Source: Afifella marina DSM 2698
GTDB lineage: Bacteria; Pseudomonadota; Alphaproteobacteria; Rhizobiales; Afifellaceae
Assembly (NCBI RefSeq): GCF_900102695.1
Contig: NZ_FMVW01000002.1
Span: 434,001-498,000 of the forward strand
Reading direction: 5' to 3'
Length of the DNA: 64,000 nucleotides
The position numbers and the translations under genes were made by a program. This document shows positions 1 to 64,000 of this stretch, piece after piece. A model generated the notes under the pieces. The model made no database searches. It had not been told where the DNA came from and saw nothing but the letters and a program-made list of their open reading frames with translations. Each line of letters opens with the position of its first letter. The first letter of the stretch is position 1.

Positions 1-373
1 CGTGATAGAGCAGGGTAACGGCGACCAGAATGACGGCGCCCAAGACGATGATCGGCCGGGCGACGACACGGCTGGAGGCGCCCGCCGCCGCCATCACCGG
101 CAATTCGCTGTCGGCGTTGAGATTGTTTAAGGTGACGGTCGCGGCAATGAGGTAGGCGATCGGGGCGATCACCTGAATGAGGGCCGGCAAAGCGAGGAGC
201 GTCATGAAGACGAACATCCAGATCGCCTGGCCTTTGGCCGTCACCACGTCGAGCTCGCGCAGCACCTGGGTCATCCACATGGTGGCGACGAGCGCCCCCA
301 GAACGAGCAGGAGCAGCATCAATGCGCGACGAAAAACGTAGCGTTCCAGAAGGGGCAGCCTGAAGATTTGCAT
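1..373 (-). CDS. lptF: LptF, lipopolysaccharide export permease (5' part only)
   Basis: N-terminal 124 residues of an LptF/YjgP-type inner-membrane permease, one of the two transmembrane subunits of the LptB2FG transporter that moves LPS towards the outer membrane. The protein starts MQIFRLPLLERYVFRRAL, continues with hydrophobic helices, and carries the family-typical stretch LNNLNADSELPVMAAAGAS (about residues 81-99). The ATG at 373 is the first methionine after the divergent intergenic region. The gene runs off the left edge of the window. It is divergent from pepA with about 170 bp between the starts, an order common in Rhizobiales, where lptG normally follows lptF. Confidence 0.9.
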   Translation of the reverse strand, partial: MQIFRLPLLERYVFRRALMLLLLVLGALVATMWMTQVLRELDVVTAKGQAIWMFVFMTLLALPALIQVIAPIAYLIAATVTLNNLNADSELPVMAAAGASSRVVARPIIVLGAVILVAVTLLYH

Positions 374-545
374 CCGGTCCTTGTTCGGCAAGATCGGGCT
401 TGCGAGGTCAAGCCTTACACGGGCATGGATAAAATTCACCCAACAAGCATGGTTAACGGCGATTGGCCTTGACGGCCCGGCTCTCACGGCTAATCCAGTC
501 GCACCCCCACTTTCCATGACAAAAGCCGAGGATCGAGGCAACAGC

Positions 546-2039
546 ATGGTCGCCAACACCACCATCACTTTTAAGAAACCCGCCGCTCCCGAAAAGGGGA
601 CCGCCGTCCTTTTGACCGGCAAAGAGCTCGCTTTGGGGCCGGTTGCGACCTCGCTCGACGAGGCCGCCGGCTCTCGATTCGCGGTGGCTGCGAAAATCAA
701 AGGCTACAAAGGCGCCTTGCGCAAAACTCTCGAACTCGTCGCCCCGTCCGGCGTCGACGTGGAGCGAATCATTTTTGTAGGACTTGGCGACGTCGATCCC
801 GATATCGACTGGCTGCGCCTTGGCGGCGCGACCGCGAAGGCCCTGCCGGATGAGGGCGAGGTGACCATCGTTCTGCAGGATCCCGAAGGCCGCAGCCCGA
901 ACAGCGAAGATGCGGCCGCGTTCGCTCTTGGTCTCGTCATGCGTCGCTACCGTTTCGATCGCTACAAGAGCCGGAAGAGCGATGAGGATGCGCCGCGCGG
1001 TCCGATGACGGTGACGATCGGCGTCGACGATCCGGAAGCTGCAGAGGCGGCCTGGAAGGAGGCTGCGGCCGTTGCGGAGGGCGTCGAACTTGCGCGCGAT
1101 CTCGTCAATGAGCCGGCCAATATTCTGGGCCCGGTCGAATTCGCCGACCGTCTTGGGGAACTCAAGGCGAAGGGGCTCGACGTCGATGTGCTCGACGAGA
1201 AGGCGCTGACGGACTTGAAGCTCAACGCGCTGTTGGGGGTGGCGCAGGGGTCGGTGCGTCCGCCTCGGGTCGTCATCATGCGCTGGAACGGTGCCGGCGA
1301 TGAGGCGCCGATCGCCTTCGTCGGCAAGGGCGTCGTCTTCGATACGGGCGGCATCTCCATCAAGCCGGCAGCCGGCATGGAAGACATGAAGGGCGATATG
1401 GGCGGCGCGGCCGCCGTTTCCGGCGTCATGCTGGCGCTCGCCGGCCGCAAGGCCAAGGTGAATGCCATCGGCATCGTCGGTATCGTGGAGAACATGCCCG
1501 ACGGGAATGCGCAGCGGCCGGGCGATATCGTGACTTCGCTCTCCGGCCAGACGATCGAGGTGATCAACACCGACGCCGAAGGCCGGCTGGTGCTCGCCGA
1601 TATCCTGACGCATGTGCAGAATGTCGCCAAACCGAAGGCGATGATCGATCTGGCGACCTTGACCGGCGCCATCATCGTGGCGCTCGGCCACCATTATGCC
1701 GGGCTCTTCTCCAACGACGATGCGCTTGCCTCGGCTCTTCTCGATGCCGGGCAGGAGACCGGCGAGAAGGTCTGGCGCATGCCGCTCGGCGAGGAATACG
1801 ACAAGCTCATCGATTCCAAGAACGCCGATATGAAGAATGTCGGCGGGCGCTGGGGCGGTTCGATCACGGCCGCGCAATTCCTCAAGCGCTTCGTCGAGAA
1901 CGACACGCCCTGGGCGCATCTCGACGTCGCCGGGACGGCGATGGGATCTCCTTCGAGCGACACCAACGATTCGTGGAGTTCGGGCTTCGGCGTCCGGCTT
2001 CTCGATCAGCTGGTGAAGTCGAGTTACGAAAAGGCCTGA
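546..2039 (+). CDS. pepA: Leucyl aminopeptidase (PepA, family M17)
   Basis: Cytosolic M17 metallo-aminopeptidase that releases N-terminal residues from peptides. The catalytic domain contains the PepA signature NTDAEGRLVLAD, with metal-binding residues also in GKGVVFDTGGISIKP and MKGDMGGAAAV. The reading frame is open back to 381, but the ATG at 546 has a GAGG sequence about 9 bases upstream and gives a 497-residue protein of the usual family length beginning MVANTTITFKKP; the extra 55 upstream residues look non-coding. It is followed 29 bp later by holC, probably in one transcript. The pepA-holC pairing is common in Proteobacteria. Confidence 0.95.
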   Translation: MVANTTITFKKPAAPEKGTAVLLTGKELALGPVATSLDEAAGSRFAVAAKIKGYKGALRKTLELVAPSGVDVERIIFVGLGDVDPDIDWLRLGGATAKALPDEGEVTIVLQDPEGRSPNSEDAAAFALGLVMRRYRFDRYKSRKSDEDAPRGPMTVTIGVDDPEAAEAAWKEAAAVAEGVELARDLVNEPANILGPVEFADRLGELKAKGLDVDVLDEKALTDLKLNALLGVAQGSVRPPRVVIMRWNGAGDEAPIAFVGKGVVFDTGGISIKPAAGMEDMKGDMGGAAAVSGVMLALAGRKAKVNAIGIVGIVENMPDGNAQRPGDIVTSLSGQTIEVINTDAEGRLVLADILTHVQNVAKPKAMIDLATLTGAIIVALGHHYAGLFSNDDALASALLDAGQETGEKVWRMPLGEEYDKLIDSKNADMKNVGGRWGGSITAAQFLKRFVENDTPWAHLDVAGTAMGSPSSDTNDSWSSGFGVRLLDQLVKSSYEKA

Positions 2040-2068
2040 ACCCCTGGGTGATGATGTGAGGGAGCGCC

Positions 2069-2518
2069 TTGCCTGAGATCCTCTTCTACCATCTGGAGAC
2101 GAGGCCCCTCGACAAGGCGCTTCCGGATCTTTTGCAGCGCTCGCTCGATCGCGGTTGGCGGGCGGTCGTGCAGGCCGGGAGCGAAGAGCGGCTGGCTTCG
2201 CTCGATACCGCGCTCTGGACCTTCGACGACGCGTCGTTTCTGCCCCACGGAATGGCCGAAGACGGCCGTTCGGAAGATCAGCCGGTGTTTCTCACCACGA
2301 AGCTCGAAAATCCGAACGGGGCTGCGATCCGGTTTCTCCTCGATTGTGCCGAGGAGGGAGATTTTTCCGACTATGAGCGGGTCGTCTATCTTTTCGAGGC
2401 GGCGAACGAAGCGACCATGCAATGGGCGCGGCAGGCCTGGAAACGCCTCAAGGGCGAAGGCGCCGAGATGACTTACTGGAAACAGGATTCCGACGGCCGC
2501 TGGAAAAAACAGGGCTGA
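2069..2518 (+). CDS. holC: DNA polymerase III chi subunit
   Basis: Chi subunit of the clamp-loader complex, which links the polymerase III holoenzyme to single-strand binding protein. The 149-residue protein starts PEILFYHLETRPLDKALPDLLQRSL and ends in YWKQDSDGRWKKQG, both typical of HolC; length matches the family. The start is a TTG at 2069: the only nearby ATGs at 2051 run straight into a TGA, while a GAGGGAG ribosome-binding site sits just upstream of the TTG. It lies 29 bp behind pepA on the same strand. Confidence 0.9.
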   Translation: MPEILFYHLETRPLDKALPDLLQRSLDRGWRAVVQAGSEERLASLDTALWTFDDASFLPHGMAEDGRSEDQPVFLTTKLENPNGAAIRFLLDCAEEGDFSDYERVVYLFEAANEATMQWARQAWKRLKGEGAEMTYWKQDSDGRWKKQG

Positions 2519-2547
2519 ATTGAGGGGCGGCCGGTCGCGTTCGCCCG

Positions 2548-3531
2548 TCAGCTGTTTTCGGCGCGCTCGTCTTCCGCGGCCGATGTCGCCAGATGCGCGC
2601 GCGGCTTCTGCGCTTCCTCTACTGCCGCCTCCCAGTAGGAGGTCATGCGTGCCGCCAGGGCATCGGGGGATTCCGCACAGAGCTTTGCCCCGATATCGAG
2701 TGCGGCAGACCGCAACTCGCTTTGCCGGCGGTCGAGGAGTGCAAGCAGAAGCTCCTGGACCTTCTTCTTGCCGAAGAGTTTCGGCTCCTCGATGAGCGTG
2801 CCCCGATAGACGGCAAGATCGTGCTCGTCTCCGAGGATATCGGCGAGCGCCTTGGCTTCGTCGCGGCGCGCCTTCATCGGCTCCGGCCAGATCCTGCGCA
2901 GAAGCTTGAGATGCACCCAGTGATATTTGGCGCGCTTGCGCCAATCGTGGAACACCGCTGAATCTTCTGCGGTCTGGGCCTTGCGGTAGCCTTTGTCGAG
3001 ACGCTTGTAGGTCTTGGCGAACCCTTCAGCGACCGTCTCGAAATCATCGGGGAAGGAAAGCTCGTCGAGCCGTTTCTCGCCGGCATCGAGCGCCTTCATC
3101 GTGGCTTCGATGCGCGCGTCGAGATCGGTGACCTTGTCCGTCATTTCGGCGCGGCGCTCGTCGAGCCGCTGGCGGGTGCTGTAGAGAATGCCGTCCTCGA
3201 TGCGATCACCGAAATGGCTGGTGAGGGCGTCGTGCGTCTCAAGCAGCGCGGTTGCGTCTCGGATGACGGAGAGCTCGCGTGCGATATCGCGCCAGCGGGC
3301 GTTTTCGATCGCGTAATCCTCACCGAGGCCGGGCCGGGCGAGGCGCAAGAGACCGCGGATCTTCTTGAAGCGTTTGCGCGCCAGATGCACCGCTTCGTGG
3401 CGATCCTCGGCCTCGTCGGAAAGTTCGGCGCGCGCCCGCTCGATCTGTTCGGCGGCGGTCCGCTTCAGTTCTTCGGCAATGGACGCGGATGGATCGAGAG
3501 AGAAGCTCATGGCATCCATATGGGTGCGCAC
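2548..3531 (-). CDS. CHAD domain protein
   Basis: A 327-residue protein made almost wholly of a CHAD domain, an alpha-helical fold with conserved histidines known to bind inorganic polyphosphate. The N-terminal half holds the typical HEAVHLARKRFKKIRGLLRL stretch; a second such element, FHDWRKRAKYHWVHLKLL, lies near residue 190. The likely start is a GTG at 3531 with GAGG eight bases upstream; in-frame ATGs at 3519 and 3510 are alternatives. It is 15 bp downstream of the CYTH gene and clearly co-transcribed with it. In many bacteria the two domains are fused in one protein. Confidence 0.85.
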   Translation of the reverse strand: MRTHMDAMSFSLDPSASIAEELKRTAAEQIERARAELSDEAEDRHEAVHLARKRFKKIRGLLRLARPGLGEDYAIENARWRDIARELSVIRDATALLETHDALTSHFGDRIEDGILYSTRQRLDERRAEMTDKVTDLDARIEATMKALDAGEKRLDELSFPDDFETVAEGFAKTYKRLDKGYRKAQTAEDSAVFHDWRKRAKYHWVHLKLLRRIWPEPMKARRDEAKALADILGDEHDLAVYRGTLIEEPKLFGKKKVQELLLALLDRRQSELRSAALDIGAKLCAESPDALAARMTSYWEAAVEEAQKPRAHLATSAAEDERAENS

Positions 3532-3546
3532 CCAGTGCGCCTCAAG

Positions 3547-4017
3547 TCATGTCCAGTCATGATAGGGGTGCTGCGACAGAGAGGCATTGGTGTAGCGGCC
3601 GTCGCCGGAAACCTCTTCGCCCAGCCAATCCGGATGCTCGAATTCCTGATCAGGATGGTCGAGCTCGATCTCGGCGACGACGAGGCCGGCATTGCGATCT
3701 TCGAAGACGTCGATTTCCCAGGCGAGATGACCCTGCCGGATGATGTGACGGGTCTTCTCGATCAGGCGGCCGGCGCATTTCGCGATCAGTTCCTCACCGT
3801 CTTCAAGCGGGATCGCGTATTCGTATTCGTCGCGGCTGATGGCCGCCTTGCCGCTCTTGATGGTGAGATAGGCCTTTTCGTCGTCGACGATGCGCACGCG
3901 CAGGCTCGCCCGCTCGTCGTTGCACAGATAGCCCTGCCGGATATGCCGGGTTTCGTTGACGGACTTCCGCCAGTCATCGCTGGCCAGAAGGAATTTGCGT
4001 TCGATTTCGAGTGCCAT
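3547..4017 (-). CDS. CYTH domain protein, probable inorganic triphosphatase
   Basis: A 156-residue single-domain CYTH protein. It begins MALEIERKFLL, which carries the ExExK signature of the triphosphate tunnel metalloenzymes. These form a beta-barrel tunnel that binds triphosphate with Arg/Lys residues and metal with Glu residues; further charged pairs are visible in RASLRVRIVDDEKAYLTIKS. Tripolyphosphatase activity is the most likely role but is inferred from the family. It is the first gene of a two-gene unit with the CHAD protein. Confidence 0.88.
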   Translation of the reverse strand: MALEIERKFLLASDDWRKSVNETRHIRQGYLCNDERASLRVRIVDDEKAYLTIKSGKAAISRDEYEYAIPLEDGEELIAKCAGRLIEKTRHIIRQGHLAWEIDVFEDRNAGLVVAEIELDHPDQEFEHPDWLGEEVSGDGRYTNASLSQHPYHDWT

Positions 4018-4079
4018 GATGCGGAAATTAGCGAAGGCGTGCGAAGTTCCCGCGACATCGTCGTCGCAGGGACGAACGG

Positions 4080-4994
4080 TCAGGATAGCGGGCCGTCAGA
4101 GACTCGTCTTCGAGGCTGAACGAGATGCCGGCCCGCGGCCGAGCGAACTGCTGCACTCACGTCTTCGATCGCCGTTTCCAGGGCGCGCGTCGTCTGCCAG
4201 TAAAGCGGGATATCGAGAGCCGTCTTCGGGACGAGTTCAACGAGTGCACCTGAGCGCAGATGCGTTGCCACCAGTGAAAGCGGGTTGAGCCCCCAGCCGA
4301 GGCCTGCCAGCGCCGCGTCGACGAAAGCGTGGGTCGCCGGCAGCCAGTGACAGGGCATGTCGATGGAGTGGCCGAGGAGGCGGGTGACCCATTGTCTCTG
4401 CAGGGCGTCTTTGGGGTTGAACTGCAGGCACGGCGCCTTTGTGAGCGCTGCCTCGTCGACGCCTTTGGAAAACCACCGGGCGGCGAAGGAGGGGGACGCG
4501 GTAGCGACATAGCGCAGCGCGCCCAGCGGTCGGCTGCTGCAGCCCTGAATCGCGCCGCCTTGCGCGGATACCGCCGCGCTCACCTCGCCGCGGCGCAGCC
4601 AGTCGGCGCTGTGATCCTGATCGTCGAGGACGAGGTCGAAGAGGAGATTTTCCACCTGCGCCATCGCGTCGAGGAACCAGGTCGCGAGGCTGTCGGCGTT
4701 GACGGCAATGCGCAACGTCGCACCGTGCTGTCCCGCCAGTGCGGCGCCCAGCTCGGCTTCGAGCGTCCGTTCCAACAGCGCGACTTCTTCCGCGTGACGG
4801 CAAAGACGTGCACCTGCGGCGGTTGCGGTGCAGGGCTGACCTCGGACGACGAGGACCGCGCCGAGCCTCTCCTCGAGCAGTTTGAGGCGCTGAGAGACGG
4901 CGGAGGGGGTGACGTGCAGCCGTTCCGCAGCGCGCTCGAAACTGCCGGTGCGCACCACCGAAGCGAGCGCGGCCAACTGGTCATAAGGAAGCAC
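4080..4994 (-). CDS. argP: LysR-family regulator ArgP
   Basis: A 304-residue LysR-type regulator with an N-terminal helix-turn-helix (SFERAAERLHVTPSAVSQRL) and a C-terminal effector domain. The effector region contains AVNADSLATWFLDAM and LRRGEVSAAVS, near-identical to the corresponding ArgP motifs of Escherichia coli. ArgP activates the exporter gene argO in response to arginine, and lysine counteracts this. The start is a GTG at 4994 (MLPYDQLAALASVVR). It is divergent from argO across a 96-bp region with a long interrupted dyad, the classical LysR arrangement. Confidence 0.92.
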   Translation of the reverse strand: MLPYDQLAALASVVRTGSFERAAERLHVTPSAVSQRLKLLEERLGAVLVVRGQPCTATAAGARLCRHAEEVALLERTLEAELGAALAGQHGATLRIAVNADSLATWFLDAMAQVENLLFDLVLDDQDHSADWLRRGEVSAAVSAQGGAIQGCSSRPLGALRYVATASPSFAARWFSKGVDEAALTKAPCLQFNPKDALQRQWVTRLLGHSIDMPCHWLPATHAFVDAALAGLGWGLNPLSLVATHLRSGALVELVPKTALDIPLYWQTTRALETAIEDVSAAVRSAAGRHLVQPRRRVSDGPLS

Positions 4995-4996
4995 GG

Positions 4997-5040
4997 ATTA
5001 GCGTTCCTAACTCTGATTTAGAGAATTTAGCTTCGCTAAT
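4997..5040. promoter_or_regulatory. Nested dyad between argP and argO, candidate ArgP operator
   Basis: ATTAGCG at 4997-5003 is mirrored by CGCTAAT at 5034-5040. Inside lie CTCT (5011-5014) and AGAG (5020-5023), separated by GATTT. The block is AT-rich compared with its surroundings and fills the argP/argO intergenic region, which is where a LysR regulator would bind to control both genes. Binding by ArgP is inferred from position and symmetry only. Confidence 0.5.
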
Positions 5041-5090
5041 TTCCGTCAGCCGCCTAGTCAATGCCGCGGAACGAGAGCGGGGTTTGCGGC

Positions 5091-5699
5091 ATGTCACCTA
5101 TTGAGAGCGCTGTTGCCGGCTTTTCGCTGGGGCTGGGCCTCATCTTGGCGATCGGTGCGCAGAATGCCTTTGTCTTGCGGCAGGGGCTGGTCGCCCGCCA
5201 CGTCTTCGCCGTCTGCCTCGTCTGCGCGCTCTCCGATGCGGTTCTGATCTCGGCCGGTGTTGCCGGTGCGTCGGGTCTGATGAAGGCGGTGCCGTGGATC
5301 GAGCCGTTGATGCGCTATGGCGGCGCGTCGTTTCTCATTGCCTATGCGCTGAAGAGTTTTCATGCCGCCCTCAAACCGGGGCCTGGCTTGCAGCCGCTCG
5401 ATGCCGATGGAGGGAGCCTCGGCGCGGCGATTGCCACCTGTCTCGCCTTCACCTGGCTCAACCCGCATGTCTATCTCGATACGCTCGTGCTCCTCGGTTC
5501 GGTGTCCTCGCAATATGAAGGAGAGCGACCGGCCTTCGCTTTGGGCGCGGTGACTGCGTCCTTTTCATTCTTCTTCGCGCTCGGTTATGGGGCGCGGCTT
5601 CTGCGGCCGGTCTTTGCCGATCCGCGCGCCTGGCGGGTGCTGGATCTGGCGATCGGCATCATCATGGGCCTGATCGCGGAGAGCCTGCTGCGCGGATGA
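5091..5699 (+). CDS. argO: LysE/ArgO-family basic amino acid exporter
   Basis: A 202-residue inner-membrane exporter of the LysE/ArgO family, expected to export arginine and possibly lysine. It opens with GFSLGLGLILAIGAQNAFVLRQGL, the most conserved segment of the family, has about six hydrophobic helices, and contains TWLNPHVYLDTLVLLGS. The ATG at 5091 gives the usual N-terminus; an upstream in-frame ATG at 5061 would add ten residues unlike the family. Divergent from argP, whose product is its expected activator. The gene ends just before a strong hairpin shared with the oncoming pio operon. Confidence 0.9.
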   Translation: MSPIESAVAGFSLGLGLILAIGAQNAFVLRQGLVARHVFAVCLVCALSDAVLISAGVAGASGLMKAVPWIEPLMRYGGASFLIAYALKSFHAALKPGPGLQPLDADGGSLGAAIATCLAFTWLNPHVYLDTLVLLGSVSSQYEGERPAFALGAVTASFSFFFALGYGARLLRPVFADPRAWRVLDLAIGIIMGLIAESLLRG

Positions 5700-5742
5700 G
5701 CGGTGAGGCGCAGAAGGCGAAGCGCGGACGCCGGAGATGAAA

Positions 5743-5765
5743 ATGCGGGACGTGACGTCCCGCAT
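5743..5765 (-). terminator. Perfect 10-bp stem between argO and pioC
   Basis: ATGCGGGACG and CGTCCCGCAT form a perfect stem with a three-base loop (TGA or TCA). Read on the minus strand the stem runs into TTTTC, so it fits a Rho-independent terminator for the pio operon. It may also stop argO transcripts coming the other way. Confidence 0.7.
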
Positions 5766-5828
5766 GGATTGAAAGGTCAGGCGGGATCTCTGAAGAGGTC
5801 TTCCGGCCTGTTTGCCGGCGCGGCCGCG

Positions 5829-6107
5829 CTACTTCTTGGCGTAGAGGCGGCACCAGCCCTTCGGTGAGATCGTCCCCTGCACGACCTTACACGCGTCCGG
5901 CGCCTGGAAGTGCCGGCAATTGTCGCATTCCTGCCGCCCCTTCGGCGTCGTCTGGTAGCCGGCGATGGCCTGCTTGGCCTTGTTGGCGATTTGCGCATTC
6001 GCCGAACCCGTTCCGACCAGCGCCAGAGAGCCGGCTGCGATCGCGCAGGCCCCCAGAATCTCGCGCCGGGACATGCCGCTGTTCGATGTCTTCGAATCGT
6101 CTTTCAT
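5829..6107 (-). CDS. pioC: High-potential iron-sulfur protein, PioC-like
   Basis: A 92-residue precursor of a periplasmic HiPIP. Residues 1-38 are a Tat signal with SRREIL at 13-18 and a cleavage region ending SANA. The mature part carries four cysteines (61, 64, 73, 86) in the HiPIP pattern CDNC...C...GWC, which ligate one high-potential 4Fe-4S cluster. In phototrophic Fe(II) oxidisers PioC is thought to carry electrons from the outer-membrane complex to the reaction centre. It is the last gene of the operon, 73 bp behind pioB, with a good AAGGAGGG ribosome-binding site. Assignment as pioC rests on the neighbours pioA and pioB. Confidence 0.9.
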   Translation of the reverse strand: MKDDSKTSNSGMSRREILGACAIAAGSLALVGTGSANAQIANKAKQAIAGYQTTPKGRQECDNCRHFQAPDACKVVQGTISPKGWCRLYAKK

Positions 6108-6180
6108 TTTGGGTTTCCCTCCTTGGTTTTTCTTTAAATGCGCCGCTGATGTGTCGCTGCGACAGAACCGGGGCGTTTCC

Positions 6181-8499
6181 TCACCAGCGGTAGACCAGTG
6201 AGGCCATGACGGCGTGGACGTTGTAGTTGGTGTCCCAGAAGCCCATGGCGTAGCTCGTGGTGACGCCGTCCTCGATCAAATGCTGATAGGGCGTGTCGAG
6301 CTCGTCCTGCCAGTTGTCGACGAAGTTGCGTTCCCAGGAATATTTCAGGGTCAAAGTCAGGTCGCCGTCGAGACCAAGAATACCTCCGGCTTCCGGGTGG
6401 TAATTCAGCGCCGCGTCGAAGCGATTGTAGTTGGTCACCATGTCCGGGAAGGGCAGGCAGTTGGTGTCTCCCGGGCAAAGAGGCGTGGCGATCGGCGTGC
6501 GCGAGCTTGCGGTTGCGGTCCATTTGGAGACGCCGCGGGCGAAGCTGTCATAGAATTCGAGATCGAGAACGCCCGGGATGATCTCGATGTTGGCGCCGGC
6601 GACAAGCGTGTGCACCTGTTCGGTCATCTTGCTGTCCCAGCCGCCGGTGACGACGTTGGCGCCGCCGCCGGTGATGCTGGCGGCGACCATGTCACGGTCG
6701 AAGTCCTCGTAGACATAGGCGGCCATCAGATTGATTCCGGGGGCCGGCGAGAATGCGACCTCAAGGCCGCCGTCCCAGCTGTTGTCCTTCAAGAGCCCGT
6801 ATTCCGGGATGGCGGGATCGGTCAGGTAATCGTCGAAGCGCAGGCCGAAGGACGGCGTGATGACGAGATTTTCGAGCGCTTCGTATTCCAGCGAGACCTT
6901 GGCCTTGTGGCGGTCCCGATCGGCCATGTCGTATTTGCGCACGCCCGGATCGGCATTGGTGCCGAGCGGGTCGCTCACCATGGCATCGAGCACCGGGCCG
7001 AGATCGTAGCTGTCGTAGCGGCGCTGCGAATACTGGTAGCTGGAGCGAAGCTGCGCGCGATCGGTGATGCGGGCGTCGAGCGTGATCTTGCCCAGATATT
7101 CGTCCGTCACGTTGACGGAGCGCCTGTCGCGGTCCCAGCGCTCCCAGCCGATTTCGCTGCCGAGCGTGATGCGGTTGGTCGCGAGCCAGCTCACCTCGGC
7201 TGAGGCGTTTTGCTTGGTGTATTGATAGGCGAGGGCTCTCAACCCGCCGGTCGCCGGTGTGGCCGTCGTTGAATCGCCCATAATGTATTGATCGATCAGC
7301 CATTCCGGCGTGCGATTGTCGAGGTCGTAATAGCGGTAGCGCAGCGTCGTGGAGACATCCTCTGCGATCTGCGTGCTGATCTTGTTGTTGATGAGGAGTG
7401 TGTTGATCTTCGCCCTGGCATCCGTGGTCGGCAACGAGAGCGCCGGGGCGTTCGGGTTGATCGTATACGGGATGAGCGTGTCGCTCTGCTCCATCGTCGT
7501 ATAGGAGACCGTGCCCATGTAGCGGCTCTTCCAGGGCAGATCGATGCCGGTCGTAACGCCGAGCGAATAGGCCTCGTTGTCCGGAGCAAGGCTGACGCGG
7601 CCGAATTGCGGGAAGGCGGTACCCGGCACCTGGTAGTACGGATTCTGGAATGTGAAGGAATCGTACTTGTTCTCGTAAGTCGAGGCGTGACCCGTCACAG
7701 AGACGTTGAAGCGGCCCCAAGGAGTCTTGGAGAAATACCCGCCGGTTGCCTTGAGGTTTTGCGTCACGTCGTCGACCGGACGGGGAACATCGACGCGGTG
7801 CACTTCGCCCGCGCCGAAGCCGTTCATCAGGATGCCGGCGGGCTGCGTTCCTTCGCGGTGGTCGTTGAGGTAGCTCGCCTCGAACTCCCAATTCGGGCTC
7901 GGCGTGTAGGTCTGGTCATAATGGATGCGGCGGCGGTCGATGCCGATGTCGATCGGATGGACGGCACCCGAAATCGCCGCGTCGTATTGTGCCGGACTTG
8001 GCGGGCTTTCCGGAAACGACACGTCGGTCGACAGGAAGTCGGTGCCCACGCCTTGCCAGATGCTCTGTGCGGTCGTCGAGTAGAGATGCGGGATCTCGTC
8101 CCACATGAAGGTGCCGTCAAGCAGCCCGGTCCGCGACCAGTCGAAGATATAGCGACCGTTGTTCTGGCCGATGTTTTCGGCACGAACCTCGCCGGAATAG
8201 AGGCCATCGCCCGATTGCCAGCCGAACATCAGCTTTTCGAGAAGCAGGCCTGAAGGGACGTCGCCATATTCCTCGAACTTGGCGGAGCTGTACCTTTGCG
8301 GCGACAGGATGCTCGGCGTGTCCCAGACAGAAGCGTGGTCGGGCGGTTCGTCGATGAAGACGCGGGCGCCCACTTCGATCTCGCCCCAGGTGACCGCTTC
8401 GGTGTCTTTCTCGTCCTGTGCCTCGGTTGCCTGCGGCAGTGCCACGCCACCGGCGAGGAGCGCCATCGTGGCCAGCGTCAATCGGCGTTGAACCTTCAT
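6181..8499 (-). CDS. pioB: PioB/MtrB-family outer-membrane beta-barrel
   Basis: A 772-residue outer-membrane porin of the MtrB/PioB family, which sheathes a decaheme cytochrome so that electrons can cross the outer membrane. There is a cleavable signal (MKVQRRLTLATMALLAGGVALPQATEA), then a long series of alternating amphipathic strands rich in Tyr and Trp, ending VMASLVYRW with the terminal aromatic residue typical of barrel proteins. The N-terminal CXXC found in metal-reducer MtrB proteins is absent, as in PioB; a CPGDTNC pair lies late in a probable loop. The ATG at 8499 has a GGAGGAAAC site; the frame is open far upstream, but those residues are a shadow of pioA. Confidence 0.92.
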   Translation of the reverse strand: MKVQRRLTLATMALLAGGVALPQATEAQDEKDTEAVTWGEIEVGARVFIDEPPDHASVWDTPSILSPQRYSSAKFEEYGDVPSGLLLEKLMFGWQSGDGLYSGEVRAENIGQNNGRYIFDWSRTGLLDGTFMWDEIPHLYSTTAQSIWQGVGTDFLSTDVSFPESPPSPAQYDAAISGAVHPIDIGIDRRRIHYDQTYTPSPNWEFEASYLNDHREGTQPAGILMNGFGAGEVHRVDVPRPVDDVTQNLKATGGYFSKTPWGRFNVSVTGHASTYENKYDSFTFQNPYYQVPGTAFPQFGRVSLAPDNEAYSLGVTTGIDLPWKSRYMGTVSYTTMEQSDTLIPYTINPNAPALSLPTTDARAKINTLLINNKISTQIAEDVSTTLRYRYYDLDNRTPEWLIDQYIMGDSTTATPATGGLRALAYQYTKQNASAEVSWLATNRITLGSEIGWERWDRDRRSVNVTDEYLGKITLDARITDRAQLRSSYQYSQRRYDSYDLGPVLDAMVSDPLGTNADPGVRKYDMADRDRHKAKVSLEYEALENLVITPSFGLRFDDYLTDPAIPEYGLLKDNSWDGGLEVAFSPAPGINLMAAYVYEDFDRDMVAASITGGGANVVTGGWDSKMTEQVHTLVAGANIEIIPGVLDLEFYDSFARGVSKWTATASSRTPIATPLCPGDTNCLPFPDMVTNYNRFDAALNYHPEAGGILGLDGDLTLTLKYSWERNFVDNWQDELDTPYQHLIEDGVTTSYAMGFWDTNYNVHAVMASLVYRW

Positions 8500-8630
8500 C
8501 GTTTCCTCCCCCCAGAGAAATGTCTTCAGGCCTTGGCGTGTGAGCGAAGCTCCTTGCGTGTCGTCGCTTGGTGGGTGGCTGCGGGGCGATGCCTGTGAAC
8601 CTGCACGCGCCCCGCGCCTCCCCCCTATGG

Positions 8631-9716
8631 CTAGCGGTGCCAGCGCCTCCCTGATGGGCTGTTGGACCCGTGGATGTTGGTGTGGCAGTTCTGGCAGGCG
8701 CTGTTGACCATGTAGCGGTTGGAGCTGATGCCGAGCGCTGGGTTGCCGAGATGGCGACCCGGCGTGTGGCAGCGCTGGCACAGCCGCGGCCGCATCACCG
8801 TCAGAAGATTGCGGTTCATGGAGCCGTGCGGTTCGTGGCAGTTGAGACAGTTCTCGCGCACCGGCGGATGCTCGAAGAGGAACGGCCCGCGCTTGTCGGC
8901 ATGACAGGTGTAGCAGACGTCGTTGACGGTCGCTTCCTTGAGCATCTTGTCGTGCGGACCGCCGTGCGGGTTGTGGCAGCTGCCGCAATCCATCTTGCCC
9001 TCGCGCATCGGCATATGGGCGGTGCGCACCGAGTGGGCGCGCCGGTCCTTGTGGCACTGGAAACAGGTGTCCATGACATTGCCCTTGGCCATCTGCATGC
9101 GAGGTGAGGTCCGCCGCATCACCGTGTGGCAGTTGGTGCAGGCGACGCCGCGGGTTTGATGGACGGAGCCGCGCCAGTAGGTCCGGTCGCCCTTTTCATG
9201 GCAGGTCAGGCAGATGCCGTTGATGTCGGCCGCCGAGGACCGCGGGTCGTTCGCACGGAAGGAACGAATGACGCCGGTGCCGATGTCGTTGCGGCCGCCG
9301 CCGGCGTTGACGTGCGAGGAGCCGGGTCCGTGGCAGCTCTCGCATTCCATCTTGCCGCCGACGGTGTGATGGCCGCTCTCCAGGAGGCGGCCCATCACCG
9401 TCAGCTTGAACTCGTCGAAGGAGCCCGCATGGCAAAGGCGGCACGGCTCGGAGCCGACATAATGGGCGCCAACCGCGGCACCGCTCGCCTTGACCTGCAG
9501 CACGTCCTGGCGCGGCAGGTCCTTCAGCGTGTCTTCTCGGGAGAGAAGATCCATGGCCATCTGGGCGGTGTCTGCCGTCTGCGTTCTGGCAGAATCGGGG
9601 ACGAATACCGCTGCGGCCAGCAAGACGATCGGAATCAGGAAAATAGCAATCGCCGGCCGCCGACCTGCCGATAAGGCAATAGAGATCGCGCGGCCTACAC
9701 CGCTGGCAAGTATCAT
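8631..9716 (-). CDS. pioA: Decaheme c-type cytochrome, PioA/MtrA family
   Basis: A 361-residue periplasmic decaheme cytochrome. Ten CXXCH motifs are visible at about residues 92, 125, 169, 193, 218, 244, 268, 290, 313 and 341. The spacing and motifs such as MECESCHGPGSSHV and CHEPHGSMNRNLL are typical of MtrA/PioA/DmsE proteins. An N-terminal hydrophobic segment (residues 22-40) should direct export. In this family the cytochrome plugs into the PioB/MtrB barrel and carries electrons across the outer membrane. It is clearly shorter than the long-N-terminus PioA described in Rhodopseudomonas palustris and close to MtrA length. First gene of the operon, with GAGGGGGG upstream of the ATG. Confidence 0.93.
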   Translation of the reverse strand: MILASGVGRAISIALSAGRRPAIAIFLIPIVLLAAAVFVPDSARTQTADTAQMAMDLLSREDTLKDLPRQDVLQVKASGAAVGAHYVGSEPCRLCHAGSFDEFKLTVMGRLLESGHHTVGGKMECESCHGPGSSHVNAGGGRNDIGTGVIRSFRANDPRSSAADINGICLTCHEKGDRTYWRGSVHQTRGVACTNCHTVMRRTSPRMQMAKGNVMDTCFQCHKDRRAHSVRTAHMPMREGKMDCGSCHNPHGGPHDKMLKEATVNDVCYTCHADKRGPFLFEHPPVRENCLNCHEPHGSMNRNLLTVMRPRLCQRCHTPGRHLGNPALGISSNRYMVNSACQNCHTNIHGSNSPSGRRWHR

Positions 9717-9732
9717 CGATTTCCCCCCTCAT

Positions 9733-9750
9733 CTAGCGCCAAAGCGCTAG
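9733..9750 (-). promoter_or_regulatory. Perfect hairpin next to the pioA ribosome-binding site
   Basis: CTAGCGC and GCGCTAG flank a four-base loop: seven perfect base pairs. The structure ends only a few bases before the GAGGGGGG ribosome-binding site of pioA, so it would lie in the mRNA leader. It may be a protein operator or an RNA element affecting translation or stability; the sequence alone does not decide. Confidence 0.55.
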
Positions 9751-9784
9751 GGCAATTCTGTCCAGATTTATTCCATCCGCGGAA

Positions 9785-9805
9785 AACTATGCGAAAAGCA
9801 CAGTT
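9785..9805. promoter_or_regulatory. Interrupted dyad upstream of pioA
   Basis: AACTATGC (9785-9792) and GCACAGTT (9798-9805) are inverted with one mismatch around GAAAA. The 21-bp element lies 69 bp upstream of the pioA start codon, where a regulator of the operon could bind. No family can be assigned from it. Confidence 0.4.
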
Positions 9806-9869
9806 CGTCCGCGAGCGTTACCGGATACGATTGCCGTTTCATTGCAGGTTAAGGGGCGCAAATTGGAAT

Positions 9870-9907
9870 TGTCAATTATGACATTAGAAAATTTTGTATT
9901 TTCGCAA
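9870..9907. promoter_or_regulatory. Palindrome and FNR/FixK-like site upstream of pioA
   Basis: TGTCAATTATGACA at 9870-9883 has perfect outer arms TGTCA/TGACA. Just beyond, TTGTATTTTCGCAA (9894-9907) matches the minimal FNR/FixK half-site spacing TTG-N8-CAA but not the full TTGAT-N4-ATCAA consensus. FixK is known to control pioABC in Rhodopseudomonas palustris, so the second site is a reasonable but weak candidate. Confidence 0.35.
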
Positions 9908-10384
9908 GTGCAAAATGAAATTTTACATGGAGCGCGCTAGTATATTAGAATTATTACAAGGATATATATGGAATATTTTGTTGTATTTTATGTCGCGCGC
10001 ATGATGTGTTGATTTTGCAAGGGTTTGGCGGTTCGTAAGGGCGGCCGAGCTCATGTGGCGGAGCTTGTGTTAGGAGCTCCGTCGTCCCGGGGGAGGCCGG
10101 GATGATGATGCTTCGAGCCGCGAAACGGCGCACGCCGGCTGCCGCGAAGGGGATGAAAAAACACATTCGTTTTGCAGCGCGGAATCGGGCTGAACTCCCC
10201 GATCTCAACGCCTTCTTCTATCGCCGACGCAAACGCTTTCCTTGCCCAAGCGCGTGGAGGTCTTCGTCAACACGCGCAGATGCTTCCGCGTCTTTCGCGT
10301 GCTTCAGCCCGCGCGACGCCAGGTGCCTTGCCTTAATCGAACACGCTGCGACGGAGATCTGGATCTTGCGCGGAAAACGGTGGC
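9908..10384. other. Gene-free region between ABC-F gene and pioA
   Basis: No gene is recognised here. The part from about 9850 to 10010 is strikingly AT-rich against the GC-rich background and lies upstream of the pioA promoter. From 10015 to 10384 composition returns to normal. On the minus strand a frame is open through about 10270-10380 but lacks a start codon, and its product resembles nothing I know. A short GC-rich hairpin (TCCCGG/CCGGGA) sits near 10085-10104. Confidence 0.5.
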
Positions 10385-12271
10385 TTAGGCTGCGTCAGGT
10401 TCGCGGCCGAGCTCCTCCAGCATGGCACCAAGCTCGATCCAGCGCTCTTCCAGGCGTTCCAGCATGGCCGCCTTTTCACCGCGCTTCTTGGCGAGTGTCG
10501 CGGCCTTTTCGGGCATGGCGCGATGCAGCGCGGGTGATGCGAGTTCCTCGTCCAGGGCTTCGATCTCGTTGGTGAAGACGTCGATCAGCCGTTCGCATTC
10601 CTTGAGCTTCTGGCGCAACGGTGCCGAGGCACGGCGTTTGTCTGCCTGCTTCTGGCGGCCGGCTGCCGGCGCTGCGGGGGCCTTCTCCGCTGCCGGTTTC
10701 TTTGCCGGACCCTCGAGCACTTCGCGGCGATAGTCTTCGATGTCGCCGTCATAAGGGGCGACGGTGCCTTTCGATGTCAGCCAGAGCCTGTCGACAGAAG
10801 CTTCGATCAGATGGCGGTCGTGGCTGATCAGGATGACGGCGCCGGAATAATCGTTGAGGGCGTGGATGAGCGCCTCGCGGCTGTCGACGTCGAGATGGTT
10901 CGTCGGTTCGTCGAGGATGAGGAGATGCGGCTTGCCCAGAGTGGCGAGGCCCATCAACAGGCGCGCCTTTTCACCGCCGGAGAGGTCCTTCGCCTTGGTG
11001 TCCATCTTCTGCGTGGCGAGCCCCATCTGCGCGACACGGGCGCGGAGCTGCGGCTCCGAAAGATCGGGGAGGCGGGCGCGGATGTGCTCCACCGCCGACT
11101 GGCCGGGGATGAGTTCGTCGAGCTGGTGCTGCGCGAAAAAGCCGATCTTGAGCTTGTTGGAGCGCTTGAAGATTCCGGTCTCGGCCTCGAGCTGGCCGGA
11201 AATCAACTTGGCAAAGGTCGATTTGCCATTGCCGTTGGCTCCAAGGAGGGCGATGCGATCATCGTCGTCGATCCTGAGATTGAGGTCCGTCAGGATCGGA
11301 TGGCCCGGCTCGTAGCCGACCGAAACGCCTTCGAGCTGCAGGATCGGTGGGGCGGCACGCTTTTCCGGATCCGGGAAGCGGAAGGGTAGGACCGTCTCGT
11401 CGGCGATCGTGGAGACCGGCTGCAGCTTGGCGAGGGCCTTCAGGCGCGACTGGGCCTGGCGCGCTTTCGACGCCTTGGCACGGAAGCGGTCGACGAAAGC
11501 CTCCATGTGCTTGCGCTGCGCTTCCTGCTTGTCCTTGAGCTTGGCCTGCAGGGCCTGCCGCTCGGCGCGCTGACGCTCAAAGCTGTCATAGCCGCCGGAA
11601 TAGGTGGTGAGCTTTTGCTCCGACAGATGCACGATCATGCGCACGGCGTTGTTCAGGAGATCGCGGTCGTGCGAAATCAGGATCGCCGAATGCCGGTAGC
11701 GGGCGATGTAGCGCTCCAGCCACAACGAGCCTTCAAGATCGAGATAGTTCGTCGGTTCGTCGAGGAGGAGAAGATCGGGCTCGGTGAACAGAACCGCGGC
11801 GAGGGCGACGCGCATGCGCCAGCCGCCGGAAAATTCCGAGCAGGGACGGTTCTGCGCCTCTTCGTCGAAGCCGAGACCTTTCAGGATGCGGGCTGCGCGG
11901 GCCTCCGCCTCATGGGCGCCGATTTCGGCAAGGCGGGTATGGATCTCGCCGATGCGTCCGCCTTCCTTGGCGGTCTCGGTCTCGGCCAGAAGCCGGCTGC
12001 GCTCTTCGTCGGCGGCAAGCACGGTCTCGATCAGCGTCTCCGGGCCGCCCGGAGCTTCCTGCAGCACGCGGCCGATGCGGGCGCGCTTTGGCAGGATGAT
12101 TTCGCCCTCGTCGGGGGCGATGTCGCCGGCGATGGCACGAAACAGCGTGGTCTTGCCGGCGCCATTCTTGCCGACGAAGCCCACCTTCGAGCCCGCGGGA
12201 AGGTTGAGGCTTGCCTTGTCGATGAGGGTGCGCCCGGCAATGCGGAGCGTGATGTTTGAAAGCTGCAGCAT
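10385..12271 (-). CDS. ABC-F family ATPase (YheS/Uup-like)
   Basis: A 628-residue protein with two ABC ATPase domains and no membrane segments, the ABC-F layout; these proteins act on ribosomes. Domain 1 has GKNGAGKTTLF, a signature SGGWRMR and LLLDEPTNYLD; domain 2 has GANGNGKSTF, LSGGEKARL and LILDEPTNHLD. The linker between them is long, basic and helical. The C-terminal Lys/Glu-rich coiled coil (from about residue 545) and the length fit YheS better than EttA. The ATG at 12271 (MLQLSNITLRIAGRTL) is preferred over an upstream extension to 12349. Exact substrate state of the ribosome cannot be read from sequence. Confidence 0.88.
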   Translation of the reverse strand: MLQLSNITLRIAGRTLIDKASLNLPAGSKVGFVGKNGAGKTTLFRAIAGDIAPDEGEIILPKRARIGRVLQEAPGGPETLIETVLAADEERSRLLAETETAKEGGRIGEIHTRLAEIGAHEAEARAARILKGLGFDEEAQNRPCSEFSGGWRMRVALAAVLFTEPDLLLLDEPTNYLDLEGSLWLERYIARYRHSAILISHDRDLLNNAVRMIVHLSEQKLTTYSGGYDSFERQRAERQALQAKLKDKQEAQRKHMEAFVDRFRAKASKARQAQSRLKALAKLQPVSTIADETVLPFRFPDPEKRAAPPILQLEGVSVGYEPGHPILTDLNLRIDDDDRIALLGANGNGKSTFAKLISGQLEAETGIFKRSNKLKIGFFAQHQLDELIPGQSAVEHIRARLPDLSEPQLRARVAQMGLATQKMDTKAKDLSGGEKARLLMGLATLGKPHLLILDEPTNHLDVDSREALIHALNDYSGAVILISHDRHLIEASVDRLWLTSKGTVAPYDGDIEDYRREVLEGPAKKPAAEKAPAAPAAGRQKQADKRRASAPLRQKLKECERLIDVFTNEIEALDEELASPALHRAMPEKAATLAKKRGEKAAMLERLEERWIELGAMLEELGREPDAA

Positions 12272-12371
12272 GGCGAGGGCATAGAGGCTCAGCCGGGCGG
12301 AAGGCAAGCGCTTCGAATCACGCGCGCTCTTGGCGCTTGCAATGCGCATGAGCGGCGGCTACCGCCGTTGC

Positions 12372-13151
12372 ATGTCCAATGATCCTTTCCCAGCTTACCG
12401 TTTTTCTCGTGCGCTCCTGCGCGAGCCCGCGGCAAGCGTCGTTTGCGGTCTGCGTGCAGTCGACCGCGGCGATCCGAGCCTTGAGCTTTTTCATCTGGAA
12501 CATGCCGCCTATCGGGCCATTCTCGAGAGTGCGGGTGTTGAGACGCATCTCCTGCCGGCGCTTTCCGACTGGCCGGATTCCGTCTTCATCGAGGATCCGG
12601 CGATGGTGCTGCCGGAAGGCGCCATTCTCTTCAGGATGGCGGCGCCGAGCCGTGCCGGCGAGCCGGACACGGTGCGCGAGGCGCTTCAGAAGTTCGTGCC
12701 GGTGACGCCGCTTGAAAACGGCCATGTGGACGGCGGCGACATCCTCGTCACCGGGCCCAAGATCTTTGCGGGCCTGTCGAAGCGCACCGACAAAGAAGGG
12801 CTCGATGCGATGGGCGCAATCGTGTCCGGCTGGGGCTATGAGCTCGTCGGCGTCGACATGCCGGAGGGGCTTCTGCATTTGAAGACCGGCTGTGCGCTTC
12901 TCGACGAGGAGACGATCCTGGCGGTCGAGCCGCTCAAGGAGACGTTTTCAGATTTTCGCGTTCTGACGCTGCCGGAAGGCGAGGAAGCGGCGGCCAATGC
13001 CATCCGCGTCAACGACATCGTGCTTCTTGCTGCCGGTTATCCGCGCACCGAAGAGCTGCTGCGCCGCTCGGGCTACGATGTGCGCACCACGAAGATGAGC
13101 CAGGCGCAGCTTCTCGACGGCGGGCTGTCCTGTCTGTCGATCAGGTTTTGA
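12372..13151 (+). CDS. Dimethylarginine dimethylaminohydrolase (DDAH)
   Basis: A 259-residue amidinotransferase-fold hydrolase that splits N-omega-methylated arginine into citrulline and a methylamine. The catalytic residues of the Pseudomonas enzyme are at nearly the same positions: His169 in LLHLKTGC and the nucleophile Cys254 in DGGLSCLSIRF. Acidic substrate-binding residues occur in DSVFIEDPAMV and GHVDGGD. The ATG at 12372 gives the family length. It is divergent from the ABC-F gene (100 bp) and convergent with the agmatinase gene, 12 bp between stops. An arginine deiminase-like activity on another guanidino compound is an alternative. Confidence 0.88.
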   Translation: MSNDPFPAYRFSRALLREPAASVVCGLRAVDRGDPSLELFHLEHAAYRAILESAGVETHLLPALSDWPDSVFIEDPAMVLPEGAILFRMAAPSRAGEPDTVREALQKFVPVTPLENGHVDGGDILVTGPKIFAGLSKRTDKEGLDAMGAIVSGWGYELVGVDMPEGLLHLKTGCALLDEETILAVEPLKETFSDFRVLTLPEGEEAAANAIRVNDIVLLAAGYPRTEELLRRSGYDVRTTKMSQAQLLDGGLSCLSIRF

Positions 13152-13163
13152 GGTTCCGGGCGC

Positions 13164-14117
13164 TCAGCGCCCGGCACGCTTCAATGCCAGCAAGCCGAGA
13201 TAATGCTGTGCGACCGTGGAGGCGGCGATCGCCGTGATGTCAGCGTGATCGTAGGGCGGTGAAACCTCCACGACGTCACCTCCGACAAAATTCACGCCTC
13301 TGAGGCCGGCAAGCGTCATCAGGGCCTGGGCGGAGCTCGGTCCGCCGGAGACCGGTGTGCCGGTGCCCGGCGCAAAGGCCGGGTCGAGGCAGTCGATGTC
13401 GAAGGTGAGATAGGCCGGATGGTCGCCGACGCGTTCGGCAATGCGCTCCGCCGTCTCGTCGGCATGCATGCGCTGCCAGTCATAGGCGGAGATGATCTCG
13501 ATGCCGCATGTCTCCGGCGCATGTGTGCGGATGCCGATCTGGATCGATTTCTCGGGATCGATGATGCCTTCGCGCACGGCGCGCAGCACGAAGGAGCCAT
13601 GCGAGAGTTTCGAGCCGTCATCGTCCCAGGTGTCCTGATGGGCGTCGAACTGGACGAGGGCGAGCGGCCCGTGGCGTCTGGCATGCGCTTTCAGGAGCGG
13701 CCAGGTAGAATAATGGTCGCCGCCGAGGGTGAAGAGATGTGCGCCGGCGGAGAGGATCGTCTCGATCTCCGCCTCGATTGCGGCCGTCAGCTTCTCCGGA
13801 TGATGCAGCGGCAGGTCGACATCGCCGTAATCGACGACGGCGAGATTTTCGAAAATATCGATGCCCCACGGATATTGCGGATCGCCATCGAAGATCGCCG
13901 AAGCGCGGCGGATCGCCTGCGGGCCGAAACGGGCGCCGGGGCGGTTGGTGACCGTCACGTCGAGCGGAATGCCGAGGATGGCGACGTCGACGTTGGTGAG
14001 GTCGCGCGAATACTTCCGTCGCATGAAGGACAAGGCGCCGGCATAGGTCGGATCGGCAGCGCCGCCCTTCAATTCAGTGGCGCGGAAGGCGTGGTCGATT
14101 GCAGGCTTTTCAGACAT
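13164..14117 (-). CDS. speB: Agmatinase (ureohydrolase family)
   Basis: A 317-residue binuclear manganese ureohydrolase, expected to hydrolyse agmatine to putrescine and urea. Metal-binding motifs are all present: GGDHYSTWP, QFDAHQDTWDDD and TFDIDCLDPAFAPGTGTP. The motif set and length favour agmatinase over arginase, but guanidinobutyrase or other guanidino hydrolases of the family cannot be excluded. It faces the DDAH gene tail to tail, so both enzymes of guanidino-nitrogen metabolism sit together. Confidence 0.85.
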   Translation of the reverse strand: MSEKPAIDHAFRATELKGGAADPTYAGALSFMRRKYSRDLTNVDVAILGIPLDVTVTNRPGARFGPQAIRRASAIFDGDPQYPWGIDIFENLAVVDYGDVDLPLHHPEKLTAAIEAEIETILSAGAHLFTLGGDHYSTWPLLKAHARRHGPLALVQFDAHQDTWDDDGSKLSHGSFVLRAVREGIIDPEKSIQIGIRTHAPETCGIEIISAYDWQRMHADETAERIAERVGDHPAYLTFDIDCLDPAFAPGTGTPVSGGPSSAQALMTLAGLRGVNFVGGDVVEVSPPYDHADITAIAASTVAQHYLGLLALKRAGR

Positions 14118-14226
14118 GGCTCGCCTCTAGCAGGTGTGGCCCCCGGAGACCAGCGGCGGGGCCGCCAAGATGGATGAAACCAGAATCAGACGGTCGGTCT
14201 AGACGCCAGCCGGGGGGAATGTCCGG

Positions 14227-14364
14227 CTATTCGGCGGGCCCTTGGCGATGGCGCAGCTCTGCCTCATGCCGGTCAAGCCTGCGGCCCCAGACCCAGAAGA
14301 CGAACAGGCCAACAAACCCAAAAATGACGGCCGCAATCGGCGGCCAGAGCGGGAGATCAGACAC
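14227..14364 (-). CDS. Small single-pass membrane protein, 45 residues
   Basis: An open frame of 45 codons starting with GTG at 14364. A strong GGAGG site stands six bases before the GTG. The product has one hydrophobic helix (PLWPPIAAVIFGFVGLFVFWVWG) followed by a charged tail (RRLDRHEAELRHRQG). The start overlaps the end of the upstream gene by eight bases, indicating translational coupling. No function is known to me; the ribosome-binding site, overlap and topology argue that it is real. Confidence 0.55.
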   Translation of the reverse strand: MSDLPLWPPIAAVIFGFVGLFVFWVWGRRLDRHEAELRHRQGPAE

Positions 14365-14596
14365 TTCCTTCCTCCGCGCGCATCAGCCGGATCACGCTTT
14401 GCGCGACCATGTGCAAGATAATGCTCAGCGCGATCCAGGACCAGCGAATGGTAGGGCTTGGGTCGCGCGCTATTAGAGGCTGGATCAGTCCGCCACCGAA
14501 AATGACGAGGCCGATCGCATTCACGGTCGACGAAAACAGTTTCACGTGCTCGTTGAAGCGCTTCGCCTGAAGCTTCATCTGGGTTTCTGCGCTCAC
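14357..14596 (-). CDS. Small membrane protein, hypothetical
   Basis: A 79-residue protein with two hydrophobic segments (NAIGLVIFGGGLIQPLIA and WSWIALSIILHMVAQSVI) and a short charged C-terminus. The proposed start is a GTG at 14596 preceded by AGGGGG at good spacing; an ATG at 14653 would give 98 residues and an ATG at 14578 would give 73. It overlaps the following 45-residue membrane gene, so the two probably act together. I do not recognise the family. Confidence 0.6.
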   Translation of the reverse strand: MSAETQMKLQAKRFNEHVKLFSSTVNAIGLVIFGGGLIQPLIARDPSPTIRWSWIALSIILHMVAQSVIRLMRAEEGSV

Positions 14597-14656
14597 CGGT
14601 TCGCCCCCTGAACCTGCTCCATCGGTGAATAACAGGCGAGGGGAAGTCTTCACAAC

Positions 14657-14683
14657 AAAAAGGGCGGGTCCGAAGACCCGCCC
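14657..14683 (-). terminator. Rho-independent terminator of rplM-rpsI
   Basis: On the minus strand GGGCGGGTC and GACCCGCCC form a nine-pair stem around a TTCG tetraloop, followed directly by TTTTT. It lies 28 bp behind the rpsI stop. Confidence 0.9.
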
Positions 14684-14710
14684 CTTGAGAACCCAAAAGA
14701 GAAACGCCGT

Positions 14711-15190
14711 TCAGCGCTTGGAGAACTGGAACGAACGACGTGCCTTGGCGCGGCCGTACTTCTTGCGCTCGACCACGCGGGAGTCGCGGGTGAGGAAGCC
14801 GACCTTCTTCAGAATGGCGCGCAGCTCCGGCTCATAATACGTGAGCGCCTTGGAGATGCCGTGACGCAGTGCGCCCGCCTGGCCCGACAGGCCGCCGCCG
14901 GAGACGGTCGCCATGATGTCGTACTGGCCGTTGCGGTCGGCGACGAGGATCGGCTGCTCGATGATCATCTGCAGCACCGGACGACCGAAGTAATCCGTGT
15001 AGTCCTTGTCGTTGACGGTGATGCGGCCGGAACCCGGCTTCACCCAGACGCGAGCGACGGCGTCCTTGCGCTTGCCGGTGGCATAGGCGCGGCCGAATTC
15101 GTCCAGCTTCTGGACATGGACGGGAGCCTCCGGCTGGGCCGCAGCCTCGGTACCGCTGAGCTCCGAGAGGTCTTGAAGCGTTTCAGCCAT
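14711..15190 (-). CDS. rpsI: 30S ribosomal protein S9
   Basis: A 159-residue S9 with the alphaproteobacterial N-terminal extension (residues 1-33). The core starts [21 protein letters not shown] and the C-terminus ends in the basic tail [17 protein letters not shown], which reaches the P site of the 30S subunit. The gene follows rplM with no spacing and ends before a strong terminator, the usual two-gene operon. Confidence 0.98.
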
Positions 15191-15655
15191 TTAGAAAACC
15201 CTCACATTTTTCTTGGAGAGGGTGGCGACGTCGAGCGTCTCCGGCTGCTGGGCGGCATGGGGATGCTCCGGCCCTGCATAGACCCTCAGATTCTTCAGCT
15301 GCTGGCGCCCGAGCGGGCCGCTCGGAAGCATGCGCTCCACGGCCTTCTCCACGACGCGTTCCGGGAAACGACCTTCGATCAATTTGCGCGCGGTGCGCTC
15401 CTTGATGCCGCCCGGATAACCCGTGTGCCAATAGTACTTCTTCTGGTCGAGCTTCTTGCCGGTGAAAACGACCTTGTCGGCGTTGATCACCACGACATTG
15501 TCGCCGTCGTCCATATGCGGCGTGTAGCTCGGCTTGTGCTTGCCGCGGAGATGCATCGCGACGATGGTCGCCAGACGACCGACGACCAGGCCGTCGCCGT
15601 CAATGACGATCCACTTCTTCTCGATGTCCGCCGCTTTTGCGGAATAGGTTTTCAT
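15191..15655 (-). CDS. rplM: 50S ribosomal protein L13
   Basis: A 154-residue L13, an early-assembly protein of the large subunit. It begins [30 protein letters not shown] and contains [23 protein letters not shown]. First gene of the rplM-rpsI operon; its stop is directly followed by the rpsI start. A good promoter lies 89 bp upstream, with a structured leader in between. Confidence 0.98.
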
Positions 15656-15674
15656 CTTCGTCCTCTTTCGGGGA

Positions 15675-15705
15675 ACCTCAGCAATGAGGTAAGGGCGACC
15701 TCAGC
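15675..15705 (-). promoter_or_regulatory. rplM leader with two competing hairpins
   Basis: In the transcript, ACCTCA (complement of 15685-15690) can pair either with a downstream TGAGGT (15675-15680) or with an upstream TGAGGT (15698-15703). The two copies sit in an eight-base direct repeat, GCTGAGGT on the mRNA. Only one pairing is possible at a time. The downstream hairpin ends 19 bases before the rplM start codon. Autoregulation by L13 is known in other bacteria, but a role here is inference. Confidence 0.45.
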
Positions 15706-15743
15706 CGGCCGGTGAGCCGATGGCTGGCGCCCGATCGCGCGGC

Positions 15744-15772
15744 AGATAGGCGGAGAGGCCCGTCATTGTCAA
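15744..15772 (-). promoter_or_regulatory. Promoter of rplM-rpsI
   Basis: Minus-strand TTGACA (15772-15767) and CTATCT (15749-15744) are separated by 17 bp. This is the best housekeeping-type promoter in the window and lies at a sensible distance upstream of rplM. Confidence 0.75.
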
Positions 15773-15816
15773 GCGCTACTGGAGAAAAAGCCCAAAAATC
15801 AGAAGCTTGCGGAGGT

Positions 15817-15830
15817 GGTATTATAATACC
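15817..15830. promoter_or_regulatory. 14-bp perfect palindrome
   Basis: GGTATTATAATACC is a complete palindrome directly behind the stop codon of the thioesterase gene and 45 bp upstream of the rplM -35 box. It could be an operator for a dimeric regulator. A similar but imperfect element lies at 46709-46723. Confidence 0.35.
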
Positions 15831-16268
15831 CTAAGTGCGATCCGGAGGAATCGAATAGGTGGCGGTGGCATGTGCGACAAGAGCGTCGTCGTCGGGTGGG
15901 GCGATTGCGATCTCGGTCACGGCAAGTCGTTTGCCGAGCTTCAGAATCCGGCAAGTGCCAAGGAGCGTACCGGGCGTTGGCATACGCAGGAAATTGATCG
16001 AAAGGTTGGTGGTGACGGCGAGCGCGACCGGACCGATATGGGCAAGAATCGCGGCATAGGCGGCGAGATCTGCGAGTGAAAAAAGTGTCGGCCCGGACAC
16101 TGTGCCGCCCGGTCGGAGGTGAGCCTCGGATGCATCGAGGCGCATCACGGCTTCGCCCGGGGCGATTTTGGTCACAGTAAAGGCGCGTCCATGCAGATGG
16201 ATCTGCGGGAACTCTTTCTCGAGGAATGCTTCGACCTCCGCTTCATTCATCACTGGCGCAAAGCTCAT
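15831..16268 (-). CDS. PaaI-family thioesterase
   Basis: A 145-residue hotdog-fold protein. LRPGGTVSGPTLFSLADLAAYAAIL carries the family's active-site helix, including the Asp at the start of the hotdog helix. It should hydrolyse an acyl-CoA thioester; the acyl group cannot be told. The ATG at 16268 is preceded by GGGGGAGGAAGG. The divergent CoA-binding protein gene begins 189 bp away, so both may serve CoA-related functions. Confidence 0.82.
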   Translation of the reverse strand: MSFAPVMNEAEVEAFLEKEFPQIHLHGRAFTVTKIAPGEAVMRLDASEAHLRPGGTVSGPTLFSLADLAAYAAILAHIGPVALAVTTNLSINFLRMPTPGTLLGTCRILKLGKRLAVTEIAIAPPDDDALVAHATATYSIPPDRT

Positions 16269-16457
16269 CCTTCCTCCCCCTCGGTCTTTCTTTGAGGACC
16301 AGAGTAGGTCACGGCGGCGGCTATGCGCCAGCGTGGCGATGATACTGGTGAAAGGCGTGTTCGAGCTCCGGCGAAACGCGCCGTGTCGCGCCGGCAAAGT
16401 CGCGTCGGGGGTGAGGTCGGGCTTGCCGTCGGCTCCGGACGGAACAGATGGAGAGGC

Positions 16458-16886
16458 ATGAGCCAGCTTTCCTATTCCGACGATTTCATCCGCTCCATCC
16501 TCACGGACACGAAGACGATCGCCGTCGTCGGCGCTTCGCCGAGGACGCTTCGGCCGAGCTACGGCGTCAGTCAATTCCTGATCCGTCAGGGCTACGAGGT
16601 CTATCCGATCAATCCCGGCGAGCCGGACGAGACGATCGAAGGGCGGGCGTTTCTGCCCTCGCTCGCCGATGTGCCCGTGGCGATCGACATGGTCGATGTC
16701 TTCCGCCGCTCAGAGGCAGTCGGCGGTGTCGTCGACGAGATCCTCAAGCTTCAGCCGCTGCCGAAGGTGATCTGGATGCAGCTCGGGGTGCGCGACGACG
16801 AGGCTGCCGCGCGCGCCGAAGCGGCCGGCATCAAGGTCGTGATGGATCGGTGCCCGAAGATCGAATGGCCGCGCCTTCTCGGCTGA
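16458..16886 (+). CDS. CoA-binding protein (YccU family)
   Basis: A 142-residue Rossmann-like protein of the YccU type. IAVVGASPRTLRPSYGVSQFL is the nucleotide/CoA-binding loop, and WMQLGVRDDEA and MDRCPKIEWPRLL are further family motifs. These proteins resemble the CoA-binding domain of succinyl-CoA synthetase, but their cellular role is not established. The frame is open back to 16323; the ATG at 16458 gives the normal N-terminus. Confidence 0.85.
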   Translation: MSQLSYSDDFIRSILTDTKTIAVVGASPRTLRPSYGVSQFLIRQGYEVYPINPGEPDETIEGRAFLPSLADVPVAIDMVDVFRRSEAVGGVVDEILKLQPLPKVIWMQLGVRDDEAAARAEAAGIKVVMDRCPKIEWPRLLG

Positions 16887-16905
16887 ACCCCTTCTTATGG
16901 GGTGA

Positions 16906-17388
16906 TCAGCCGCGGTCTTCGGCAAGGTCGAGAAGGGCGGCGCCTTCCGAGCGATAATAGACCTTCGCGATCGGAGTCATGCCGACGCGTGCATAGAAGC
17001 GTTGTGCCGCCTCGTTGTCGCCGGCCGTCGTCAGGTCGAGCCGGGCCCCGCCTTCCGCCAGAGCGAGGCGGGCGGCTTCACGCAGCAAAGCCTCGCCGAT
17101 GCGCCGTCCGCGCGCTGAAGCCGCGACGTAGAGTTCCTTCAACAGCCAGGCCGGATGCATGTCCGGGCCGGGAAAGAGCTCGTAGAGACAGGCAAGGCCG
17201 AGCGCCTCGTCCTCGAAGGCGCCGAGGATGGCCCGGCCCGGCTGGGGCTTCAGCGCGGCCAGAAGGCGTGGGCGCGCCGTCTCGGCGTCGATGGCCGCCG
17301 CCCCCTCGTAATGATGCTGCATTTCCAGGAAGAGCGGGAGAAGCGTCTCGGTGTCGGTTTCCTCGGCACGACGGATGCTGACGGTCAT
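16906..17388 (-). CDS. GNAT-family N-acetyltransferase
   Basis: A 160-residue single GNAT domain. The acetyl-CoA binding loop is seen in AWLLKELYVAASARGRRIGEALLREAARLA (R/Q-x-x-G-x-G/A type), and the C-terminal strand in NEAAQRFYARVGM. The substrate is unknown. The ATG at 17388 (MTVSIRRAEETD) with GGGAGC upstream is preferred to an upstream start at 17430. It is divergent from metY. Confidence 0.82.
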   Translation of the reverse strand: MTVSIRRAEETDTETLLPLFLEMQHHYEGAAAIDAETARPRLLAALKPQPGRAILGAFEDEALGLACLYELFPGPDMHPAWLLKELYVAASARGRRIGEALLREAARLALAEGGARLDLTTAGDNEAAQRFYARVGMTPIAKVYYRSEGAALLDLAEDRG

Positions 17389-17535
17389 CTTTTGCTCCCA
17401 AGCCCCCAATTTCGGCAGACTTAGCAACATTTCCTCTCCGCGGCAGCCTCTTACAGAAAATCCGTCCTTTGCTCCGCGCCCCGCTTGCCGCTAAATCGGC
17501 CGACCGCAATCAACGAGAACGAAACGGGGAAGATC

Positions 17536-18825
17536 ATGTCCGAAGACCGCACGCCCGGCTTCCACACACTCTCCATTCACGCCGGAGCGCAGCCGGATCC
17601 CACCACGCATGCGCGTACGACGCCGATCTACCAGACGACCTCCTATGTCTTCGATGACGCCGAGCAGGCTGCCAATCTCTTTGGGCTAAAAGCCTTCGGC
17701 AACATCTACACCCGCATCATGAACCCGACGACGGCGGTGCTGGAGGAGCGCGTCGCAGCACTCGAGGGCGGCACGGCCGCGCTTGCCGTCGCGTCCGGCC
17801 ATGCGGCGCAGATGCTCGTCATGCACACTCTGATGCAGCCGGGCGACGAGATCGTCGCGGCGAAGAAGCTCTACGGCGGCTCCATCAATCAGTTCGGCTT
17901 TTCCTTCCAGAATTTCGGCTGGAAGGTGAAATGGGCCGACACCGACAATCTGCAGAGCTTCGAAGAGGCGATCACGCCCCGCACCAAGGCGATCTTCATC
18001 GAATCGATCGCCAATCCGGGCGGCGTCGTCACCGATATTGCGGCGATCTCGGCGATCGCCAAACGGGCAGGCGTCCCGCTCGTCGTCGATAACACGCTGG
18101 CGAGCCCGTATCTCTGCCGGCCGATCGAACACGGTGCCGACATCGTCGTGCATTCGCTGACGAAGTTCATGGGCGGCCACGGCAATTCCATGGGCGGCGT
18201 GATCGTCGATGCCGGCTCCTTCAACTGGTCGCGCGAAGGCCGCTATCCGATGCTGTCGGAACCGCGGCCGGAATATCACGGCCTCGTCCTGCACGAGACG
18301 TTCGGCAATTTCGCCTTCGCCATCGCCTGCCGCGTGCTCGGCCTCAGAGATCTCGGACCGGCTCTGTCGCCGTTCAACGCTTTTATGATTTTGACCGGCA
18401 TCGAGACGCTGCCGCTCAGGATGCAGCGCCATTGCGACAACGCGCTCAAGGTGGCCGAATGGCTGTCGGGACGGCCGGAGGTGTCGTGGGTCTCCTATGC
18501 CGGCCTGCCGGGCGACCGTTATCACAATCTGCAGAAGAAATACGCGCCGAAAGGGGCGGGTGCCGTCCTCACCTTTGGGCTCGAAGGCGGCTACGATGCG
18601 GGCGTGAAGCTCGTCGAAAGCGTGAAGCTTTTCTCGCATCTCGCCAATATCGGCGATACGCGCTCGCTCATCATCCATCCGGCCTCGACCACGCATAGCC
18701 AGCTCACCGAAGAGCAGCTTCGCGCTGCGGGTGCCGGCTCCGATACGGTGCGGATTTCCGTCGGCATCGAGGATGTCGAGGACATCATCGCCGATCTGGA
18801 GCAGGCGCTCGCAAAGGGCGCTTAG
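17536..18825 (+). CDS. metY: O-acetylhomoserine sulfhydrylase (MetY/MetZ type)
   Basis: A 429-residue PLP enzyme of the Cys/Met metabolism family. The PLP lysine lies in DIVVHSLTKFMGGHG, and the family N-terminus GFHTLSIHAGAQPDP and IYQTTSYVF are clear. It should form homocysteine from O-acetyl- (or O-succinyl-) homoserine and sulfide. The length and Phe/Gly-rich FGLKAFGNIYTRIMNPT region fit O-acetylhomoserine sulfhydrylases. The ATG at 17536 follows a GGGGAAG site. It stands alone; no SAM riboswitch could be recognised upstream. Confidence 0.9.
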   Translation: MSEDRTPGFHTLSIHAGAQPDPTTHARTTPIYQTTSYVFDDAEQAANLFGLKAFGNIYTRIMNPTTAVLEERVAALEGGTAALAVASGHAAQMLVMHTLMQPGDEIVAAKKLYGGSINQFGFSFQNFGWKVKWADTDNLQSFEEAITPRTKAIFIESIANPGGVVTDIAAISAIAKRAGVPLVVDNTLASPYLCRPIEHGADIVVHSLTKFMGGHGNSMGGVIVDAGSFNWSREGRYPMLSEPRPEYHGLVLHETFGNFAFAIACRVLGLRDLGPALSPFNAFMILTGIETLPLRMQRHCDNALKVAEWLSGRPEVSWVSYAGLPGDRYHNLQKKYAPKGAGAVLTFGLEGGYDAGVKLVESVKLFSHLANIGDTRSLIIHPASTTHSQLTEEQLRAAGAGSDTVRISVGIEDVEDIIADLEQALAKGA

Positions 18826-18941
18826 ACTACCGCTGAGGCCGATTTCCGGGGTTGCTATGCCTCTTCGCGGGGGCTTGCCGAGCCTCTCTCAACGGGCAGG
18901 GCGACCGTATCTGATGGGTGATCCTGTCGGCCGGCTCCATT

Positions 18942-18987
18942 CCTCTCCCCCCTGGGGAGAGGTCGCCGCAAAGCGGCGGGTGAGGGG
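18942..18987 (+). repeat. Palindromic intergenic repeat, forward copy
   Basis: CCTCTCCCC and GGGGAGAGG form one hairpin, followed by CGCCGC/GCGGCG and GGTGAGGGG. The same building plan occurs at 19024-19071 (inverted) and twice at 53013-53137. Such short GC-rich mosaic elements are widespread between genes in Rhizobiales. Confidence 0.75.
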
Positions 18988-19023
18988 TGAGAGAGCCCAA
19001 GACCCGTACGCTTGATGGACAGA

Positions 19024-19071
19024 CCCCTCATCCGGCGCCTTCGGCGCCACCTTCTCCCCAACGGGGAGAAG
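19024..19071 (-). repeat. Palindromic intergenic repeat, inverted copy
   Basis: CCCCTCA, a GGCGCC...GGCGCC stem and CTTCTCCCC/GGGGAGAAG are the reverse complement of the plan at 18942-18987. The pair fills most of the metY-ndk intergenic space. Confidence 0.75.
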
Positions 19072-19104
19072 AGGGGGAGCGCCCTCGCGCGCTCCGGCCG
19101 CAAA

Positions 19105-19142
19105 CAAAAAAGGGCGAGGCCGCGGCCGCGGCCTCGCCCTTT
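19105..19142 (-). terminator. Terminator of ndk, 34-bp palindrome
   Basis: AAAGGGCGAGGCCGCGG is followed directly by its full reverse complement, and on the minus strand by a run of six T. It lies 25 bp behind the ndk stop. Very GC-rich with no free loop. Confidence 0.85.
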
Positions 19143-19166
19143 ACATGTCTGGAGAGCCGTCTGGCG

Positions 19167-19589
19167 TCAGCCGACGATCTCGTTGCCGGCGAAGAACTGT
19201 GCGATCTCGACGGCGGCCGTCTCCGGCGCGTCGGAGCCGTGCACGGAGTTCTCACCGACGGATTGCGCATGCGCCTTGCGGATGGTGCCTTCGGCGGCGT
19301 TCTCCGGATTGGTGGCGCCCATGACCTCACGGTATTTGGCGATCGCGCCTTCGCCCTCCAGAACCTGGACGACGACCGGGCCGGAGATCATGAAATCGAC
19401 GAGCTCGCCGAAGAACGGGCGTTCCTTGTGCACGGCGTAGAAGGTCTCGGCCTGCTCGCGGGTCATCTTCACGCGCTTCTGAGCGACGATCCTGAGGCCG
19501 GCGGCCTCGATCATGGCGTTGATCGCGCCTGTGAGGTTGCGGGCGGTGGCATCGGGTTTGATGATCGAAAAGGTGCGTTCTAGCGCCAT
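19167..19589 (-). CDS. ndk: Nucleoside diphosphate kinase
   Basis: A 140-residue NDK, which transfers the gamma phosphate between nucleoside tri- and diphosphates through a phosphohistidine. The catalytic signature [11 protein letters not shown] contains the active-site His, and [14 protein letters not shown] is the conserved start. Full length. It ends before a strong palindromic terminator. Confidence 0.97.
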
Positions 19590-19658
19590 CGGTGCATGTC
19601 CTTGCGGGGTTCGAAAAGGAGAAAGGAAGCGGCTCTATACCCTTGCCGCGCGTTCCGC

Positions 19659-20576
19659 TCAACCGGTGGCCGAAGCGGCGCTTGCGCTTAAGTCCGCATG
19701 CCATCCGGCGATCTGTGCCGCAAGCTCGCGAAACTGTGCCGCGCCCGGATGGCTTGCGCGCCAGGCCAATCCGATCTGGCGCTTCGGTGCCGGCTCGGCG
19801 AAGGGAAGAAGGCGAACGCGGCGGCTCTCGAGCCCGTTCGACGAGGTGAAGAGGGCGGGCAACAGCGACACGCCACCGCCCGTTTCGACGAGTTCGATGA
19901 TGGTCGCGAGATTGGTGACGCTGAGCTGCTCCGTGTCCGGCGGAATGCGGCAGAAGGAGAGGATCTGATCGCGCAGGCAATGGCCTTCCTCGAGCAGGAT
20001 CATCTCCACATCTTCGAGCGCGGCCATATCGGCGGCCTGCTTTCTACCGAGAGGGCTGTCGGCGGCGACGGCGAGATAGAAGGGATCGTTGAAGAGGGGC
20101 GCTGCTTCGAGCCGCGGCTCGCCGGTCGGAAGGCTGATGATGATGCAGTCGAGCCGGTCGTCGAGAAGCTCGCGCATCAAGGTTTCGGTGATCGTCTCGC
20201 GCAGGCGGAGCTTCAGCTCCGGCAGGTTCTCTTTCATGAAGGGGAGAAGGCGCGGCAGAAGATAAGGACCGACCGACGGGATGATGCCGAGGCGCATCTC
20301 ACCCGAGAGCGGACCGCGATAGCGCTCAGACAAGCCCTCGATGGCGCGCACCTCTGCGAGGACCGAAGCGGCACGCTCCACGACCTCCTTCCCGAAGCCC
20401 GTCAGACGCGCGCCGGAGGACAGTCTTTCGACGAGGTCGAGGCCGAGCTGTTCTTCGAGCTCGCGGATCTGCGCCGACAGCGCCGGCTGCGTGACGCCGA
20501 CGCGCCCGGCGGCTCGGCCGAAGTGTTCCGTCTCTGAAAGGGCTTGCAGATAGCGCAGTTGGCGAAGGGTGATCAT
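19659..20576 (-). CDS. oxyR: Hydrogen-peroxide regulator OxyR
   Basis: A 305-residue LysR-type regulator. The HTH is HFGRAAGRVGVTQPALSAQI. The redox pair Cys200 and Cys209 in EEGHCLRDQILSFC aligns with Cys199/Cys208 of Escherichia coli OxyR, so it should sense peroxide by disulfide formation. No convincing ribosome-binding site precedes the ATG at 20576; an ATAG...CTAA dyad of LysR type overlaps the start region, consistent with autoregulation. Unusually, no peroxidase or catalase gene is adjacent. Confidence 0.93.
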   Translation of the reverse strand: MITLRQLRYLQALSETEHFGRAAGRVGVTQPALSAQIRELEEQLGLDLVERLSSGARLTGFGKEVVERAASVLAEVRAIEGLSERYRGPLSGEMRLGIIPSVGPYLLPRLLPFMKENLPELKLRLRETITETLMRELLDDRLDCIIISLPTGEPRLEAAPLFNDPFYLAVAADSPLGRKQAADMAALEDVEMILLEEGHCLRDQILSFCRIPPDTEQLSVTNLATIIELVETGGGVSLLPALFTSSNGLESRRVRLLPFAEPAPKRQIGLAWRASHPGAAQFRELAAQIAGWHADLSASAASATG

Positions 20577-20768
20577 CGATAGGGAAATCTAATCGGCGTT
20601 CTTGGATTAAGCATTGGACATTATGGCGATCTGGGTTCATAAGAACAGTTAAAATGTGCAAGCTTCAGGAAGGCGAGCCAGGCTAAGACCCGAATGCCTG
20701 ATCGATCGATGGAGCAGGCCGAAGATTTCAGCCCGATAAGGCTCTTCACGCCCCCCGAAGAGCCCTTT
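20577..20768 (+). ncRNA. Candidate small RNA divergent from oxyR
   Basis: This 192-bp stretch holds no plausible open frame, yet on the plus strand it runs into a strong Rho-independent terminator (20769-20803). A possible promoter is TTGGAC near 20612 followed by CATAAG about 18 bp on. A divergent small RNA beside oxyR would copy the position of OxyS in enteric bacteria, but there is no visible sequence similarity to OxyS. The RNA itself is inference. Confidence 0.3.
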
Positions 20769-20803
20769 GGCCGCGGAGAGCAATCTCCGCGGCCTTCCTT
20801 TTT
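20769..20803 (+). terminator. Plus-strand terminator without an assigned gene
   Basis: GGCCGCGGAGA and TCTCCGCGGCC form an 11-pair stem with loop GCAA, followed by TTCCTTTTT. The T run is on the plus strand only, while the genes on both sides are on the minus strand. It overlaps the last two bases of the next gene's stop codon. Confidence 0.8.
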
Positions 20804-21917
20804 AGGCCACAGGCGGTGCCGTCTTTCCTCTTTTGTCGATGCGCTCGGCGATCAGCCGCGCGAGACTTGGGCCGACCAGCAAGACCGCGATGAAGCGGGC
20901 GATCTGCATGGCCATGACGAAGGGCATGTCGACGTCGGTCGAGGCCGCGATGATGGCGACGGAATCGGCGCCGCCCGGGCTGGTGGCGAGATAGGCCGTC
21001 AGGGGATCGATGCCGGTCGCCAAGGACAGCACAAGAGCGAAGAGCCCGCACAGCGTGATGAGTGCCACGATGGCCGCGATCAGCCAGGGAAGGGCGCGCA
21101 GCGCATAGAGCAGAAGAGGCCGCGTAAAGCGCAGGCCGATCCCCCAGCCGACGAGAAAATAGCTGATGGCAAGAAGCCAGGGTGGCAGCTCGATCTGAAG
21201 AAGGCCGAAATCCTGCAGGAGGACGCCGAAGAGCATCGACAGGATGAGGCCGCCCGCGGGAATGTTGAAGGCGAGCGCGAGGCCCGCGCTGACGACAGCC
21301 AGGGCGAGGGTTTCGCCAAAAGCCAGCCAGTGGATTGCCGGGAACCAGACTTTTCCCGCAAGCGCAGCTTCAGCCGCCTGCGGCACCCAGATTTCCGCCA
21401 CCAGAGACGCCACGACCACGACGCAGACGACCCGCAGATATTGCATGAAGGCGACGAGGCGGGAATCGGCGCCATAGGCATCGGCCATCAGCACCATGGC
21501 TGTCGCGGCTCCTGGAAAGGCGCCCCAGATCGCCGTGGTGCCGGGAAGGATCCGGAACCATGTCAACGCCGCACCGAGCGCGACGCTCGCACCAACGACG
21601 GCAATGAGGGTTATGAGAAAGACTGGCCAGTTGAAGAGCATCTCGCGCAGAAGCGGGGGCGTGATGCTGGTGGCGATCAGGCATCCGATGGCGCCTTGCG
21701 CGAGGTAGAAGGCCGTGCGCGGCACGGCGAGATCGGCCCCGGCGGCGGCCAGGAGAATGGCGCCGGCCATCGCCCCCATCAAAACACCGGCGGCAAGATC
21801 GAGGCTCTCCAGGCCGACCGCAAGGAGAAGAGAGATGGCGAGGAGCGTCAGCCATTGCGCCGAGGGCGGCCACCCCGCCAGGCGGGGAAATCGGAACGGG
21901 CGGGGGCGCTGCGGCAT
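20802..21917 (-). CDS. AbrB-family membrane protein
   Basis: A 371-residue protein with about ten or eleven hydrophobic helices arranged as two related halves, typical of the AbrB (putative ammonia monooxygenase/transport-like) family. Motifs PGTTAIWGAFPGAATAMVLMA and LATSPGGADSVAIIAAS are the paired family repeats. Function is not established for the family. The ATG at 21917 (MPQRPRPFRFPRL) is chosen over a TTG at 21980; neither has a strong ribosome-binding site. It does not belong clearly to either flanking operon. Confidence 0.75.
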   Translation of the reverse strand: MPQRPRPFRFPRLAGWPPSAQWLTLLAISLLLAVGLESLDLAAGVLMGAMAGAILLAAAGADLAVPRTAFYLAQGAIGCLIATSITPPLLREMLFNWPVFLITLIAVVGASVALGAALTWFRILPGTTAIWGAFPGAATAMVLMADAYGADSRLVAFMQYLRVVCVVVVASLVAEIWVPQAAEAALAGKVWFPAIHWLAFGETLALAVVSAGLALAFNIPAGGLILSMLFGVLLQDFGLLQIELPPWLLAISYFLVGWGIGLRFTRPLLLYALRALPWLIAAIVALITLCGLFALVLSLATGIDPLTAYLATSPGGADSVAIIAASTDVDMPFVMAMQIARFIAVLLVGPSLARLIAERIDKRGKTAPPVA

Positions 21918-22078
21918 GATCGGTTCGGCCTTGGCCGCGCCTTGAGGAGAGGACGCGAAAGGGAATCGGCGGGGCGACAAGTCTTTGAGTAGAGTGGGGC
22001 ATTGCGGGCTATTTCAAGACCCGCGCGTATCCGTGACGCCGATCGCGCCTGCGAGGCGCCTTGGCGAGGCTCTCGCGC

Positions 22079-23143
22079 TCAGCCGTCCAGGTCGCGGATG
22101 AAGTCGGCCATCAAGTCGGAGACCGGGAGAGCGCGGGCAAGCGGCGCGCCCTGGCCGGCCCAATGTGGGCCGAACCCCGTCTCTCCGGCTTTCTTGGCGG
22201 CGGCATTGAGCGCCTTTCCGGCGTCGTAGGCGATCGGATAATCGGGGATCTCGCCGGGCGCGACGCTCTCGCCAAGCGTCGTGAAGCCGTTCGCCATGGA
22301 GCGCGCGGGGCGGCCCGAAATGGCACGTGTCATGACGGTGTGATGAGCCTTGTCGCTCAGAAGCGCTGCGCGATAGGCCGCGTCGGCGGATGATTCCGGG
22401 CAGGCGATGAAGGCGGTGCCGAGCTGAGCCGCCGCGGCGCCCAGATCCAGGACCGCGCGGATGCCCGCCCCGTCCATGATGCCGCCCGCCGCCACGACGG
22501 GAATATCGAGCCTCTCGGCAAGCAGGCGCGTGAGGACGGATGTCGGCAGGCATTCGTCTGCACCGTCCGCATCGAAGATGCCGCGATGGCCGCCCGCCTC
22601 GTAGCCCTGGGCCACGATCACGTCGATGCCGGCGTCCACGGCGGATTGCGCCTCCGGCAGAGAGGTGGCGGAGGCGAAGAGCACGATGCCGGCGCCTTTC
22701 AGCGCGGCGATGAACTCCGCCGGGGGCAGGCCGAAATGAAAACTGACGACCGCGGGGCGCTCCTCCACGAGCATGGCGAGAAGGTCGGGATTTGCGGCAA
22801 AGCTCCGATAGACCTCGCGCAGCGCCTGCGGCGGTTCGGCGCCGAAGCGGCTGAATTCCGGTCGCAGACGGTCGAGCCAGGCGCTTTCGCGCGCCGGATC
22901 GGCTCGTGCAGGCCGGTGGCAGAAGACGTTGACGTTGAAGGGTGCGCGGGTGGCGGCGCGGGTTTCGGCGATCATCGTCCGTGCCGTATCCGTGTCGGTC
23001 GCGCCGATGCCGAGCGAACCGAGGCCTCCAGCATTCGAGACGGCCGCCGCCATCGCCGGCGTGGAGACGCCGGCCATCGGCGCCTGAATGATCGGCCATT
23101 TGAGGCCGAGGCGGTCTCTCAGGCGATGGTCGGTGACATGCAT
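22079..23143 (-). CDS. Nitronate monooxygenase / 2-nitropropane dioxygenase family
   Basis: A 354-residue FMN-dependent TIM-barrel enzyme of the NMO family. It begins [34 protein letters not shown] and has the flavin-phosphate region [15 protein letters not shown] and [11 protein letters not shown], the standard NMO motifs. These enzymes oxidise alkyl nitronates such as propionate-3-nitronate. It starts 41 bp behind the BLUF gene on the same strand, so it is probably the third gene of the GGDEF-EAL/BLUF unit. Confidence 0.85.
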
Positions 23144-23184
23144 GGAAGGCGGGTTCGCTTGTCTTTTCGAGACGTCTGGCGGCG

Positions 23185-23643
23185 TCAGGCCTCGATCAGT
23201 TCCTCGTCGATCGCGATTTCGCGCATGATGGAGAAGAGCCGCTCGCCCTGCAAACGCGCTTCCTCAAAGCCGGTCTTGTCCCCGAGATGTGCAAAGAGGT
23301 TCTGACCTCTGCGAGACCGGCCGATAAAAGCCATCGACCAGTTCGGAAAGGCGCGTTCGGGCACGGGAAAGAAGAAGAGCACGTGCACTTCACTGTGGCG
23401 AGGATCGCGCTGGATGCGTTCGAACCCCTGTTCCAGGACGTCTCTTCGCCCTTCCAGCACCTGCGCAAAAATTCCGGAGTTGAAGATCAGGGCTCCCGTG
23501 ATCTCGTCTGCGGTGTTGTTGAGTTGCGAGATCTCCAGAATCGCCGCGATTTCTCGGCTCACGACATCGTCGGGGCCTTCAATGCGATTGCGGCTGTAAT
23601 AGACGAGACGATAAAGGTCCCGAGTGTCTGGGGTCATTCGCAT
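23185..23643 (-). CDS. BLUF blue-light photoreceptor
   Basis: A 152-residue stand-alone BLUF protein that binds FAD and senses blue light. The key residues all appear present: Tyr15 in YRLVYYSR, Asn42 in [12 protein letters not shown], Gln61 in FAQVLEG, and Trp102/Met104 in FPNWSMAF. About 45 C-terminal residues form a helical tail without an output domain. It begins five bases after the stop of the GGDEF-EAL gene, with its ribosome-binding site (AAGGAAG) inside that gene's end, so the two are translated from one message. That makes the GGDEF-EAL protein the likely signalling partner. Confidence 0.9.
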
Positions 23644-23648
23644 TCAGC

Positions 23649-25328
23649 TCAACCGGCGCTTCCTTCAGGTCGATCGGCCCGCATGGTGCAGTTTCGCTTT
23701 GCTTCCTCCGCCAGGAAATCTCCGATGCTCTCGGGAGGCAGCGGATAGCTGACGAGGAAACCCTGCGCCGCCGTGCAACCGGAGGCCATGATCCGCCGCC
23801 ATTGTTCCTGCGATTCCACACCTTCTGCAAGAGTCATCATGCCGAGGCTTCGCCCGAGCGCTGCAATTGCGCTGACGATTGCGGTGCAGTTCGAGTCGTG
23901 TGGGTCGGCGCGGACGAAAGACTGGTCGATCTTGATCTTGTCGAACGGAAAACTGCGCAGATAGGACAGGGACGAATACCCCGTGCCGAAATCATCCATG
24001 GAGACGCGCACGCCCATCTTGCGGGCGAGATGCAGGGTTTCCAAAGCCGCCGGATGGTCGGCGATGAGGGCGCTTTCGGTGATTTCCAGCTCCAGGCGGC
24101 TGGCGGGAAGCCCCGAGGAATGAAGGGCTTGTTTGAGGGTATCGGCAAAATTGGGCATGCCGATCTGGATGGCCGAGACATTGACGGCGACGGTGAGCGG
24201 CTCCTGCCAGCCGGCGGCTTCGTGGCAGGCTGTGCGCAGGACCCATTCCCCGATGGGGACGATCAGCCGCAATTCCTCGGCGATCGGGATGAATTCCGAT
24301 GGCGATACGGGGCCACGCGTCGGGTGGTTCCAGCGTAAGAGAGCCTCGAAACCGCTGGTGCGGCCCGAGGCGAGATCGCGCTGCGGCTGATAAACGAGCG
24401 AGAACTGACGCAGGCCGAGCGCGCGGCGCAGGTCGGTCTCCAGCTCGCGGCGGGCTTTCATCTGCCGATCCATCTCCGGCTCGAAGAAGCAATAGCTCCG
24501 GCTTCCCGTGGTGCGACTGCGGCGCAGGGCAAGGTGGGCGTTTTTCAGAACGTCGTCGGCGGAGCTGCCGTCGGCTGGCAGAAGCGCGATGCCGATGCTG
24601 ACGTCGATGTCGATCAGATGTCCGTTGATGAGATAGGAGCGACCGAGGAGATCGACCAGACGCTTGGCCAGTCTGTGGGCCGAGGCCGGTTGCGCCACCT
24701 TTCGCTGCAGCACCACGAACTCGTCACCTCCGAGCCGGGCGGCAAGGTCATCCTCGCCGAGCGCCGATTGGAGGCGCTGCGCCAACAGGCTGAGGAGCGC
24801 ATCGCCGAAAGACTGGCCCAGGGATTCGTTGATCGCCTTGAAGCGTTCCAGATCGATGGCGATGACGGCGGCCGTGCCAAAGTTCTGCTCACCCGATGCT
24901 ACCGCGCTCGATGACAGCTCGGCCGTGAGAGCTTCGCGCATGGCAAGACCGTTTCCGAGGCCCGTGATCGGGTCGGTCCGAGCGACTTTGGCCGCTTTGG
25001 CGATCTCCGCCATACGTTCCGACGTATCCTGAGCGATGACGAGCCAGCCATCGGGAAGCGACTTGCGCTCCAAAACAAAAGTGCGGCCATCGTCGGCCTC
25101 GAAGGAGCGGCTTTCGCCCGATGCGAGGAGAGCAGAGGCTTCGAGGCGGATCCTTTCACAATTGTGCGGAAAGCTTCTGTCGAAGGCGTGATTGGTCATC
25201 GTCAGTCGACCGCCACGGTCGAAGACCGCGAGCGCGCAGGGAATGTTGTCGAGGACGCTCAAAGCCAGTTCGGCGTCTTCGCGGTCGCTGCGCTCGGCAT
25301 AGTCGTCTGATCGTGAAAGGGCGGGCAT
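23649..25328 (-). CDS. PAS-like GGDEF-EAL protein (c-di-GMP turnover)
   Basis: About 559 residues: an N-terminal PAS-like segment (roughly residues 20-105), a GGDEF domain with intact RLGGDEFVVL near 200, and an EAL domain with EALLRW near 330, ELEITES and DDFGTGYSSL. Both catalytic motifs look intact, so it could make and hydrolyse cyclic di-GMP. The product-inhibition RxxD site upstream of GGDEF is missing (GEDD instead). No membrane segment. The ATG at 25328 or a GTG at 25337 may be the start. It is the first gene of the unit with the BLUF receptor. Confidence 0.9.
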   Translation of the reverse strand: MPALSRSDDYAERSDREDAELALSVLDNIPCALAVFDRGGRLTMTNHAFDRSFPHNCERIRLEASALLASGESRSFEADDGRTFVLERKSLPDGWLVIAQDTSERMAEIAKAAKVARTDPITGLGNGLAMREALTAELSSSAVASGEQNFGTAAVIAIDLERFKAINESLGQSFGDALLSLLAQRLQSALGEDDLAARLGGDEFVVLQRKVAQPASAHRLAKRLVDLLGRSYLINGHLIDIDVSIGIALLPADGSSADDVLKNAHLALRRSRTTGSRSYCFFEPEMDRQMKARRELETDLRRALGLRQFSLVYQPQRDLASGRTSGFEALLRWNHPTRGPVSPSEFIPIAEELRLIVPIGEWVLRTACHEAAGWQEPLTVAVNVSAIQIGMPNFADTLKQALHSSGLPASRLELEITESALIADHPAALETLHLARKMGVRVSMDDFGTGYSSLSYLRSFPFDKIKIDQSFVRADPHDSNCTAIVSAIAALGRSLGMMTLAEGVESQEQWRRIMASGCTAAQGFLVSYPLPPESIGDFLAEEAKRNCTMRADRPEGSAG

Positions 25329-25455
25329 GAAGGGCACGATCCGGAAGGATGGAGTTTTGCAGGCAACGTGTTCTTGCGGGAACGTTGCCTGAAGCTGGAG
25401 TGATCAAAACTCGTGCGCTTCAAGGTAAACGAAGTATGAAGCCGGCTGTGCCGCT

Positions 25456-27222
25456 CTATGACCGGGGATCGCTTCCCGCTGTCTCGCCGGCATCTTTGGT
25501 GCTGTCGGCGCTTCGTGCTTGCAGGTGGCGAACGGCGCTTTCGGGTGTGCGACCGAAGCGTGTCTGCGGCGGTCGAACGCCGTGGGTGAAAAGTGTGCGC
25601 CGGATTGCCGGAGAGGTGCCCGTGATGAAGAGTTCGACGCCTGCCTGATGCGCTTTGCGTGCTGCGCCGGCAATGGTGTTGGCGGCTGTCGAATCGAGCA
25701 CGGGCACGGCCGAAAAATCGAGGATGAGCGCCTTGCGCTGATCGGCGATGCGGTCGAGGACGGCGCCAACGGTCGATGCCGCGCCGAAGAAGAAGGCGCC
25801 CGAGATGCGGTAGACGACGATGTCGGGATCGGTGACGAGGCTCGGATCGTAGGGAACGCGTTCGCGAGAGCTGTCCGCCACATCCGGATCGATGAGCGGC
25901 GTCTGATATTCCACCGTGATCGTCTTGGCCATGCGGTTGATGAACAGCATGGCGCCGAGCGCGAAGCCGACCACGATGCCTTCGGTGAGATCGCGGAAGA
26001 CGGTGAGAAGAAACGTCGCCAGCAGAACGAGGGCGTCGCCCCGGGAGGATCTGATCAAGGCCGCGAAAGCGTGCTTCTCGATCATGTTCCAAGCGACGAC
26101 GACGAGCACACCGGCAAGGGCTGGCAGCGGAATATAGGCCGCGAGCGGGGCGGCCAGCAGCATGAAGAGAAGCAAAAAGACCGAATGCGCCATGCCGGCG
26201 ATCGGACCGCGCGCGCCGGCGCGGACATTGGTGGCCGTGCGGGCGATCGTGCCGGTCGCCGGTACGCCGCCGAAGAGGGCTGCGAAGATATTGGCCGTGC
26301 CCTGCGCGGCCAGCTCGCAATTGGAGCGGTGGCGGCGCCCGGTCATGCCATCGGCGACGACCGCGGAAAGAAGGGATTCGATCGCTCCGAGAAGCGCGAA
26401 GGCAAGCGCGCTCGGCAGCACGGCCTGGATTTTCTCAAGCGACAGCGAGGGCAGGGCCGGCATCGGAAGCGTGCGCGGAATGCCGCCGAAGCGGCTGCCG
26501 ATCGTCTCGACGGGAAGGCCGAGGGCGAGTGCCAGAAGCGATGCGATGACCACCGCCATGAGCATTCCGGGCCAGCCGGGCCGCCAGCGCTTCGCCAGAA
26601 CGATGATGGCCACCGTCACGACCGCGAGAAGGAGGGCTGCGGGGCTTGCCGTCGGTACCGCGGCTGCGAGCACTTCGAGCTTGTCGAGGATCGGCCCGGG
26701 CTCCGGACCGGAGAGGGTGAGACCCAGGAAATCCTTCAGCTGGCTCGTGAAGATGATGATGCCGATGCCAGCCGTGAACCCGACCGTGACCGGGTAGGGA
26801 ATGAATTTGATGTAGGTGCCAAGGCGCAGAAAACCGGCGATGACGAGAAAGATGCCGGAAATGAGCGTGGCGAGGAGGAGCCCGTCGATGCCGTGCCGCT
26901 GCACGGTGGTTGCGACGAGAACGATGAAGGCCCCGGCCGGGCCGCCGATCTGAAAGCGGCTGCCGCCGAGCATCGAAATGAGGAAGCCGCCGACGATCGC
27001 CGTATAGAGTCCGCGGTCCGGGGTGACGCCGCAGGCGATCGCAATCGCCATCGAGAGCGGCAGGGCGACGATCGCAACCGTGAGGCCGGCGACGAGGTCG
27101 CTCTTGAACGCCGTCAGCCCGTAACCTTCACGCAGAACGGTGATGAGCTTCGGCGTGAACAATTCGGCGAAACTCGGCTCGGCGAAATCGACGGGAATGC
27201 GCTTGTCGGCGGGTGTGGTCAT
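25456..27222 (-). CDS. SulP-family anion permease with STAS domain
   Basis: A 588-residue SulP transporter: about 10-14 membrane helices (LVAGLTVAIVALPLSMAIAIACGVTPDRGLYTAI is the family's first signature) and a C-terminal STAS domain (about residues 455-560, ALILDFSAVPVLDSTAAN). The substrate may be sulfate, bicarbonate or another anion and cannot be fixed from sequence. The ATG at 27222 is used; the upstream open frame is unlikely to be coding. It is divergent from kdsD. Confidence 0.88.
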   Translation of the reverse strand: MTTPADKRIPVDFAEPSFAELFTPKLITVLREGYGLTAFKSDLVAGLTVAIVALPLSMAIAIACGVTPDRGLYTAIVGGFLISMLGGSRFQIGGPAGAFIVLVATTVQRHGIDGLLLATLISGIFLVIAGFLRLGTYIKFIPYPVTVGFTAGIGIIIFTSQLKDFLGLTLSGPEPGPILDKLEVLAAAVPTASPAALLLAVVTVAIIVLAKRWRPGWPGMLMAVVIASLLALALGLPVETIGSRFGGIPRTLPMPALPSLSLEKIQAVLPSALAFALLGAIESLLSAVVADGMTGRRHRSNCELAAQGTANIFAALFGGVPATGTIARTATNVRAGARGPIAGMAHSVFLLLFMLLAAPLAAYIPLPALAGVLVVVAWNMIEKHAFAALIRSSRGDALVLLATFLLTVFRDLTEGIVVGFALGAMLFINRMAKTITVEYQTPLIDPDVADSSRERVPYDPSLVTDPDIVVYRISGAFFFGAASTVGAVLDRIADQRKALILDFSAVPVLDSTAANTIAGAARKAHQAGVELFITGTSPAIRRTLFTHGVRPPQTRFGRTPESAVRHLQARSADSTKDAGETAGSDPRS

Positions 27223-27478
27223 GGAACGCGGCTGGTGAAAGGGCCCTGCATACGCCCTTGGGCGGCCTCCGCAATCCAATTTTCGTCGGAGACGGGTTTT
27301 CGTCCGGGCTGATGTCGCAAGCGGTACCGGACGTTGCTGCGGGGACGAAAGGGATGGCCCGCAACAGGGTGGATCACGCGAAACCTTTCAACCGGGATGC
27401 TTATCGAATGGCAGTTGAGGTAGCCTCGATGGGCGGTGGTTGCCGCGGTCTGCAGGGCCGCTCTGCACACCCTTGCCA

Positions 27479-27507
27479 TTGACCCGCTCAATGCCGCGCA
27501 ATAGAGC
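27479..27507 (+). promoter_or_regulatory. Probable promoter of kdsD
   Basis: TTGACC and TAGAGC are separated by 17 bp and end 25 bp before the kdsD start codon. The leader would be short. The rest of the 310-bp divergent region (27223-27532) shows no gene. Confidence 0.45.
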
Positions 27508-27532
27508 GACGAAAAGGATCGGCGGAGTACCT

Positions 27533-28525
27533 ATGTTGAAGCTCGCAGCCACCTCCCACGACGCGCTCGATGCCTCGATCAAGAAGACGATCGAGATCGC
27601 TGCCGCAGGTCTCGGCGAGGTGCAGAACCAGATTTCCGAGGGGCCGCTCGGCGACCAGATCGAAAGCGCCGTGCGTTTGATCTTGTCTCTCAAAGGCCGT
27701 GTCATGGTGGCCGGCATCGGCAAGAGCGGCCATATCGGTCGCAAGATCGCGGCGACGCTCGCCTCGACCGGAACGCCGGCCTATTTCGTGCATCCGACCG
27801 AGGCAAGCCACGGCGATCTCGGCATGATCACGCGCGAAGATGCGATCCTGGGCCTCTCCTGGTCGGGAGAGACCACGGAATTCGCGAGCCTTCTCGCTTA
27901 TTCCGAACGCTTCTCCGTTCCTTTGATCGCGCTCACCTCGGGCGGACATTCGACGCTTGCGAAGGCGGCCTCGATCCCGATCGTTCTGCCGAAGGTGACG
28001 GAGGCCTGTCCGCACGGGCTCGCGCCGACGACGTCGACGCTCATTCAGCTTGCCGTGGGCGATGCGATCGCCATGGCGCTCCTGGAGGCGCGCTCGTTCG
28101 GAGCGCAGGACTTCAAGGTCTTTCATCCGGGCGGGCAGATCGGGGCGCAATTGCGCCAGGTCGCCGAAATCATGCATGGCGGGGCGAGCCTGCCCTTATG
28201 CCGTCTCGGCTCCGGCATGGGCGATGCGATCCTGACCATCACCGAAAAGGGGTTCGGGACGGTGGGCATCGTCGATGACGCGGGCAAACTCGTCGGCATC
28301 ATCACCGACGGCGATATCCGCCGCCATATGGCCGACCGTCTCATAGACAAGAAGGTCGAGGACGTGATGACGCGCACGCCGAAGACCGTTGCGGCGGATG
28401 CGCTTCTCGCCGCCGCCATGCGCGAGATGGAAGGCAAGAAGATCAACGTGCTCTTCGTCGTCGACGAGGGCCGCCCGATCGGCATCGTGCATTTGCTCGA
28501 TCTGCTGCGGGCAGGCGTCGCCTGA
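27533..28525 (+). CDS. kdsD: Arabinose-5-phosphate isomerase
   Basis: A 330-residue KdsD/KpsF protein that converts ribulose-5-phosphate to arabinose-5-phosphate for Kdo synthesis in lipopolysaccharide. An N-terminal SIS domain (GRVMVAGIGKSGHIGRKIAATLASTGTPA, WSGETTEF) is followed by two CBS domains (from about 205; KVEDVMTRTPKTV). Length matches Escherichia coli KdsD. The ATG at 27533 has a GGCGGAG site. Confidence 0.92.
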   Translation: MLKLAATSHDALDASIKKTIEIAAAGLGEVQNQISEGPLGDQIESAVRLILSLKGRVMVAGIGKSGHIGRKIAATLASTGTPAYFVHPTEASHGDLGMITREDAILGLSWSGETTEFASLLAYSERFSVPLIALTSGGHSTLAKAASIPIVLPKVTEACPHGLAPTTSTLIQLAVGDAIAMALLEARSFGAQDFKVFHPGGQIGAQLRQVAEIMHGGASLPLCRLGSGMGDAILTITEKGFGTVGIVDDAGKLVGIITDGDIRRHMADRLIDKKVEDVMTRTPKTVAADALLAAAMREMEGKKINVLFVVDEGRPIGIVHLLDLLRAGVA

Positions 28526-28564
28526 GATCACAGGAGAGCTGTCATGTGCTCCAAGGCCCGCTGA

Positions 28565-30355
28565 TCAGCCCTCGAGCGGCCAGATCAGCGGAATGGTGAG
28601 GATGCTGGCGAGGCCGACGATGATGTTCATCGGCAGCCCGATCTTGACGAAATCCGTGAAGCGATAGCCGCCGGCGACATAGACGAGCGTGTTTGTCTGA
28701 TAGCCGATGGGCGTGGCGAAGCTCGCGCTCGCGCCGAACATGACGGCCACCGCAAACGGGCGAGGATCGAGCCCGAGCTGCGCCGCGAGCCCGATGGCAA
28801 TGGGCGTGATGACAACCGCCACCGCGTTGTTCGTCACCATCTCGGTCAGGACCGAGGTCAGCGCATAGACCGCCGCCAAAAGCACGATCGGCGGCAGCAC
28901 CTGAAGATAGGGCAGGGACGTGTCGATGATCAGTTTGATGGCGCCCGACCTGTCGATGCCTTCGCCGACCGCGAGCATGCCGAAAATGAGGATGAGGATG
29001 CGCCCGTCGATGGCGCCGAAAGCTTCGTCGGGATCGATGCAGCGGCTGAGGAGGACTGCCGCGACGCCGAGGATGGCGAGGCCGGCGATCGGCATCAGAT
29101 TGAAGGCCGCAGCCGCGACCACGGCGGCAAGGACGAGGCCGGCCACCGGCGCCTTGGTGCGCCGATAGGGACGGGCCTCCGGCTGATCGATATTGAAGAT
29201 CCCGCCCTCTCTGACGAGTTCCGCAAGACCCTTCGTATTGCCTTCAAGAAGCAGCGCATCGCCCGGCTGGAGTGCGACCGCATTGAGGTTGTGGCCGAGC
29301 CAGCGGCGGTGTCGACTGACGGCGAGAGCGGACACACCATAGCGGCTGCGCAGAGCGAGATCGGGAATACGCAGGCCGGCATATTGGGAATCCGGCGAAA
29401 TCAACGCCTCGACCAATTCCGGCGGCTTGCCTTCTTCGTCCGGCTTGGGCGGCGCGCTCGTTCCCATACGGATGCCGGAGGTCTGGCGAATGCCGAGGAG
29501 TTCGCTGAGCGAGGCACTGACGGCGACGCGGTCACCCGCCTGCAATGGCTCTTTCTGCAGGTTGCGACGCAGGACCCGGCCACCGCGCCGGATCGCGAGC
29601 AAGGACACGCCAGGCTCGTTAAGGCTCGCGACGTTGCCGAGCGTCCGGCCGATCAGGGCCGAATCTTCTGGAATGCTGAAATCGCTGATGAAGGCCGCAC
29701 CCTCCTGCGCGCCCATGACATCGCCGAAGGTCGGACGTTCCGGCAGAAACCGCTGTGCCGCGAAGAGATAAAGGCTGCCGACGGCGGCCACGACGAGCCC
29801 GACCGGAGCGAGCGAGAAGATGGTGAAGGGTTCGAGCCCCAGATCGCGCGCCACACCGTCGACCAGAATGTTGGTGGAGGTGCCGATGAGCGTGCATGTG
29901 CCGCCGAGAATGGCCGCGTAGGAGAGGGGGATGAGAAGCTTGGAGGGAAGCGAACCGACCGAACGGGCGAGCCCCATCACGACCGGGATGAGCACCATCA
30001 CGACGGGCGTGTTGTTTAGAAACGCGGAGGCGGCGATCGTCGCGCCCAGAACGCCGACGATCGCGTAAACCGGTCGCCGCGTCGCCCGGCTTAAAATGAA
30101 GCGAGACATGGCATCGAGCGCGCCGGTGCGAACGAGCGCTCCTGAAAGCACGAACATCGCGCCGATGGTGATCGGAGCCGGGTTGGCGAAAACGCTCAAG
30201 ACCGTGTTCGTGTCGAGGATGCCGAGCGCAAGAAAAGCGCCCGCGCCGAGCGTGGCGACGACTTCTGGAGAGAAACGCTCCCACATGAAGAAGACGAACA
30301 TCATCCCCAGGATTGCGAGGGCGATGACGGCCTGGTGGGCTTGCAGGAACTCCAT
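28565..30355 (-). CDS. SLC13/DASS-type permease with TrkA-C domains
   Basis: A 596-residue permease with two membrane halves separated by two cytosolic TrkA-C (RCK-C) domains (about residues 205-290 and 300-385). FLNNTPVVMVLIPVVMGLA and MVTNNAVAVVITPIA are the paired NxxP-type transport motifs of the DASS/SLC13 group, and GASASFATPIGYQTNTLVY is a further signature. A carboxylate, sulfate or other anion substrate with sodium is possible. The ATG at 30355 is preferred to a start at 30379. It is convergent with kdsD. Confidence 0.85.
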   Translation of the reverse strand: MEFLQAHQAVIALAILGMMFVFFMWERFSPEVVATLGAGAFLALGILDTNTVLSVFANPAPITIGAMFVLSGALVRTGALDAMSRFILSRATRRPVYAIVGVLGATIAASAFLNNTPVVMVLIPVVMGLARSVGSLPSKLLIPLSYAAILGGTCTLIGTSTNILVDGVARDLGLEPFTIFSLAPVGLVVAAVGSLYLFAAQRFLPERPTFGDVMGAQEGAAFISDFSIPEDSALIGRTLGNVASLNEPGVSLLAIRRGGRVLRRNLQKEPLQAGDRVAVSASLSELLGIRQTSGIRMGTSAPPKPDEEGKPPELVEALISPDSQYAGLRIPDLALRSRYGVSALAVSRHRRWLGHNLNAVALQPGDALLLEGNTKGLAELVREGGIFNIDQPEARPYRRTKAPVAGLVLAAVVAAAAFNLMPIAGLAILGVAAVLLSRCIDPDEAFGAIDGRILILIFGMLAVGEGIDRSGAIKLIIDTSLPYLQVLPPIVLLAAVYALTSVLTEMVTNNAVAVVITPIAIGLAAQLGLDPRPFAVAVMFGASASFATPIGYQTNTLVYVAGGYRFTDFVKIGLPMNIIVGLASILTIPLIWPLEG

Positions 30356-30454
30356 CACCGACGAGCGGGTGACGTGCAATCGTGAAGATCGGCAGGGCCG
30401 GTCGGGCCCCGCATGGAAAGTGCCTTCATGGGAAAGCCAGGTATCAGGATGGGG

Positions 30455-32611
30455 TCAGGCCGCTTCTTCGCGGGACCGGCTTGCCGCTGCAAGCTTCGCC
30501 AGCCGTTCCACCTCTGAGGGATGCGCGGCGACGGCGAGGCGCTCTTGCGGGTCGAGCCAGGCAAGCGCTTCAGACAAATTCGTGGCGTCCGAGATCTTCT
30601 TGGCGGCGCTCAGGAGGAAGCGGTCGACCTGACCGCGATCCTTGGGGGCCGGTGGCGTCAGCCACGCGACATAGGCCTGACGCAGATCGGCCGATTGCGC
30701 GATCGCCGCCAGCGGATCGTCACCGAGTTCGGGCTTTTCGACGAGAATGTCATCGCGCGCACGTGCGATCGCAGGCCGCTCGACCTCTTCGGGAATGAGG
30801 AGAAGCTTCATTTTGCGCAGGCCGTTGCCGATCTCCTCGCTGGCGCTCCAGCGCGACAAGAGAGGCGAGAAGACGAGACCGATGACGATCGGCGACAGCC
30901 AGGCAAGGATGGCGGGCGAGACGAATATGGCGACGGCGGTGAGGAAGATGCCGAAGAGAACATGGGCGCGGTGCGTGGCCCAGAGCGCCGACCAGGCCTC
31001 GGCGCTGCCGCCCTTGCGGCTTTGCGGGGCCCAGCCGGAATCCTTGCGCCGCAGGATGTCCCAGACATGACGGCTCTGCAGGAGCATCATGATCGGCGCG
31101 TAAAGGGTCGAGGCGACGATTTCGAGGAGCATGCTGAGCGTGACCGCCGCAGCGCCGCCATGGGCGCGCCGCAAACGCTTGGAGAAAATTACCCGCAGCG
31201 TGCCGAAAATCTTCGGAATGAACAAAATCACGAGCGTGAAGACGAACAGCGTCAACATGCGCTCTGAATCGAAGACCGGCCAGTTCGGGAAGAGCTGATG
31301 ATCGTCGCCGAAATAGACCGGCGTCACGAGCTTCGCCTGCACGGCGAGGACCAGGCCGACCAGGATCAGGAGCAGCCACAAAGGCGAGGAGAGGTAGCTC
31401 ATGATGCCGATAAAGAAGTGCAGACGCGAGGGACCGGCGAGACCCTTGGCGCCGATCACCTTGGAGTGCTGCAGGTTGCCCTGCGCCCAGCGCCGATCGC
31501 GTACGGCCGTCGCCAACAGAGACGGCGGGCTCTCCTCCCAGGAATCCACGAGGTCCGTCGTCATCTCCACCTTGTAGCCGGCACGGCGCAAAAGCGCCGC
31601 CTCGACGAAATCGTGGCTCAGGATATGGCCACCGAAGGGTGGGTCGCCCGGCAGGGGCGGGAGGCCGCAGGCCTTGGCGAAAGCGCGGGTGCGGATGATG
31701 GCATTGTGGCCCCAGTAATTGCCGTCGGAGCCCTGCCAGGCTGCCATGCCGCCGGCGACGACCGGGCCATAGACCGCACCGGCAAATTGCTGCATCCGCG
31801 CGAAGAACGAGTTTCCGTCGAAGAGCCGCGGCACGCTCTGGAAGAGGGCGAGATTGGGATCCTCCTCCATGCGCGCCACCATGCGCAGCACGGTGTCCGC
31901 CCGCATCAGGCTGTCGGCATCGAGGACGAGCATGAAGTCGTAGCGTCCGCCCCAATTGGCGACGAACTGCTCAATGTTGCCGGCCTTTTTGGCCGAGTTG
32001 ATCGCCCGTCTGCGATACCAGACCGGCAGGGTGCCGGCGAGCGCATCGGTGAGGCGATGCATGGCCAGCGTTTCACGAACCAGGGATTCGGCGCGATTGG
32101 AATCCGACAAGACGACGATCTCGAAGGCGTGGGCCTGACCGGCGCGTGCGATGTCTTCCGCCATCGCCTGAAGACTGGCGGCGACCATGTCGGCATCTTC
32201 GTTGTAGACCGGCATGACGATCGCGGTGCGGCTCTTCAGCGGGTGCTTTGGAGCCGGCGGCGTCGGCAGAGGGCGAGGGGCAAGAAGGCCCGCAACGGCA
32301 AAGCTCGTCGACATCGCGATCCAGGAATAGGTGATCGCGAAGAGGATCGTCATGATCCCTTCGAGAATCGTGATGCCGCCTGCCGAGACGACGGCGATCA
32401 TCTCGTGCACGCCGTAATAGATGAGGCCGGCTGCCGTCAGGATCGCGATCAGCCGCGCATAACGCGCTGCAGCCGGATTGCTGCGCGGCAAAGCATCGAC
32501 CGGCTCTTTCGAAAAGTCTTGCTGCGGCATCGCCAGCGGATGCTGCGGCGGCATCGGCCCGAAGGGCCTCAAGACACGTTCGTCAGGATGGTCGTGCTTC
32601 TGCTCGCTCAT
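30455..32611 (-). CDS. opgH: Glucans biosynthesis glucosyltransferase OpgH
   Basis: A 718-residue inner-membrane glycosyltransferase that builds the beta-1,2-linked backbone of osmoregulated periplasmic glucans. There are about eight membrane helices and a GT2 catalytic core with VMPVYNED, LVLDADSLM and DRRWAQGNLQH (QxxRW-type motif). The ATG overlaps the stop of the preceding gene in ATGA, indicating coupled translation. Confidence 0.93.
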   Translation of the reverse strand: MSEQKHDHPDERVLRPFGPMPPQHPLAMPQQDFSKEPVDALPRSNPAAARYARLIAILTAAGLIYYGVHEMIAVVSAGGITILEGIMTILFAITYSWIAMSTSFAVAGLLAPRPLPTPPAPKHPLKSRTAIVMPVYNEDADMVAASLQAMAEDIARAGQAHAFEIVVLSDSNRAESLVRETLAMHRLTDALAGTLPVWYRRRAINSAKKAGNIEQFVANWGGRYDFMLVLDADSLMRADTVLRMVARMEEDPNLALFQSVPRLFDGNSFFARMQQFAGAVYGPVVAGGMAAWQGSDGNYWGHNAIIRTRAFAKACGLPPLPGDPPFGGHILSHDFVEAALLRRAGYKVEMTTDLVDSWEESPPSLLATAVRDRRWAQGNLQHSKVIGAKGLAGPSRLHFFIGIMSYLSSPLWLLLILVGLVLAVQAKLVTPVYFGDDHQLFPNWPVFDSERMLTLFVFTLVILFIPKIFGTLRVIFSKRLRRAHGGAAAVTLSMLLEIVASTLYAPIMMLLQSRHVWDILRRKDSGWAPQSRKGGSAEAWSALWATHRAHVLFGIFLTAVAIFVSPAILAWLSPIVIGLVFSPLLSRWSASEEIGNGLRKMKLLLIPEEVERPAIARARDDILVEKPELGDDPLAAIAQSADLRQAYVAWLTPPAPKDRGQVDRFLLSAAKKISDATNLSEALAWLDPQERLAVAAHPSEVERLAKLAAASRSREEAA

Positions 32612-34173
32612 TGGGGAACCCAACGGTAGAGCCAGGTTTCGCTGGCGGGCTCGCCGTTTGCGACGAGACGCACGCGGAATTCCGTCAACTGATCCTCCGG
32701 CTCAAAGAGGAACGTCGCTCTGACGCCACCAACAAGCGGGTTGGGCTGCAACACCTGGCCCTTGATGGCGCCGTGATTGGCGGAGACCTCCAACGACAGG
32801 CCGTCAAAGGCCGGAAGGGTGCCCTCTTCGGGAATGAAATCGATGACATAAAGGTTGCTGGTGTCGTGAAAGTTCCGCCCGGCGCGGCTGTCGGCGGCAT
32901 AAAGCGAGCCGGCCGGCGCTTTCGGCCGGTCGGTCCAGCGCATGCGGTAGGCGAAGGAATAGGGCGCCCCGGGGCTCACCTCGTAGGACGGACGCCAGAA
33001 GGTGACGATATTGTCGTGGATTTCCTTGTCGGTGGGGATTTCCAGAAGCTCCACCTGGCCGTTCGCCCAGGTCCCGATCGGTTCGATCCAGACGCTCGGG
33101 CGGCGCTCGTAGCGGGCTTCCAGATCCTGAAAATCCTGGAAATCGCGGGCGCGCTGGACGAGGCCGAAGCCGCGCGGGGCGGGATCCATAAAGGACGAGG
33201 ATTGCAGCGTTGGATAGTTCGCGAGCGGCCGCCAGATCCACTCGTTGTTGCCGGTCAGCATCTGCAGGCCGTCGCTGTCGTGGACCTGCGGACGGTAATC
33301 GTTGAAGCCCGTGCGGTTGAGCGGGCCGAAGAGGAACATCGATGTGAGCGGCGCAAGGCCCACATGCTGCAAAGGCTGGCGCGGGAAAAGCTCGCCGGTC
33401 ACCTCGATGACGGTGTCGCGGCCCGGACGTACGACAAAGCGATAGGCCCCCGTCGTCGACACGCTGTCGAGGAGCGCGTAGATGTTCAAAACCTCTTCAC
33501 CAGCCTCCGGCTTCTCGATCCAGAAGGTGGTGAAACGGGGAAATTCCTCGCCTTCCGGATCGCCGGTCTTGAGGGCGAGGCCGCGCGCGGACAGCCCGTA
33601 ATATTGGCCCTGGCCGACGGCGCGGAAGTAGGTCGCGCCCTGAAAGACGAGGAACTCGTCCCACACATTCGGGCTGTTGATCGGGTTGTGGACGCGAAAG
33701 CCGGAGAAGCCGATATCGACACCTTCGGGCGGCTGCGGCGCCTGGCGGAAATTGTACATCGCCGGGTTGTAGGCCACGTTATGGGCCTCGCCGTTTTCGA
33801 CGATGAAGATGTTGACCCGCTCTTTGAACAGCGCGCCGCGATGGAGAAAGTCCAACTGGAAGGCGAGACCTTCGTCGCGCCAAAGCCGCGCTTCCCGGCG
33901 GTATTCGATCTCGCGGAACTGCGCATAGTTGAGATCGGCATATTGGGCCGGCAGATCGTCGTCCGCTTCTTTGAACGGCCGCTCCGCGAGCGCGCGCGCC
34001 TGAGATTTCAGGCCGTCCCACGTAAACGCGTTGTTATTGGGGGGAGGCGCCGCAATATCAGGCGCCGGATTTTCGGGTGTGTCTGAGGAAGCGCCCCTTT
34101 GGGCGAAGGCTGTGCCGCTTGCGCTTGATGCCGCGGCTGCCAGAGAAGCAACGAGAAAGGCCCGCCTGTCCAT
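32608..34173 (-). CDS. Glucan biosynthesis protein, OpgG/OpgD family
   Basis: A 521-residue periplasmic protein of the OpgG/OpgD family, needed for periplasmic glucan synthesis. The start MDRRAFLVASLAAAASS is a Tat-type signal and resembles OpgD (MDRRRFI) more than OpgG, but the operon with opgH is the OpgG arrangement, so no symbol is given. Typical stretches are IGFSGFRVHNPIN, TYFRAVGQGQYYGLSARGLA and IGTWANGQVELLEIPT. A TTG two codons upstream of the ATG is a possible alternative start. First gene of the operon. Confidence 0.9.
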   Translation of the reverse strand: MDRRAFLVASLAAAASSASGTAFAQRGASSDTPENPAPDIAAPPPNNNAFTWDGLKSQARALAERPFKEADDDLPAQYADLNYAQFREIEYRREARLWRDEGLAFQLDFLHRGALFKERVNIFIVENGEAHNVAYNPAMYNFRQAPQPPEGVDIGFSGFRVHNPINSPNVWDEFLVFQGATYFRAVGQGQYYGLSARGLALKTGDPEGEEFPRFTTFWIEKPEAGEEVLNIYALLDSVSTTGAYRFVVRPGRDTVIEVTGELFPRQPLQHVGLAPLTSMFLFGPLNRTGFNDYRPQVHDSDGLQMLTGNNEWIWRPLANYPTLQSSSFMDPAPRGFGLVQRARDFQDFQDLEARYERRPSVWIEPIGTWANGQVELLEIPTDKEIHDNIVTFWRPSYEVSPGAPYSFAYRMRWTDRPKAPAGSLYAADSRAGRNFHDTSNLYVIDFIPEEGTLPAFDGLSLEVSANHGAIKGQVLQPNPLVGGVRATFLFEPEDQLTEFRVRLVANGEPASETWLYRWVPQ

Positions 34174-34455
34174 ACTCAACTCATATTGTCGGAAAAGACG
34201 CGGGCCGAGCGCCCGCGTTCCTAACGCGCCTCATAGCACTCGGTTGCCACGGAAACATGCTTTTTTTGGCGTTGCAGCATGGTTATGCGCGCGGTGATTA
34301 AGGCTTCGAAGCAAGGTCTGTGACCGGTCGATAGGAAGAAGATGTGGCAGAGATGGGGCGCAGGCGATAATCGCGACGCCATTGCTCCCAGCCGCCGCCT
34401 CGCTTATGTGGGCTCTCATTCCCTCGCATCCCGAAGACAACGGAGATCGGCGACC

Positions 34456-36114
34456 ATGGCGCGCCAGTTCATTTATCATATGTCCGGCCTGTCCAAGGCC
34501 TATTCCGGCGGCAAGAAGGTTTTGGACAACATCCATCTGTCCTTCTACCCGGATGCCAAGATCGGTGTCCTCGGCCCGAACGGCTCGGGTAAATCGAGCC
34601 TCCTGCGCATCATGGCCGGAATCGACAAGGAGTTCACCGGCGAAGCCTGGGCGGCCGACGGCGCACGCGTCGGCTATCTGCCGCAGGAGCCGCAGCTCAA
34701 CCCCGCCAAAGACGTCAAGGGCAACGTGATGGAAGGGGTTGCTGCCAAGCAGGCGATCCTCGACCGCTACAACGAGCTCATGATGAACTATTCCGACGAG
34801 ACGGCGGAAGAGGCGGCAAAGCTTCAAGATCAGATCGATAGCGCCAATCTCTGGGATCTCGATTCAAAGGTCGACATGGCCATGGAGGCGCTGCGCTGCC
34901 CGCCGGGAGATGCCGACGTCAACGTCCTGTCGGGCGGTGAACGCCGCCGCGTGGCGCTGTGCAAGCTGCTCCTGGAAGAGCCCGACCTTCTCCTCCTCGA
35001 CGAGCCGACGAACCATCTCGATGCGGAGACCGTGGCGTGGCTCGAAAAGCATCTGGAGCAATATCCGGGCGCTGTCCTGATCGTCACCCACGACCGCTAC
35101 TTCCTCGACAATGTCACGGGCTGGATTCTCGAGCTCGATCGCGGCCGCGGCATCCCCTACGAGGGCAATTACACGGCCTATCTCGATTCCAAGTCGAAGC
35201 GCATGCAGCAGGAATCGCGCGAGGACGAGGCACGCCAGAAGGTGATCGCCCGCGAGCGCGAATGGATGGGCCGCTCGCCGCAGGCGCGGCAGGCGAAGTC
35301 CAAGGCCCGCATCAAGGCCTATGACGAGCTTCTGAAAGCGAATCAGGAACGCATGGCAAGCCGCGATGCGCAGATCGTTATTCCGCCGGGCCCGCGGCTT
35401 GGTGACGTCGCCATTGAGGCGGAGGGGCTGACGAAAGGCTTCGGCGATCAGCTTCTGATGGAAGACCTCTCCTTCAAGCTGCCTCCGGGTGGCATCGTCG
35501 GCGTCATCGGCCCGAACGGTGCGGGTAAGACGACGCTCTTCCGCATGCTGACGGGGCAGGAGACGCCGGATGCCGGCGAGATCCGTCTCGGCGACACGGC
35601 GATCCTCGGCTATGTCGACCAAAGCCGTGATGACATGGACCCGAATGCGAGCGTCTGGCAGGAGATCTCCGGCGGGGCGGAGGTGATCCAGCTCGGCAAG
35701 CGCGAGATGAATTCGCGCGCCTATGTGGGCGCCTTCAACTTCAAGGGCGGCGATCAGCAGAAGCCGGTCGGCAAGCTCTCCGGCGGTGAGCGCAACCGCG
35801 TGCATCTTGCGAAGATGCTGAAATCGGGCGCCAACATTCTCCTGCTGGATGAGCCGACCAACGATCTCGATACGGAGACGCTTGCGGCACTCGAAGAGGC
35901 GCTCGAAGATTTCGCCGGCTGCGCCGTCGTCATCAGCCATGATCGCATGTTCCTCGACCGGCTCGCGACGCACATCCTCTCCTTCGAAGGCGACAGCCAT
36001 GTCGAATGGTTCGAAGGCAACTTCGAAGCCTATGAAGAGGACAAGAAGCGGCGGCTGGGCACCGACGCCGTCGAAAACCCGCGGCGGATCAAATACAAGC
36101 CGCTGACGCGGTGA
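34456..36114 (+). CDS. ettA: Energy-dependent translational throttle protein EttA
   Basis: A 552-residue ABC-F protein with two ATPase domains (GPNGSGKSSLL and GPNGAGKTTLF; LLLDEPTNHLD and LLLDEPTNDLD). It starts MARQFIYHMSGLSKAYSGGKKVL, and the short arm insert in domain 1 and the length fit EttA (Escherichia coli, 555 residues). EttA binds the ribosomal E site and gates entry into the elongation cycle according to the ATP/ADP ratio. The ATG at 34456 is used; the open frame upstream is not family-like. A strong terminator follows. Confidence 0.95.
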   Translation: MARQFIYHMSGLSKAYSGGKKVLDNIHLSFYPDAKIGVLGPNGSGKSSLLRIMAGIDKEFTGEAWAADGARVGYLPQEPQLNPAKDVKGNVMEGVAAKQAILDRYNELMMNYSDETAEEAAKLQDQIDSANLWDLDSKVDMAMEALRCPPGDADVNVLSGGERRRVALCKLLLEEPDLLLLDEPTNHLDAETVAWLEKHLEQYPGAVLIVTHDRYFLDNVTGWILELDRGRGIPYEGNYTAYLDSKSKRMQQESREDEARQKVIAREREWMGRSPQARQAKSKARIKAYDELLKANQERMASRDAQIVIPPGPRLGDVAIEAEGLTKGFGDQLLMEDLSFKLPPGGIVGVIGPNGAGKTTLFRMLTGQETPDAGEIRLGDTAILGYVDQSRDDMDPNASVWQEISGGAEVIQLGKREMNSRAYVGAFNFKGGDQQKPVGKLSGGERNRVHLAKMLKSGANILLLDEPTNDLDTETLAALEEALEDFAGCAVVISHDRMFLDRLATHILSFEGDSHVEWFEGNFEAYEEDKKRRLGTDAVENPRRIKYKPLTR

Positions 36115-36136
36115 GGATCAGACACGGTTTCGGCTC

Positions 36137-36165
36137 GGGGCGCTTCGGCGCCCCTTGCTTTTTGA
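36137..36165 (+). terminator. Terminator of ettA
   Basis: GGGGCGC and GCGCCCC around a TTCG tetraloop, followed by TTGCTTTTT. It lies 22 bp behind the ettA stop and before the end of the oncoming permease gene. Confidence 0.88.
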
Positions 36166-36174
36166 GGCTTTCGG

Positions 36175-37494
36175 TCAGGCTTTTGTCTCGCACTGTGAGC
36201 CCGTGTGTCGGCGTGGGCCGCGGCGCCAGATGAGGGCCGCTTCCACGAGGATGGCCGTGAGATAGGCGCCGGTGAGCCAGGCTAGGCTCACCTTGTCATC
36301 CTGCCAAGTGTGCCACATCAAGACGACGAAGCTCGCCGCGGCGAGCACGCTGCCTGCGAGCGGCAGGAGCGGCGACATCTTGATCCGCCGCGCGAGGCGA
36401 AAGGCGGCGAGGTTCACCGCCGTGAAGATCACCAAAAAGGTCGCGCTCGCAAAGGTGGAGATGACCTGCAGCGGCGCTGCAAGCGTGAAGGCGATCGCCA
36501 GAACCGTCAGGACGATCAGGGAGACGAAGGGCACCGGACGGGTGCGTTCGCGCATCGAGAAGATTTTCGGCAGGGCATGTTCGCGCGCCATCACCATGGC
36601 AAGACGCGCCGCACCGAAGAGCGTGGCGTTGATGGCCGAGGCGGTGGAGAGGAGGGCGGCGATGCCGATCAGGGTGAAGCCTGCCGCGCCGAGTGTCGGG
36701 CGGGCGGCGACGGCGAGCACGTATTCCTGATCCTTCTGGATCTCCTGAGGCGTCAGATTGCCGAGAGCCGCGATCGCGACGACGACATAGATCGCGGTGG
36801 TGACGAGGATCGCGATGACGATCGCCCGCGGCAGGTTTCGTTCCGGGTTCGCCATTTCATCGACGGCGTTCGGAATGAGTTCGAAGCCTTCATAGGCAAC
36901 GAAAATGAGCGCGATCGCGGCGATCGGCGCTGTGATGCCGAGATTGAAGACCGGCACGAAATGGTCGGCCTTGATGCCGCCCATGGCGACGGCTGCAAAC
37001 AGCGCAAGAATGGCGAGCTTGATCGCGACGACGCCGAGCTCGACGCCGCCGGAGATTTTCGCGCCGACGAGATTGATGGCGAGGAAGAGCCCGAGGACGA
37101 AGGCGCCCAAGGCACCCGGCGCCCAGGCCGGATCGATGGTCTTAGGCAGAAGGCTTGCGCCATATTCGCCGAAGGCGCTCGCATAGAGGGCGAGCGTGCC
37201 GACATAGCCCGCCACCAGCAGCCAGCCCGCAACGCCGGCGATCGCGGGCGCGGCGAACGCCTTCTCGATATAGGTGAAGCTGCCGCCATCATCGCGAAAG
37301 GTGAGGCCGAGACGGGCGTAGGAGAGGCCCGTCAGAAGTGCGATCGCGCCGCCACCTGCGAGGGTTAGCGCAACCGCGTGGCCGGCCGTCGCCATCGCCA
37401 GGCCGAGAACGGCGAAGATGCCACCACCGATCATGCCGCCGATGCCGAGAGCGGTCACCTCGACGAGACTGAGTTTTTCCGATTTTTGCGCCAT
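36175..37494 (-). CDS. APC-superfamily amino acid permease
   Basis: A 439-residue permease with about 12 hydrophobic helices. VTALGIGGMIGGGIFAVLGLAM is the typical first helix of APC transporters, with the unwound GxGxxxGxGIF-type substrate site. FVAYEGFELIPNAVDEMANPERNLPRAI is the family's helix 6 and loop motif. The substrate is unknown; amino acids or amines are likely. No clear operon partner. Confidence 0.85.
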   Translation of the reverse strand: MAQKSEKLSLVEVTALGIGGMIGGGIFAVLGLAMATAGHAVALTLAGGGAIALLTGLSYARLGLTFRDDGGSFTYIEKAFAAPAIAGVAGWLLVAGYVGTLALYASAFGEYGASLLPKTIDPAWAPGALGAFVLGLFLAINLVGAKISGGVELGVVAIKLAILALFAAVAMGGIKADHFVPVFNLGITAPIAAIALIFVAYEGFELIPNAVDEMANPERNLPRAIVIAILVTTAIYVVVAIAALGNLTPQEIQKDQEYVLAVAARPTLGAAGFTLIGIAALLSTASAINATLFGAARLAMVMAREHALPKIFSMRERTRPVPFVSLIVLTVLAIAFTLAAPLQVISTFASATFLVIFTAVNLAAFRLARRIKMSPLLPLAGSVLAAASFVVLMWHTWQDDKVSLAWLTGAYLTAILVEAALIWRRGPRRHTGSQCETKA

Positions 37495-37596
37495 CTTGTC
37501 CGTTTGCCAGCAATTGCAGCTGCTGCGCCCCTCGGCAAGTCGTCGCGCCGGAGGAGGGGAGAGGCAAGGGCCGAGACGGTTTTGACGGCGGCGGTG

Positions 37597-38577
37597 TCAG
37601 TGGCCCGGCAGAACCAGCACTTTCGGGTCGAGCGGCAGGGTGGCGACCGAGACCGTGGTTTCCGCGCTTGGGTTGATCTCGACGGCAAAATCCTCGCCGA
37701 GGCGGGAGAGGAAGCGCTGCAGCGTGCCCATGCCGAAATAATGCATGGGCAGGATGAGGCGAGATTTCAGAACTTTCAGCGTTTCCACGACCGCGTCCTG
37801 GCTCATCGTGTAGGAGCCGTCGACCGCCACCATGACGACGTCGAGCTGGCCGATGATACCGAGATCTTCGGGCGCCAGCACGTGGTGGAGGTGGCCGAGA
37901 TGGCCGATGCAAAGGCCTGCCGTCTCGAAGATGAAGATGGAATTGCCCGCCGTCTCGCGCCCGCCGAAGCTGCGAATGTCGGTCGGCACGTTGCGGATGA
38001 GGACATCGCCGACGGTGAGGTTGTGGTGGGCTTCGCCGCCTTGTGGGTTCCAGCCGCGCAGGACATGGGCGATCGCCGGATCGGGCTGGTCGGTGTAATG
38101 CGAGGAATGGGCGTGGTTCATGGTGACGACGTCCGGCGTCACGCCGCCGGCCCAGCCGTCGTAATCGGTGGCGATCGTCACGCCCTCGGGGCTTTCGATG
38201 AGAAAGGTGGCGTGGCCGACGAAGCGGATCGTCACCTCGCCCTGCTCGGGCGGTCGCAGGGCGAAGGGCTTGCCCTGGACGAGGTGCCGTGCGGGCGCGT
38301 CGAGGCGGCGATAGCTCGCATAGAGCGTGGGTGGAGCGGCTTCTGCGATTGCGAGGCAGCGGCTCGGGGTCTGACGTTCCGTCTGCTCCTGAACGGCCAA
38401 GGGCGCGGCGTTGGCAACTTCGCCAAAGGGGCCGATCGAAGCTGCAAGGCTGATGATGGCAGCAGTGATTGCGCGGACGACGGGGCGGGTAATCGCGCGG
38501 GTGATGGCAGGGGAAGCTGATCCCCTCATCCGCAGCCGGCGGAGTGGCGAAGGCGGCCGCATGCCCATCTCTCCCAT
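37597..38577 (-). CDS. MBL-fold metallo-hydrolase with export signal
   Basis: A 326-residue protein: a long basic N-terminus with a hydrophobic segment ending VANAAP near residue 58 suggests secretion to the periplasm, followed by an UlaG-like metallo-beta-lactamase fold (FVGHATFLIESPEGVTIATDYDGW). The metal motif reads NHAHSSHYTD, so the Asp expected before the last His is Ser. Other metal ligands appear in GHLGHLHH and LPMHYFGMG. Substrate unknown. Later starts (ATG at 38562 or 38529) are possible. Divergent from the OYE gene. Confidence 0.75.
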   Translation of the reverse strand: MGEMGMRPPSPLRRLRMRGSASPAITRAITRPVVRAITAAIISLAASIGPFGEVANAAPLAVQEQTERQTPSRCLAIAEAAPPTLYASYRRLDAPARHLVQGKPFALRPPEQGEVTIRFVGHATFLIESPEGVTIATDYDGWAGGVTPDVVTMNHAHSSHYTDQPDPAIAHVLRGWNPQGGEAHHNLTVGDVLIRNVPTDIRSFGGRETAGNSIFIFETAGLCIGHLGHLHHVLAPEDLGIIGQLDVVMVAVDGSYTMSQDAVVETLKVLKSRLILPMHYFGMGTLQRFLSRLGEDFAVEINPSAETTVSVATLPLDPKVLVLPGH

Positions 38578-38738
38578 CAGGCCTTTATCTGAGGGAGTTT
38601 AGCGGCGGTTGCATGTGGCGCAACGCCGGCTGTGCCATTACACGGCAACTTGACCGAACCGGAACCTTGCGGCCTTGGTTGGGTTCCGCCCTGGCGAGTA
38701 GGGGATAAATCGCGGTAGCCATGTCTGGCGAGATTTTG

Positions 38739-38764
38739 CGTTGCACCTAATTAGATGCGCAACG
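38739..38764. promoter_or_regulatory. Interrupted dyad upstream of the old yellow enzyme gene
   Basis: CGTTGC (38739-38744) and GCAACG (38759-38764) enclose the palindrome CTAATTAG (38747-38754). The element lies 33 bp before the start codon, where a TetR- or HxlR-type repressor could act. No such regulator gene is adjacent. Confidence 0.4.
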
Positions 38765-38796
38765 ACACCCGCCCGCCGTTTTGAAAAGGGAAGTTT

Positions 38797-39903
38797 ATGT
38801 CTGAGACATTGTCCAAGCTCTTTCAGCCGATCGATCTCGGCCCCGTACCGCTTGCCAACCGCATCGTCATGGCGCCGTTGACGCGCAGCCGCGCCGACGA
38901 GAACGATGCCCCGAGGGACTGGCACGTGGAGTATTACCGCCAGCGTGCCTCGGCCGGGCTGATCATCGCGGAAGCGACACAGATCACGCAGCAGGGCAAA
39001 GGCTATGCCTGGACGCCCGGCATCCATTCCGACCTGCAGGTGGAGCGCTGGCGTGCGGTCACTGACGCCGTGCACGACGCGGGCGGCAAGATCGTCCTGC
39101 AATTGTGGCATGTCGGGCGCATCTCGCATCCCGATCTGCAGCCGAACGGTCAGCTTCCGGTCGCACCGTCTCCGCTCAAGCCGAACGTGAAAGCGTTCAC
39201 CGAGGAGGGTTTCAAGGACGCCGTGGAGCCGCGGGCGCTCAGTGCCGATGAGCTGCCGGGCATCGTCGAGGATTACCGTAAGGCCGCCGCGAACGCTCAG
39301 CGTGCCGGTTTCGACGGCGTCGAGATCCATTCCGCCAACGGTTATCTGCTCGACCAGTTTTTGCGCGACAAGACCAACAGGCGCCATGACACCTATGGCG
39401 GTTCGCTCGACAACCGCATGCGTTTTCCGCTGCAGGTGGTCGATGCCGTCGTCGATGTGTGGGGTCCGGAACGGGTCGGCATCCGGATTTCGCCGGTCAG
39501 TCCCGCGAACGACATCGCCGATTCCGATCCGGAGATGCTCTTCCGTGCCTATGTGCGTGAACTCTCCGAAAGACGGCTCGTCTATCTGCACGTCATCGAA
39601 GGCGAGACGCGCGGTGCCCGTCAGCCGGAAGGGCAGTTCGACGTCACCACGTTGAAGCGGGATTTTGACGGCCTCTACATCGGCAACAACGGCTATACGC
39701 GCGAGCTCGCGATTTCAGCCGTCGATGAGGGGAAGGCCGATCTCGTGGCCTTCGGACGGCCGTTCATCTCCAATCCCGACCTTGTGGAGCGGCTCAAGCG
39801 GAATGCCCCGCTCGCCGAGCCGGACCAGGCGACGTTCTATGGCGGCGATGAGCACGGATATACGGACTATCCGACCCTTTCCGCCGAGACGGAATCGGCC
39901 TGA
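38797..39903 (+). CDS. Old yellow enzyme-family ene-reductase (NemA-like)
   Basis: A 368-residue FMN-dependent oxidoreductase. PIDLGPVPLANRIVMAPLTRSRADE is the classical OYE start; FDGVEIHSANGYLLDQFLRDKTNRR carries the His/Asn pair that positions the substrate, and DLVAFGRPFISNPDLVERLK binds the phosphate. It reduces activated double bonds of enals, enones or nitro compounds with NAD(P)H. The physiological substrate is not evident. A dyad upstream suggests regulation. Confidence 0.92.
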   Translation: MSETLSKLFQPIDLGPVPLANRIVMAPLTRSRADENDAPRDWHVEYYRQRASAGLIIAEATQITQQGKGYAWTPGIHSDLQVERWRAVTDAVHDAGGKIVLQLWHVGRISHPDLQPNGQLPVAPSPLKPNVKAFTEEGFKDAVEPRALSADELPGIVEDYRKAAANAQRAGFDGVEIHSANGYLLDQFLRDKTNRRHDTYGGSLDNRMRFPLQVVDAVVDVWGPERVGIRISPVSPANDIADSDPEMLFRAYVRELSERRLVYLHVIEGETRGARQPEGQFDVTTLKRDFDGLYIGNNGYTRELAISAVDEGKADLVAFGRPFISNPDLVERLKRNAPLAEPDQATFYGGDEHGYTDYPTLSAETESA

Positions 39904-40009
39904 GCGAGAGTTTTGATCGATCCGCGCTCCGCTTCTTGAAAAGGCCCACTTCTTGAATCGTTAGAGGGCCGCGCCAGAATGCGGGGCGCGGGAATCACTA
40001 GGAGATCTC

Positions 40010-41191
40010 ATGCGCGCGAAATGTGTATGGACGGCGGCCGTTTTCGGTCTCGTCCTTGCGACGCCGGCCGCCGCTCAGCAATGCGGCGGCGATTTTTCGA
40101 CCTGGCTCAACGGAGTGAAGCAGGAGGCGGCCGCAGCCGGCGTCTCCGATCGGGGCCTGTCCGCCCTTTCCGGTGTGCAATTCGATCGGCGGGTCATTTC
40201 GCGCGATCGCGCGCAGGGCGTATTCACTCAGACGTTTGCCGAGTTCGCGGGCCGTATGGTCAACGATTACCGGCTGAAGAACGGCCGTTCGCTTCTCAAC
40301 AAATATTCTTCGACCTTCTCGCGCATCGAGCAGACATACGGCGTTCCGGGGCCGGTGATTTCGGCGTTCTGGGCACTGGAGACGGATTTCGGCGCCAATC
40401 AGGGCGATTTCGATACGCTCAACGCGCTCGCCACGCTTGCACATGATTGCCGGCGGCCGGAGCTTTTCAGGCCGCAGCTCATCGCCGCCTTGAAGCTCCT
40501 CGATCGCGGCGATCTCGCACGCTCGGAGATGAAGGGTGCCTGGGCGGGTGAGCTCGGCCAGACACAGATCCTTCCTTCCGATTATCTCGCCTCCGGCGTC
40601 GATTTTGACGGCGACGGGCATGTGAACCTGAAGAAGAGCGTGCCGGACGTGCTCGCGACCGCGGGCAATTTCCTGAACCGCCTCGGCTGGCGTGCGAACG
40701 AGCCATGGCTGCAGGAGGTCGTGATTCCGGCCGATCTGCCCTGGGCGGAGGCCGGGCTCTACAACAAAATCCCGGTGAGCAAGTGGGAATCCTGGGGCGT
40801 GAAGGCGCGTTCGGGCAATCTTCCGGGCGGTTCTTTGCCCGCCTCTCTCGTCCTGCCGATGGGACGCAACGGGCCGGCCTTTCTCGCCTATCCGAATTTC
40901 CATGTCTTCCTGGAATGGAACCAGTCGCTCGTCTACGCCACGACCGCGGCCTATCTCGCCACGCGCCTGGACGGCGCGCCGCGCGTCGATATGGGCAATG
41001 CGTCCAGTGGTTTGTCGGGTGCGCAGATGAAGCAGTTGCAGCAGGCGCTTCTCGACAAGGGCTATAAGGTCGGGAAGGTCGACGGCATTCTGGGCGCAAT
41101 GACGCGTGACGCCGTGCGCGCCGAACAGCTGCGGCTCGGCCTGCCGGCCGATGCCTGGCCGACGCAAGAGCTGCTCGCCAAGATTCGCTAG
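40010..41191 (+). CDS. Lytic murein transglycosylase (MltB type)
   Basis: A 393-residue secreted enzyme: signal peptide ending AAAQ (about residue 22), an MltB-type catalytic domain with the acid Glu124 in AFWALETDFGA, and a C-terminal peptidoglycan-binding domain (about residues 333-390, LQQALLDKGYKVGKVDGILGAMTRDAVR). It cleaves the glycan strands of murein to give anhydromuropeptides. The short Cys-containing start of the mature protein is not a clear lipobox. It stands alone behind the OYE gene. Confidence 0.9.
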   Translation: MRAKCVWTAAVFGLVLATPAAAQQCGGDFSTWLNGVKQEAAAAGVSDRGLSALSGVQFDRRVISRDRAQGVFTQTFAEFAGRMVNDYRLKNGRSLLNKYSSTFSRIEQTYGVPGPVISAFWALETDFGANQGDFDTLNALATLAHDCRRPELFRPQLIAALKLLDRGDLARSEMKGAWAGELGQTQILPSDYLASGVDFDGDGHVNLKKSVPDVLATAGNFLNRLGWRANEPWLQEVVIPADLPWAEAGLYNKIPVSKWESWGVKARSGNLPGGSLPASLVLPMGRNGPAFLAYPNFHVFLEWNQSLVYATTAAYLATRLDGAPRVDMGNASSGLSGAQMKQLQQALLDKGYKVGKVDGILGAMTRDAVRAEQLRLGLPADAWPTQELLAKIR

Positions 41192-41265
41192 GCGGCCGAC
41201 GAATAAATGTGTGGGGCTCGGAAACCGACTTCGAGCCCTTACGAGGGTTCGGCCTTCCGAAAGGG

Positions 41266-41832
41266 TCAGGCAAGTCTCATAGACTGAAGATGCGCAAGCG
41301 CCCCTTTCACGTCGTCTGCCAATTCGTCGCTCGGGCGCTCGCCCGACAGGCGGAGAACGGGGGCGGACTGGGTGCTCAACCAGCGCTCGTGCTGCGCGAT
41401 GTTGCGCCCCGTGAAGGTGGGGTCGTCATAGCGTGAAGCCCAATCTCTGAATGCCAGATGCGCTTCGTGCATATCTCCACCTGGCAGAATGCGTGCGCCA
41501 TGTCGTTCAGCTTCGCGCCGATCCAGACGTTGAAGCCGAATGCTGGTGGGCGTCTTCAGGAACACGATGAGATCGACGTGGTCGATCAAGGCATCGCCCC
41601 ATCCGATGAACGAACCCGTCAGGACCCATCCCTGAGATGCGGCTTGCCTCTCCTGGATCAGGCGGACGCGGTCTTCCGGCGGGCGTTTCGTGCTGAAGGG
41701 AGGATCGGTCGGCATCCAGTAGAAGTCGTCGACATCGAGATGGGGAACACCGAACCGCTCGGCCAAGAGAGTGCCGAGCGTTGAAACGCCAGAGCATGAT
41801 GCCCCCGTCAGGTACAATCGCGTTCTATCCAT
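41266..41832 (-). CDS. P-loop nucleotide kinase-like protein with altered Walker A
   Basis: A 188-residue protein resembling adenylate-kinase/shikimate-kinase-like P-loop proteins. The nucleotide loop reads GASCSGVSTLG: the Walker A lysine is replaced by Val. The rest of the fold is there: HLDVDDFYWMPTDPPF near the substrate site, GSFIGWGDALIDHVDLIVFLKTP (Walker B region), and LQRLDRREAERHG as lid. Relatives with Thr in place of the Lys exist, so it may still bind nucleotides. The ATG at 41832 is chosen; the frame extends to 41910. Substrate unknown. Confidence 0.7.
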   Translation of the reverse strand: MDRTRLYLTGASCSGVSTLGTLLAERFGVPHLDVDDFYWMPTDPPFSTKRPPEDRVRLIQERQAASQGWVLTGSFIGWGDALIDHVDLIVFLKTPTSIRLQRLDRREAERHGARILPGGDMHEAHLAFRDWASRYDDPTFTGRNIAQHERWLSTQSAPVLRLSGERPSDELADDVKGALAHLQSMRLA

Positions 41833-42120
41833 CTGACGGTCGTCCTCAACGAAAGGGCGGCTTTTATCGTGGCGGGCGCCAGTGCTCAATTCAGGACAGG
41901 CCCGCATCATTCACGGTCGGACGAACAACCGCAGGCTTTGGTCTCGGAAGGCGTTGATCGCAGCTTCTGCCGTGCTATTGCGTAAAATCTTGAAAATCGA
42001 ACTCTTTGGCAGGACGTTCGATGTGCCCGCCTTGGGGGGCGGCGGCAAATTTGCCGGCATCGGGTCTGCCACGGGGCAATGAGGCAGATTTCCTTTCTCT
42101 CAATCTTGAAAGGCGTTCAT

Positions 42121-43098
42121 ATGCAGACCTTCAAAGCTCTTGCTTTGGCCGCGCTTGCACTCGGCATTGCCGGCGCAGCGACCGTCGATGAATCCAAGGC
42201 GCAGGACACGAAGACCGTCGCGATCACCTATATCGTCGAGCATCCGGCTCTCGACGCCGTGCGCAAGGGCATAATCGAAGGCCTCGCAGAGCGCGGCTAC
42301 AAGGAAGGTGAAAACCTCAAGATCGTGTCGCGCTCGGCTCAGGGCAATATGGCGACGCAGGCGCAGATCGCATCGGAATTCGCCGGGCTTGAGCCCGATC
42401 TCGCCGTCGGGATTTCCACCCCCTCCGCCCAGGCCGTCAAACACGCGCTCAAGAACACTCCGGTGATCTTTGCAGCCGTCACCGATCCGGTCGGTGCGGG
42501 CCTTGTGGAAAGTCGCGAAAAGCCGGGCGGTCTCGTCACCGGGACGAGCGACCAGCAGCCCTACGAGCCGATGCTCGAGCTCATCAAAGAGCTGATGCCG
42601 GACGCCAAGAAACTCGGTGTCATCTACAATCCCGGCGAAGCCAATGCGGCCAAGCAGGTGGAAGACCTGAAGACCGCGGTCGAGCCTTTCGGGATGACGC
42701 TCGTGGAGGCGCCTGCGGCGCAGTCGACCCTCGTTGCCGATGCCGCACGCAGCCTCGTCGGACGGGCCGACGCCGTGCTTCTGCCGGTCGACAACACCGT
42801 CGTCTCCGTGCTTGAAGGCGTCGTCATGGTCGGCGAACGCGCCGGTCTGCCGGTGTTTGCCTCCGACGTCGATTCCGTCAATCGCGGCGCCCTCGCAGCC
42901 CTCGGCTTCGATTATTACAAGATGGGTGTCCTCTCCGGCGAAATGGCGGCCGACATCCTGGACGGCAAATCGCCGGCCGATATCCCGGTTGCCGTGTCCG
43001 ACAGCCAGGATCTTTATCTCAACGTCAGTTCGGCCGAGAAGATGGGCGTCACCATTCCTGACGACATGCTTGCCAAGGCGAAGAAGGTCGTTCGCTAA
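42121..43098 (+). CDS. ABC transporter substrate-binding protein (TrpX-like)
   Basis: A 325-residue periplasmic binding protein with a signal peptide (residues 1-27, ending DESKA). VAITYIVEHPALDAVRKGIIEGLAERGY is the typical start of this family; GLVTGTSDQQPYEPMLELIKEL and PVFASDVDSVNRGALAALGFDYY are further motifs. Relatives in Gram-positive bacteria bind tryptophan or other aromatic amino acids, but the ligand here is not determined. First gene of a three-gene importer operon; the permease starts two bases after its stop. Confidence 0.88.
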   Translation: MQTFKALALAALALGIAGAATVDESKAQDTKTVAITYIVEHPALDAVRKGIIEGLAERGYKEGENLKIVSRSAQGNMATQAQIASEFAGLEPDLAVGISTPSAQAVKHALKNTPVIFAAVTDPVGAGLVESREKPGGLVTGTSDQQPYEPMLELIKELMPDAKKLGVIYNPGEANAAKQVEDLKTAVEPFGMTLVEAPAAQSTLVADAARSLVGRADAVLLPVDNTVVSVLEGVVMVGERAGLPVFASDVDSVNRGALAALGFDYYKMGVLSGEMAADILDGKSPADIPVAVSDSQDLYLNVSSAEKMGVTIPDDMLAKAKKVVR

Positions 43099-43100
43099 TT

Positions 43101-44030
43101 ATGAGCCTTTTCGCCTTTGCTGGCGCCCTTGAATCGGGACTTCTGTTTTCGCTCGTCGCGCTCGGGGTGTTTCTCTCGTTCCGCGTGCTCGACTTCCCCG
43201 ATTTGACGGTCGACGGCAGTTTTCCGCTCGGAGCGGCGGTTGCGGCTGCCGCTCTCGCTTCCGGTGTCGATCCGTTTCTTGCAACCGGGCTTGCGATCGT
43301 CGCGGGCTGGGGGGCAGGGCTCGTGACAGCGCTTCTCAACGTGCGCTTCGGCATCATGAACCTTCTGTCCGGCATTCTGACGATGGTGGCGCTTTTCTCC
43401 ATCAATCTCAGGATCATGGGTGGGCCGAACGTGCCCCTCTACAACGTCGATACGGTTTTCGACGTGGCCCAATCCTGGTTCAATTTCGGGCTTTGGACGA
43501 ATACGGTCCTGATTGCGATCGTGGCCTTCGCGGCCAAGTTCCTCGTCGATTGGTTCTTGAAGACCGAACTGGGGCTCGCCTTGCGTGCGTCCGGTGAGAA
43601 TCCGGCCATGGCGGAGGCGCAGGGCATTGCGGTCGGGCGCATGGCGCTCGTCGGCATGGCGATCAGCAACGGTCTCGTCGCGCTTGCCGGCGCCTTGTTT
43701 GCGCAGCTTCAGGGCGTGGCGGACGTCTCCATGGGTATCGGCACGATCGTGACCGGGCTTGCCGCCCTCATCATCGGCGAGGCGATCCTCGGCCGGCGCA
43801 TGGTGTTCGTCGCCACGCTCGGCTGTATTGTCGGTGCGCTCGTCTATCGTCTCTTCATCGCCCTGTCGCTCAGTGCCGGCTTCATCGGCATCCAGCCGCA
43901 GGACCTCAATCTCGTGACGGCGATCGTCGTTGCGATCGCGGTCGTCCTGTCCAAGGGCCGCGCGCAAAGAAACCGTCGCAGGGCCGGCATGACGCCGCGC
44001 CGTGCGCCCGCCGCCAAGAGGGCCGGCTGA
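43101..44030 (+). CDS. ABC transporter permease (TrpY-like)
   Basis: A 309-residue permease with about eight to nine membrane helices, related to the branched-chain amino acid permease fold. FRVLDFPDLTVDGSFPLGAAVAA is the family's best motif; GLALRASGENPAMAEAQGI contains the EAA-like coupling helix. It forms the channel of the importer between the binding protein and the ATPase. The stop overlaps the next start (TGATG). Confidence 0.88.
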   Translation: MSLFAFAGALESGLLFSLVALGVFLSFRVLDFPDLTVDGSFPLGAAVAAAALASGVDPFLATGLAIVAGWGAGLVTALLNVRFGIMNLLSGILTMVALFSINLRIMGGPNVPLYNVDTVFDVAQSWFNFGLWTNTVLIAIVAFAAKFLVDWFLKTELGLALRASGENPAMAEAQGIAVGRMALVGMAISNGLVALAGALFAQLQGVADVSMGIGTIVTGLAALIIGEAILGRRMVFVATLGCIVGALVYRLFIALSLSAGFIGIQPQDLNLVTAIVVAIAVVLSKGRAQRNRRRAGMTPRRAPAAKRAG

Positions 44031-44827
44031 TGCTGTCCTTGAATAACATCCACGTCACCTTCAATGCAGGCACGCCGACGGAGGTGAGGGCGCTCAGCGA
44101 TATCAACCTCAAGATCGCGGATGGCGAGTTCGTCACCGTCATCGGTTCGAACGGCGCCGGCAAATCGACGCTTCTGTCGGTCGTCGTCGGAACGGTGAAG
44201 CCCGAACGCGGCAGCGTGCATCTCGATGGCGAGGACGTAACGGCTTGGTCTCCGCACCGGCGGGCGATGCATGTCGGCCGCGTCTTTCAGGAGCCGCGGC
44301 TCGGCACCTGCTCGTCCCTATCGATCGAAGAGAATCTTGCGCTCGCTGCGGCGCGCGGCAAAAGCCGGGGCCTCAAAGGCGCCCTTGGCACTCGCCAGAA
44401 CCGCAAATGGCTCGCCGACCAGGTGGCGAAGCTCGAGATCGGCTTGGAAGACCGCATGACGCAGCCGGTCGGCACCTTGTCGGGCGGGCAGCGCCAGGCG
44501 ATCAGCCTGTTGATGGCGACACTTCTGCCGATGAAGATTCTCGTTCTCGACGAGCATACGGCCGCGCTCGATCCGGGTGCTGCCGCAAAAGTCCTGGCGC
44601 TTTCCACAGAGATCGCCGAGACGCGCAAGTTGACGACCTTGATGGTGACGCATTCGATGCGCGATGCGCTGGCCGTCGGTCATCGCACCATCATGATGGA
44701 TTCCGGCCGCATCGTCCTCGACTTCACAGAAGAGGAACGGGCGAAACTCACCGTTCAGGATCTCTCGAGCCTGTTCGGGCGCGCGATCGGCAAGCAGCTC
44801 GACGACGACAAGATGATGCTCGCGTAA
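44030..44827 (+). CDS. ABC transporter ATP-binding protein (TrpZ-like)
   Basis: A 265-residue ABC ATPase with Walker A GSNGAGKSTL, signature LSGGQRQAISLLMA and Walker B ILVLDEHTAALDP. The DEH instead of DEP in Walker B is normal for this importer class. It powers the TrpXYZ-like transporter. Last gene of the operon, followed by a long inverted repeat. Confidence 0.9.
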   Translation: MLSLNNIHVTFNAGTPTEVRALSDINLKIADGEFVTVIGSNGAGKSTLLSVVVGTVKPERGSVHLDGEDVTAWSPHRRAMHVGRVFQEPRLGTCSSLSIEENLALAAARGKSRGLKGALGTRQNRKWLADQVAKLEIGLEDRMTQPVGTLSGGQRQAISLLMATLLPMKILVLDEHTAALDPGAAAKVLALSTEIAETRKLTTLMVTHSMRDALAVGHRTIMMDSGRIVLDFTEEERAKLTVQDLSSLFGRAIGKQLDDDKMMLA

Positions 44828-44829
44828 GA

Positions 44830-44866
44830 GCTTTCCACAGGCTGTGAAGAGCGACCTGTGGAAAGC
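44830..44866. repeat. 12-bp perfect inverted repeat behind the ABC operon
   Basis: GCTTTCCACAGG and CCTGTGGAAAGC flank a 13-base loop. It may act as a transcription terminator between two convergent operons, although no T run follows. TTTCCACAG and nearby TTGTGGATG (about 44928) also resemble degenerate DnaA boxes. Confidence 0.55.
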
Positions 44867-44962
44867 CCCATCAGGAGCGACGGCAAGGTGTGAACAAGGC
44901 GTGGATTGCCTGTGCGCAGCTTGTGGATGCGTTGTTGGTAAGTTCGCGGCTGAGCGCGAAGC

Positions 44963-46144
44963 TCAGTCGGCCATGGTCTCGATCGCGGCAAAGCCTTCCG
45001 GCTTGTCGCCTTCGTCGAAGGGGGTTTCCACCTCGACGACCGTGTCGGGATAAAAGCCGTTGAAGCGGCTTCGAAGCGACAGGGAATAGGCGCCGATATG
45101 GCCGATCTCGATCCAGTCGCCGGTATCGACCGTCTCGGGCAGCCAGAAGGGGCGGGAGAGGATATCCACGCTGTCGCAGGTTGCGCCGCAAACCTTGAAC
45201 GGCACGATTTCGTGCGGGTTTCCGGAGCGGCGCTTGCGGGCGGGATCGGGAATGAAGCGGGCAGGAAGGGTGATCTTGCCCGTCCAGGAATCTGAGAGCG
45301 AAGCCCAGATGCCGTCGTTGATGTAGATGCGCTTGCCTTTTTTCAGGAGCACACGCACGATCAGCGAAATGGAGCGGGCGACGATGACCCGGCCCGGCTC
45401 GGCAATGAGCGGCAGGTCGGCAAAGCCCCATTCCGTCAGATCTTTTCGAAGCCGCGCCATGATCTCGTCGCGGTCGGGCATGATGCGCTTCTTGCGGCGC
45501 GGATCGTAGCCGTAGGGCGCCGGAAAGCCGCCACCGACATCGAGCGCCGTCAATTCCACGCCGGAGCGGGCGCGTACCCAATCGGCCGAGCCCAGCGCGC
45601 GCTCGTAGATTTCCGGGTCTTCGATCTGGCTGCCGACATGGAAGCAAAGGGCCGGCTTGAAGCCGATGCCGGCGATGCGCTGCAAAAGCTCCACCGCATG
45701 GGCGGGGGTGGCGCCGAATTTCTTCGACAATTCGTAGGTGGCCGAACCCTTGGTCTGCAGGCGCACGAACAAGGTCAGATCTGCCGGATCGAAATCGAGC
45801 GCCCGCACGATCCGCAGGATTTTCGCCACCTCGTCCTCGTGGTCGAGGGAGAGGGTGCGGATGCCGTAGCTTTCGAGCGCCAGGCGGATATCCGACTGGG
45901 CCTTCACCGGGTGCATGTAGAGGAGTTCGGCGTTGGGCGAGGCTTCGCGCGCAGCCGCAAATTCGGCCGGGCTGGCGACGTCGAAAGTTTTCACGCCGGC
46001 ATCGGCGATCGCCTTGAGAACGAAGGGCTCGCCATTGGTTTTGACGGCATAGGCCGTCTTGCCAGGGAACGCCTGCGCAAAATGCGCAACGTCCTCGGCG
46101 AGGACCTGTGGATGGAAACAATAGACCGGAACATCCGGCCGCAT
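44963..46144 (-). CDS. Type III PLP-dependent decarboxylase (ornithine/diaminopimelate family)
   Basis: A 393-residue alanine-racemase-fold PLP decarboxylase. The PLP lysine lies in KTAYAVKTNGEP, the phosphate-binding Gly loop in LDVGGGFPAPYG, and the catalytic Cys in VCGATCDSVD. The last motif is as in ornithine decarboxylase. Putrescine or another diamine is the likely product. The frame continues 5' of the ATG with plausible residues (TIKTFTDAREAALEM) but has no standard start before a stop, so the true N-terminus may be longer and use a rare codon. Confidence 0.85.
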   Translation of the reverse strand: MRPDVPVYCFHPQVLAEDVAHFAQAFPGKTAYAVKTNGEPFVLKAIADAGVKTFDVASPAEFAAAREASPNAELLYMHPVKAQSDIRLALESYGIRTLSLDHEDEVAKILRIVRALDFDPADLTLFVRLQTKGSATYELSKKFGATPAHAVELLQRIAGIGFKPALCFHVGSQIEDPEIYERALGSADWVRARSGVELTALDVGGGFPAPYGYDPRRKKRIMPDRDEIMARLRKDLTEWGFADLPLIAEPGRVIVARSISLIVRVLLKKGKRIYINDGIWASLSDSWTGKITLPARFIPDPARKRRSGNPHEIVPFKVCGATCDSVDILSRPFWLPETVDTGDWIEIGHIGAYSLSLRSRFNGFYPDTVVEVETPFDEGDKPEGFAAIETMAD

Positions 46145-46306
46145 CTCCAGCGCAGCCTCGCGTGCGTCGGTGAAGGTTTTGATCGTTTTGGCCCCGTCGT
46201 CTTCAGGAATCGCCGTTGGCGGTGTTTAGCAGGACAGGGCGGCCGGGCGAAGACCCGGCGGCATATTATCCGCGTTGTCTTTCCCGTATCGGCGCAGGTT
46301 TTTCGA

Positions 46307-46687
46307 TCAGCCCCGGTGCAGCTCGTCCATATCGTGGATGCGGGGTCTGCGCCGTGCGCCCGCGACGGCCACCGCTGGACGCGGGGCCGGGCGCGGAGAC
46401 AGAGACGGGAGCGCCATCAGGCGCCGGCGCCGGCGCCGTTTCGGGCCGATGGGCGGCTCGTCGCCTTCCTCCGCCGACAGAAGGACGCCGCTTGCGGTCA
46501 CCGCGCCGCCGAAGGTCAGGGCAAAGAAAGCCGCCAGAAGGGCGAGCGGCAGAAGGGGCGTGGATGAGTGAGAGATCAGCGTCCACAAACCGCCGGTGTC
46601 GAAGCCCAGCAGAATCGCCAGGAACAACCAGCCGACGAGAGCGCCAAGCGCGACGTGCACGAACAGGAAGCGAAACAGATGGGGCAA
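46307..46687 (-). CDS. Small membrane protein, conserved hypothetical
   Basis: A 126-residue protein starting at a TTG (46687) with GGAGG eight bases upstream. It begins PHLFRFLFVHVALGALVGWLFLAILLG and has a second hydrophobic segment (PLLPLALLAAFFALTFGGAVTASGV). The C-terminal third is rich in Arg and Pro (PKRRRRRRLMALP). I know no function. Start and ribosome-binding site make a real gene likely. Confidence 0.7.
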   Translation of the reverse strand: MPHLFRFLFVHVALGALVGWLFLAILLGFDTGGLWTLISHSSTPLLPLALLAAFFALTFGGAVTASGVLLSAEEGDEPPIGPKRRRRRRLMALPSLSPRPAPRPAVAVAGARRRPRIHDMDELHRG

Positions 46688-46982
46688 GGTCGCGTCCTCC
46701 GTAAAAGCGGTATTCTATAATACTTCTAAGTTCATATCCAGATGCGAAAACAGTGTCGGAGAGCGGCTCTTCAGGCCCTCGGAGGAGCGCGGAAACAAAA
46801 AAAACTATGCCGGCTTAGCGGGAATGTCGCGACGCAGCATGCCTAAACCGCTGGTATTTCGGAGAGAATCTGACTGCGGCGACCTGCCGCATGAAGAGAA
46901 CAATGCGTCGCAATGACGAAAAACATTCCTGTCAGCAATGTTTGGCGTTAGACTTTAGGCGTAAAAGATGCGGGAGGATGCC
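46688..46982. other. Intergenic region upstream of the 27-residue peptide gene
   Basis: No larger gene is recognised. It holds a TATA-like element (GGTATTCTATAATAC, 46709-46723), a stretch AAAAAAAA near 46797, a short hairpin TGCGGC/GCCGCA (46875-46891), and possible promoter elements (TTGGCG, TAAAAG) just before the small gene. Confidence 0.45.
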
Positions 46983-47066
46983 ATGAACCTGGCGAAATCA
47001 ATCAACATGATCGCCTTGATATCTGCCTTTGTCTTTATCTGCGCGATCGTGCTGGGCGCGGTGTGA
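46983..47066 (+). CDS. 27-residue single-pass membrane peptide
   Basis: MNLAKSINMIALISAFVFIC is the start of a 27-residue product that is almost entirely one hydrophobic helix with a basic N-terminus. A perfect GGAGG stands five bases before the ATG. Such peptides often stabilise larger membrane complexes, but no partner is evident. Too short for ordinary gene finders. The site quality and topology make it credible. Confidence 0.55.
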   Translation: MNLAKSINMIALISAFVFICAIVLGAV

Positions 47067-47106
47067 TATCGGCGACGTTCAACTCTTCTTCGGCTGCGCG
47101 GCGTGC

Positions 47107-48000
47107 TCATGCCGCGCAGCATGTCCTTTCCCCTTCGAAAATTCTTGCCGCTTTCAAGACCGCCGAGACGAGGCGGTGCTGGTTCATCGTGTAGATATGA
47201 AAGCCGGAGACGCCGCGTTGCGCGAGGTCGTCGATCTGGCGCGCGGCGAGGTCGACCGCGGCTTCGAAATGCGCCTCGCCTGAAAGCTCCGATAGCGGCA
47301 GAAGATGCGGCGGGATGCGCGCGCCGCAGCGGCCGGCAAAGGAATGCACGGCGGCGAAGCGGTGCACTGGCAGGATGCCCGGCACGATTGGGATCGTGAT
47401 GCCGGCGGCCGCAACCTTCTCCACATACCGTTCAAAATCGTCATTGTCGTAGAAGAACTGCGTCAGGGCACGGGTCGCGCCGGCCTCGACCTTGCGCTTC
47501 AGGATGTCGATCTCGGTGTCCCAGTCAGGGCTTTCCGGATGGCGCTCCGGATAGGCGCTGACGGAGATCTCGAAATCGTCGATGCGGCGAAGGCCCCGGA
47601 TCAAGTCGGCCGTATCGGTGTAGCCCTCTGGATGCGGGGCGTAGGGCGTGCCGGGCCCCTCCGGCGGGTCGCCGCGCAACGCCACGAAATGCCTGACGCC
47701 GAAGGTCTGAAAGGTCGCGATCGCCTCGTTCGTCTCGGAGCAGGCGGCAGAGACGCAGGTAAGATGCGCGGCCGTCGGCAGGCCGACTTCCTGCGTCAGC
47801 ATCTCCACCGCCGCGAAAGAGCGGTCCTTCGACGTACCGCCGGCGCCATAGGTGACGGAAACGAAATCCGGCGCAAAGGCTTTGAGCCGTTCTGCCGTGT
47901 CTTTGAAGGCGGCGAATTGCTCGGGCTTCTTGGGCGGAAAGAACTCGAATGAGAGCTCGAGCCTCTTCGGTCCGTCGGCGTGGTGGGCTGCAGGCGTCAT
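47107..48000 (-). CDS. metF: Methylenetetrahydrofolate reductase
   Basis: A 297-residue FAD-dependent TIM-barrel enzyme that reduces 5,10-methylene-THF to 5-methyl-THF, the methyl donor for methionine synthesis. LSFEFFPPKKPEQFAAF, FVSVTYGAGGTSKDRS, LTCVSA and FVALRGDPPEGPG are the typical motifs. The ATG overlaps the stop of the upstream regulator gene in ATGA, so expression is coupled to it. The length is that of bacterial MetF. Confidence 0.95.
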   Translation of the reverse strand: MTPAAHHADGPKRLELSFEFFPPKKPEQFAAFKDTAERLKAFAPDFVSVTYGAGGTSKDRSFAAVEMLTQEVGLPTAAHLTCVSAACSETNEAIATFQTFGVRHFVALRGDPPEGPGTPYAPHPEGYTDTADLIRGLRRIDDFEISVSAYPERHPESPDWDTEIDILKRKVEAGATRALTQFFYDNDDFERYVEKVAAAGITIPIVPGILPVHRFAAVHSFAGRCGARIPPHLLPLSELSGEAHFEAAVDLAARQIDDLAQRGVSGFHIYTMNQHRLVSAVLKAARIFEGERTCCAA

Positions 48001-49007
48001 GCGAGCGCTCCTTCCTGGAGGGGTTCCGCGTCTTCGTCGGCCTCGGCCTTGAAGGCTGTCGCGATGGTGACCGTCAAATGCTCGTCCTCTCTGGCCGGAG
48101 ACTTGGGGGCGAGATGCTGGATGGAGAATTGCTCGAGGGCGGTGGCCGACAGCCATTGCGTGAGCTGCTCGTCGGAGAAGCCGAGCCTCAGATGCGCGTG
48201 GTTCTGGCGCAGGAATTCCAGATGATGGGGGGCGAAGTCGACGACGAGCAGCATCCCGCCGGGCGCCAGAACCCGCGCCGCCTCCGAAAGGGCGGCCCGC
48301 GGGTCTTCCAGAAAATGCAGGACCTGGTGGATGACGACGACGTCAAAGAACGCGCGTGGCAGGGGAAGGTTGAGCGCGTCGCCGCTGCGCAGCCTGACAT
48401 GCGAGAGGCCCGCACGTTCAAGGCTGGTTCTTGCAAGCGCCAGCATCTGCGGCGAGCGATCGATGCCCGTCAGCCGCTCGGCGCAATCGGCAAGAAGTTC
48501 GAGCATGCGGCCGGTGCCGGTGCCGATGTCGAGCAGCGAGCGGCAATGGTGGCCGCTCAGCCTGGCACGGATTGCCGCCTCGACCTCCTTTTCCGGCACG
48601 TGCAGGGAACGCAGGCGATCCCATTCCTCGGCATGGCGCGCGAAATAGAGCTCGGCCGTTTCCTGGTTGCGGCGGCGAATGAGCTCCAGCCTGTCGCGAT
48701 CGCGGCGCAAATCCGTCTCGTTGCGCAAGGGATCCGTCTGCATGGCGGCAAGGGCCGCGTGTGCCAGGGTCGCCGCTTCGCCGTCGGAGGCCAGCCGGTA
48801 ATAGACATGCGCGCCTTCCGGCAGCCGGCGAATGATGTCGGCTTCCGTCAGAATCTTCAGATGCCGGGAGATGCGCGGCTGCGACTGGCCAAGGATTTCC
48901 ACGAGCTCCTTGACGGGGCGCTCGCCCTCGGCAAGCAGCGCCACAAGGCGGAGCCGGGTTTCATCGGCGAGCGCCTGAGCGGCGCGCGAGAGCTTCGTCA
49001 GGCCCAT
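47997..49007 (-). CDS. sahR: ArsR-type regulator fused to SAM-methyltransferase domain (SahR type)
   Basis: A 336-residue fusion. Residues 1-90 are an ArsR winged helix (LGQSQPRISRHLKILTEADIIRR); residues about 135-250 are a class I SAM-dependent methyltransferase fold (LLDIGTGTGRMLELLAD). This is the SahR architecture, known to respond to S-adenosylhomocysteine and control methionine-cycle genes. The ATG at 49007 has GGAAGAG; a TTG lies one codon upstream. metF is translationally coupled behind it, and a 28-bp operator-like dyad stands in front. Whether the second domain catalyses methylation is unknown. Confidence 0.85.
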   Translation of the reverse strand: MGLTKLSRAAQALADETRLRLVALLAEGERPVKELVEILGQSQPRISRHLKILTEADIIRRLPEGAHVYYRLASDGEAATLAHAALAAMQTDPLRNETDLRRDRDRLELIRRRNQETAELYFARHAEEWDRLRSLHVPEKEVEAAIRARLSGHHCRSLLDIGTGTGRMLELLADCAERLTGIDRSPQMLALARTSLERAGLSHVRLRSGDALNLPLPRAFFDVVVIHQVLHFLEDPRAALSEAARVLAPGGMLLVVDFAPHHLEFLRQNHAHLRLGFSDEQLTQWLSATALEQFSIQHLAPKSPAREDEHLTVTIATAFKAEADEDAEPLQEGALA

Positions 49008-49022
49008 CAAGATCTCTTCCAG

Positions 49023-49050
49023 AAAGATATAAAGATAGCATTATATCTTT
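49023..49050. promoter_or_regulatory. Candidate SahR operator
   Basis: AAAGATATAA (49023-49032) and TTATATCTTT (49041-49050) are perfect ten-base arms around AGATAGCA. The element starts 16 bp upstream of the sahR start codon in an AT-rich patch, where an ArsR-type repressor would block transcription of sahR-metF. Confidence 0.7.
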
Positions 49051-49195
49051 TTGCCGAATGGCGCAACGGTCGACATGCGTCGACCTGCCGGGACGGATCG
49101 TTCCGCAGCCAACATCTCGTCGCCTCCTGCTTGCGACGCTCTCACGCTTGAACCGTGCCGCCACCTTCGCCTAACTCGTCCTTGAGGAGAGACGC

Positions 49196-49774
49196 ATGGC
49201 GGAAGATCGGAAGGAATTCGAGACGGCAGGCTCTGGCTCGGGGCACGAAAAGCCGGATGTCGGATCCCGCTCGTGGGAGAATCCGACGCGGGACGGGGAG
49301 ATCGCACTCGCCTTCGACCCCGGCAAGCAGGCGCCCGATGCAGGTCTCGTCTATATCGGTCATGCCAAGACGCCGTGGGTGGGACCCGGCGAATGCCCAC
49401 GCAATATCGGGCAGGCGCGCGAGCGAGCGGAGGCTGATCAGGGTCTGCGCTTTTCGCTGCAGATCGACGAGCCCTACCGGCCAGGCCTCGCCGATTATCG
49501 GCCGGGCCAGGCGGTCTTCGTGCTCATGTGGATGGACGGTGCACGACGCGATCTCATCGTTCAGGCACCGAAGCACCGCGAGCATCCGGCCGGCGTCTTC
49601 TCTTTGCGCTCTCCCGTGCGGCCCAATCCGATCGGGTTGTCGCTCGTCTCCGTGCGGGAGGTCGACCGGGAGAGAGGTGTGATCGTCGTCGATGCCTTGG
49701 ATTGTCTCGATGGCACGCCGATCATCGATTTGAAGCCCTGGACGCAGATGGCCGACATTCCGACGGCGCGCTGA
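49196..49774 (+). CDS. trmO: TrmO/TsaA-like tRNA methyltransferase
   Basis: A 192-residue protein of the TsaA/TrmO family, which methylates N6 of t6A at position 37 of threonine tRNAs using SAM. PAGVFSLRSPVRPNPIGLSLVSV and DALDCLDGTPIIDLKPW are the two strongest family motifs; HAKTPWVGPGECPRN is the usual N-terminal part. The first 40 residues are polar and not conserved in my knowledge. Divergent from sahR-metF, SAM being a common theme. Confidence 0.85.
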   Translation: MAEDRKEFETAGSGSGHEKPDVGSRSWENPTRDGEIALAFDPGKQAPDAGLVYIGHAKTPWVGPGECPRNIGQARERAEADQGLRFSLQIDEPYRPGLADYRPGQAVFVLMWMDGARRDLIVQAPKHREHPAGVFSLRSPVRPNPIGLSLVSVREVDRERGVIVVDALDCLDGTPIIDLKPWTQMADIPTAR

Positions 49775-49804
49775 GTTTCAGAGCGGGCGTCCTTTCAAGG
49801 CGGG

Positions 49805-49888
49805 CTATTGAGGGTTTCGGCCGCAGCCGTCGGGGCTCAGCTTGTTCGTGCCGCAGTGGGCCTTGAAACCGCCGTCTTCGGCATCCAT
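49805..49888 (-). CDS. Possible 27-residue cysteine-containing peptide
   Basis: The frame reads MDAEDGGFKAHCGTNKLSPD and ends CGRNPQ. Two cysteines in HCGTNKLSPDGCG look protein-like rather than random. But there is no good ribosome-binding site, and the frame is also open upstream without a start. It lies tail to tail with trmO in an otherwise empty 261-bp stretch. Only a weak call. Confidence 0.2.
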   Translation of the reverse strand: MDAEDGGFKAHCGTNKLSPDGCGRNPQ

Positions 49889-50035
49889 ATGGTTGGCATC
49901 TGAGGGGCGGCTTGCAAGCTGCCCGCGCCACAAGCCCCGCGAAAGCCGGGCGGCGCATATTCCCAATCAATCAATCACATCGCTGAACGCAGCCGCGGAG
50001 CGCGGCGCGAAAGTGAGTCAAAGGACACCCGAATT

Positions 50036-50239
50036 ATGCATACAGGCAACGTTGTCTGGTTCGACACCCGCCGAGGCTTCGGCTTTATCCGCCCCGATGA
50101 GGGCGCCGACATTTTTGTTCACCGCACCGCGCTTGAGCGCGCCGGGCTGGCGACGCTTCAGCCCGACCAGATCGTCTTCTTCGACGTCGAGATGCGCGAT
50201 GGCGCTCCGACGGCGACGGATCTGACCGCCCTCAATTGA
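50036..50239 (+). CDS. Cold-shock domain protein
   Basis: A 67-residue CspA-family protein. RRGFGFIRPDEG corresponds to RNP1 and ADIFVHRTAL to RNP2, the two nucleic-acid-binding motifs. It would bind single-stranded DNA or RNA. The start HTGNVVWFDTRRGFG has Asp where most homologues have Asn or Lys (WFNxxKGFGFI). A GC-rich terminator follows. Confidence 0.9.
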   Translation: MHTGNVVWFDTRRGFGFIRPDEGADIFVHRTALERAGLATLQPDQIVFFDVEMRDGAPTATDLTALN

Positions 50240-50279
50240 GGCGGAGCCCCGGTCTTGGGGACACGAACATTTTTCTTGG

Positions 50280-50307
50280 ACGGGCCGCCGCGTGCGGCCC
50301 GTTTCGA
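50280..50307 (+). terminator. Probable terminator of the cold-shock gene
   Basis: ACGGGCCGC and GCGGCCCGT form nine pairs with loop CGCGT, followed by TTCGATT. The T run is weak, but the stem is strong and lies 40 bp behind the stop. Confidence 0.6.
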
Positions 50308-50370
50308 TTCCGGGCTGCTGCTTCGGGCGGTTGTGCCCGGCAGGTCGCCCCAGCCTTTCGGCGGCCCTAG

Positions 50371-50616
50371 ATGCTCCTCCTGATGGAGGTCATCGAGCAC
50401 AGTTTCGGCTCCGAAGCCCTGGAGCGGGCTCTCTACGTGCCCGCGCGATGCCTGCTTTTCATCGCCTTCCGGAGCGGCCGCATCTATCGCTACGAAGGCG
50501 TCTCCGAGGCGACGTTTCGCGACCTCCTCGCGGCGCCGTCGGCCGGCGCGTTCTTCAACGAAACCTTGCGCCATTATCCCTACAGCGAGGTGCGTGACCT
50601 TTCGCAAGCCTATTGA
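50371..50616 (+). CDS. KTSC-domain small protein
   Basis: An 81-residue protein with the KTSC-domain pattern: a short strand (YVPARCLLFIAFRSGRIYRYEGV) followed by SAGAFFNETLRHYPYSEV. These domains occur alone or on phage and tRNA-synthetase proteins; function is not established. An ATG at 50383 is an alternative start. Convergent with the DUF2905 gene, six bp apart. Confidence 0.7.
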   Translation: MLLLMEVIEHSFGSEALERALYVPARCLLFIAFRSGRIYRYEGVSEATFRDLLAAPSAGAFFNETLRHYPYSEVRDLSQAY

Positions 50617-50622
50617 CGAGGC

Positions 50623-50823
50623 TCAGCGATTGAAAAACCACAGGATGAGCGAGAGGACGAGGCTCACGATCACCATCGTTGTGATCGGAAAATAGAACGA
50701 GAAATTCTCCCGTTCGACCGCGATATCGCCGGGCAGGCGGAAGAGGCCGAACCTTGAAAGGAGCGGCCACAGAAGGCCCGCCGCGACGAGGGCGAGCCCA
50801 ATGAGGATCAGCGTCTTCGACAT
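50623..50823 (-). CDS. DUF2905-type small membrane protein
   Basis: A 66-residue protein with two hydrophobic helices (LILIGLALVAAGLLWPLL and ITTMVIVSLVLSLILWFF) and the connecting motif LFRLPGDIAVERENFSFYFP, which is diagnostic of this family. Function unknown. It lies 29 bp downstream of msrB on the same strand, so it may be co-transcribed. Confidence 0.85.
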   Translation of the reverse strand: MSKTLILIGLALVAAGLLWPLLSRFGLFRLPGDIAVERENFSFYFPITTMVIVSLVLSLILWFFNR

Positions 50824-50852
50824 CGTGCCGTGTCAGCTCACAGACGTGCCCG

Positions 50853-51305
50853 TTATTCCTTATCGAATTCGAGCGCGGCTGAGTTCATGCAATAGCGCAG
50901 ACCCGTCGGGCGCGGCCCGTCGGGGAAGACGTGACCCAGATGGCTGTCGCAGCGCGCACAGCGTGTCTCGATGCGGCGCATGCCGTGGGAATTGTCCTCG
51001 ATCTCGCGCACATGTTCCGGATCGAAGGGCTCGTAGAAGCTCGGCCAGCCGGTGCCGGATTCGAATTTCGTCACCGAACGGAAGAGTGGCAGGCTGCAGA
51101 GCCTGCAGGTGTAGACGCCGTCCTCCTTGTTGGTGAGAAGGCCGCCGCAGAACGGCGTCTCCGTGCCGTGGTCGAGCATGATGTGGCGCTCTTCCGGCGT
51201 CAGCTTTTCAGCGAGCCTGTCGCGTTCTTCACCGCGGATCGGCGTCAGATCGTAGCCGGATTGCGAAACATGCTGGCCATCGGTCCGGGCGGCAGTGTCA
51301 ATCAT
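50853..51305 (-). CDS. msrB: Peptide-methionine (R)-S-oxide reductase
   Basis: A 150-residue MsrB, which repairs R-methionine sulfoxide in proteins. Zinc cysteines are in CRLC and CARC; the catalytic Cys lies in [27 protein letters not shown] is the substrate-pocket motif. The frame is open far upstream to 51719, but only the ATG at 51305, with GGGAGA before it, gives the family N-terminus. Confidence 0.95.
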
Positions 51306-51525
51306 GAGAAATCTCCCTGTTTGAAGAGGCATATAGGGAGCAATCGCCCGCTGCGAAGACGTGTCCGGGCGATCGAAGAGGTTCTTCTGAACATGACGAG
51401 GGTGGGGTGCGTATCGCAAGGCCCACGGGGCCCGACGGAGACCTGACGGAGAGGGGAGGTGCCGCGTCGCGGGAACGATCCGCGCGGGTCGGCATTGTGG
51501 CACGGGATGAAAAACGGAGAACAAA

Positions 51526-51708
51526 ATGGCGGAAAGCTCGGGCGGTAACACCTTCCTCGCCTTCATGGTCGGGGCGCTTCTCGTCCTCGTCGTCATCCTC
51601 TTCCTGGCACTCGGCGGCGTGAACATCTTCACAGGTGGCGGAGGCGGTGGGCCGGACGTGAACGTCGACATCCAGGCGCCTGCGCCGGGCGACGGCGGCG
51701 GTAGCTGA
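51526..51708 (+). CDS. Small Gly-rich membrane protein
   Basis: A 60-residue protein: a short polar start, one hydrophobic helix ([22 protein letters not shown]) and a Gly/Asp/Pro-rich tail ([20 protein letters not shown]). GGAG stands upstream of the ATG. Similar short proteins occur in Rhizobiales, but I know no function. Divergent from msrB. Confidence 0.7.
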
Positions 51709-51729
51709 GCACGCGACACGATTTTCTCA

Positions 51730-51756
51730 GACGGCGCGGAGAGTTTTCGCGCCGTC
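51730..51756. terminator. Hairpin between convergent genes
   Basis: GACGGCGCG and CGCGCCGTC with a nine-base loop lie between the small membrane gene and the end of the 5-oxoprolinase gene. On the plus strand CGTGTTTG follows. It may serve both directions. Confidence 0.6.
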
Positions 51757-51769
51757 CGTGTTTGAGGGT

Positions 51770-55639
<3,870 letters not shown>

Positions 55640-55692
55640 GATCGTCTCTCCCGTCGCTCGACTGGCTATCGGAAGCATGTCGGGAAGAAAAC

Positions 55693-55709
55693 GTCAACAC
55701 AACGTTGAC
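55693..55709. promoter_or_regulatory. Operator-like dyad between 5-oxoprolinase and TRAP genes
   Basis: GTCAACACAACGTTGAC: perfect six-base arms around ACAAC. It lies in the divergent intergenic region and overlaps TTGACA/TTGACG elements on both strands that could be -35 boxes. The MarR-type regulator at the end of the TRAP operon is the natural candidate to bind it. Confidence 0.55.
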
Positions 55710-55792
55710 AAATCGTTGGGGTGCGAACAGTCTCGGCACAGCTGCGGGACGCCGGCTCGGGCTCTCGCGAAAAACCAAGAGGGAGAGCATCG

Positions 55793-56764
55793 ATGTACAA
55801 GACCTTTCTAGGGGCGCTTGCGGCCACCGGCTTTGCCGTTACGGCGGCGCAGGCGCAGACCGCCTGGGACATGCCGACGCCCTATGGCGACAGCAATTTC
55901 CACACCCAGAACATCGCCCAGTTCGCCGAGGACGTGAAAGAGGCGACGGGCGGCGATCTCACCATCACCGTCCATTCGGCGGGATCGCTGTTCAAGCATC
56001 CGGAGATCAAGGATGCGGTGCGCAAGGGGCTGGTGCCGATCGGCGAGGTGCTCGTCTCGCGCCTGTCCAATGAAGACCCGATTTTTGGGCTCGATTCCGT
56101 GCCCTTCGTGGCGACGAGCTATGACGATGCCAAGAAGCTCTACGACGCGCAGAAGCCGGAGCTCGAAAAGGTTCTCGATCAGCAGGGCCTGACGCTTCTC
56201 TATTCGGTGCCGTGGCCGCCGCAGGGGCTTTACACCACCAAGGAAGTGACGAAGGTCGTAGATCTCGCCGGCCTCAAGATGCGCGCCTACAACGCCGCGA
56301 CGGAGCGGCTTGCCCAGCTTGCAGGCGCGGTGCCGACACAGGTCGAAGTGCCCGATCTGCCGACCGCCTTTTCCACGGGCCGGGTCGAAGCCATGGTGAC
56401 GTCTCCCTCGACGGGCGCCAATTCCAAGGCCTGGGATTACGTCAAAATCTATACGAACACGCAGGCCTGGCTGCCGAAGAACATGGTCTTCGTGAACAAG
56501 CGGGCTTTCCAGAGCCTCTCGGAGGACGACCAGAAGGCGGTGATGGACGCCGCTGCTGCTGCCGAGACGCGCGGCTGGGAAGCCTCCAAGACGGAGACCG
56601 AGGAGAAGACCCAGGAGCTCAAGGATAACGGCATGACGGTCGAAGAGCCGACCGACGAGCTGATGAGCGGTCTGAAGAAGATCGGTGAGACGATGGCCTC
56701 GGAATGGAGCGAGGAAGCGGGCGATTCTGGCAAGGCCGTTCTGGAAAACTACAAGAGCATGTGA
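55793..56764 (+). CDS. TRAP transporter substrate-binding protein (DctP type)
   Basis: A 323-residue periplasmic binding protein with a signal ending AQAQ (residue 22). WDMPTPYGDSNFHTQNIAQFAEDV is the typical first motif; GLKMRAYNAATERLAQLAGAVPTQVEVPDLPTAF carries the Arg that binds the carboxylate of the ligand in TRAP proteins. The neighbouring 5-oxoprolinase makes pyroglutamate a likely ligand (inference). First gene of the operon with the two permeases and the regulator. Confidence 0.9.
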   Translation: MYKTFLGALAATGFAVTAAQAQTAWDMPTPYGDSNFHTQNIAQFAEDVKEATGGDLTITVHSAGSLFKHPEIKDAVRKGLVPIGEVLVSRLSNEDPIFGLDSVPFVATSYDDAKKLYDAQKPELEKVLDQQGLTLLYSVPWPPQGLYTTKEVTKVVDLAGLKMRAYNAATERLAQLAGAVPTQVEVPDLPTAFSTGRVEAMVTSPSTGANSKAWDYVKIYTNTQAWLPKNMVFVNKRAFQSLSEDDQKAVMDAAAAAETRGWEASKTETEEKTQELKDNGMTVEEPTDELMSGLKKIGETMASEWSEEAGDSGKAVLENYKSM

Positions 56765-56821
56765 GGCAACCCGGCCGGCTCAGATCTGAGCCGGCCGCTT
56801 CCATTCGAGCGGAGGACAACG

Positions 56822-57379
56822 ATGCGCAAGGCGCTCGATATGCTCTATGCCGCCTCCGGGGTTGCCGCGGCTGCCGCGATCGTCGCGATCGCAGTCCTCG
56901 TCTCCGTTCAGGTGCTCGGGCGCGTGGCCGACAAGGTGCTGCAGTTTCTGGGCTACCCCGTCTACGGCTTTCTCATCCCGTCGCTTGCCGAAATCTGCGG
57001 CTTTCTGTTGGTGGCGGCCTCATTTCTGGCGCTCGCTTCGACGTTGCGTCACGGCGTGCATATCCGCGTCAATCTCCTCCTGCAGTCGGTGCCCGAGGCG
57101 GCGCAGCGCCCGCTCAATGCTCTGGTCCTTACCGCGGGCACGGCGCTCTGCGGTTTCCTCGCCTTTCAGGGGATCAACCTCGTCCTTGAATCCTATCAGT
57201 TCGGGGAGGTGTCTTTCGGCATCATTCCGATCCCGCTGTGGATCCCGCAGACCACGATGGCGGCCGGCCTCGTCATCCTGACGATTTCGCTTCTCGACGA
57301 TCTCCTCGTGCTTCTTCGCGGACAGGTTCCGGTCTTCGCCCAGCACGAGGGCGAGGATCTGGTGGAAGGGCGCGAGTGA
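56822..57379 (+). CDS. TRAP transporter small permease (DctQ type)
   Basis: A 185-residue protein with four hydrophobic helices, the small membrane subunit of a TRAP transporter. PSLAEICGFLLVAASFLALASTLRHGVHIRVNLLL is the typical helix 2-loop region. It pairs with the large subunit, whose start overlaps its stop by one base. Confidence 0.88.
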   Translation: MRKALDMLYAASGVAAAAAIVAIAVLVSVQVLGRVADKVLQFLGYPVYGFLIPSLAEICGFLLVAASFLALASTLRHGVHIRVNLLLQSVPEAAQRPLNALVLTAGTALCGFLAFQGINLVLESYQFGEVSFGIIPIPLWIPQTTMAAGLVILTISLLDDLLVLLRGQVPVFAQHEGEDLVEGRE

Positions 57380-58683
57380 TGGGTCTCGGCACAATCTCCG
57401 CGCTTCTTGCCTTCGGTCTTCTGGGTGCGCTCGCTCTCGGCCTGTGGGTGGCGCTGTCGCTTCTCGGCGTGGCGCTCGTCGCCATTCTTCTGATGACCAA
57501 CGTGCCGGCCGGAGCGGTGACGGCGACGGCGGCCTGGGGTGCGTCGAACTCCTGGGATTTGACGGCTTTGCCGATGTTCATCTGGATGGGGGAGATCTTG
57601 TTTCGCACGCGCCTGTCGGAGGACATGTTCGCCGGCATTTCGCCTTTCATGCGGCGCATCCCGGGAAGGCTCCTGCACGTCAACATCGTCGGCTGCGCCA
57701 TCTTTGCCGCCGTGTCCGGCTCGTCCGCCGCCACCACGGCCATGATCGGACGCATGTCGCTGCCGGAGCTGCGCGGCCGTGGCTACGACGAAAAGATGGC
57801 GATCGGAACGCTCGCCGGGTCGGGCACGCTCGGGCTTTTGATTCCGCCCTCGATCATCCTCATCGTCTATGGCGCGGCGACCGAGCAGTCGATCGCACGT
57901 CTCTTCATCGCCGGCATCCTGCCGGGTGCGATGCTCGCCTGTCTCTTCATGGGCTATGTCGTCGTCTGGTCGCTTCTGCGCCGTTCCGGTATGCCCGAGG
58001 CCGATCCCTCGACAAGCATGCGGCAGAAGTTTTCGGCGGCGCGGCGGCTGTTGCCTGTCGTTCTTCTCATCGTCGGCGTCATCGGCTCGATCTATGCGGG
58101 GCTCGCCGCACCGACGGAGGCGGCGGCGATCGGCGTCATGCTGGCGCTGCTTCTTTCCTGGGTAACGGGGACTCTGACGAGAGCAAGCTTTGCCGAAGCG
58201 CTGATGAGTGCCACGCGCACGTCTTGCATGATCGCCTTCATTCTCATGGGGGCGGCGGTGCTGACGGTCGCCATGGGATTTACGGGTATCCCGCGGGAGC
58301 TCGCCTCGGCGATCGGCGCGATGGACTTGTCGTTCGCGGCACTTCTGGCGGCCCTCACGCTCCTCTTTATCGTCCTTGGCTGTTTTCTCGACGGCATTTC
58401 GGTTGTCGTGCTGACGACCTCGGTCATCCTGCCGATCGTGGAAGCGGCCGGCTTCGATCTCATCTGGTTCGGCATCTATCTCGTTCTTGTCGTGGAAATG
58501 AGCCAGATCACGCCGCCCGTCGGTTTCAATCTCTTCGTTCTGCAGGGCATTACGGGGCACAATATCTTCAAGGTGGCGGTGATGGCGCTGCCCTTCTTTC
58601 TCATCATGGTGGTGGCGGTGGCGCTGATTGCGGCATTCCCGGAGATCGCGCTCTTCCTGCCGCGCACCATGCTCGCAAGGTGA
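57379..58683 (+). CDS. TRAP transporter large permease (DctM type)
   Basis: A 434-residue protein with about 12 helices, the sodium-coupled transport subunit. LTALPMFIWMGEILFRTRLSEDMF, AAVSGSSAATTAMIGRMSLPELRGRGYDE and GLLIPPSIILIVYG are the classical DctM motifs. The open frame goes further upstream, but the ATG at 57379, overlapping the DctQ stop, is the natural start. Confidence 0.92.
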   Translation: MGLGTISALLAFGLLGALALGLWVALSLLGVALVAILLMTNVPAGAVTATAAWGASNSWDLTALPMFIWMGEILFRTRLSEDMFAGISPFMRRIPGRLLHVNIVGCAIFAAVSGSSAATTAMIGRMSLPELRGRGYDEKMAIGTLAGSGTLGLLIPPSIILIVYGAATEQSIARLFIAGILPGAMLACLFMGYVVVWSLLRRSGMPEADPSTSMRQKFSAARRLLPVVLLIVGVIGSIYAGLAAPTEAAAIGVMLALLLSWVTGTLTRASFAEALMSATRTSCMIAFILMGAAVLTVAMGFTGIPRELASAIGAMDLSFAALLAALTLLFIVLGCFLDGISVVVLTTSVILPIVEAAGFDLIWFGIYLVLVVEMSQITPPVGFNLFVLQGITGHNIFKVAVMALPFFLIMVVAVALIAAFPEIALFLPRTMLAR

Positions 58684-58686
58684 TCC

Positions 58687-59217
58687 ATGGCGGCGACCCC
58701 AAAACGAACCACGGAGATCGGCCCGATCGTCTCGGCCGCGCATCTCGCGGAAGGGGAGATGTCCGCGCTGTCGGAAGTCGAATTCGCGCTGGAGATGGCG
58801 AACAACGCTTTTTCGCGGTGGATGGTTCGCGGCATGGCCGCCGCTGGCGTGGATGGATTGTCGGCGCTCGACGTCCTCGTTCTTCACACGGTTGCGCATC
58901 GCGCACGGATGAAGACGGTCGCCGACATCTGCCTCGTCCTCAACATCGAGGACACGCACACCGTCACCTACACGCTGAAGAAGCTTGAACGGCTCGGCCT
59001 CGTTTCCTCCAGCCGGCGCGGCAAGGAGAAGGCGGTCGCCGTCACGAGCGAGGGCGAGGCGGCGTGCCTGCGCTACCGCAAAATCCGCGAGACGCTGCTC
59101 GTGGAGGCGGTGAAATCACTCGGTCTCGACGAGACGGAGATGAGCCGGCTCGCCGCTCTGCTCAGGGCGCTCTCCGGCCATTACGACCAGGCGGCACGCT
59201 CAGCCGTGTCATTGTAG
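58687..59217 (+). CDS. MarR-type winged-helix regulator
   Basis: A 176-residue DNA-binding protein. The winged helix runs from about residue 55 to 125 (ADICLVLNIEDTHTVTYTLKKLERLGLVSSSRRGKEKAVAVT). It is the last gene of the TRAP operon, starting three bases behind the large permease stop. It probably controls this locus, perhaps through the dyad at 55693-55709. The effector is unknown; 5-oxoproline is a reasonable guess. Confidence 0.75.
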   Translation: MAATPKRTTEIGPIVSAAHLAEGEMSALSEVEFALEMANNAFSRWMVRGMAAAGVDGLSALDVLVLHTVAHRARMKTVADICLVLNIEDTHTVTYTLKKLERLGLVSSSRRGKEKAVAVTSEGEAACLRYRKIRETLLVEAVKSLGLDETEMSRLAALLRALSGHYDQAARSAVSL

Positions 59218-59231
59218 TCATTGCTCCGGCA

Positions 59232-59260
59232 TTGACGCCGCCTTCTGCCAATGCCACCTG
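59232..59260 (+). promoter_or_regulatory. Probable promoter of rnpB
   Basis: TTGACG and CACCTG lie 17 bp apart and end seven bases before the first base of the P1 helix. The -10 box is poor, but the spacing to the RNA end is right. Confidence 0.5.
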
Positions 59261-59266
59261 TCCGCC

Positions 59267-59699
59267 GCCAGCCGGCCGGACGGCCGCTCCACCAAGTCTC
59301 GAAAGGGCGGTGGAGAGGAAAGTCCGGGCTCCATGGAAACACGACGCCGGGTAACGCTCGGCGAGGGAAGTCTGTATCGCAAGATGCAGAGGAACCTCAG
59401 GGAAAGCGCCACAGAGAGCAGTCTGCCTCTCCGCTTCGGCCGAGAGGTGAGGGTGAAAGGGTGGGGTAAGAGCCCACCGCGGACGCAGCAATGCGGACGG
59501 CACGGCAAGCCCCGTCGGGAGCAAGACCGAGAAGGGGCGGCAGGGACGAGCGTCTTCGGGCGCTCACGTCCAGGCCGGTTTCCAGGCCAGCCGCTCGGGT
59601 GGGTCGCGAGAAGCGCCGGGTAACCGGCGCTCCAGATGAATGGTCGTCACGTCGCGGGCAACCGCGGCCGTACAGAACCCGGCTTACAGGCCGGCTGGC
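59267..59699 (+). ncRNA. rnpB: RNase P RNA, class A
   Basis: The catalytic RNA of RNase P, which matures the 5' ends of tRNAs. The conserved core GAGGAAAGTCCGGGCTCC occurs near 59311 and its partner ACAGAACCCGGCTTACAGG near 59672. The ends pair perfectly as helix P1: GCCAGCCGGCC (59267-59277) with GGCCGGCTGGC (59689-59699). About 433 nt, normal for Alphaproteobacteria. Confidence 0.96.
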
Positions 59700-59718
59700 A
59701 TATTTTCCCGCTGAAGGA

Positions 59719-60420
59719 TCAGACGGTCGAGCCGGCGGAAGCCAAGGCCGTCTTCACGCGACCGCAATAGGCTGCGGCGCCGGAGGTCATCCGCGTCGCG
59801 TAATGGCCGGCGTTGTAGCGCAGAAGCGTGCCGCAGGTGTTGCCGCCGCCGAGTTCATAGGCGCGGGCGAGATAGCGCATGCCCCATTCGAGGTTCGTTT
59901 CCGGGTCGTAGAGCGCCTGGATCGAACCGGTGTAGCCGAGGCCGCGGGCCGTCGCCGGCTTGATCTGCATGAGGCCGATCTCTCCGGCGCTGCCGGTGGC
60001 GCGCGAATTGAAGCGGCTTTCCACCATCACCACGGCACTGGCGAGTTCCACCGGCACGCCATGCTTTGCGGCGGCCTTGGCGACGAGCGCATGCAGGTCG
60101 CTGGCCGGCTTTGCGGTCTTGCCGGCCGTGTCCTTTTTCGCTTCGGCCGTTTTCTCGGTGCGCGCGACGGCGTCGGTGCTGCCGGTGATTTTGGGCGCCG
60201 CGTCGTGTGCCCGGGCGATGATGAAGGCTTTCGAGCTGTCGCCTGAGCTGGCCCGTGGCGTACGCGCGGTCTTCTGCGCGGCGGTGCCGCTCTTTTCGGT
60301 TGTGGTTTCGGATGCGGCCTGCCGCTGTGCGCCGATGATCAGATCTTTGGAGGCATCATCTGCGAATGCAGGCTGAATGAAAGCGGCTCCAAGCAGGACC
60401 GCTGCAATCGTTCTCTTCAA
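59719..60420 (-). CDS. Lytic transglycosylase, SLT domain
   Basis: A 233-residue secreted protein: signal peptide ending AFA (residue 20), a low-complexity Ala/Thr/Lys linker (about 30-105), and a C-terminal SLT domain with the catalytic Glu134 in VMVESRFNSRATGSAGEIGLMQIKPATA. RYNAGHYATRMTSGAAAYCGRV closes the domain. The linker contains two related segments, SKDLIIGAQRQA and SKAFIIARAHDAA. It cleaves murein glycan strands. It converges on rnpB. Confidence 0.88.
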   Translation of the reverse strand: MKRTIAAVLLGAAFIQPAFADDASKDLIIGAQRQAASETTTEKSGTAAQKTARTPRASSGDSSKAFIIARAHDAAPKITGSTDAVARTEKTAEAKKDTAGKTAKPASDLHALVAKAAAKHGVPVELASAVVMVESRFNSRATGSAGEIGLMQIKPATARGLGYTGSIQALYDPETNLEWGMRYLARAYELGGGNTCGTLLRYNAGHYATRMTSGAAAYCGRVKTALASAGSTV

Positions 60421-60549
60421 CTTTGACCCCTTTACCGGTCTCTTCCGGGCGGGGCGGGTAAAAAGCGCAGATGGCCAGAATGTGCGGGTTCCAAGGTCAT
60501 TTGATGGAACGCGGCATGTGACGCAGCGGCCGACAAGTCTCTGAACCGA

Positions 60550-61308
60550 CTAAATTTCGTCGATCGCAGCGAGGAGATTGTGCAGCGTGTGGAGCGTCGA
60601 ATGGTCGACGATGCCGTCGATGCGCTCGGGGCGGAAGTGCCTCTGGAAGGCGGCCACGATCGTCTGGGTGCGCTCGTCATAAACGCCGCTGACCGTGACC
60701 CCGTAGCCATAGAGAGCGAGGAGGCTCTGGAGGTCGGCGACGTGCTCGCCTTCAGCGCCGAGAGCGAGGACCGGTTCGGGCGAGGCGGGCTTCGGCGAGA
60801 CGAAATGGCCGATCCCCGCTTTCGCAAGCTGATGCCAGGGAAAGAGCTCGCCCGGGTCGAGTTTCCGCTCGGGTGCGACGTCGGAATGGCCCAGAACGCG
60901 TCGGGCCGGGATTTTGTGGCGTGTCAGGATATCCAGGCAGAGGGCGATAACGCTGTCGATCTGACGGGGGCTGAACGGTGGCAGCGGCTCTCCTTCTTCG
61001 AGCGCTGCATGGCCCCAATTGGCGATCTCGATGCCGATCGAGCGGGCATTGATATCGCGCGCGCCGCTCCATGCGGCGCGGCCGGCGTGCCAGGCGCGGT
61101 CCTTTTCGTCGACGAGCTGGAGACGGGTGCCGTCCGTGCGGACGAGATAGTGGCAGGAGACTTGCGCCTCCGGATCGCACAGCCGGGCGAGGGCCGCGTC
61201 CTCGCTCTCCATACCTGTATAATGCAGGAGAAGGAGATCGATCGGCTCGCCGTTCCGAGAGTTGAAATTGGGAGACGGACGCCACTCAGCGAGGGGGCTG
61301 TTGCTCAT
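60550..61308 (-). CDS. N-acetylmuramoyl-L-alanine amidase with peptidoglycan-binding domain
   Basis: A 252-residue amidase_2 protein. Zinc ligands are in LLLHYTGM and VLGHSDVAPERKLDPG; residues 185-250 form a peptidoglycan-binding domain (LQSLLALYGYGVTVSGVYDERT). No signal peptide is visible, so it may act on anhydromuropeptides in the cytoplasm like AmpD, although the binding domain is also seen in AmiD-type enzymes. It starts within the last bases of the djlA-like gene (ATGA overlap). Confidence 0.88.
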   Translation of the reverse strand: MSNSPLAEWRPSPNFNSRNGEPIDLLLLHYTGMESEDAALARLCDPEAQVSCHYLVRTDGTRLQLVDEKDRAWHAGRAAWSGARDINARSIGIEIANWGHAALEEGEPLPPFSPRQIDSVIALCLDILTRHKIPARRVLGHSDVAPERKLDPGELFPWHQLAKAGIGHFVSPKPASPEPVLALGAEGEHVADLQSLLALYGYGVTVSGVYDERTQTIVAAFQRHFRPERIDGIVDHSTLHTLHNLLAAIDEI

Positions 61309-62021
61309 TGATCGGCGGCCGAGCCTCGCGAGGCGAAGGAGCGGCCGCGGCCGATTTCCTCCCAGGCCGCGTTGATCGCTGCCAGCCGGTCATTGGCGAT
61401 GGCGACGAATTCCTCGGGCACATTGCGTGCGATCAGGCGATCGGGGTGGTTCTCCCGGACGAGCTCGCGGTAGCGATCGCGCAGCTTTCTTTCGTCCCAT
61501 GAGGGATCCGCGCCGAGAACCAGCCACGGATCGGCCTGACCCATATGCACGTGACGCGCCCGGATGCGCTCGAAATCCCGGCCTTCGAAACCGAAGATGG
61601 CTGCGACCCGCTCCAGATAAGAGAGCTCGCGTTGATGCACGGCACCGTCCGCCTTGGCGATGGCGAAGAGCGCGTCGAGGATGTCCTCCAGCATCGCCGG
61701 ATCGTCCTGCAGGAGACGGGCGGCGTCCTGCGCGTAGGCCTCGAACCCTGCAATGTCGGCGCTTGCCAGACGATAGATGCGGGCGACGTTCTTCTCATCT
61801 GCGGGCGGGACGGTGAAAAGCCTCTCGAAGGTCTCGATCTCTTCGAAGGAGACGATGCCGTCAGCCTTCGCCATTTTCGCCGACAAGGCGATCATCGCGA
61901 TGGTGAAGGCGATCTCCTTGCGCCTGTCGCTGCCTGAAAGTTGCAGCAGCACGTCGCGCAGGCCGGCGATCGCCGTGCCCGTGCGGTCGAGGAAGTCGGA
62001 CAGACGCGACCAGATGCTCAT
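61305..62021 (-). CDS. DjlA-like protein, TerB and DnaJ domains
   Basis: A 238-residue protein with a TerB-type helical domain (about residues 30-150, AMIALSAKMAKADGIVSFEEIETF) and a C-terminal J domain with the HPD motif in RELVRENHPDRLIA. J domains stimulate DnaK ATPase. Unlike enteric DjlA, no clear N-terminal membrane anchor is seen. It precedes the amidase gene with a four-base overlap. Confidence 0.85.
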   Translation of the reverse strand: MSIWSRLSDFLDRTGTAIAGLRDVLLQLSGSDRRKEIAFTIAMIALSAKMAKADGIVSFEEIETFERLFTVPPADEKNVARIYRLASADIAGFEAYAQDAARLLQDDPAMLEDILDALFAIAKADGAVHQRELSYLERVAAIFGFEGRDFERIRARHVHMGQADPWLVLGADPSWDERKLRDRYRELVRENHPDRLIARNVPEEFVAIANDRLAAINAAWEEIGRGRSFASRGSAADQ

Positions 62022-62475
62022 GGGTGTCCTGCTGAGGTGGTGAAGCGAACTGCCAGCGGCGTCGGAACCGCTTTTGTGTCCCTAGCGGGGCAAAAGTGTC
62101 CAGGCAAGAACAAGAGAACGCCTGCGCGATACTCCCTGCCTGGCGTGAAGCCAGGAGCCTCGATCGCGCGCCTCGAGCCGGAGCCCCCGACAATGAATGA
62201 GCAAGGCAGCGCGACGCGAACGTCGCGCTGCCTCGGGCCGCCAGGCCGGCACCCGATCGGCCGGCGGCCGATCCCTTGCCCACTCGTTCTCTAACGGTCG
62301 CAACGAGCTTTGCGTTCCGGCCTCTGTCTCTCTGCGTGCGCGTCTTTCGTGATGAGGGAAATGCTTGCCGGCAAAGGGTTTAGGTGATGGGGGCAAGGCC
62401 CGCTTACCGCCTGTTTACCTTGTGAGCGCATCTCTTCCAGACCATCAGAACGGTGCTTCGGCCCGCCGGATTCCA
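62022..62475. other. Gene-free region upstream of the dcw cluster
   Basis: No convincing gene in the 454 bp between the djlA-like start and the mraZ promoter. It holds a CCTGGC/GCCAGG hairpin near 62139-62155 and a long perfect hairpin at 62204-62233, and several CCGG-rich palindromes around 62250-62275. A small RNA is possible but not supported. Confidence 0.5.
62204..62233. repeat. 13-bp perfect hairpin
   Basis: AGGCAGCGCGACG and CGTCGCGCTGCCT around the loop CGAA. Very stable, with no T run on either side, so a simple terminator is unlikely. Confidence 0.6.
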
Positions 62476-62515
62476 TTGCAAACCATGGTATCCCATGCTA
62501 TCCCATGGATACCCG
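62476..62515 (+). promoter_or_regulatory. mraZ promoter with overlapping MraZ boxes
   Basis: TTGCAA (62476-62481) and TATCCC (62499-62504) are 17 bp apart. Overlapping them, the minus strand shows direct repeats of ATGGGAT every ten bases, with GGG of further copies at the same spacing. Evenly spaced TGGG repeats are the known binding sites of MraZ, which represses its own operon. Confidence 0.7.
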
Positions 62516-62636
62516 GAATGGATCGGTAATGATGATGCGCGTGGGGTTTTCGGCGCGCCTCGTCTTTCGCGTTTGCGGAATGCCGTGACCTTGCCGGGGA
62601 GGGCGGCTCGATGACCGCTATGGGGTGTGCAGGCGT

Positions 62637-63104
62637 ATGGACGGGTTCGTGGCAACCTTCACCAACCGGCTCGATGCGAAGGGCCGGGTGTCGGTGCCTG
62701 CCCAGTTCCGGGCGGTGCTTGCGCGGGAAGGGACGGAAGGGCTGTTTTGTTATCCCTCACTCGACCAGGACGCGATCGATTGCGGCGGCTCTCGTCTTCA
62801 GGACGAGATCAGCAAGCGCCTGCAAGCCTTCGAGACGTTCTCGGAGGATTACGAGACCCTTTCGACGGCCTTCTACGCCGACAGCCGTCTTCTGAAGATC
62901 GATCAGGACGGCCGCATCATGCTTCCCGAGGAGTTCATCGAATTCGCCGGCATCAAGGATGCGGCGGTGTTTGCCGGTCTCGGCCTCAAATTTCAGATCT
63001 GGGAGCAGGAGAAATTCCAGGCGCGCCGTCAGGTCGCCCGCTCCAGACTGCGCAGCATCATCCGCTCGCTCGACGGCAAGCGGCCGTCCGAGGACGACGC
63101 GTGA
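62637..63104 (+). CDS. mraZ: Transcriptional regulator MraZ
   Basis: A 155-residue protein with two AbrB-like DNA-binding halves (FTNRLDAKGRVSVPAQFR near the start and LLKIDQDGRIMLPEEFIEF after the middle). MraZ is the first gene of the division and cell-wall cluster and represses it. The ATG at 62637 gives the family N-terminus (MDGFVATFTNRLDAKGR); a GTG four codons upstream is possible. Its stop overlaps the rsmH start. Confidence 0.95.
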   Translation: MDGFVATFTNRLDAKGRVSVPAQFRAVLAREGTEGLFCYPSLDQDAIDCGGSRLQDEISKRLQAFETFSEDYETLSTAFYADSRLLKIDQDGRIMLPEEFIEFAGIKDAAVFAGLGLKFQIWEQEKFQARRQVARSRLRSIIRSLDGKRPSEDDA

Positions 63105-64000
63105 TGGGCGGGTCGGAAAGCCTGCCGAACAATTCCTCGCATGTGCCGGTGATGCTCGATCCGGTCATGCACGCTCTCAATGTGCGCGCCGACGGGCGCT
63201 ACATCGACGGGACTTTCGGGGCCGGCGGCTACAGCCGAGCGATCCTCAAGGCGGGCGGTGCTGTTCTGGCGATCGACCGCGATCCGAGTGCGATCGTCGG
63301 CGGTGCGTCTCTTCTGGAGGAATACGGGGCGCGTCTGCGTCTCGTGGAAGGCCGTTTCTCCGAGATGGAGGCGATCGCCAAAGACAACGATTTCACGCCC
63401 GCCGATGGCGTCGTTCTCGATGTCGGCGTGTCCTCCATGCAGCTCGACCAGGCCGAGCGCGGCTTTTCATTCCGCTTCGACGGTCCGCTCGATATGCGTA
63501 TGGGGGCGGACGGCGCTTCTGCCGCCGATGTCGTCAATCGTGCATCGATCGGCGATCTTCAGCGCATCATCGGCCATCTCGGTGAGGAGCGTCGGGCCGG
63601 ACGCATTGCGCGCGCGATCGCCGCGGCCCGCGACGAAGAGCCGATTACGCGCACCGCGACGCTCGCCGCGATCGTCGAGAAGGCTGCGGGCGGGCGTGCT
63701 CCGGGCTCGCATATCCATCCCGCGACGCGCACCTTTCAGGCGCTGCGCATCTTCATCAACCGCGAGCTCGACGAGCTCGTCGAAGCGCTTTCCGCGGCCG
63801 AGCAGGTTCTGGGCGAGGGCGGTCGGCTGGTCGTCGTCGCCTTCCATTCGCTCGAGGACCGCATCGTCAAACGCTTCCTGCGTCTGCGCAGCGAGGAGCT
63901 GCGCGGTTCGCGCCATCAGCCGCTCAATGTCGGCCCGGCGCCGAGCTTTACGGCGCTCAATCGCGGTCTCAAAGCCGATGATGCGGAAACCGCGCGCAAT
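63104..64000 (+). CDS. rsmH: 16S rRNA (cytosine1402-N4)-methyltransferase RsmH (5' part)
   Basis: First 299 residues of RsmH (MraW), which methylates C1402 in the ribosomal P site with SAM. VPVMLDPVMHAL, YIDGTFGAGGYSRAIL, DVGVSSMQLDQAERGFSF, HPATRTFQALRIFINREL and VVAFHSLEDRIVKRF are all typical. The gene runs off the right edge. One-base overlap with mraZ; ftsL would be expected next. Confidence 0.97.
   Translation, partial: MGGSESLPNNSSHVPVMLDPVMHALNVRADGRYIDGTFGAGGYSRAILKAGGAVLAIDRDPSAIVGGASLLEEYGARLRLVEGRFSEMEAIAKDNDFTPADGVVLDVGVSSMQLDQAERGFSFRFDGPLDMRMGADGASAADVVNRASIGDLQRIIGHLGEERRAGRIARAIAAARDEEPITRTATLAAIVEKAAGGRAPGSHIHPATRTFQALRIFINRELDELVEALSAAEQVLGEGGRLVVVAFHSLEDRIVKRFLRLRSEELRGSRHQPLNVGPAPSFTALNRGLKADDAETARN

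Follow-up and report, generated by a model that had tools for sequence, protein, structure and literature searches.

An intact pioABC operon encoding a PioA without the N-terminal extension in Afifella

The pioABC locus and the described conduits

The pioABC system itself is already known. In Rhodopseudomonas palustris TIE-1 the pio locus is reported to contain two FixK boxes (PMC3050613), and PioA is described as a protein of 540 residues whose 200-residue N-terminal extension is cut at Ala243 (PMC6831781). The same 2019 account (Gupta 2019, PMC6831781) defines PioA-like decahemes by a large N-terminal extension together with a hydrophobic internal region ahead of the first heme, presents the extension as conserved in phototroph PioAs and removed after secretion, and states that it is needed for normal levels of holo-PioA and that a TIE-1 mutant without the 200-residue region retains Fe(II) oxidation. 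Elsewhere the extension has been described as rare outside Rhodopseudomonas (PMC10654088). Afifella is listed among the marine Rhizobiales (PMC7824335); our literature search found no paper tying the genus to iron oxidation, pio, decahemes or electron uptake, and supplementary trees or tables may include it.

The window, a stretch of 64,000 nucleotides of Afifella marina DSM 2698, contains three contiguous genes read in the same direction, pioA-pioB-pioC, that form an intact operon. The first-pass annotation had described a complete minus-strand operon of this order encoding a ten-CXXCH cytochrome, an MtrB/PioB-type porin and a Tat-exported HiPIP; its coordinates are exact, and the heme count, the profile matches and the signal motif of the three genes agree with that description. 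pioA (8631–9716, minus strand) encodes a periplasmic decaheme cytochrome c of 361 residues, in which a signal peptide is followed by the heme domain (first heme cysteine at residue 92) with its ten c-type heme sites (CXXCH) at conserved spacing. The protein matches Pfam Paired_CXXCH_1 and scores 238.2 bits against NCBIfam TIGR03508 (cut-off 192.2). The product of pioB (6181–8499, minus strand; 772 residues) is assigned by sequence profiles to the MtrB/PioB family of outer-membrane porins (393.6 bits against Pfam MtrB_PioB; 402.7 bits against TIGR03509, cut-off 240). A longer GTG frame for pioB, reaching 9057, was set aside because it overlaps pioA, and the ATG at 8499 was preferred. pioC (5829–6107, minus strand; 92 residues) encodes a high-potential iron-sulfur protein with a twin-arginine signal (SRREIL) and four ligand cysteines, invariant in all 16 aligned PioCs. 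It lies narrowly above the Pfam HIPIP cut-off (22.2 versus 22 bits), and among PDB entries R. palustris PioC alone matches it at E <= 0.001 (6xyv, E 6e-13). The intergenic gaps measure 131 bp (pioA-pioB) and 73 bp (pioB-pioC), and upstream of pioA an intergenic stretch is followed by the gene of an ABC-F type ATPase. PioC is the sole HiPIP match in the genome and pioA the sole Paired_CXXCH locus, the search for a second multiheme cytochrome having covered that family, so that members of other multiheme families may be present.

Gene order, the decaheme PioA, the porin family of PioB, the PioC HiPIP and the reaction-centre context are shared with the TIE-1 pioABC, whereas the Afifella PioA is shorter than its TIE-1 counterpart and is without the extension. 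The PioABC proteins of Rhodomicrobium (R. vannielii, R. udaipurense) belong to the same clade and also have pioC in the locus, but all four PioAs studied from the genus have an extension, and the window's PioA has none. The combination of a decaheme cytochrome with an MtrB-family porin is also that of MtrCAB, DmsEF (Shewanella-type) and MtoAB. Unlike in MtrCAB and DmsEF, no gene for a surface decaheme or for a subunit of a DMSO reductase was found next to the operon, among neighbours with Pfam matches between 384 and 16574, and its PioA falls outside their clades, on the other side of the tree.

The N-terminal region of PioA

PioA is without the extension of about 200 residues in all five Afifella-type genomes, and the large extension of the Gupta 2019 definition, with its hydrophobic internal region ahead of the first heme, is thus not found. 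The longest open frames of pioA in the five genomes of the genus span 365, 365, 365, 370 and 351 residues; therefore there is no in-frame room for an extension, and a longer frame encoding one was rejected. The residues preceding the first heme number 91, 91, 91, 100 and 81 in Afifella and 195–334 in 13 other PioAs. The extension is present in all 11 non-Afifella pioABC PioAs examined and also in two outgroup PioAs without pioC (BradyD3 and XanthoMAG). Two printed statements are refined by these counts: conservation of the extension in phototroph PioAs, as stated in PMC6831781, does not extend to the five Afifella genomes, and its rarity outside Rhodopseudomonas (PMC10654088) is qualified by its presence in 11 of 11 non-Afifella pioABC PioAs of the set examined.

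An ALxDYA motif is common to BradyD3, XanthoMAG and most extended pioABC PioAs. The four extensions of the Rhodomicrobium clade are without it, and therefore the extensions may not all be of one kind. A motif HMM was made from seven other extensions, and its scores were compared with those of 50 shuffles of each sequence. BradyD3 and XanthoMAG reached 26.5 and 15.9 bits, respectively (no shuffle as high for either), and the five Afifella N-termini gave -0.4 to 0.2 bits, equalled by 13–30 of the 50 shuffles.

In the PioA tree (77 decaheme hits, 18 of them omitted: 16 overlapping-locus repeats, the cut L082 with 8 hemes, and L014 with a large insert) the window's PioA belongs to a 16-row clade with the PioAs of Rhodopseudomonas, Rhodomicrobium and Blastochloris (support 100/99). 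A 99/96 split parts this clade from the MtrCAB-like and DmsEF-like references, among which there was no named MtoA or MtoB; the phylogenetic check proposed with the first-pass annotation thus places the protein with phototroph PioA. The concatenated PioA+PioB tree (19 rows; L008 absent, having no pioB in its stretch, and BradyD3 included for PioB only) also recovers the 15 pioABC rows used as a clade (100/99). Within it the branch order is not settled: Afifella groups with Rhodomicrobium in the best concatenated tree (55/94), and the extended rows as one clade give an AU p of 0.18. The choice between gain and loss of the extension therefore rests on the outgroups BradyD3 and XanthoMAG, both long branches, the latter flagged for joining other long rows in the concatenated tree.

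The simplest reading of these sequences, and the most likely one, is that the extension was lost in the Afifella lineage. The two nearest outgroups carry the ALxDYA motif and fall outside the pioABC clade (98/96, in a tree of 24 rows on the last eight heme sites, the region used to place the BradyD3 PioA), and the PioA of A. pfennigii keeps a APGDPLGRYYVGS stretch resembling one that precedes the first heme in extended PioAs. Both observations argue against a second, rather unlikely history, in which the Afifella PioA was always without the extension and this arose elsewhere, possibly more than once. That history would fit the PioA tree, where the Afifella branch is the sister group of the extended PioAs as a whole (85/44), and is also favoured by more distant proteins: two alphaproteobacterial decahemes (L119, L120) have a different N-terminal region, with 177 residues before the first heme, and in two PioA-like proteins further out (G250, G162) 73 and 124 residues precede it and the motif scores are low (0.2 and 2.8 bits, each equalled by 2 of 50 shuffles).

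Starting from loss, we lean slightly towards regarding Afifella as a natural, genus-wide analogue of the TIE-1 mutant without the 200-residue region, in which an ancestral His-containing ALxDYA propeptide, predating the pioABC clade, would have disappeared and photoferrotrophic uptake would proceed without processing or TIE-1-type FixK boxes. If so, the propeptide would be a dispensable device for maturation or supply control and not a part of the conduit, and the extension could not serve as a marker of photoferrotrophs. Since it is naturally absent in Afifella, its role is directly testable. We also asked whether the length of PioB goes with the extension of PioA; the idea was dropped, because the two groups are separated by short insert runs only (9, 4, 4 and 5 columns).

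Genome context and proposed function

The genome encodes two reaction-centre subunits and the PufC tetraheme subunit (pufLMC), together with the large and small chains of RuBisCO and phosphoribulokinase, that is, the reaction centre and CO2 fixation genes expected of a photoferrotroph genome. Phototrophy had been made dependent on reaction-centre genes outside the window, and these are supplied by pufLMC; a genome with no photosynthesis context, which would have spoken against the reading, is not what was found. The description of the gene set as rare is fair, with PioB/MtrB above the cut-off in 12 of 397 genomes of the order sample. A reaction centre is present in 10 of these 12 and in 65 of the other 385 (Fisher 1.6e-6); the association weakens to p 0.0025 without the window's genus and to p 0.12 by genus, so that much of it can be put down to common descent. 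A class-wide search placed 5 of 385 over the cut-off, one being the window's genome and the others distant pairs only, and a plasmid search for named decahemes returned 3 records, which were left out of the analysis. Counting against the phototrophic reading, PioAB-like pairs occur without a reaction centre or pioC in G250 and G162, and a Bradyrhizobium MAG of unstated completeness (L007) has pioABC and no reaction-centre match.

Very probably, pioABC is functional and serves electron uptake in this purple bacterium of the Afifella type; its PioA is a variant without the extension. On homology with TIE-1, PioA within the PioB porin would conduct electrons through the outer membrane, from Fe(II) outside the cell or from a solid surface. 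By way of PioC, or straight from PioA, they would pass through the periplasm to the reaction centre with its PufC subunit, and light energy would then support CO2 fixation by RuBisCO. Maturation of PioA would require signal-peptide cleavage alone. A point against this reading is that the contact residues of R. palustris PioC are incompletely conserved (XCP standing in for TIE-1, with the numbering fitted by us): six of nine contacts to PioA were kept, three being ligand cysteines, as were two of five to the reaction centre. Use of Fe(II) or an electrode by Afifella is predicted, and members of this purple-bacterial genus become candidate photoferrotrophs.

The conduit might instead run outward, as a PioAB/MtrAB-like electron sink that reduces acceptors outside the cell such as Fe(III) or DMSO, given that TIGR03508, whose cut-off PioA exceeds, is named for the DmsE family. 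We consider this highly improbable: neighbouring genes with Pfam matches (384–16574) include no DMSO reductase and no second multiheme gene, and the absence of a further Paired_CXXCH locus, a place in the tree away from the MtrCAB-like and DmsE-like references, the HiPIP within the operon and the phototrophic and autotrophic genes all speak against it.

pioA is present in five of five genomes of the genus, the window's own included, and the flanking genes of pioABC are common to the window, Afifella sp. IM 167 and A. pfennigii, the latter two being the nearest named relatives identified. The dN/dS values of pioA, pioB and pioC are 0.046–0.21 against two close genomes (about 0.05 for pioA) and higher, 0.19–0.37, against IM 167 and A. 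pfennigii. The operon is under purifying selection, and chance is excluded by its dN/dS against the close genomes and its presence in all five genomes of the genus. The missing extension and FixK boxes might suggest a relic, or a recently acquired operon that does no work, but this is scarcely credible beside this distribution, the low pioA dN/dS against close genomes, the shared flanks and the retention of the ten heme sites and of all four cysteines of PioC.

Regulation and non-coding elements

Unlike the TIE-1 locus with its two FixK boxes, the locus of the window shows no TTGA-N6-TCAA box within 500 bp upstream of pioA (up to 1 mismatch) and no relaxed FixK pattern within 1 kb; an exact box is present in four of four Rhodopseudomonas loci. 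Control of pio here would then not run through FixK boxes of the TIE-1 type. Upstream of pioA a promoter-like element, TTGACA...CCTTAACCT (9841–9875, minus strand), could be seen; it is missing from the promoter-scan output, and its TTGACA is common to IM 167 and A. pfennigii. After pioC an intrinsic-terminator-like stem of 10 pairs with a T-rich tail (5765–5743, minus strand) is the longest of four terminator-like sites in the stretch, the other three having 5 pairs; shuffles contain a mean of 4.0 such sites. Between pioA and pioB, immediately beyond the pioA stop codon, lies a GC stem-loop (8581–8615, minus strand) with a stability z of -2.25 (5 of 200 shuffles equally stable), the position of which is kept in the other Afifella genomes with a partly changed sequence.

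The pioABC operon and its products

The first-pass annotation had described a pioABC-type operon, and its observation was correct: pioA (9716-8631; 361 aa, ten CXXCH), pioB (8499-6181; 772 aa) and pioC (6107-5829; 92 aa) all lie on the minus strand, with a 10-pair stem and a T-rich tail placed 3' of pioC. A longer GTG frame for pioB (to 9057) was rejected, as it overlaps pioA and the extra length is unneeded. The operon is flanked by an ATPase gene at 10385-12349, read as ABC-F type from its Pfam domains, and, on the other side, by a plus-strand LysE-family transporter gene (5061-5699). Among the further neighbours, Pfam matched a LysR regulator, proteins of the CYTH and CHAD families, leucyl-aminopeptidase-type, arginase and arginine-deiminase-like genes, a thioesterase, and ribosomal S9 and L13; it matched none of six other neighbouring frames, several of which lie opposite a gene with a match.

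PioB scored 402.7 bits with TIGR03509 (cut-off 240) and 393.6 bits with Pfam MtrB_PioB. PioA scored 238.2 bits with TIGR03508 (cut-off 192.2), a family named for DmsE; since the Mtr-like and Dms-like decahemes of genome G616 also pass this cut-off, the name is not decisive for the identity of PioA. Its best PDB match was chain 6r2q_A (E 7.9e-57), labelled 'Cystathionine beta-synthase' in the file and given as MtrAB of Shewanella baltica in a passage of PMC10654088. R. palustris PioC (6xyv) was the sole PDB match of PioC at E <= 0.001, and PioC scored 22.2 bits with the generic HIPIP model, just over the cut-off of 22, and 69.3 bits with the Iro model, under its cut-off of 100. PioC is the only HiPIP match and pioA the only Paired_CXXCH locus genome-wide.

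The dN/dS values against two close genomes were 0.049 and 0.046 for pioA, 0.067 and 0.065 for pioB and 0.21 and 0.155 for pioC, and ranged from 0.19 to 0.37 against Afifella sp. IM 167 and A. pfennigii. No FixK box, with up to 1 mismatch allowed, was seen within 500 bp of the window pioA. An exact box was present in 4/4 Rhodopseudomonas loci and at an unrelated gammaproteobacterial locus (L022), one with 1 mismatch in IM 167, and none in A. pfennigii or in the five loci of Blastochloris, Rhodovulum sp. PH10, the Bradyrhizobium MAG and two named Rhodomicrobium. A TTGACA...CCTTA element, which is not among the sites listed by the promoter scan, is common to the window and IM 167, its TTGACA part being also found in A. 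pfennigii.

A GC stem of 8-12 pairs begins 9-27 nt past the pioA stop in the window (8581-8615) and in loci L003, L004, L005, L007, L008 and L009, with a sequence that differs from genus to genus. It was equalled in 0-5 of 100 mononucleotide shuffles in these seven, and in 18 for genome G002, 36 for Blastochloris, 63 for XanthoMAG and 12-74 for Rhodopseudomonas. This stem may tune the balance of PioA and PioB supply.

Phylogenetic position and genome context

The PioA heme-domain tree, built with 59 of 77 decaheme rows, placed the Afifella PioAs in one group (100/99), within a clade (100/99) that adds 11 PioAs from Rhodopseudomonas, Rhodomicrobium, Blastochloris, Rhodovulum sp. PH10 and a Bradyrhizobium MAG. 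The references were picked by context, MtrCAB-like loci (L086, L091, L092) having one or two further decahemes and a barrel and DmsEF-like loci (L087-L090) having Tat-type oxidoreductase-like proteins nearby; these names are a reading of gene content. Both reference types are separated from the PioA clade by a 99/96 split, and the MtrCAB-like rows, three in number, form no single group. The clade was recovered with concatenated PioA and PioB (15 of 19 rows, 100/99), where its internal branch order is not settled and long branches were flagged as possibly meeting, and with the last eight heme sites (16 of 24 rows, 98/96), where BradyD3 (Bradyrhizobium MAG D3_Bin_4) and then XanthoMAG fall directly outside it (91/90 and 89/87). 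In the PioA tree, decaheme-barrel pairs of Elusimicrobia MAGs and a Nitrospira MAG (L016, L017, L018) lie on the PioA side, not the Mtr/Dms side, L018 being a long branch.

All three genes occur in each of the 5 genomes of the genus, the window's own (3.96 Mb, 24 contigs, 99.73% complete) included. In a scan of one genome per species, the nearest named relatives were Afifella sp. IM 167, at 79%, and A. pfennigii, at 82% for residues 73-361; both have flanking genes in common with the window. The phototrophic context, which the annotation had left to genes outside the window, is present in the genome: two reaction-centre subunit genes on another contig, adjoined by PufC (454 aa, four hemes, 434.9 bits), and a RuBisCO large chain (460.4 bits), whose stretch also holds genes for phosphoribulokinase, the RuBisCO small chain and an AAA protein that by its position reads as CbbX-like.

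The component parts of an electron-uptake route are present by sequence. In TIE-1, according to PMC6831781 and PMC10304953, PioAB is the conduit and the reaction centre is reduced by PioC and can also be reduced directly by PioA. Electrons in Afifella would by analogy pass from the PioAB conduit through PioC to the reaction centre, or to it directly from PioA. In the window's PioC, the positions that touch partners in R. palustris are partly altered, with 6/9 (PioA) and 2/5 (reaction centre) kept.

The missing PioA extension

The literature search found no report of a pioABC system in an Afifella-type genus; the system itself is already known, and here it has one clear structural departure, the missing PioA extension. 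TIE-1 PioA, as described in PMC6831781, is a 540-aa protein comprising a signal peptide and a 200-aa region, with a cut at Ala243, whereas the 361-aa window PioA lacks this extension. That paper describes the extension as kept among phototroph PioAs, though not in sequence, and reports that a TIE-1 mutant without it retained Fe(II) oxidation with lower holo-PioA; PMC10654088 calls the region seldom present outside Rhodopseudomonas.

The residues before the first heme were measured in 20 PioAs, assuming the longest possible start. They number 81-100 in 5/5 Afifella PioAs and 195-334 in 13 others (11 of the pioABC clade, BradyD3 and XanthoMAG; smallest 191 if the first ATG is used); G250 and G162, which are more distant, have 73 and 124. 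The 13 extensions hold 5-14 His each, versus 1 per Afifella N-terminus; at least one xPHG/A repeat occurs in 10 of them, and AL-x-[DES]-[YF]-[AV] in 9 (shuffle mean 0.09, maximum 3). A motif HMM trained on seven extensions, with 50 shuffles per tested row, gave 26.5 bits for BradyD3 and 15.9 bits for XanthoMAG, equalled by no shuffle. The five Afifella N-termini were at or near chance (13-30 shuffles equal or better), as were four Rhodomicrobium-clade rows (5 and 14 shuffles, two rows scoreless), and G250 and G162 were weak (2 shuffles each). Rhodomicrobium, as judged from these sequences, retains the length of the extension and not its motif. The extension probably predates the pioABC clade and was lost in Afifella, given that BradyD3 and XanthoMAG sit outside that clade; this reading depends on one short motif, a training set of seven sequences and two MAG rows with long branches. 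Against IM 167, dN of pioA was 0.49 in the first 85 codons and 0.038 in the heme domain; the short N-terminus is therefore weakly constrained.

Two distant alphaproteobacterial decaheme-barrel pairs (L119, L120), with a monoheme cytochrome gene immediately upstream, have 177 residues before the first heme; these regions have a MERIHGGKVD stretch in common, and the ALxDYA motif is absent from both.

Breadth and related loci

Among 397 genomes sampled from the order, PioB was over the cut-off in 12, the reaction centre in 75 and both in 10. This association is strong when counted by genome (Fisher 1.6e-6), weakens once the window's genus is left out (0.0025) and loses significance by genus (0.12). 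Reaction-centre matches were found for 11 of 15 entries queried, or 8 of 12 distinct genomes, three pairs having identical places; the four genomes without a match are G250, G162 and those of loci L007, where pioC is present, and L015. No pioC was found in the examined stretches of G250, G162, L014 and L015.

The BradyD3 locus (L014), from a genome with a reaction centre, encodes at 1342-3909 a PioA homolog of 855 aa and 14 CXXCH, with class-I cytochrome c repeats inserted past the second heme; this insert might stand in for the role of PioC, absent at the locus. In G250, of the window's family, a PioAB pair (L098; PioA 51% identical) is followed by a CcmH/CycH cytochrome-maturation-type TPR protein on an 8-kb contig that holds no pioC. 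Near the pioAB pair of G162 (L099), a 9-heme protein (1002-2996) with NapC-like, MtrC-like and cytochrome b561 matches is a possible quinone link.
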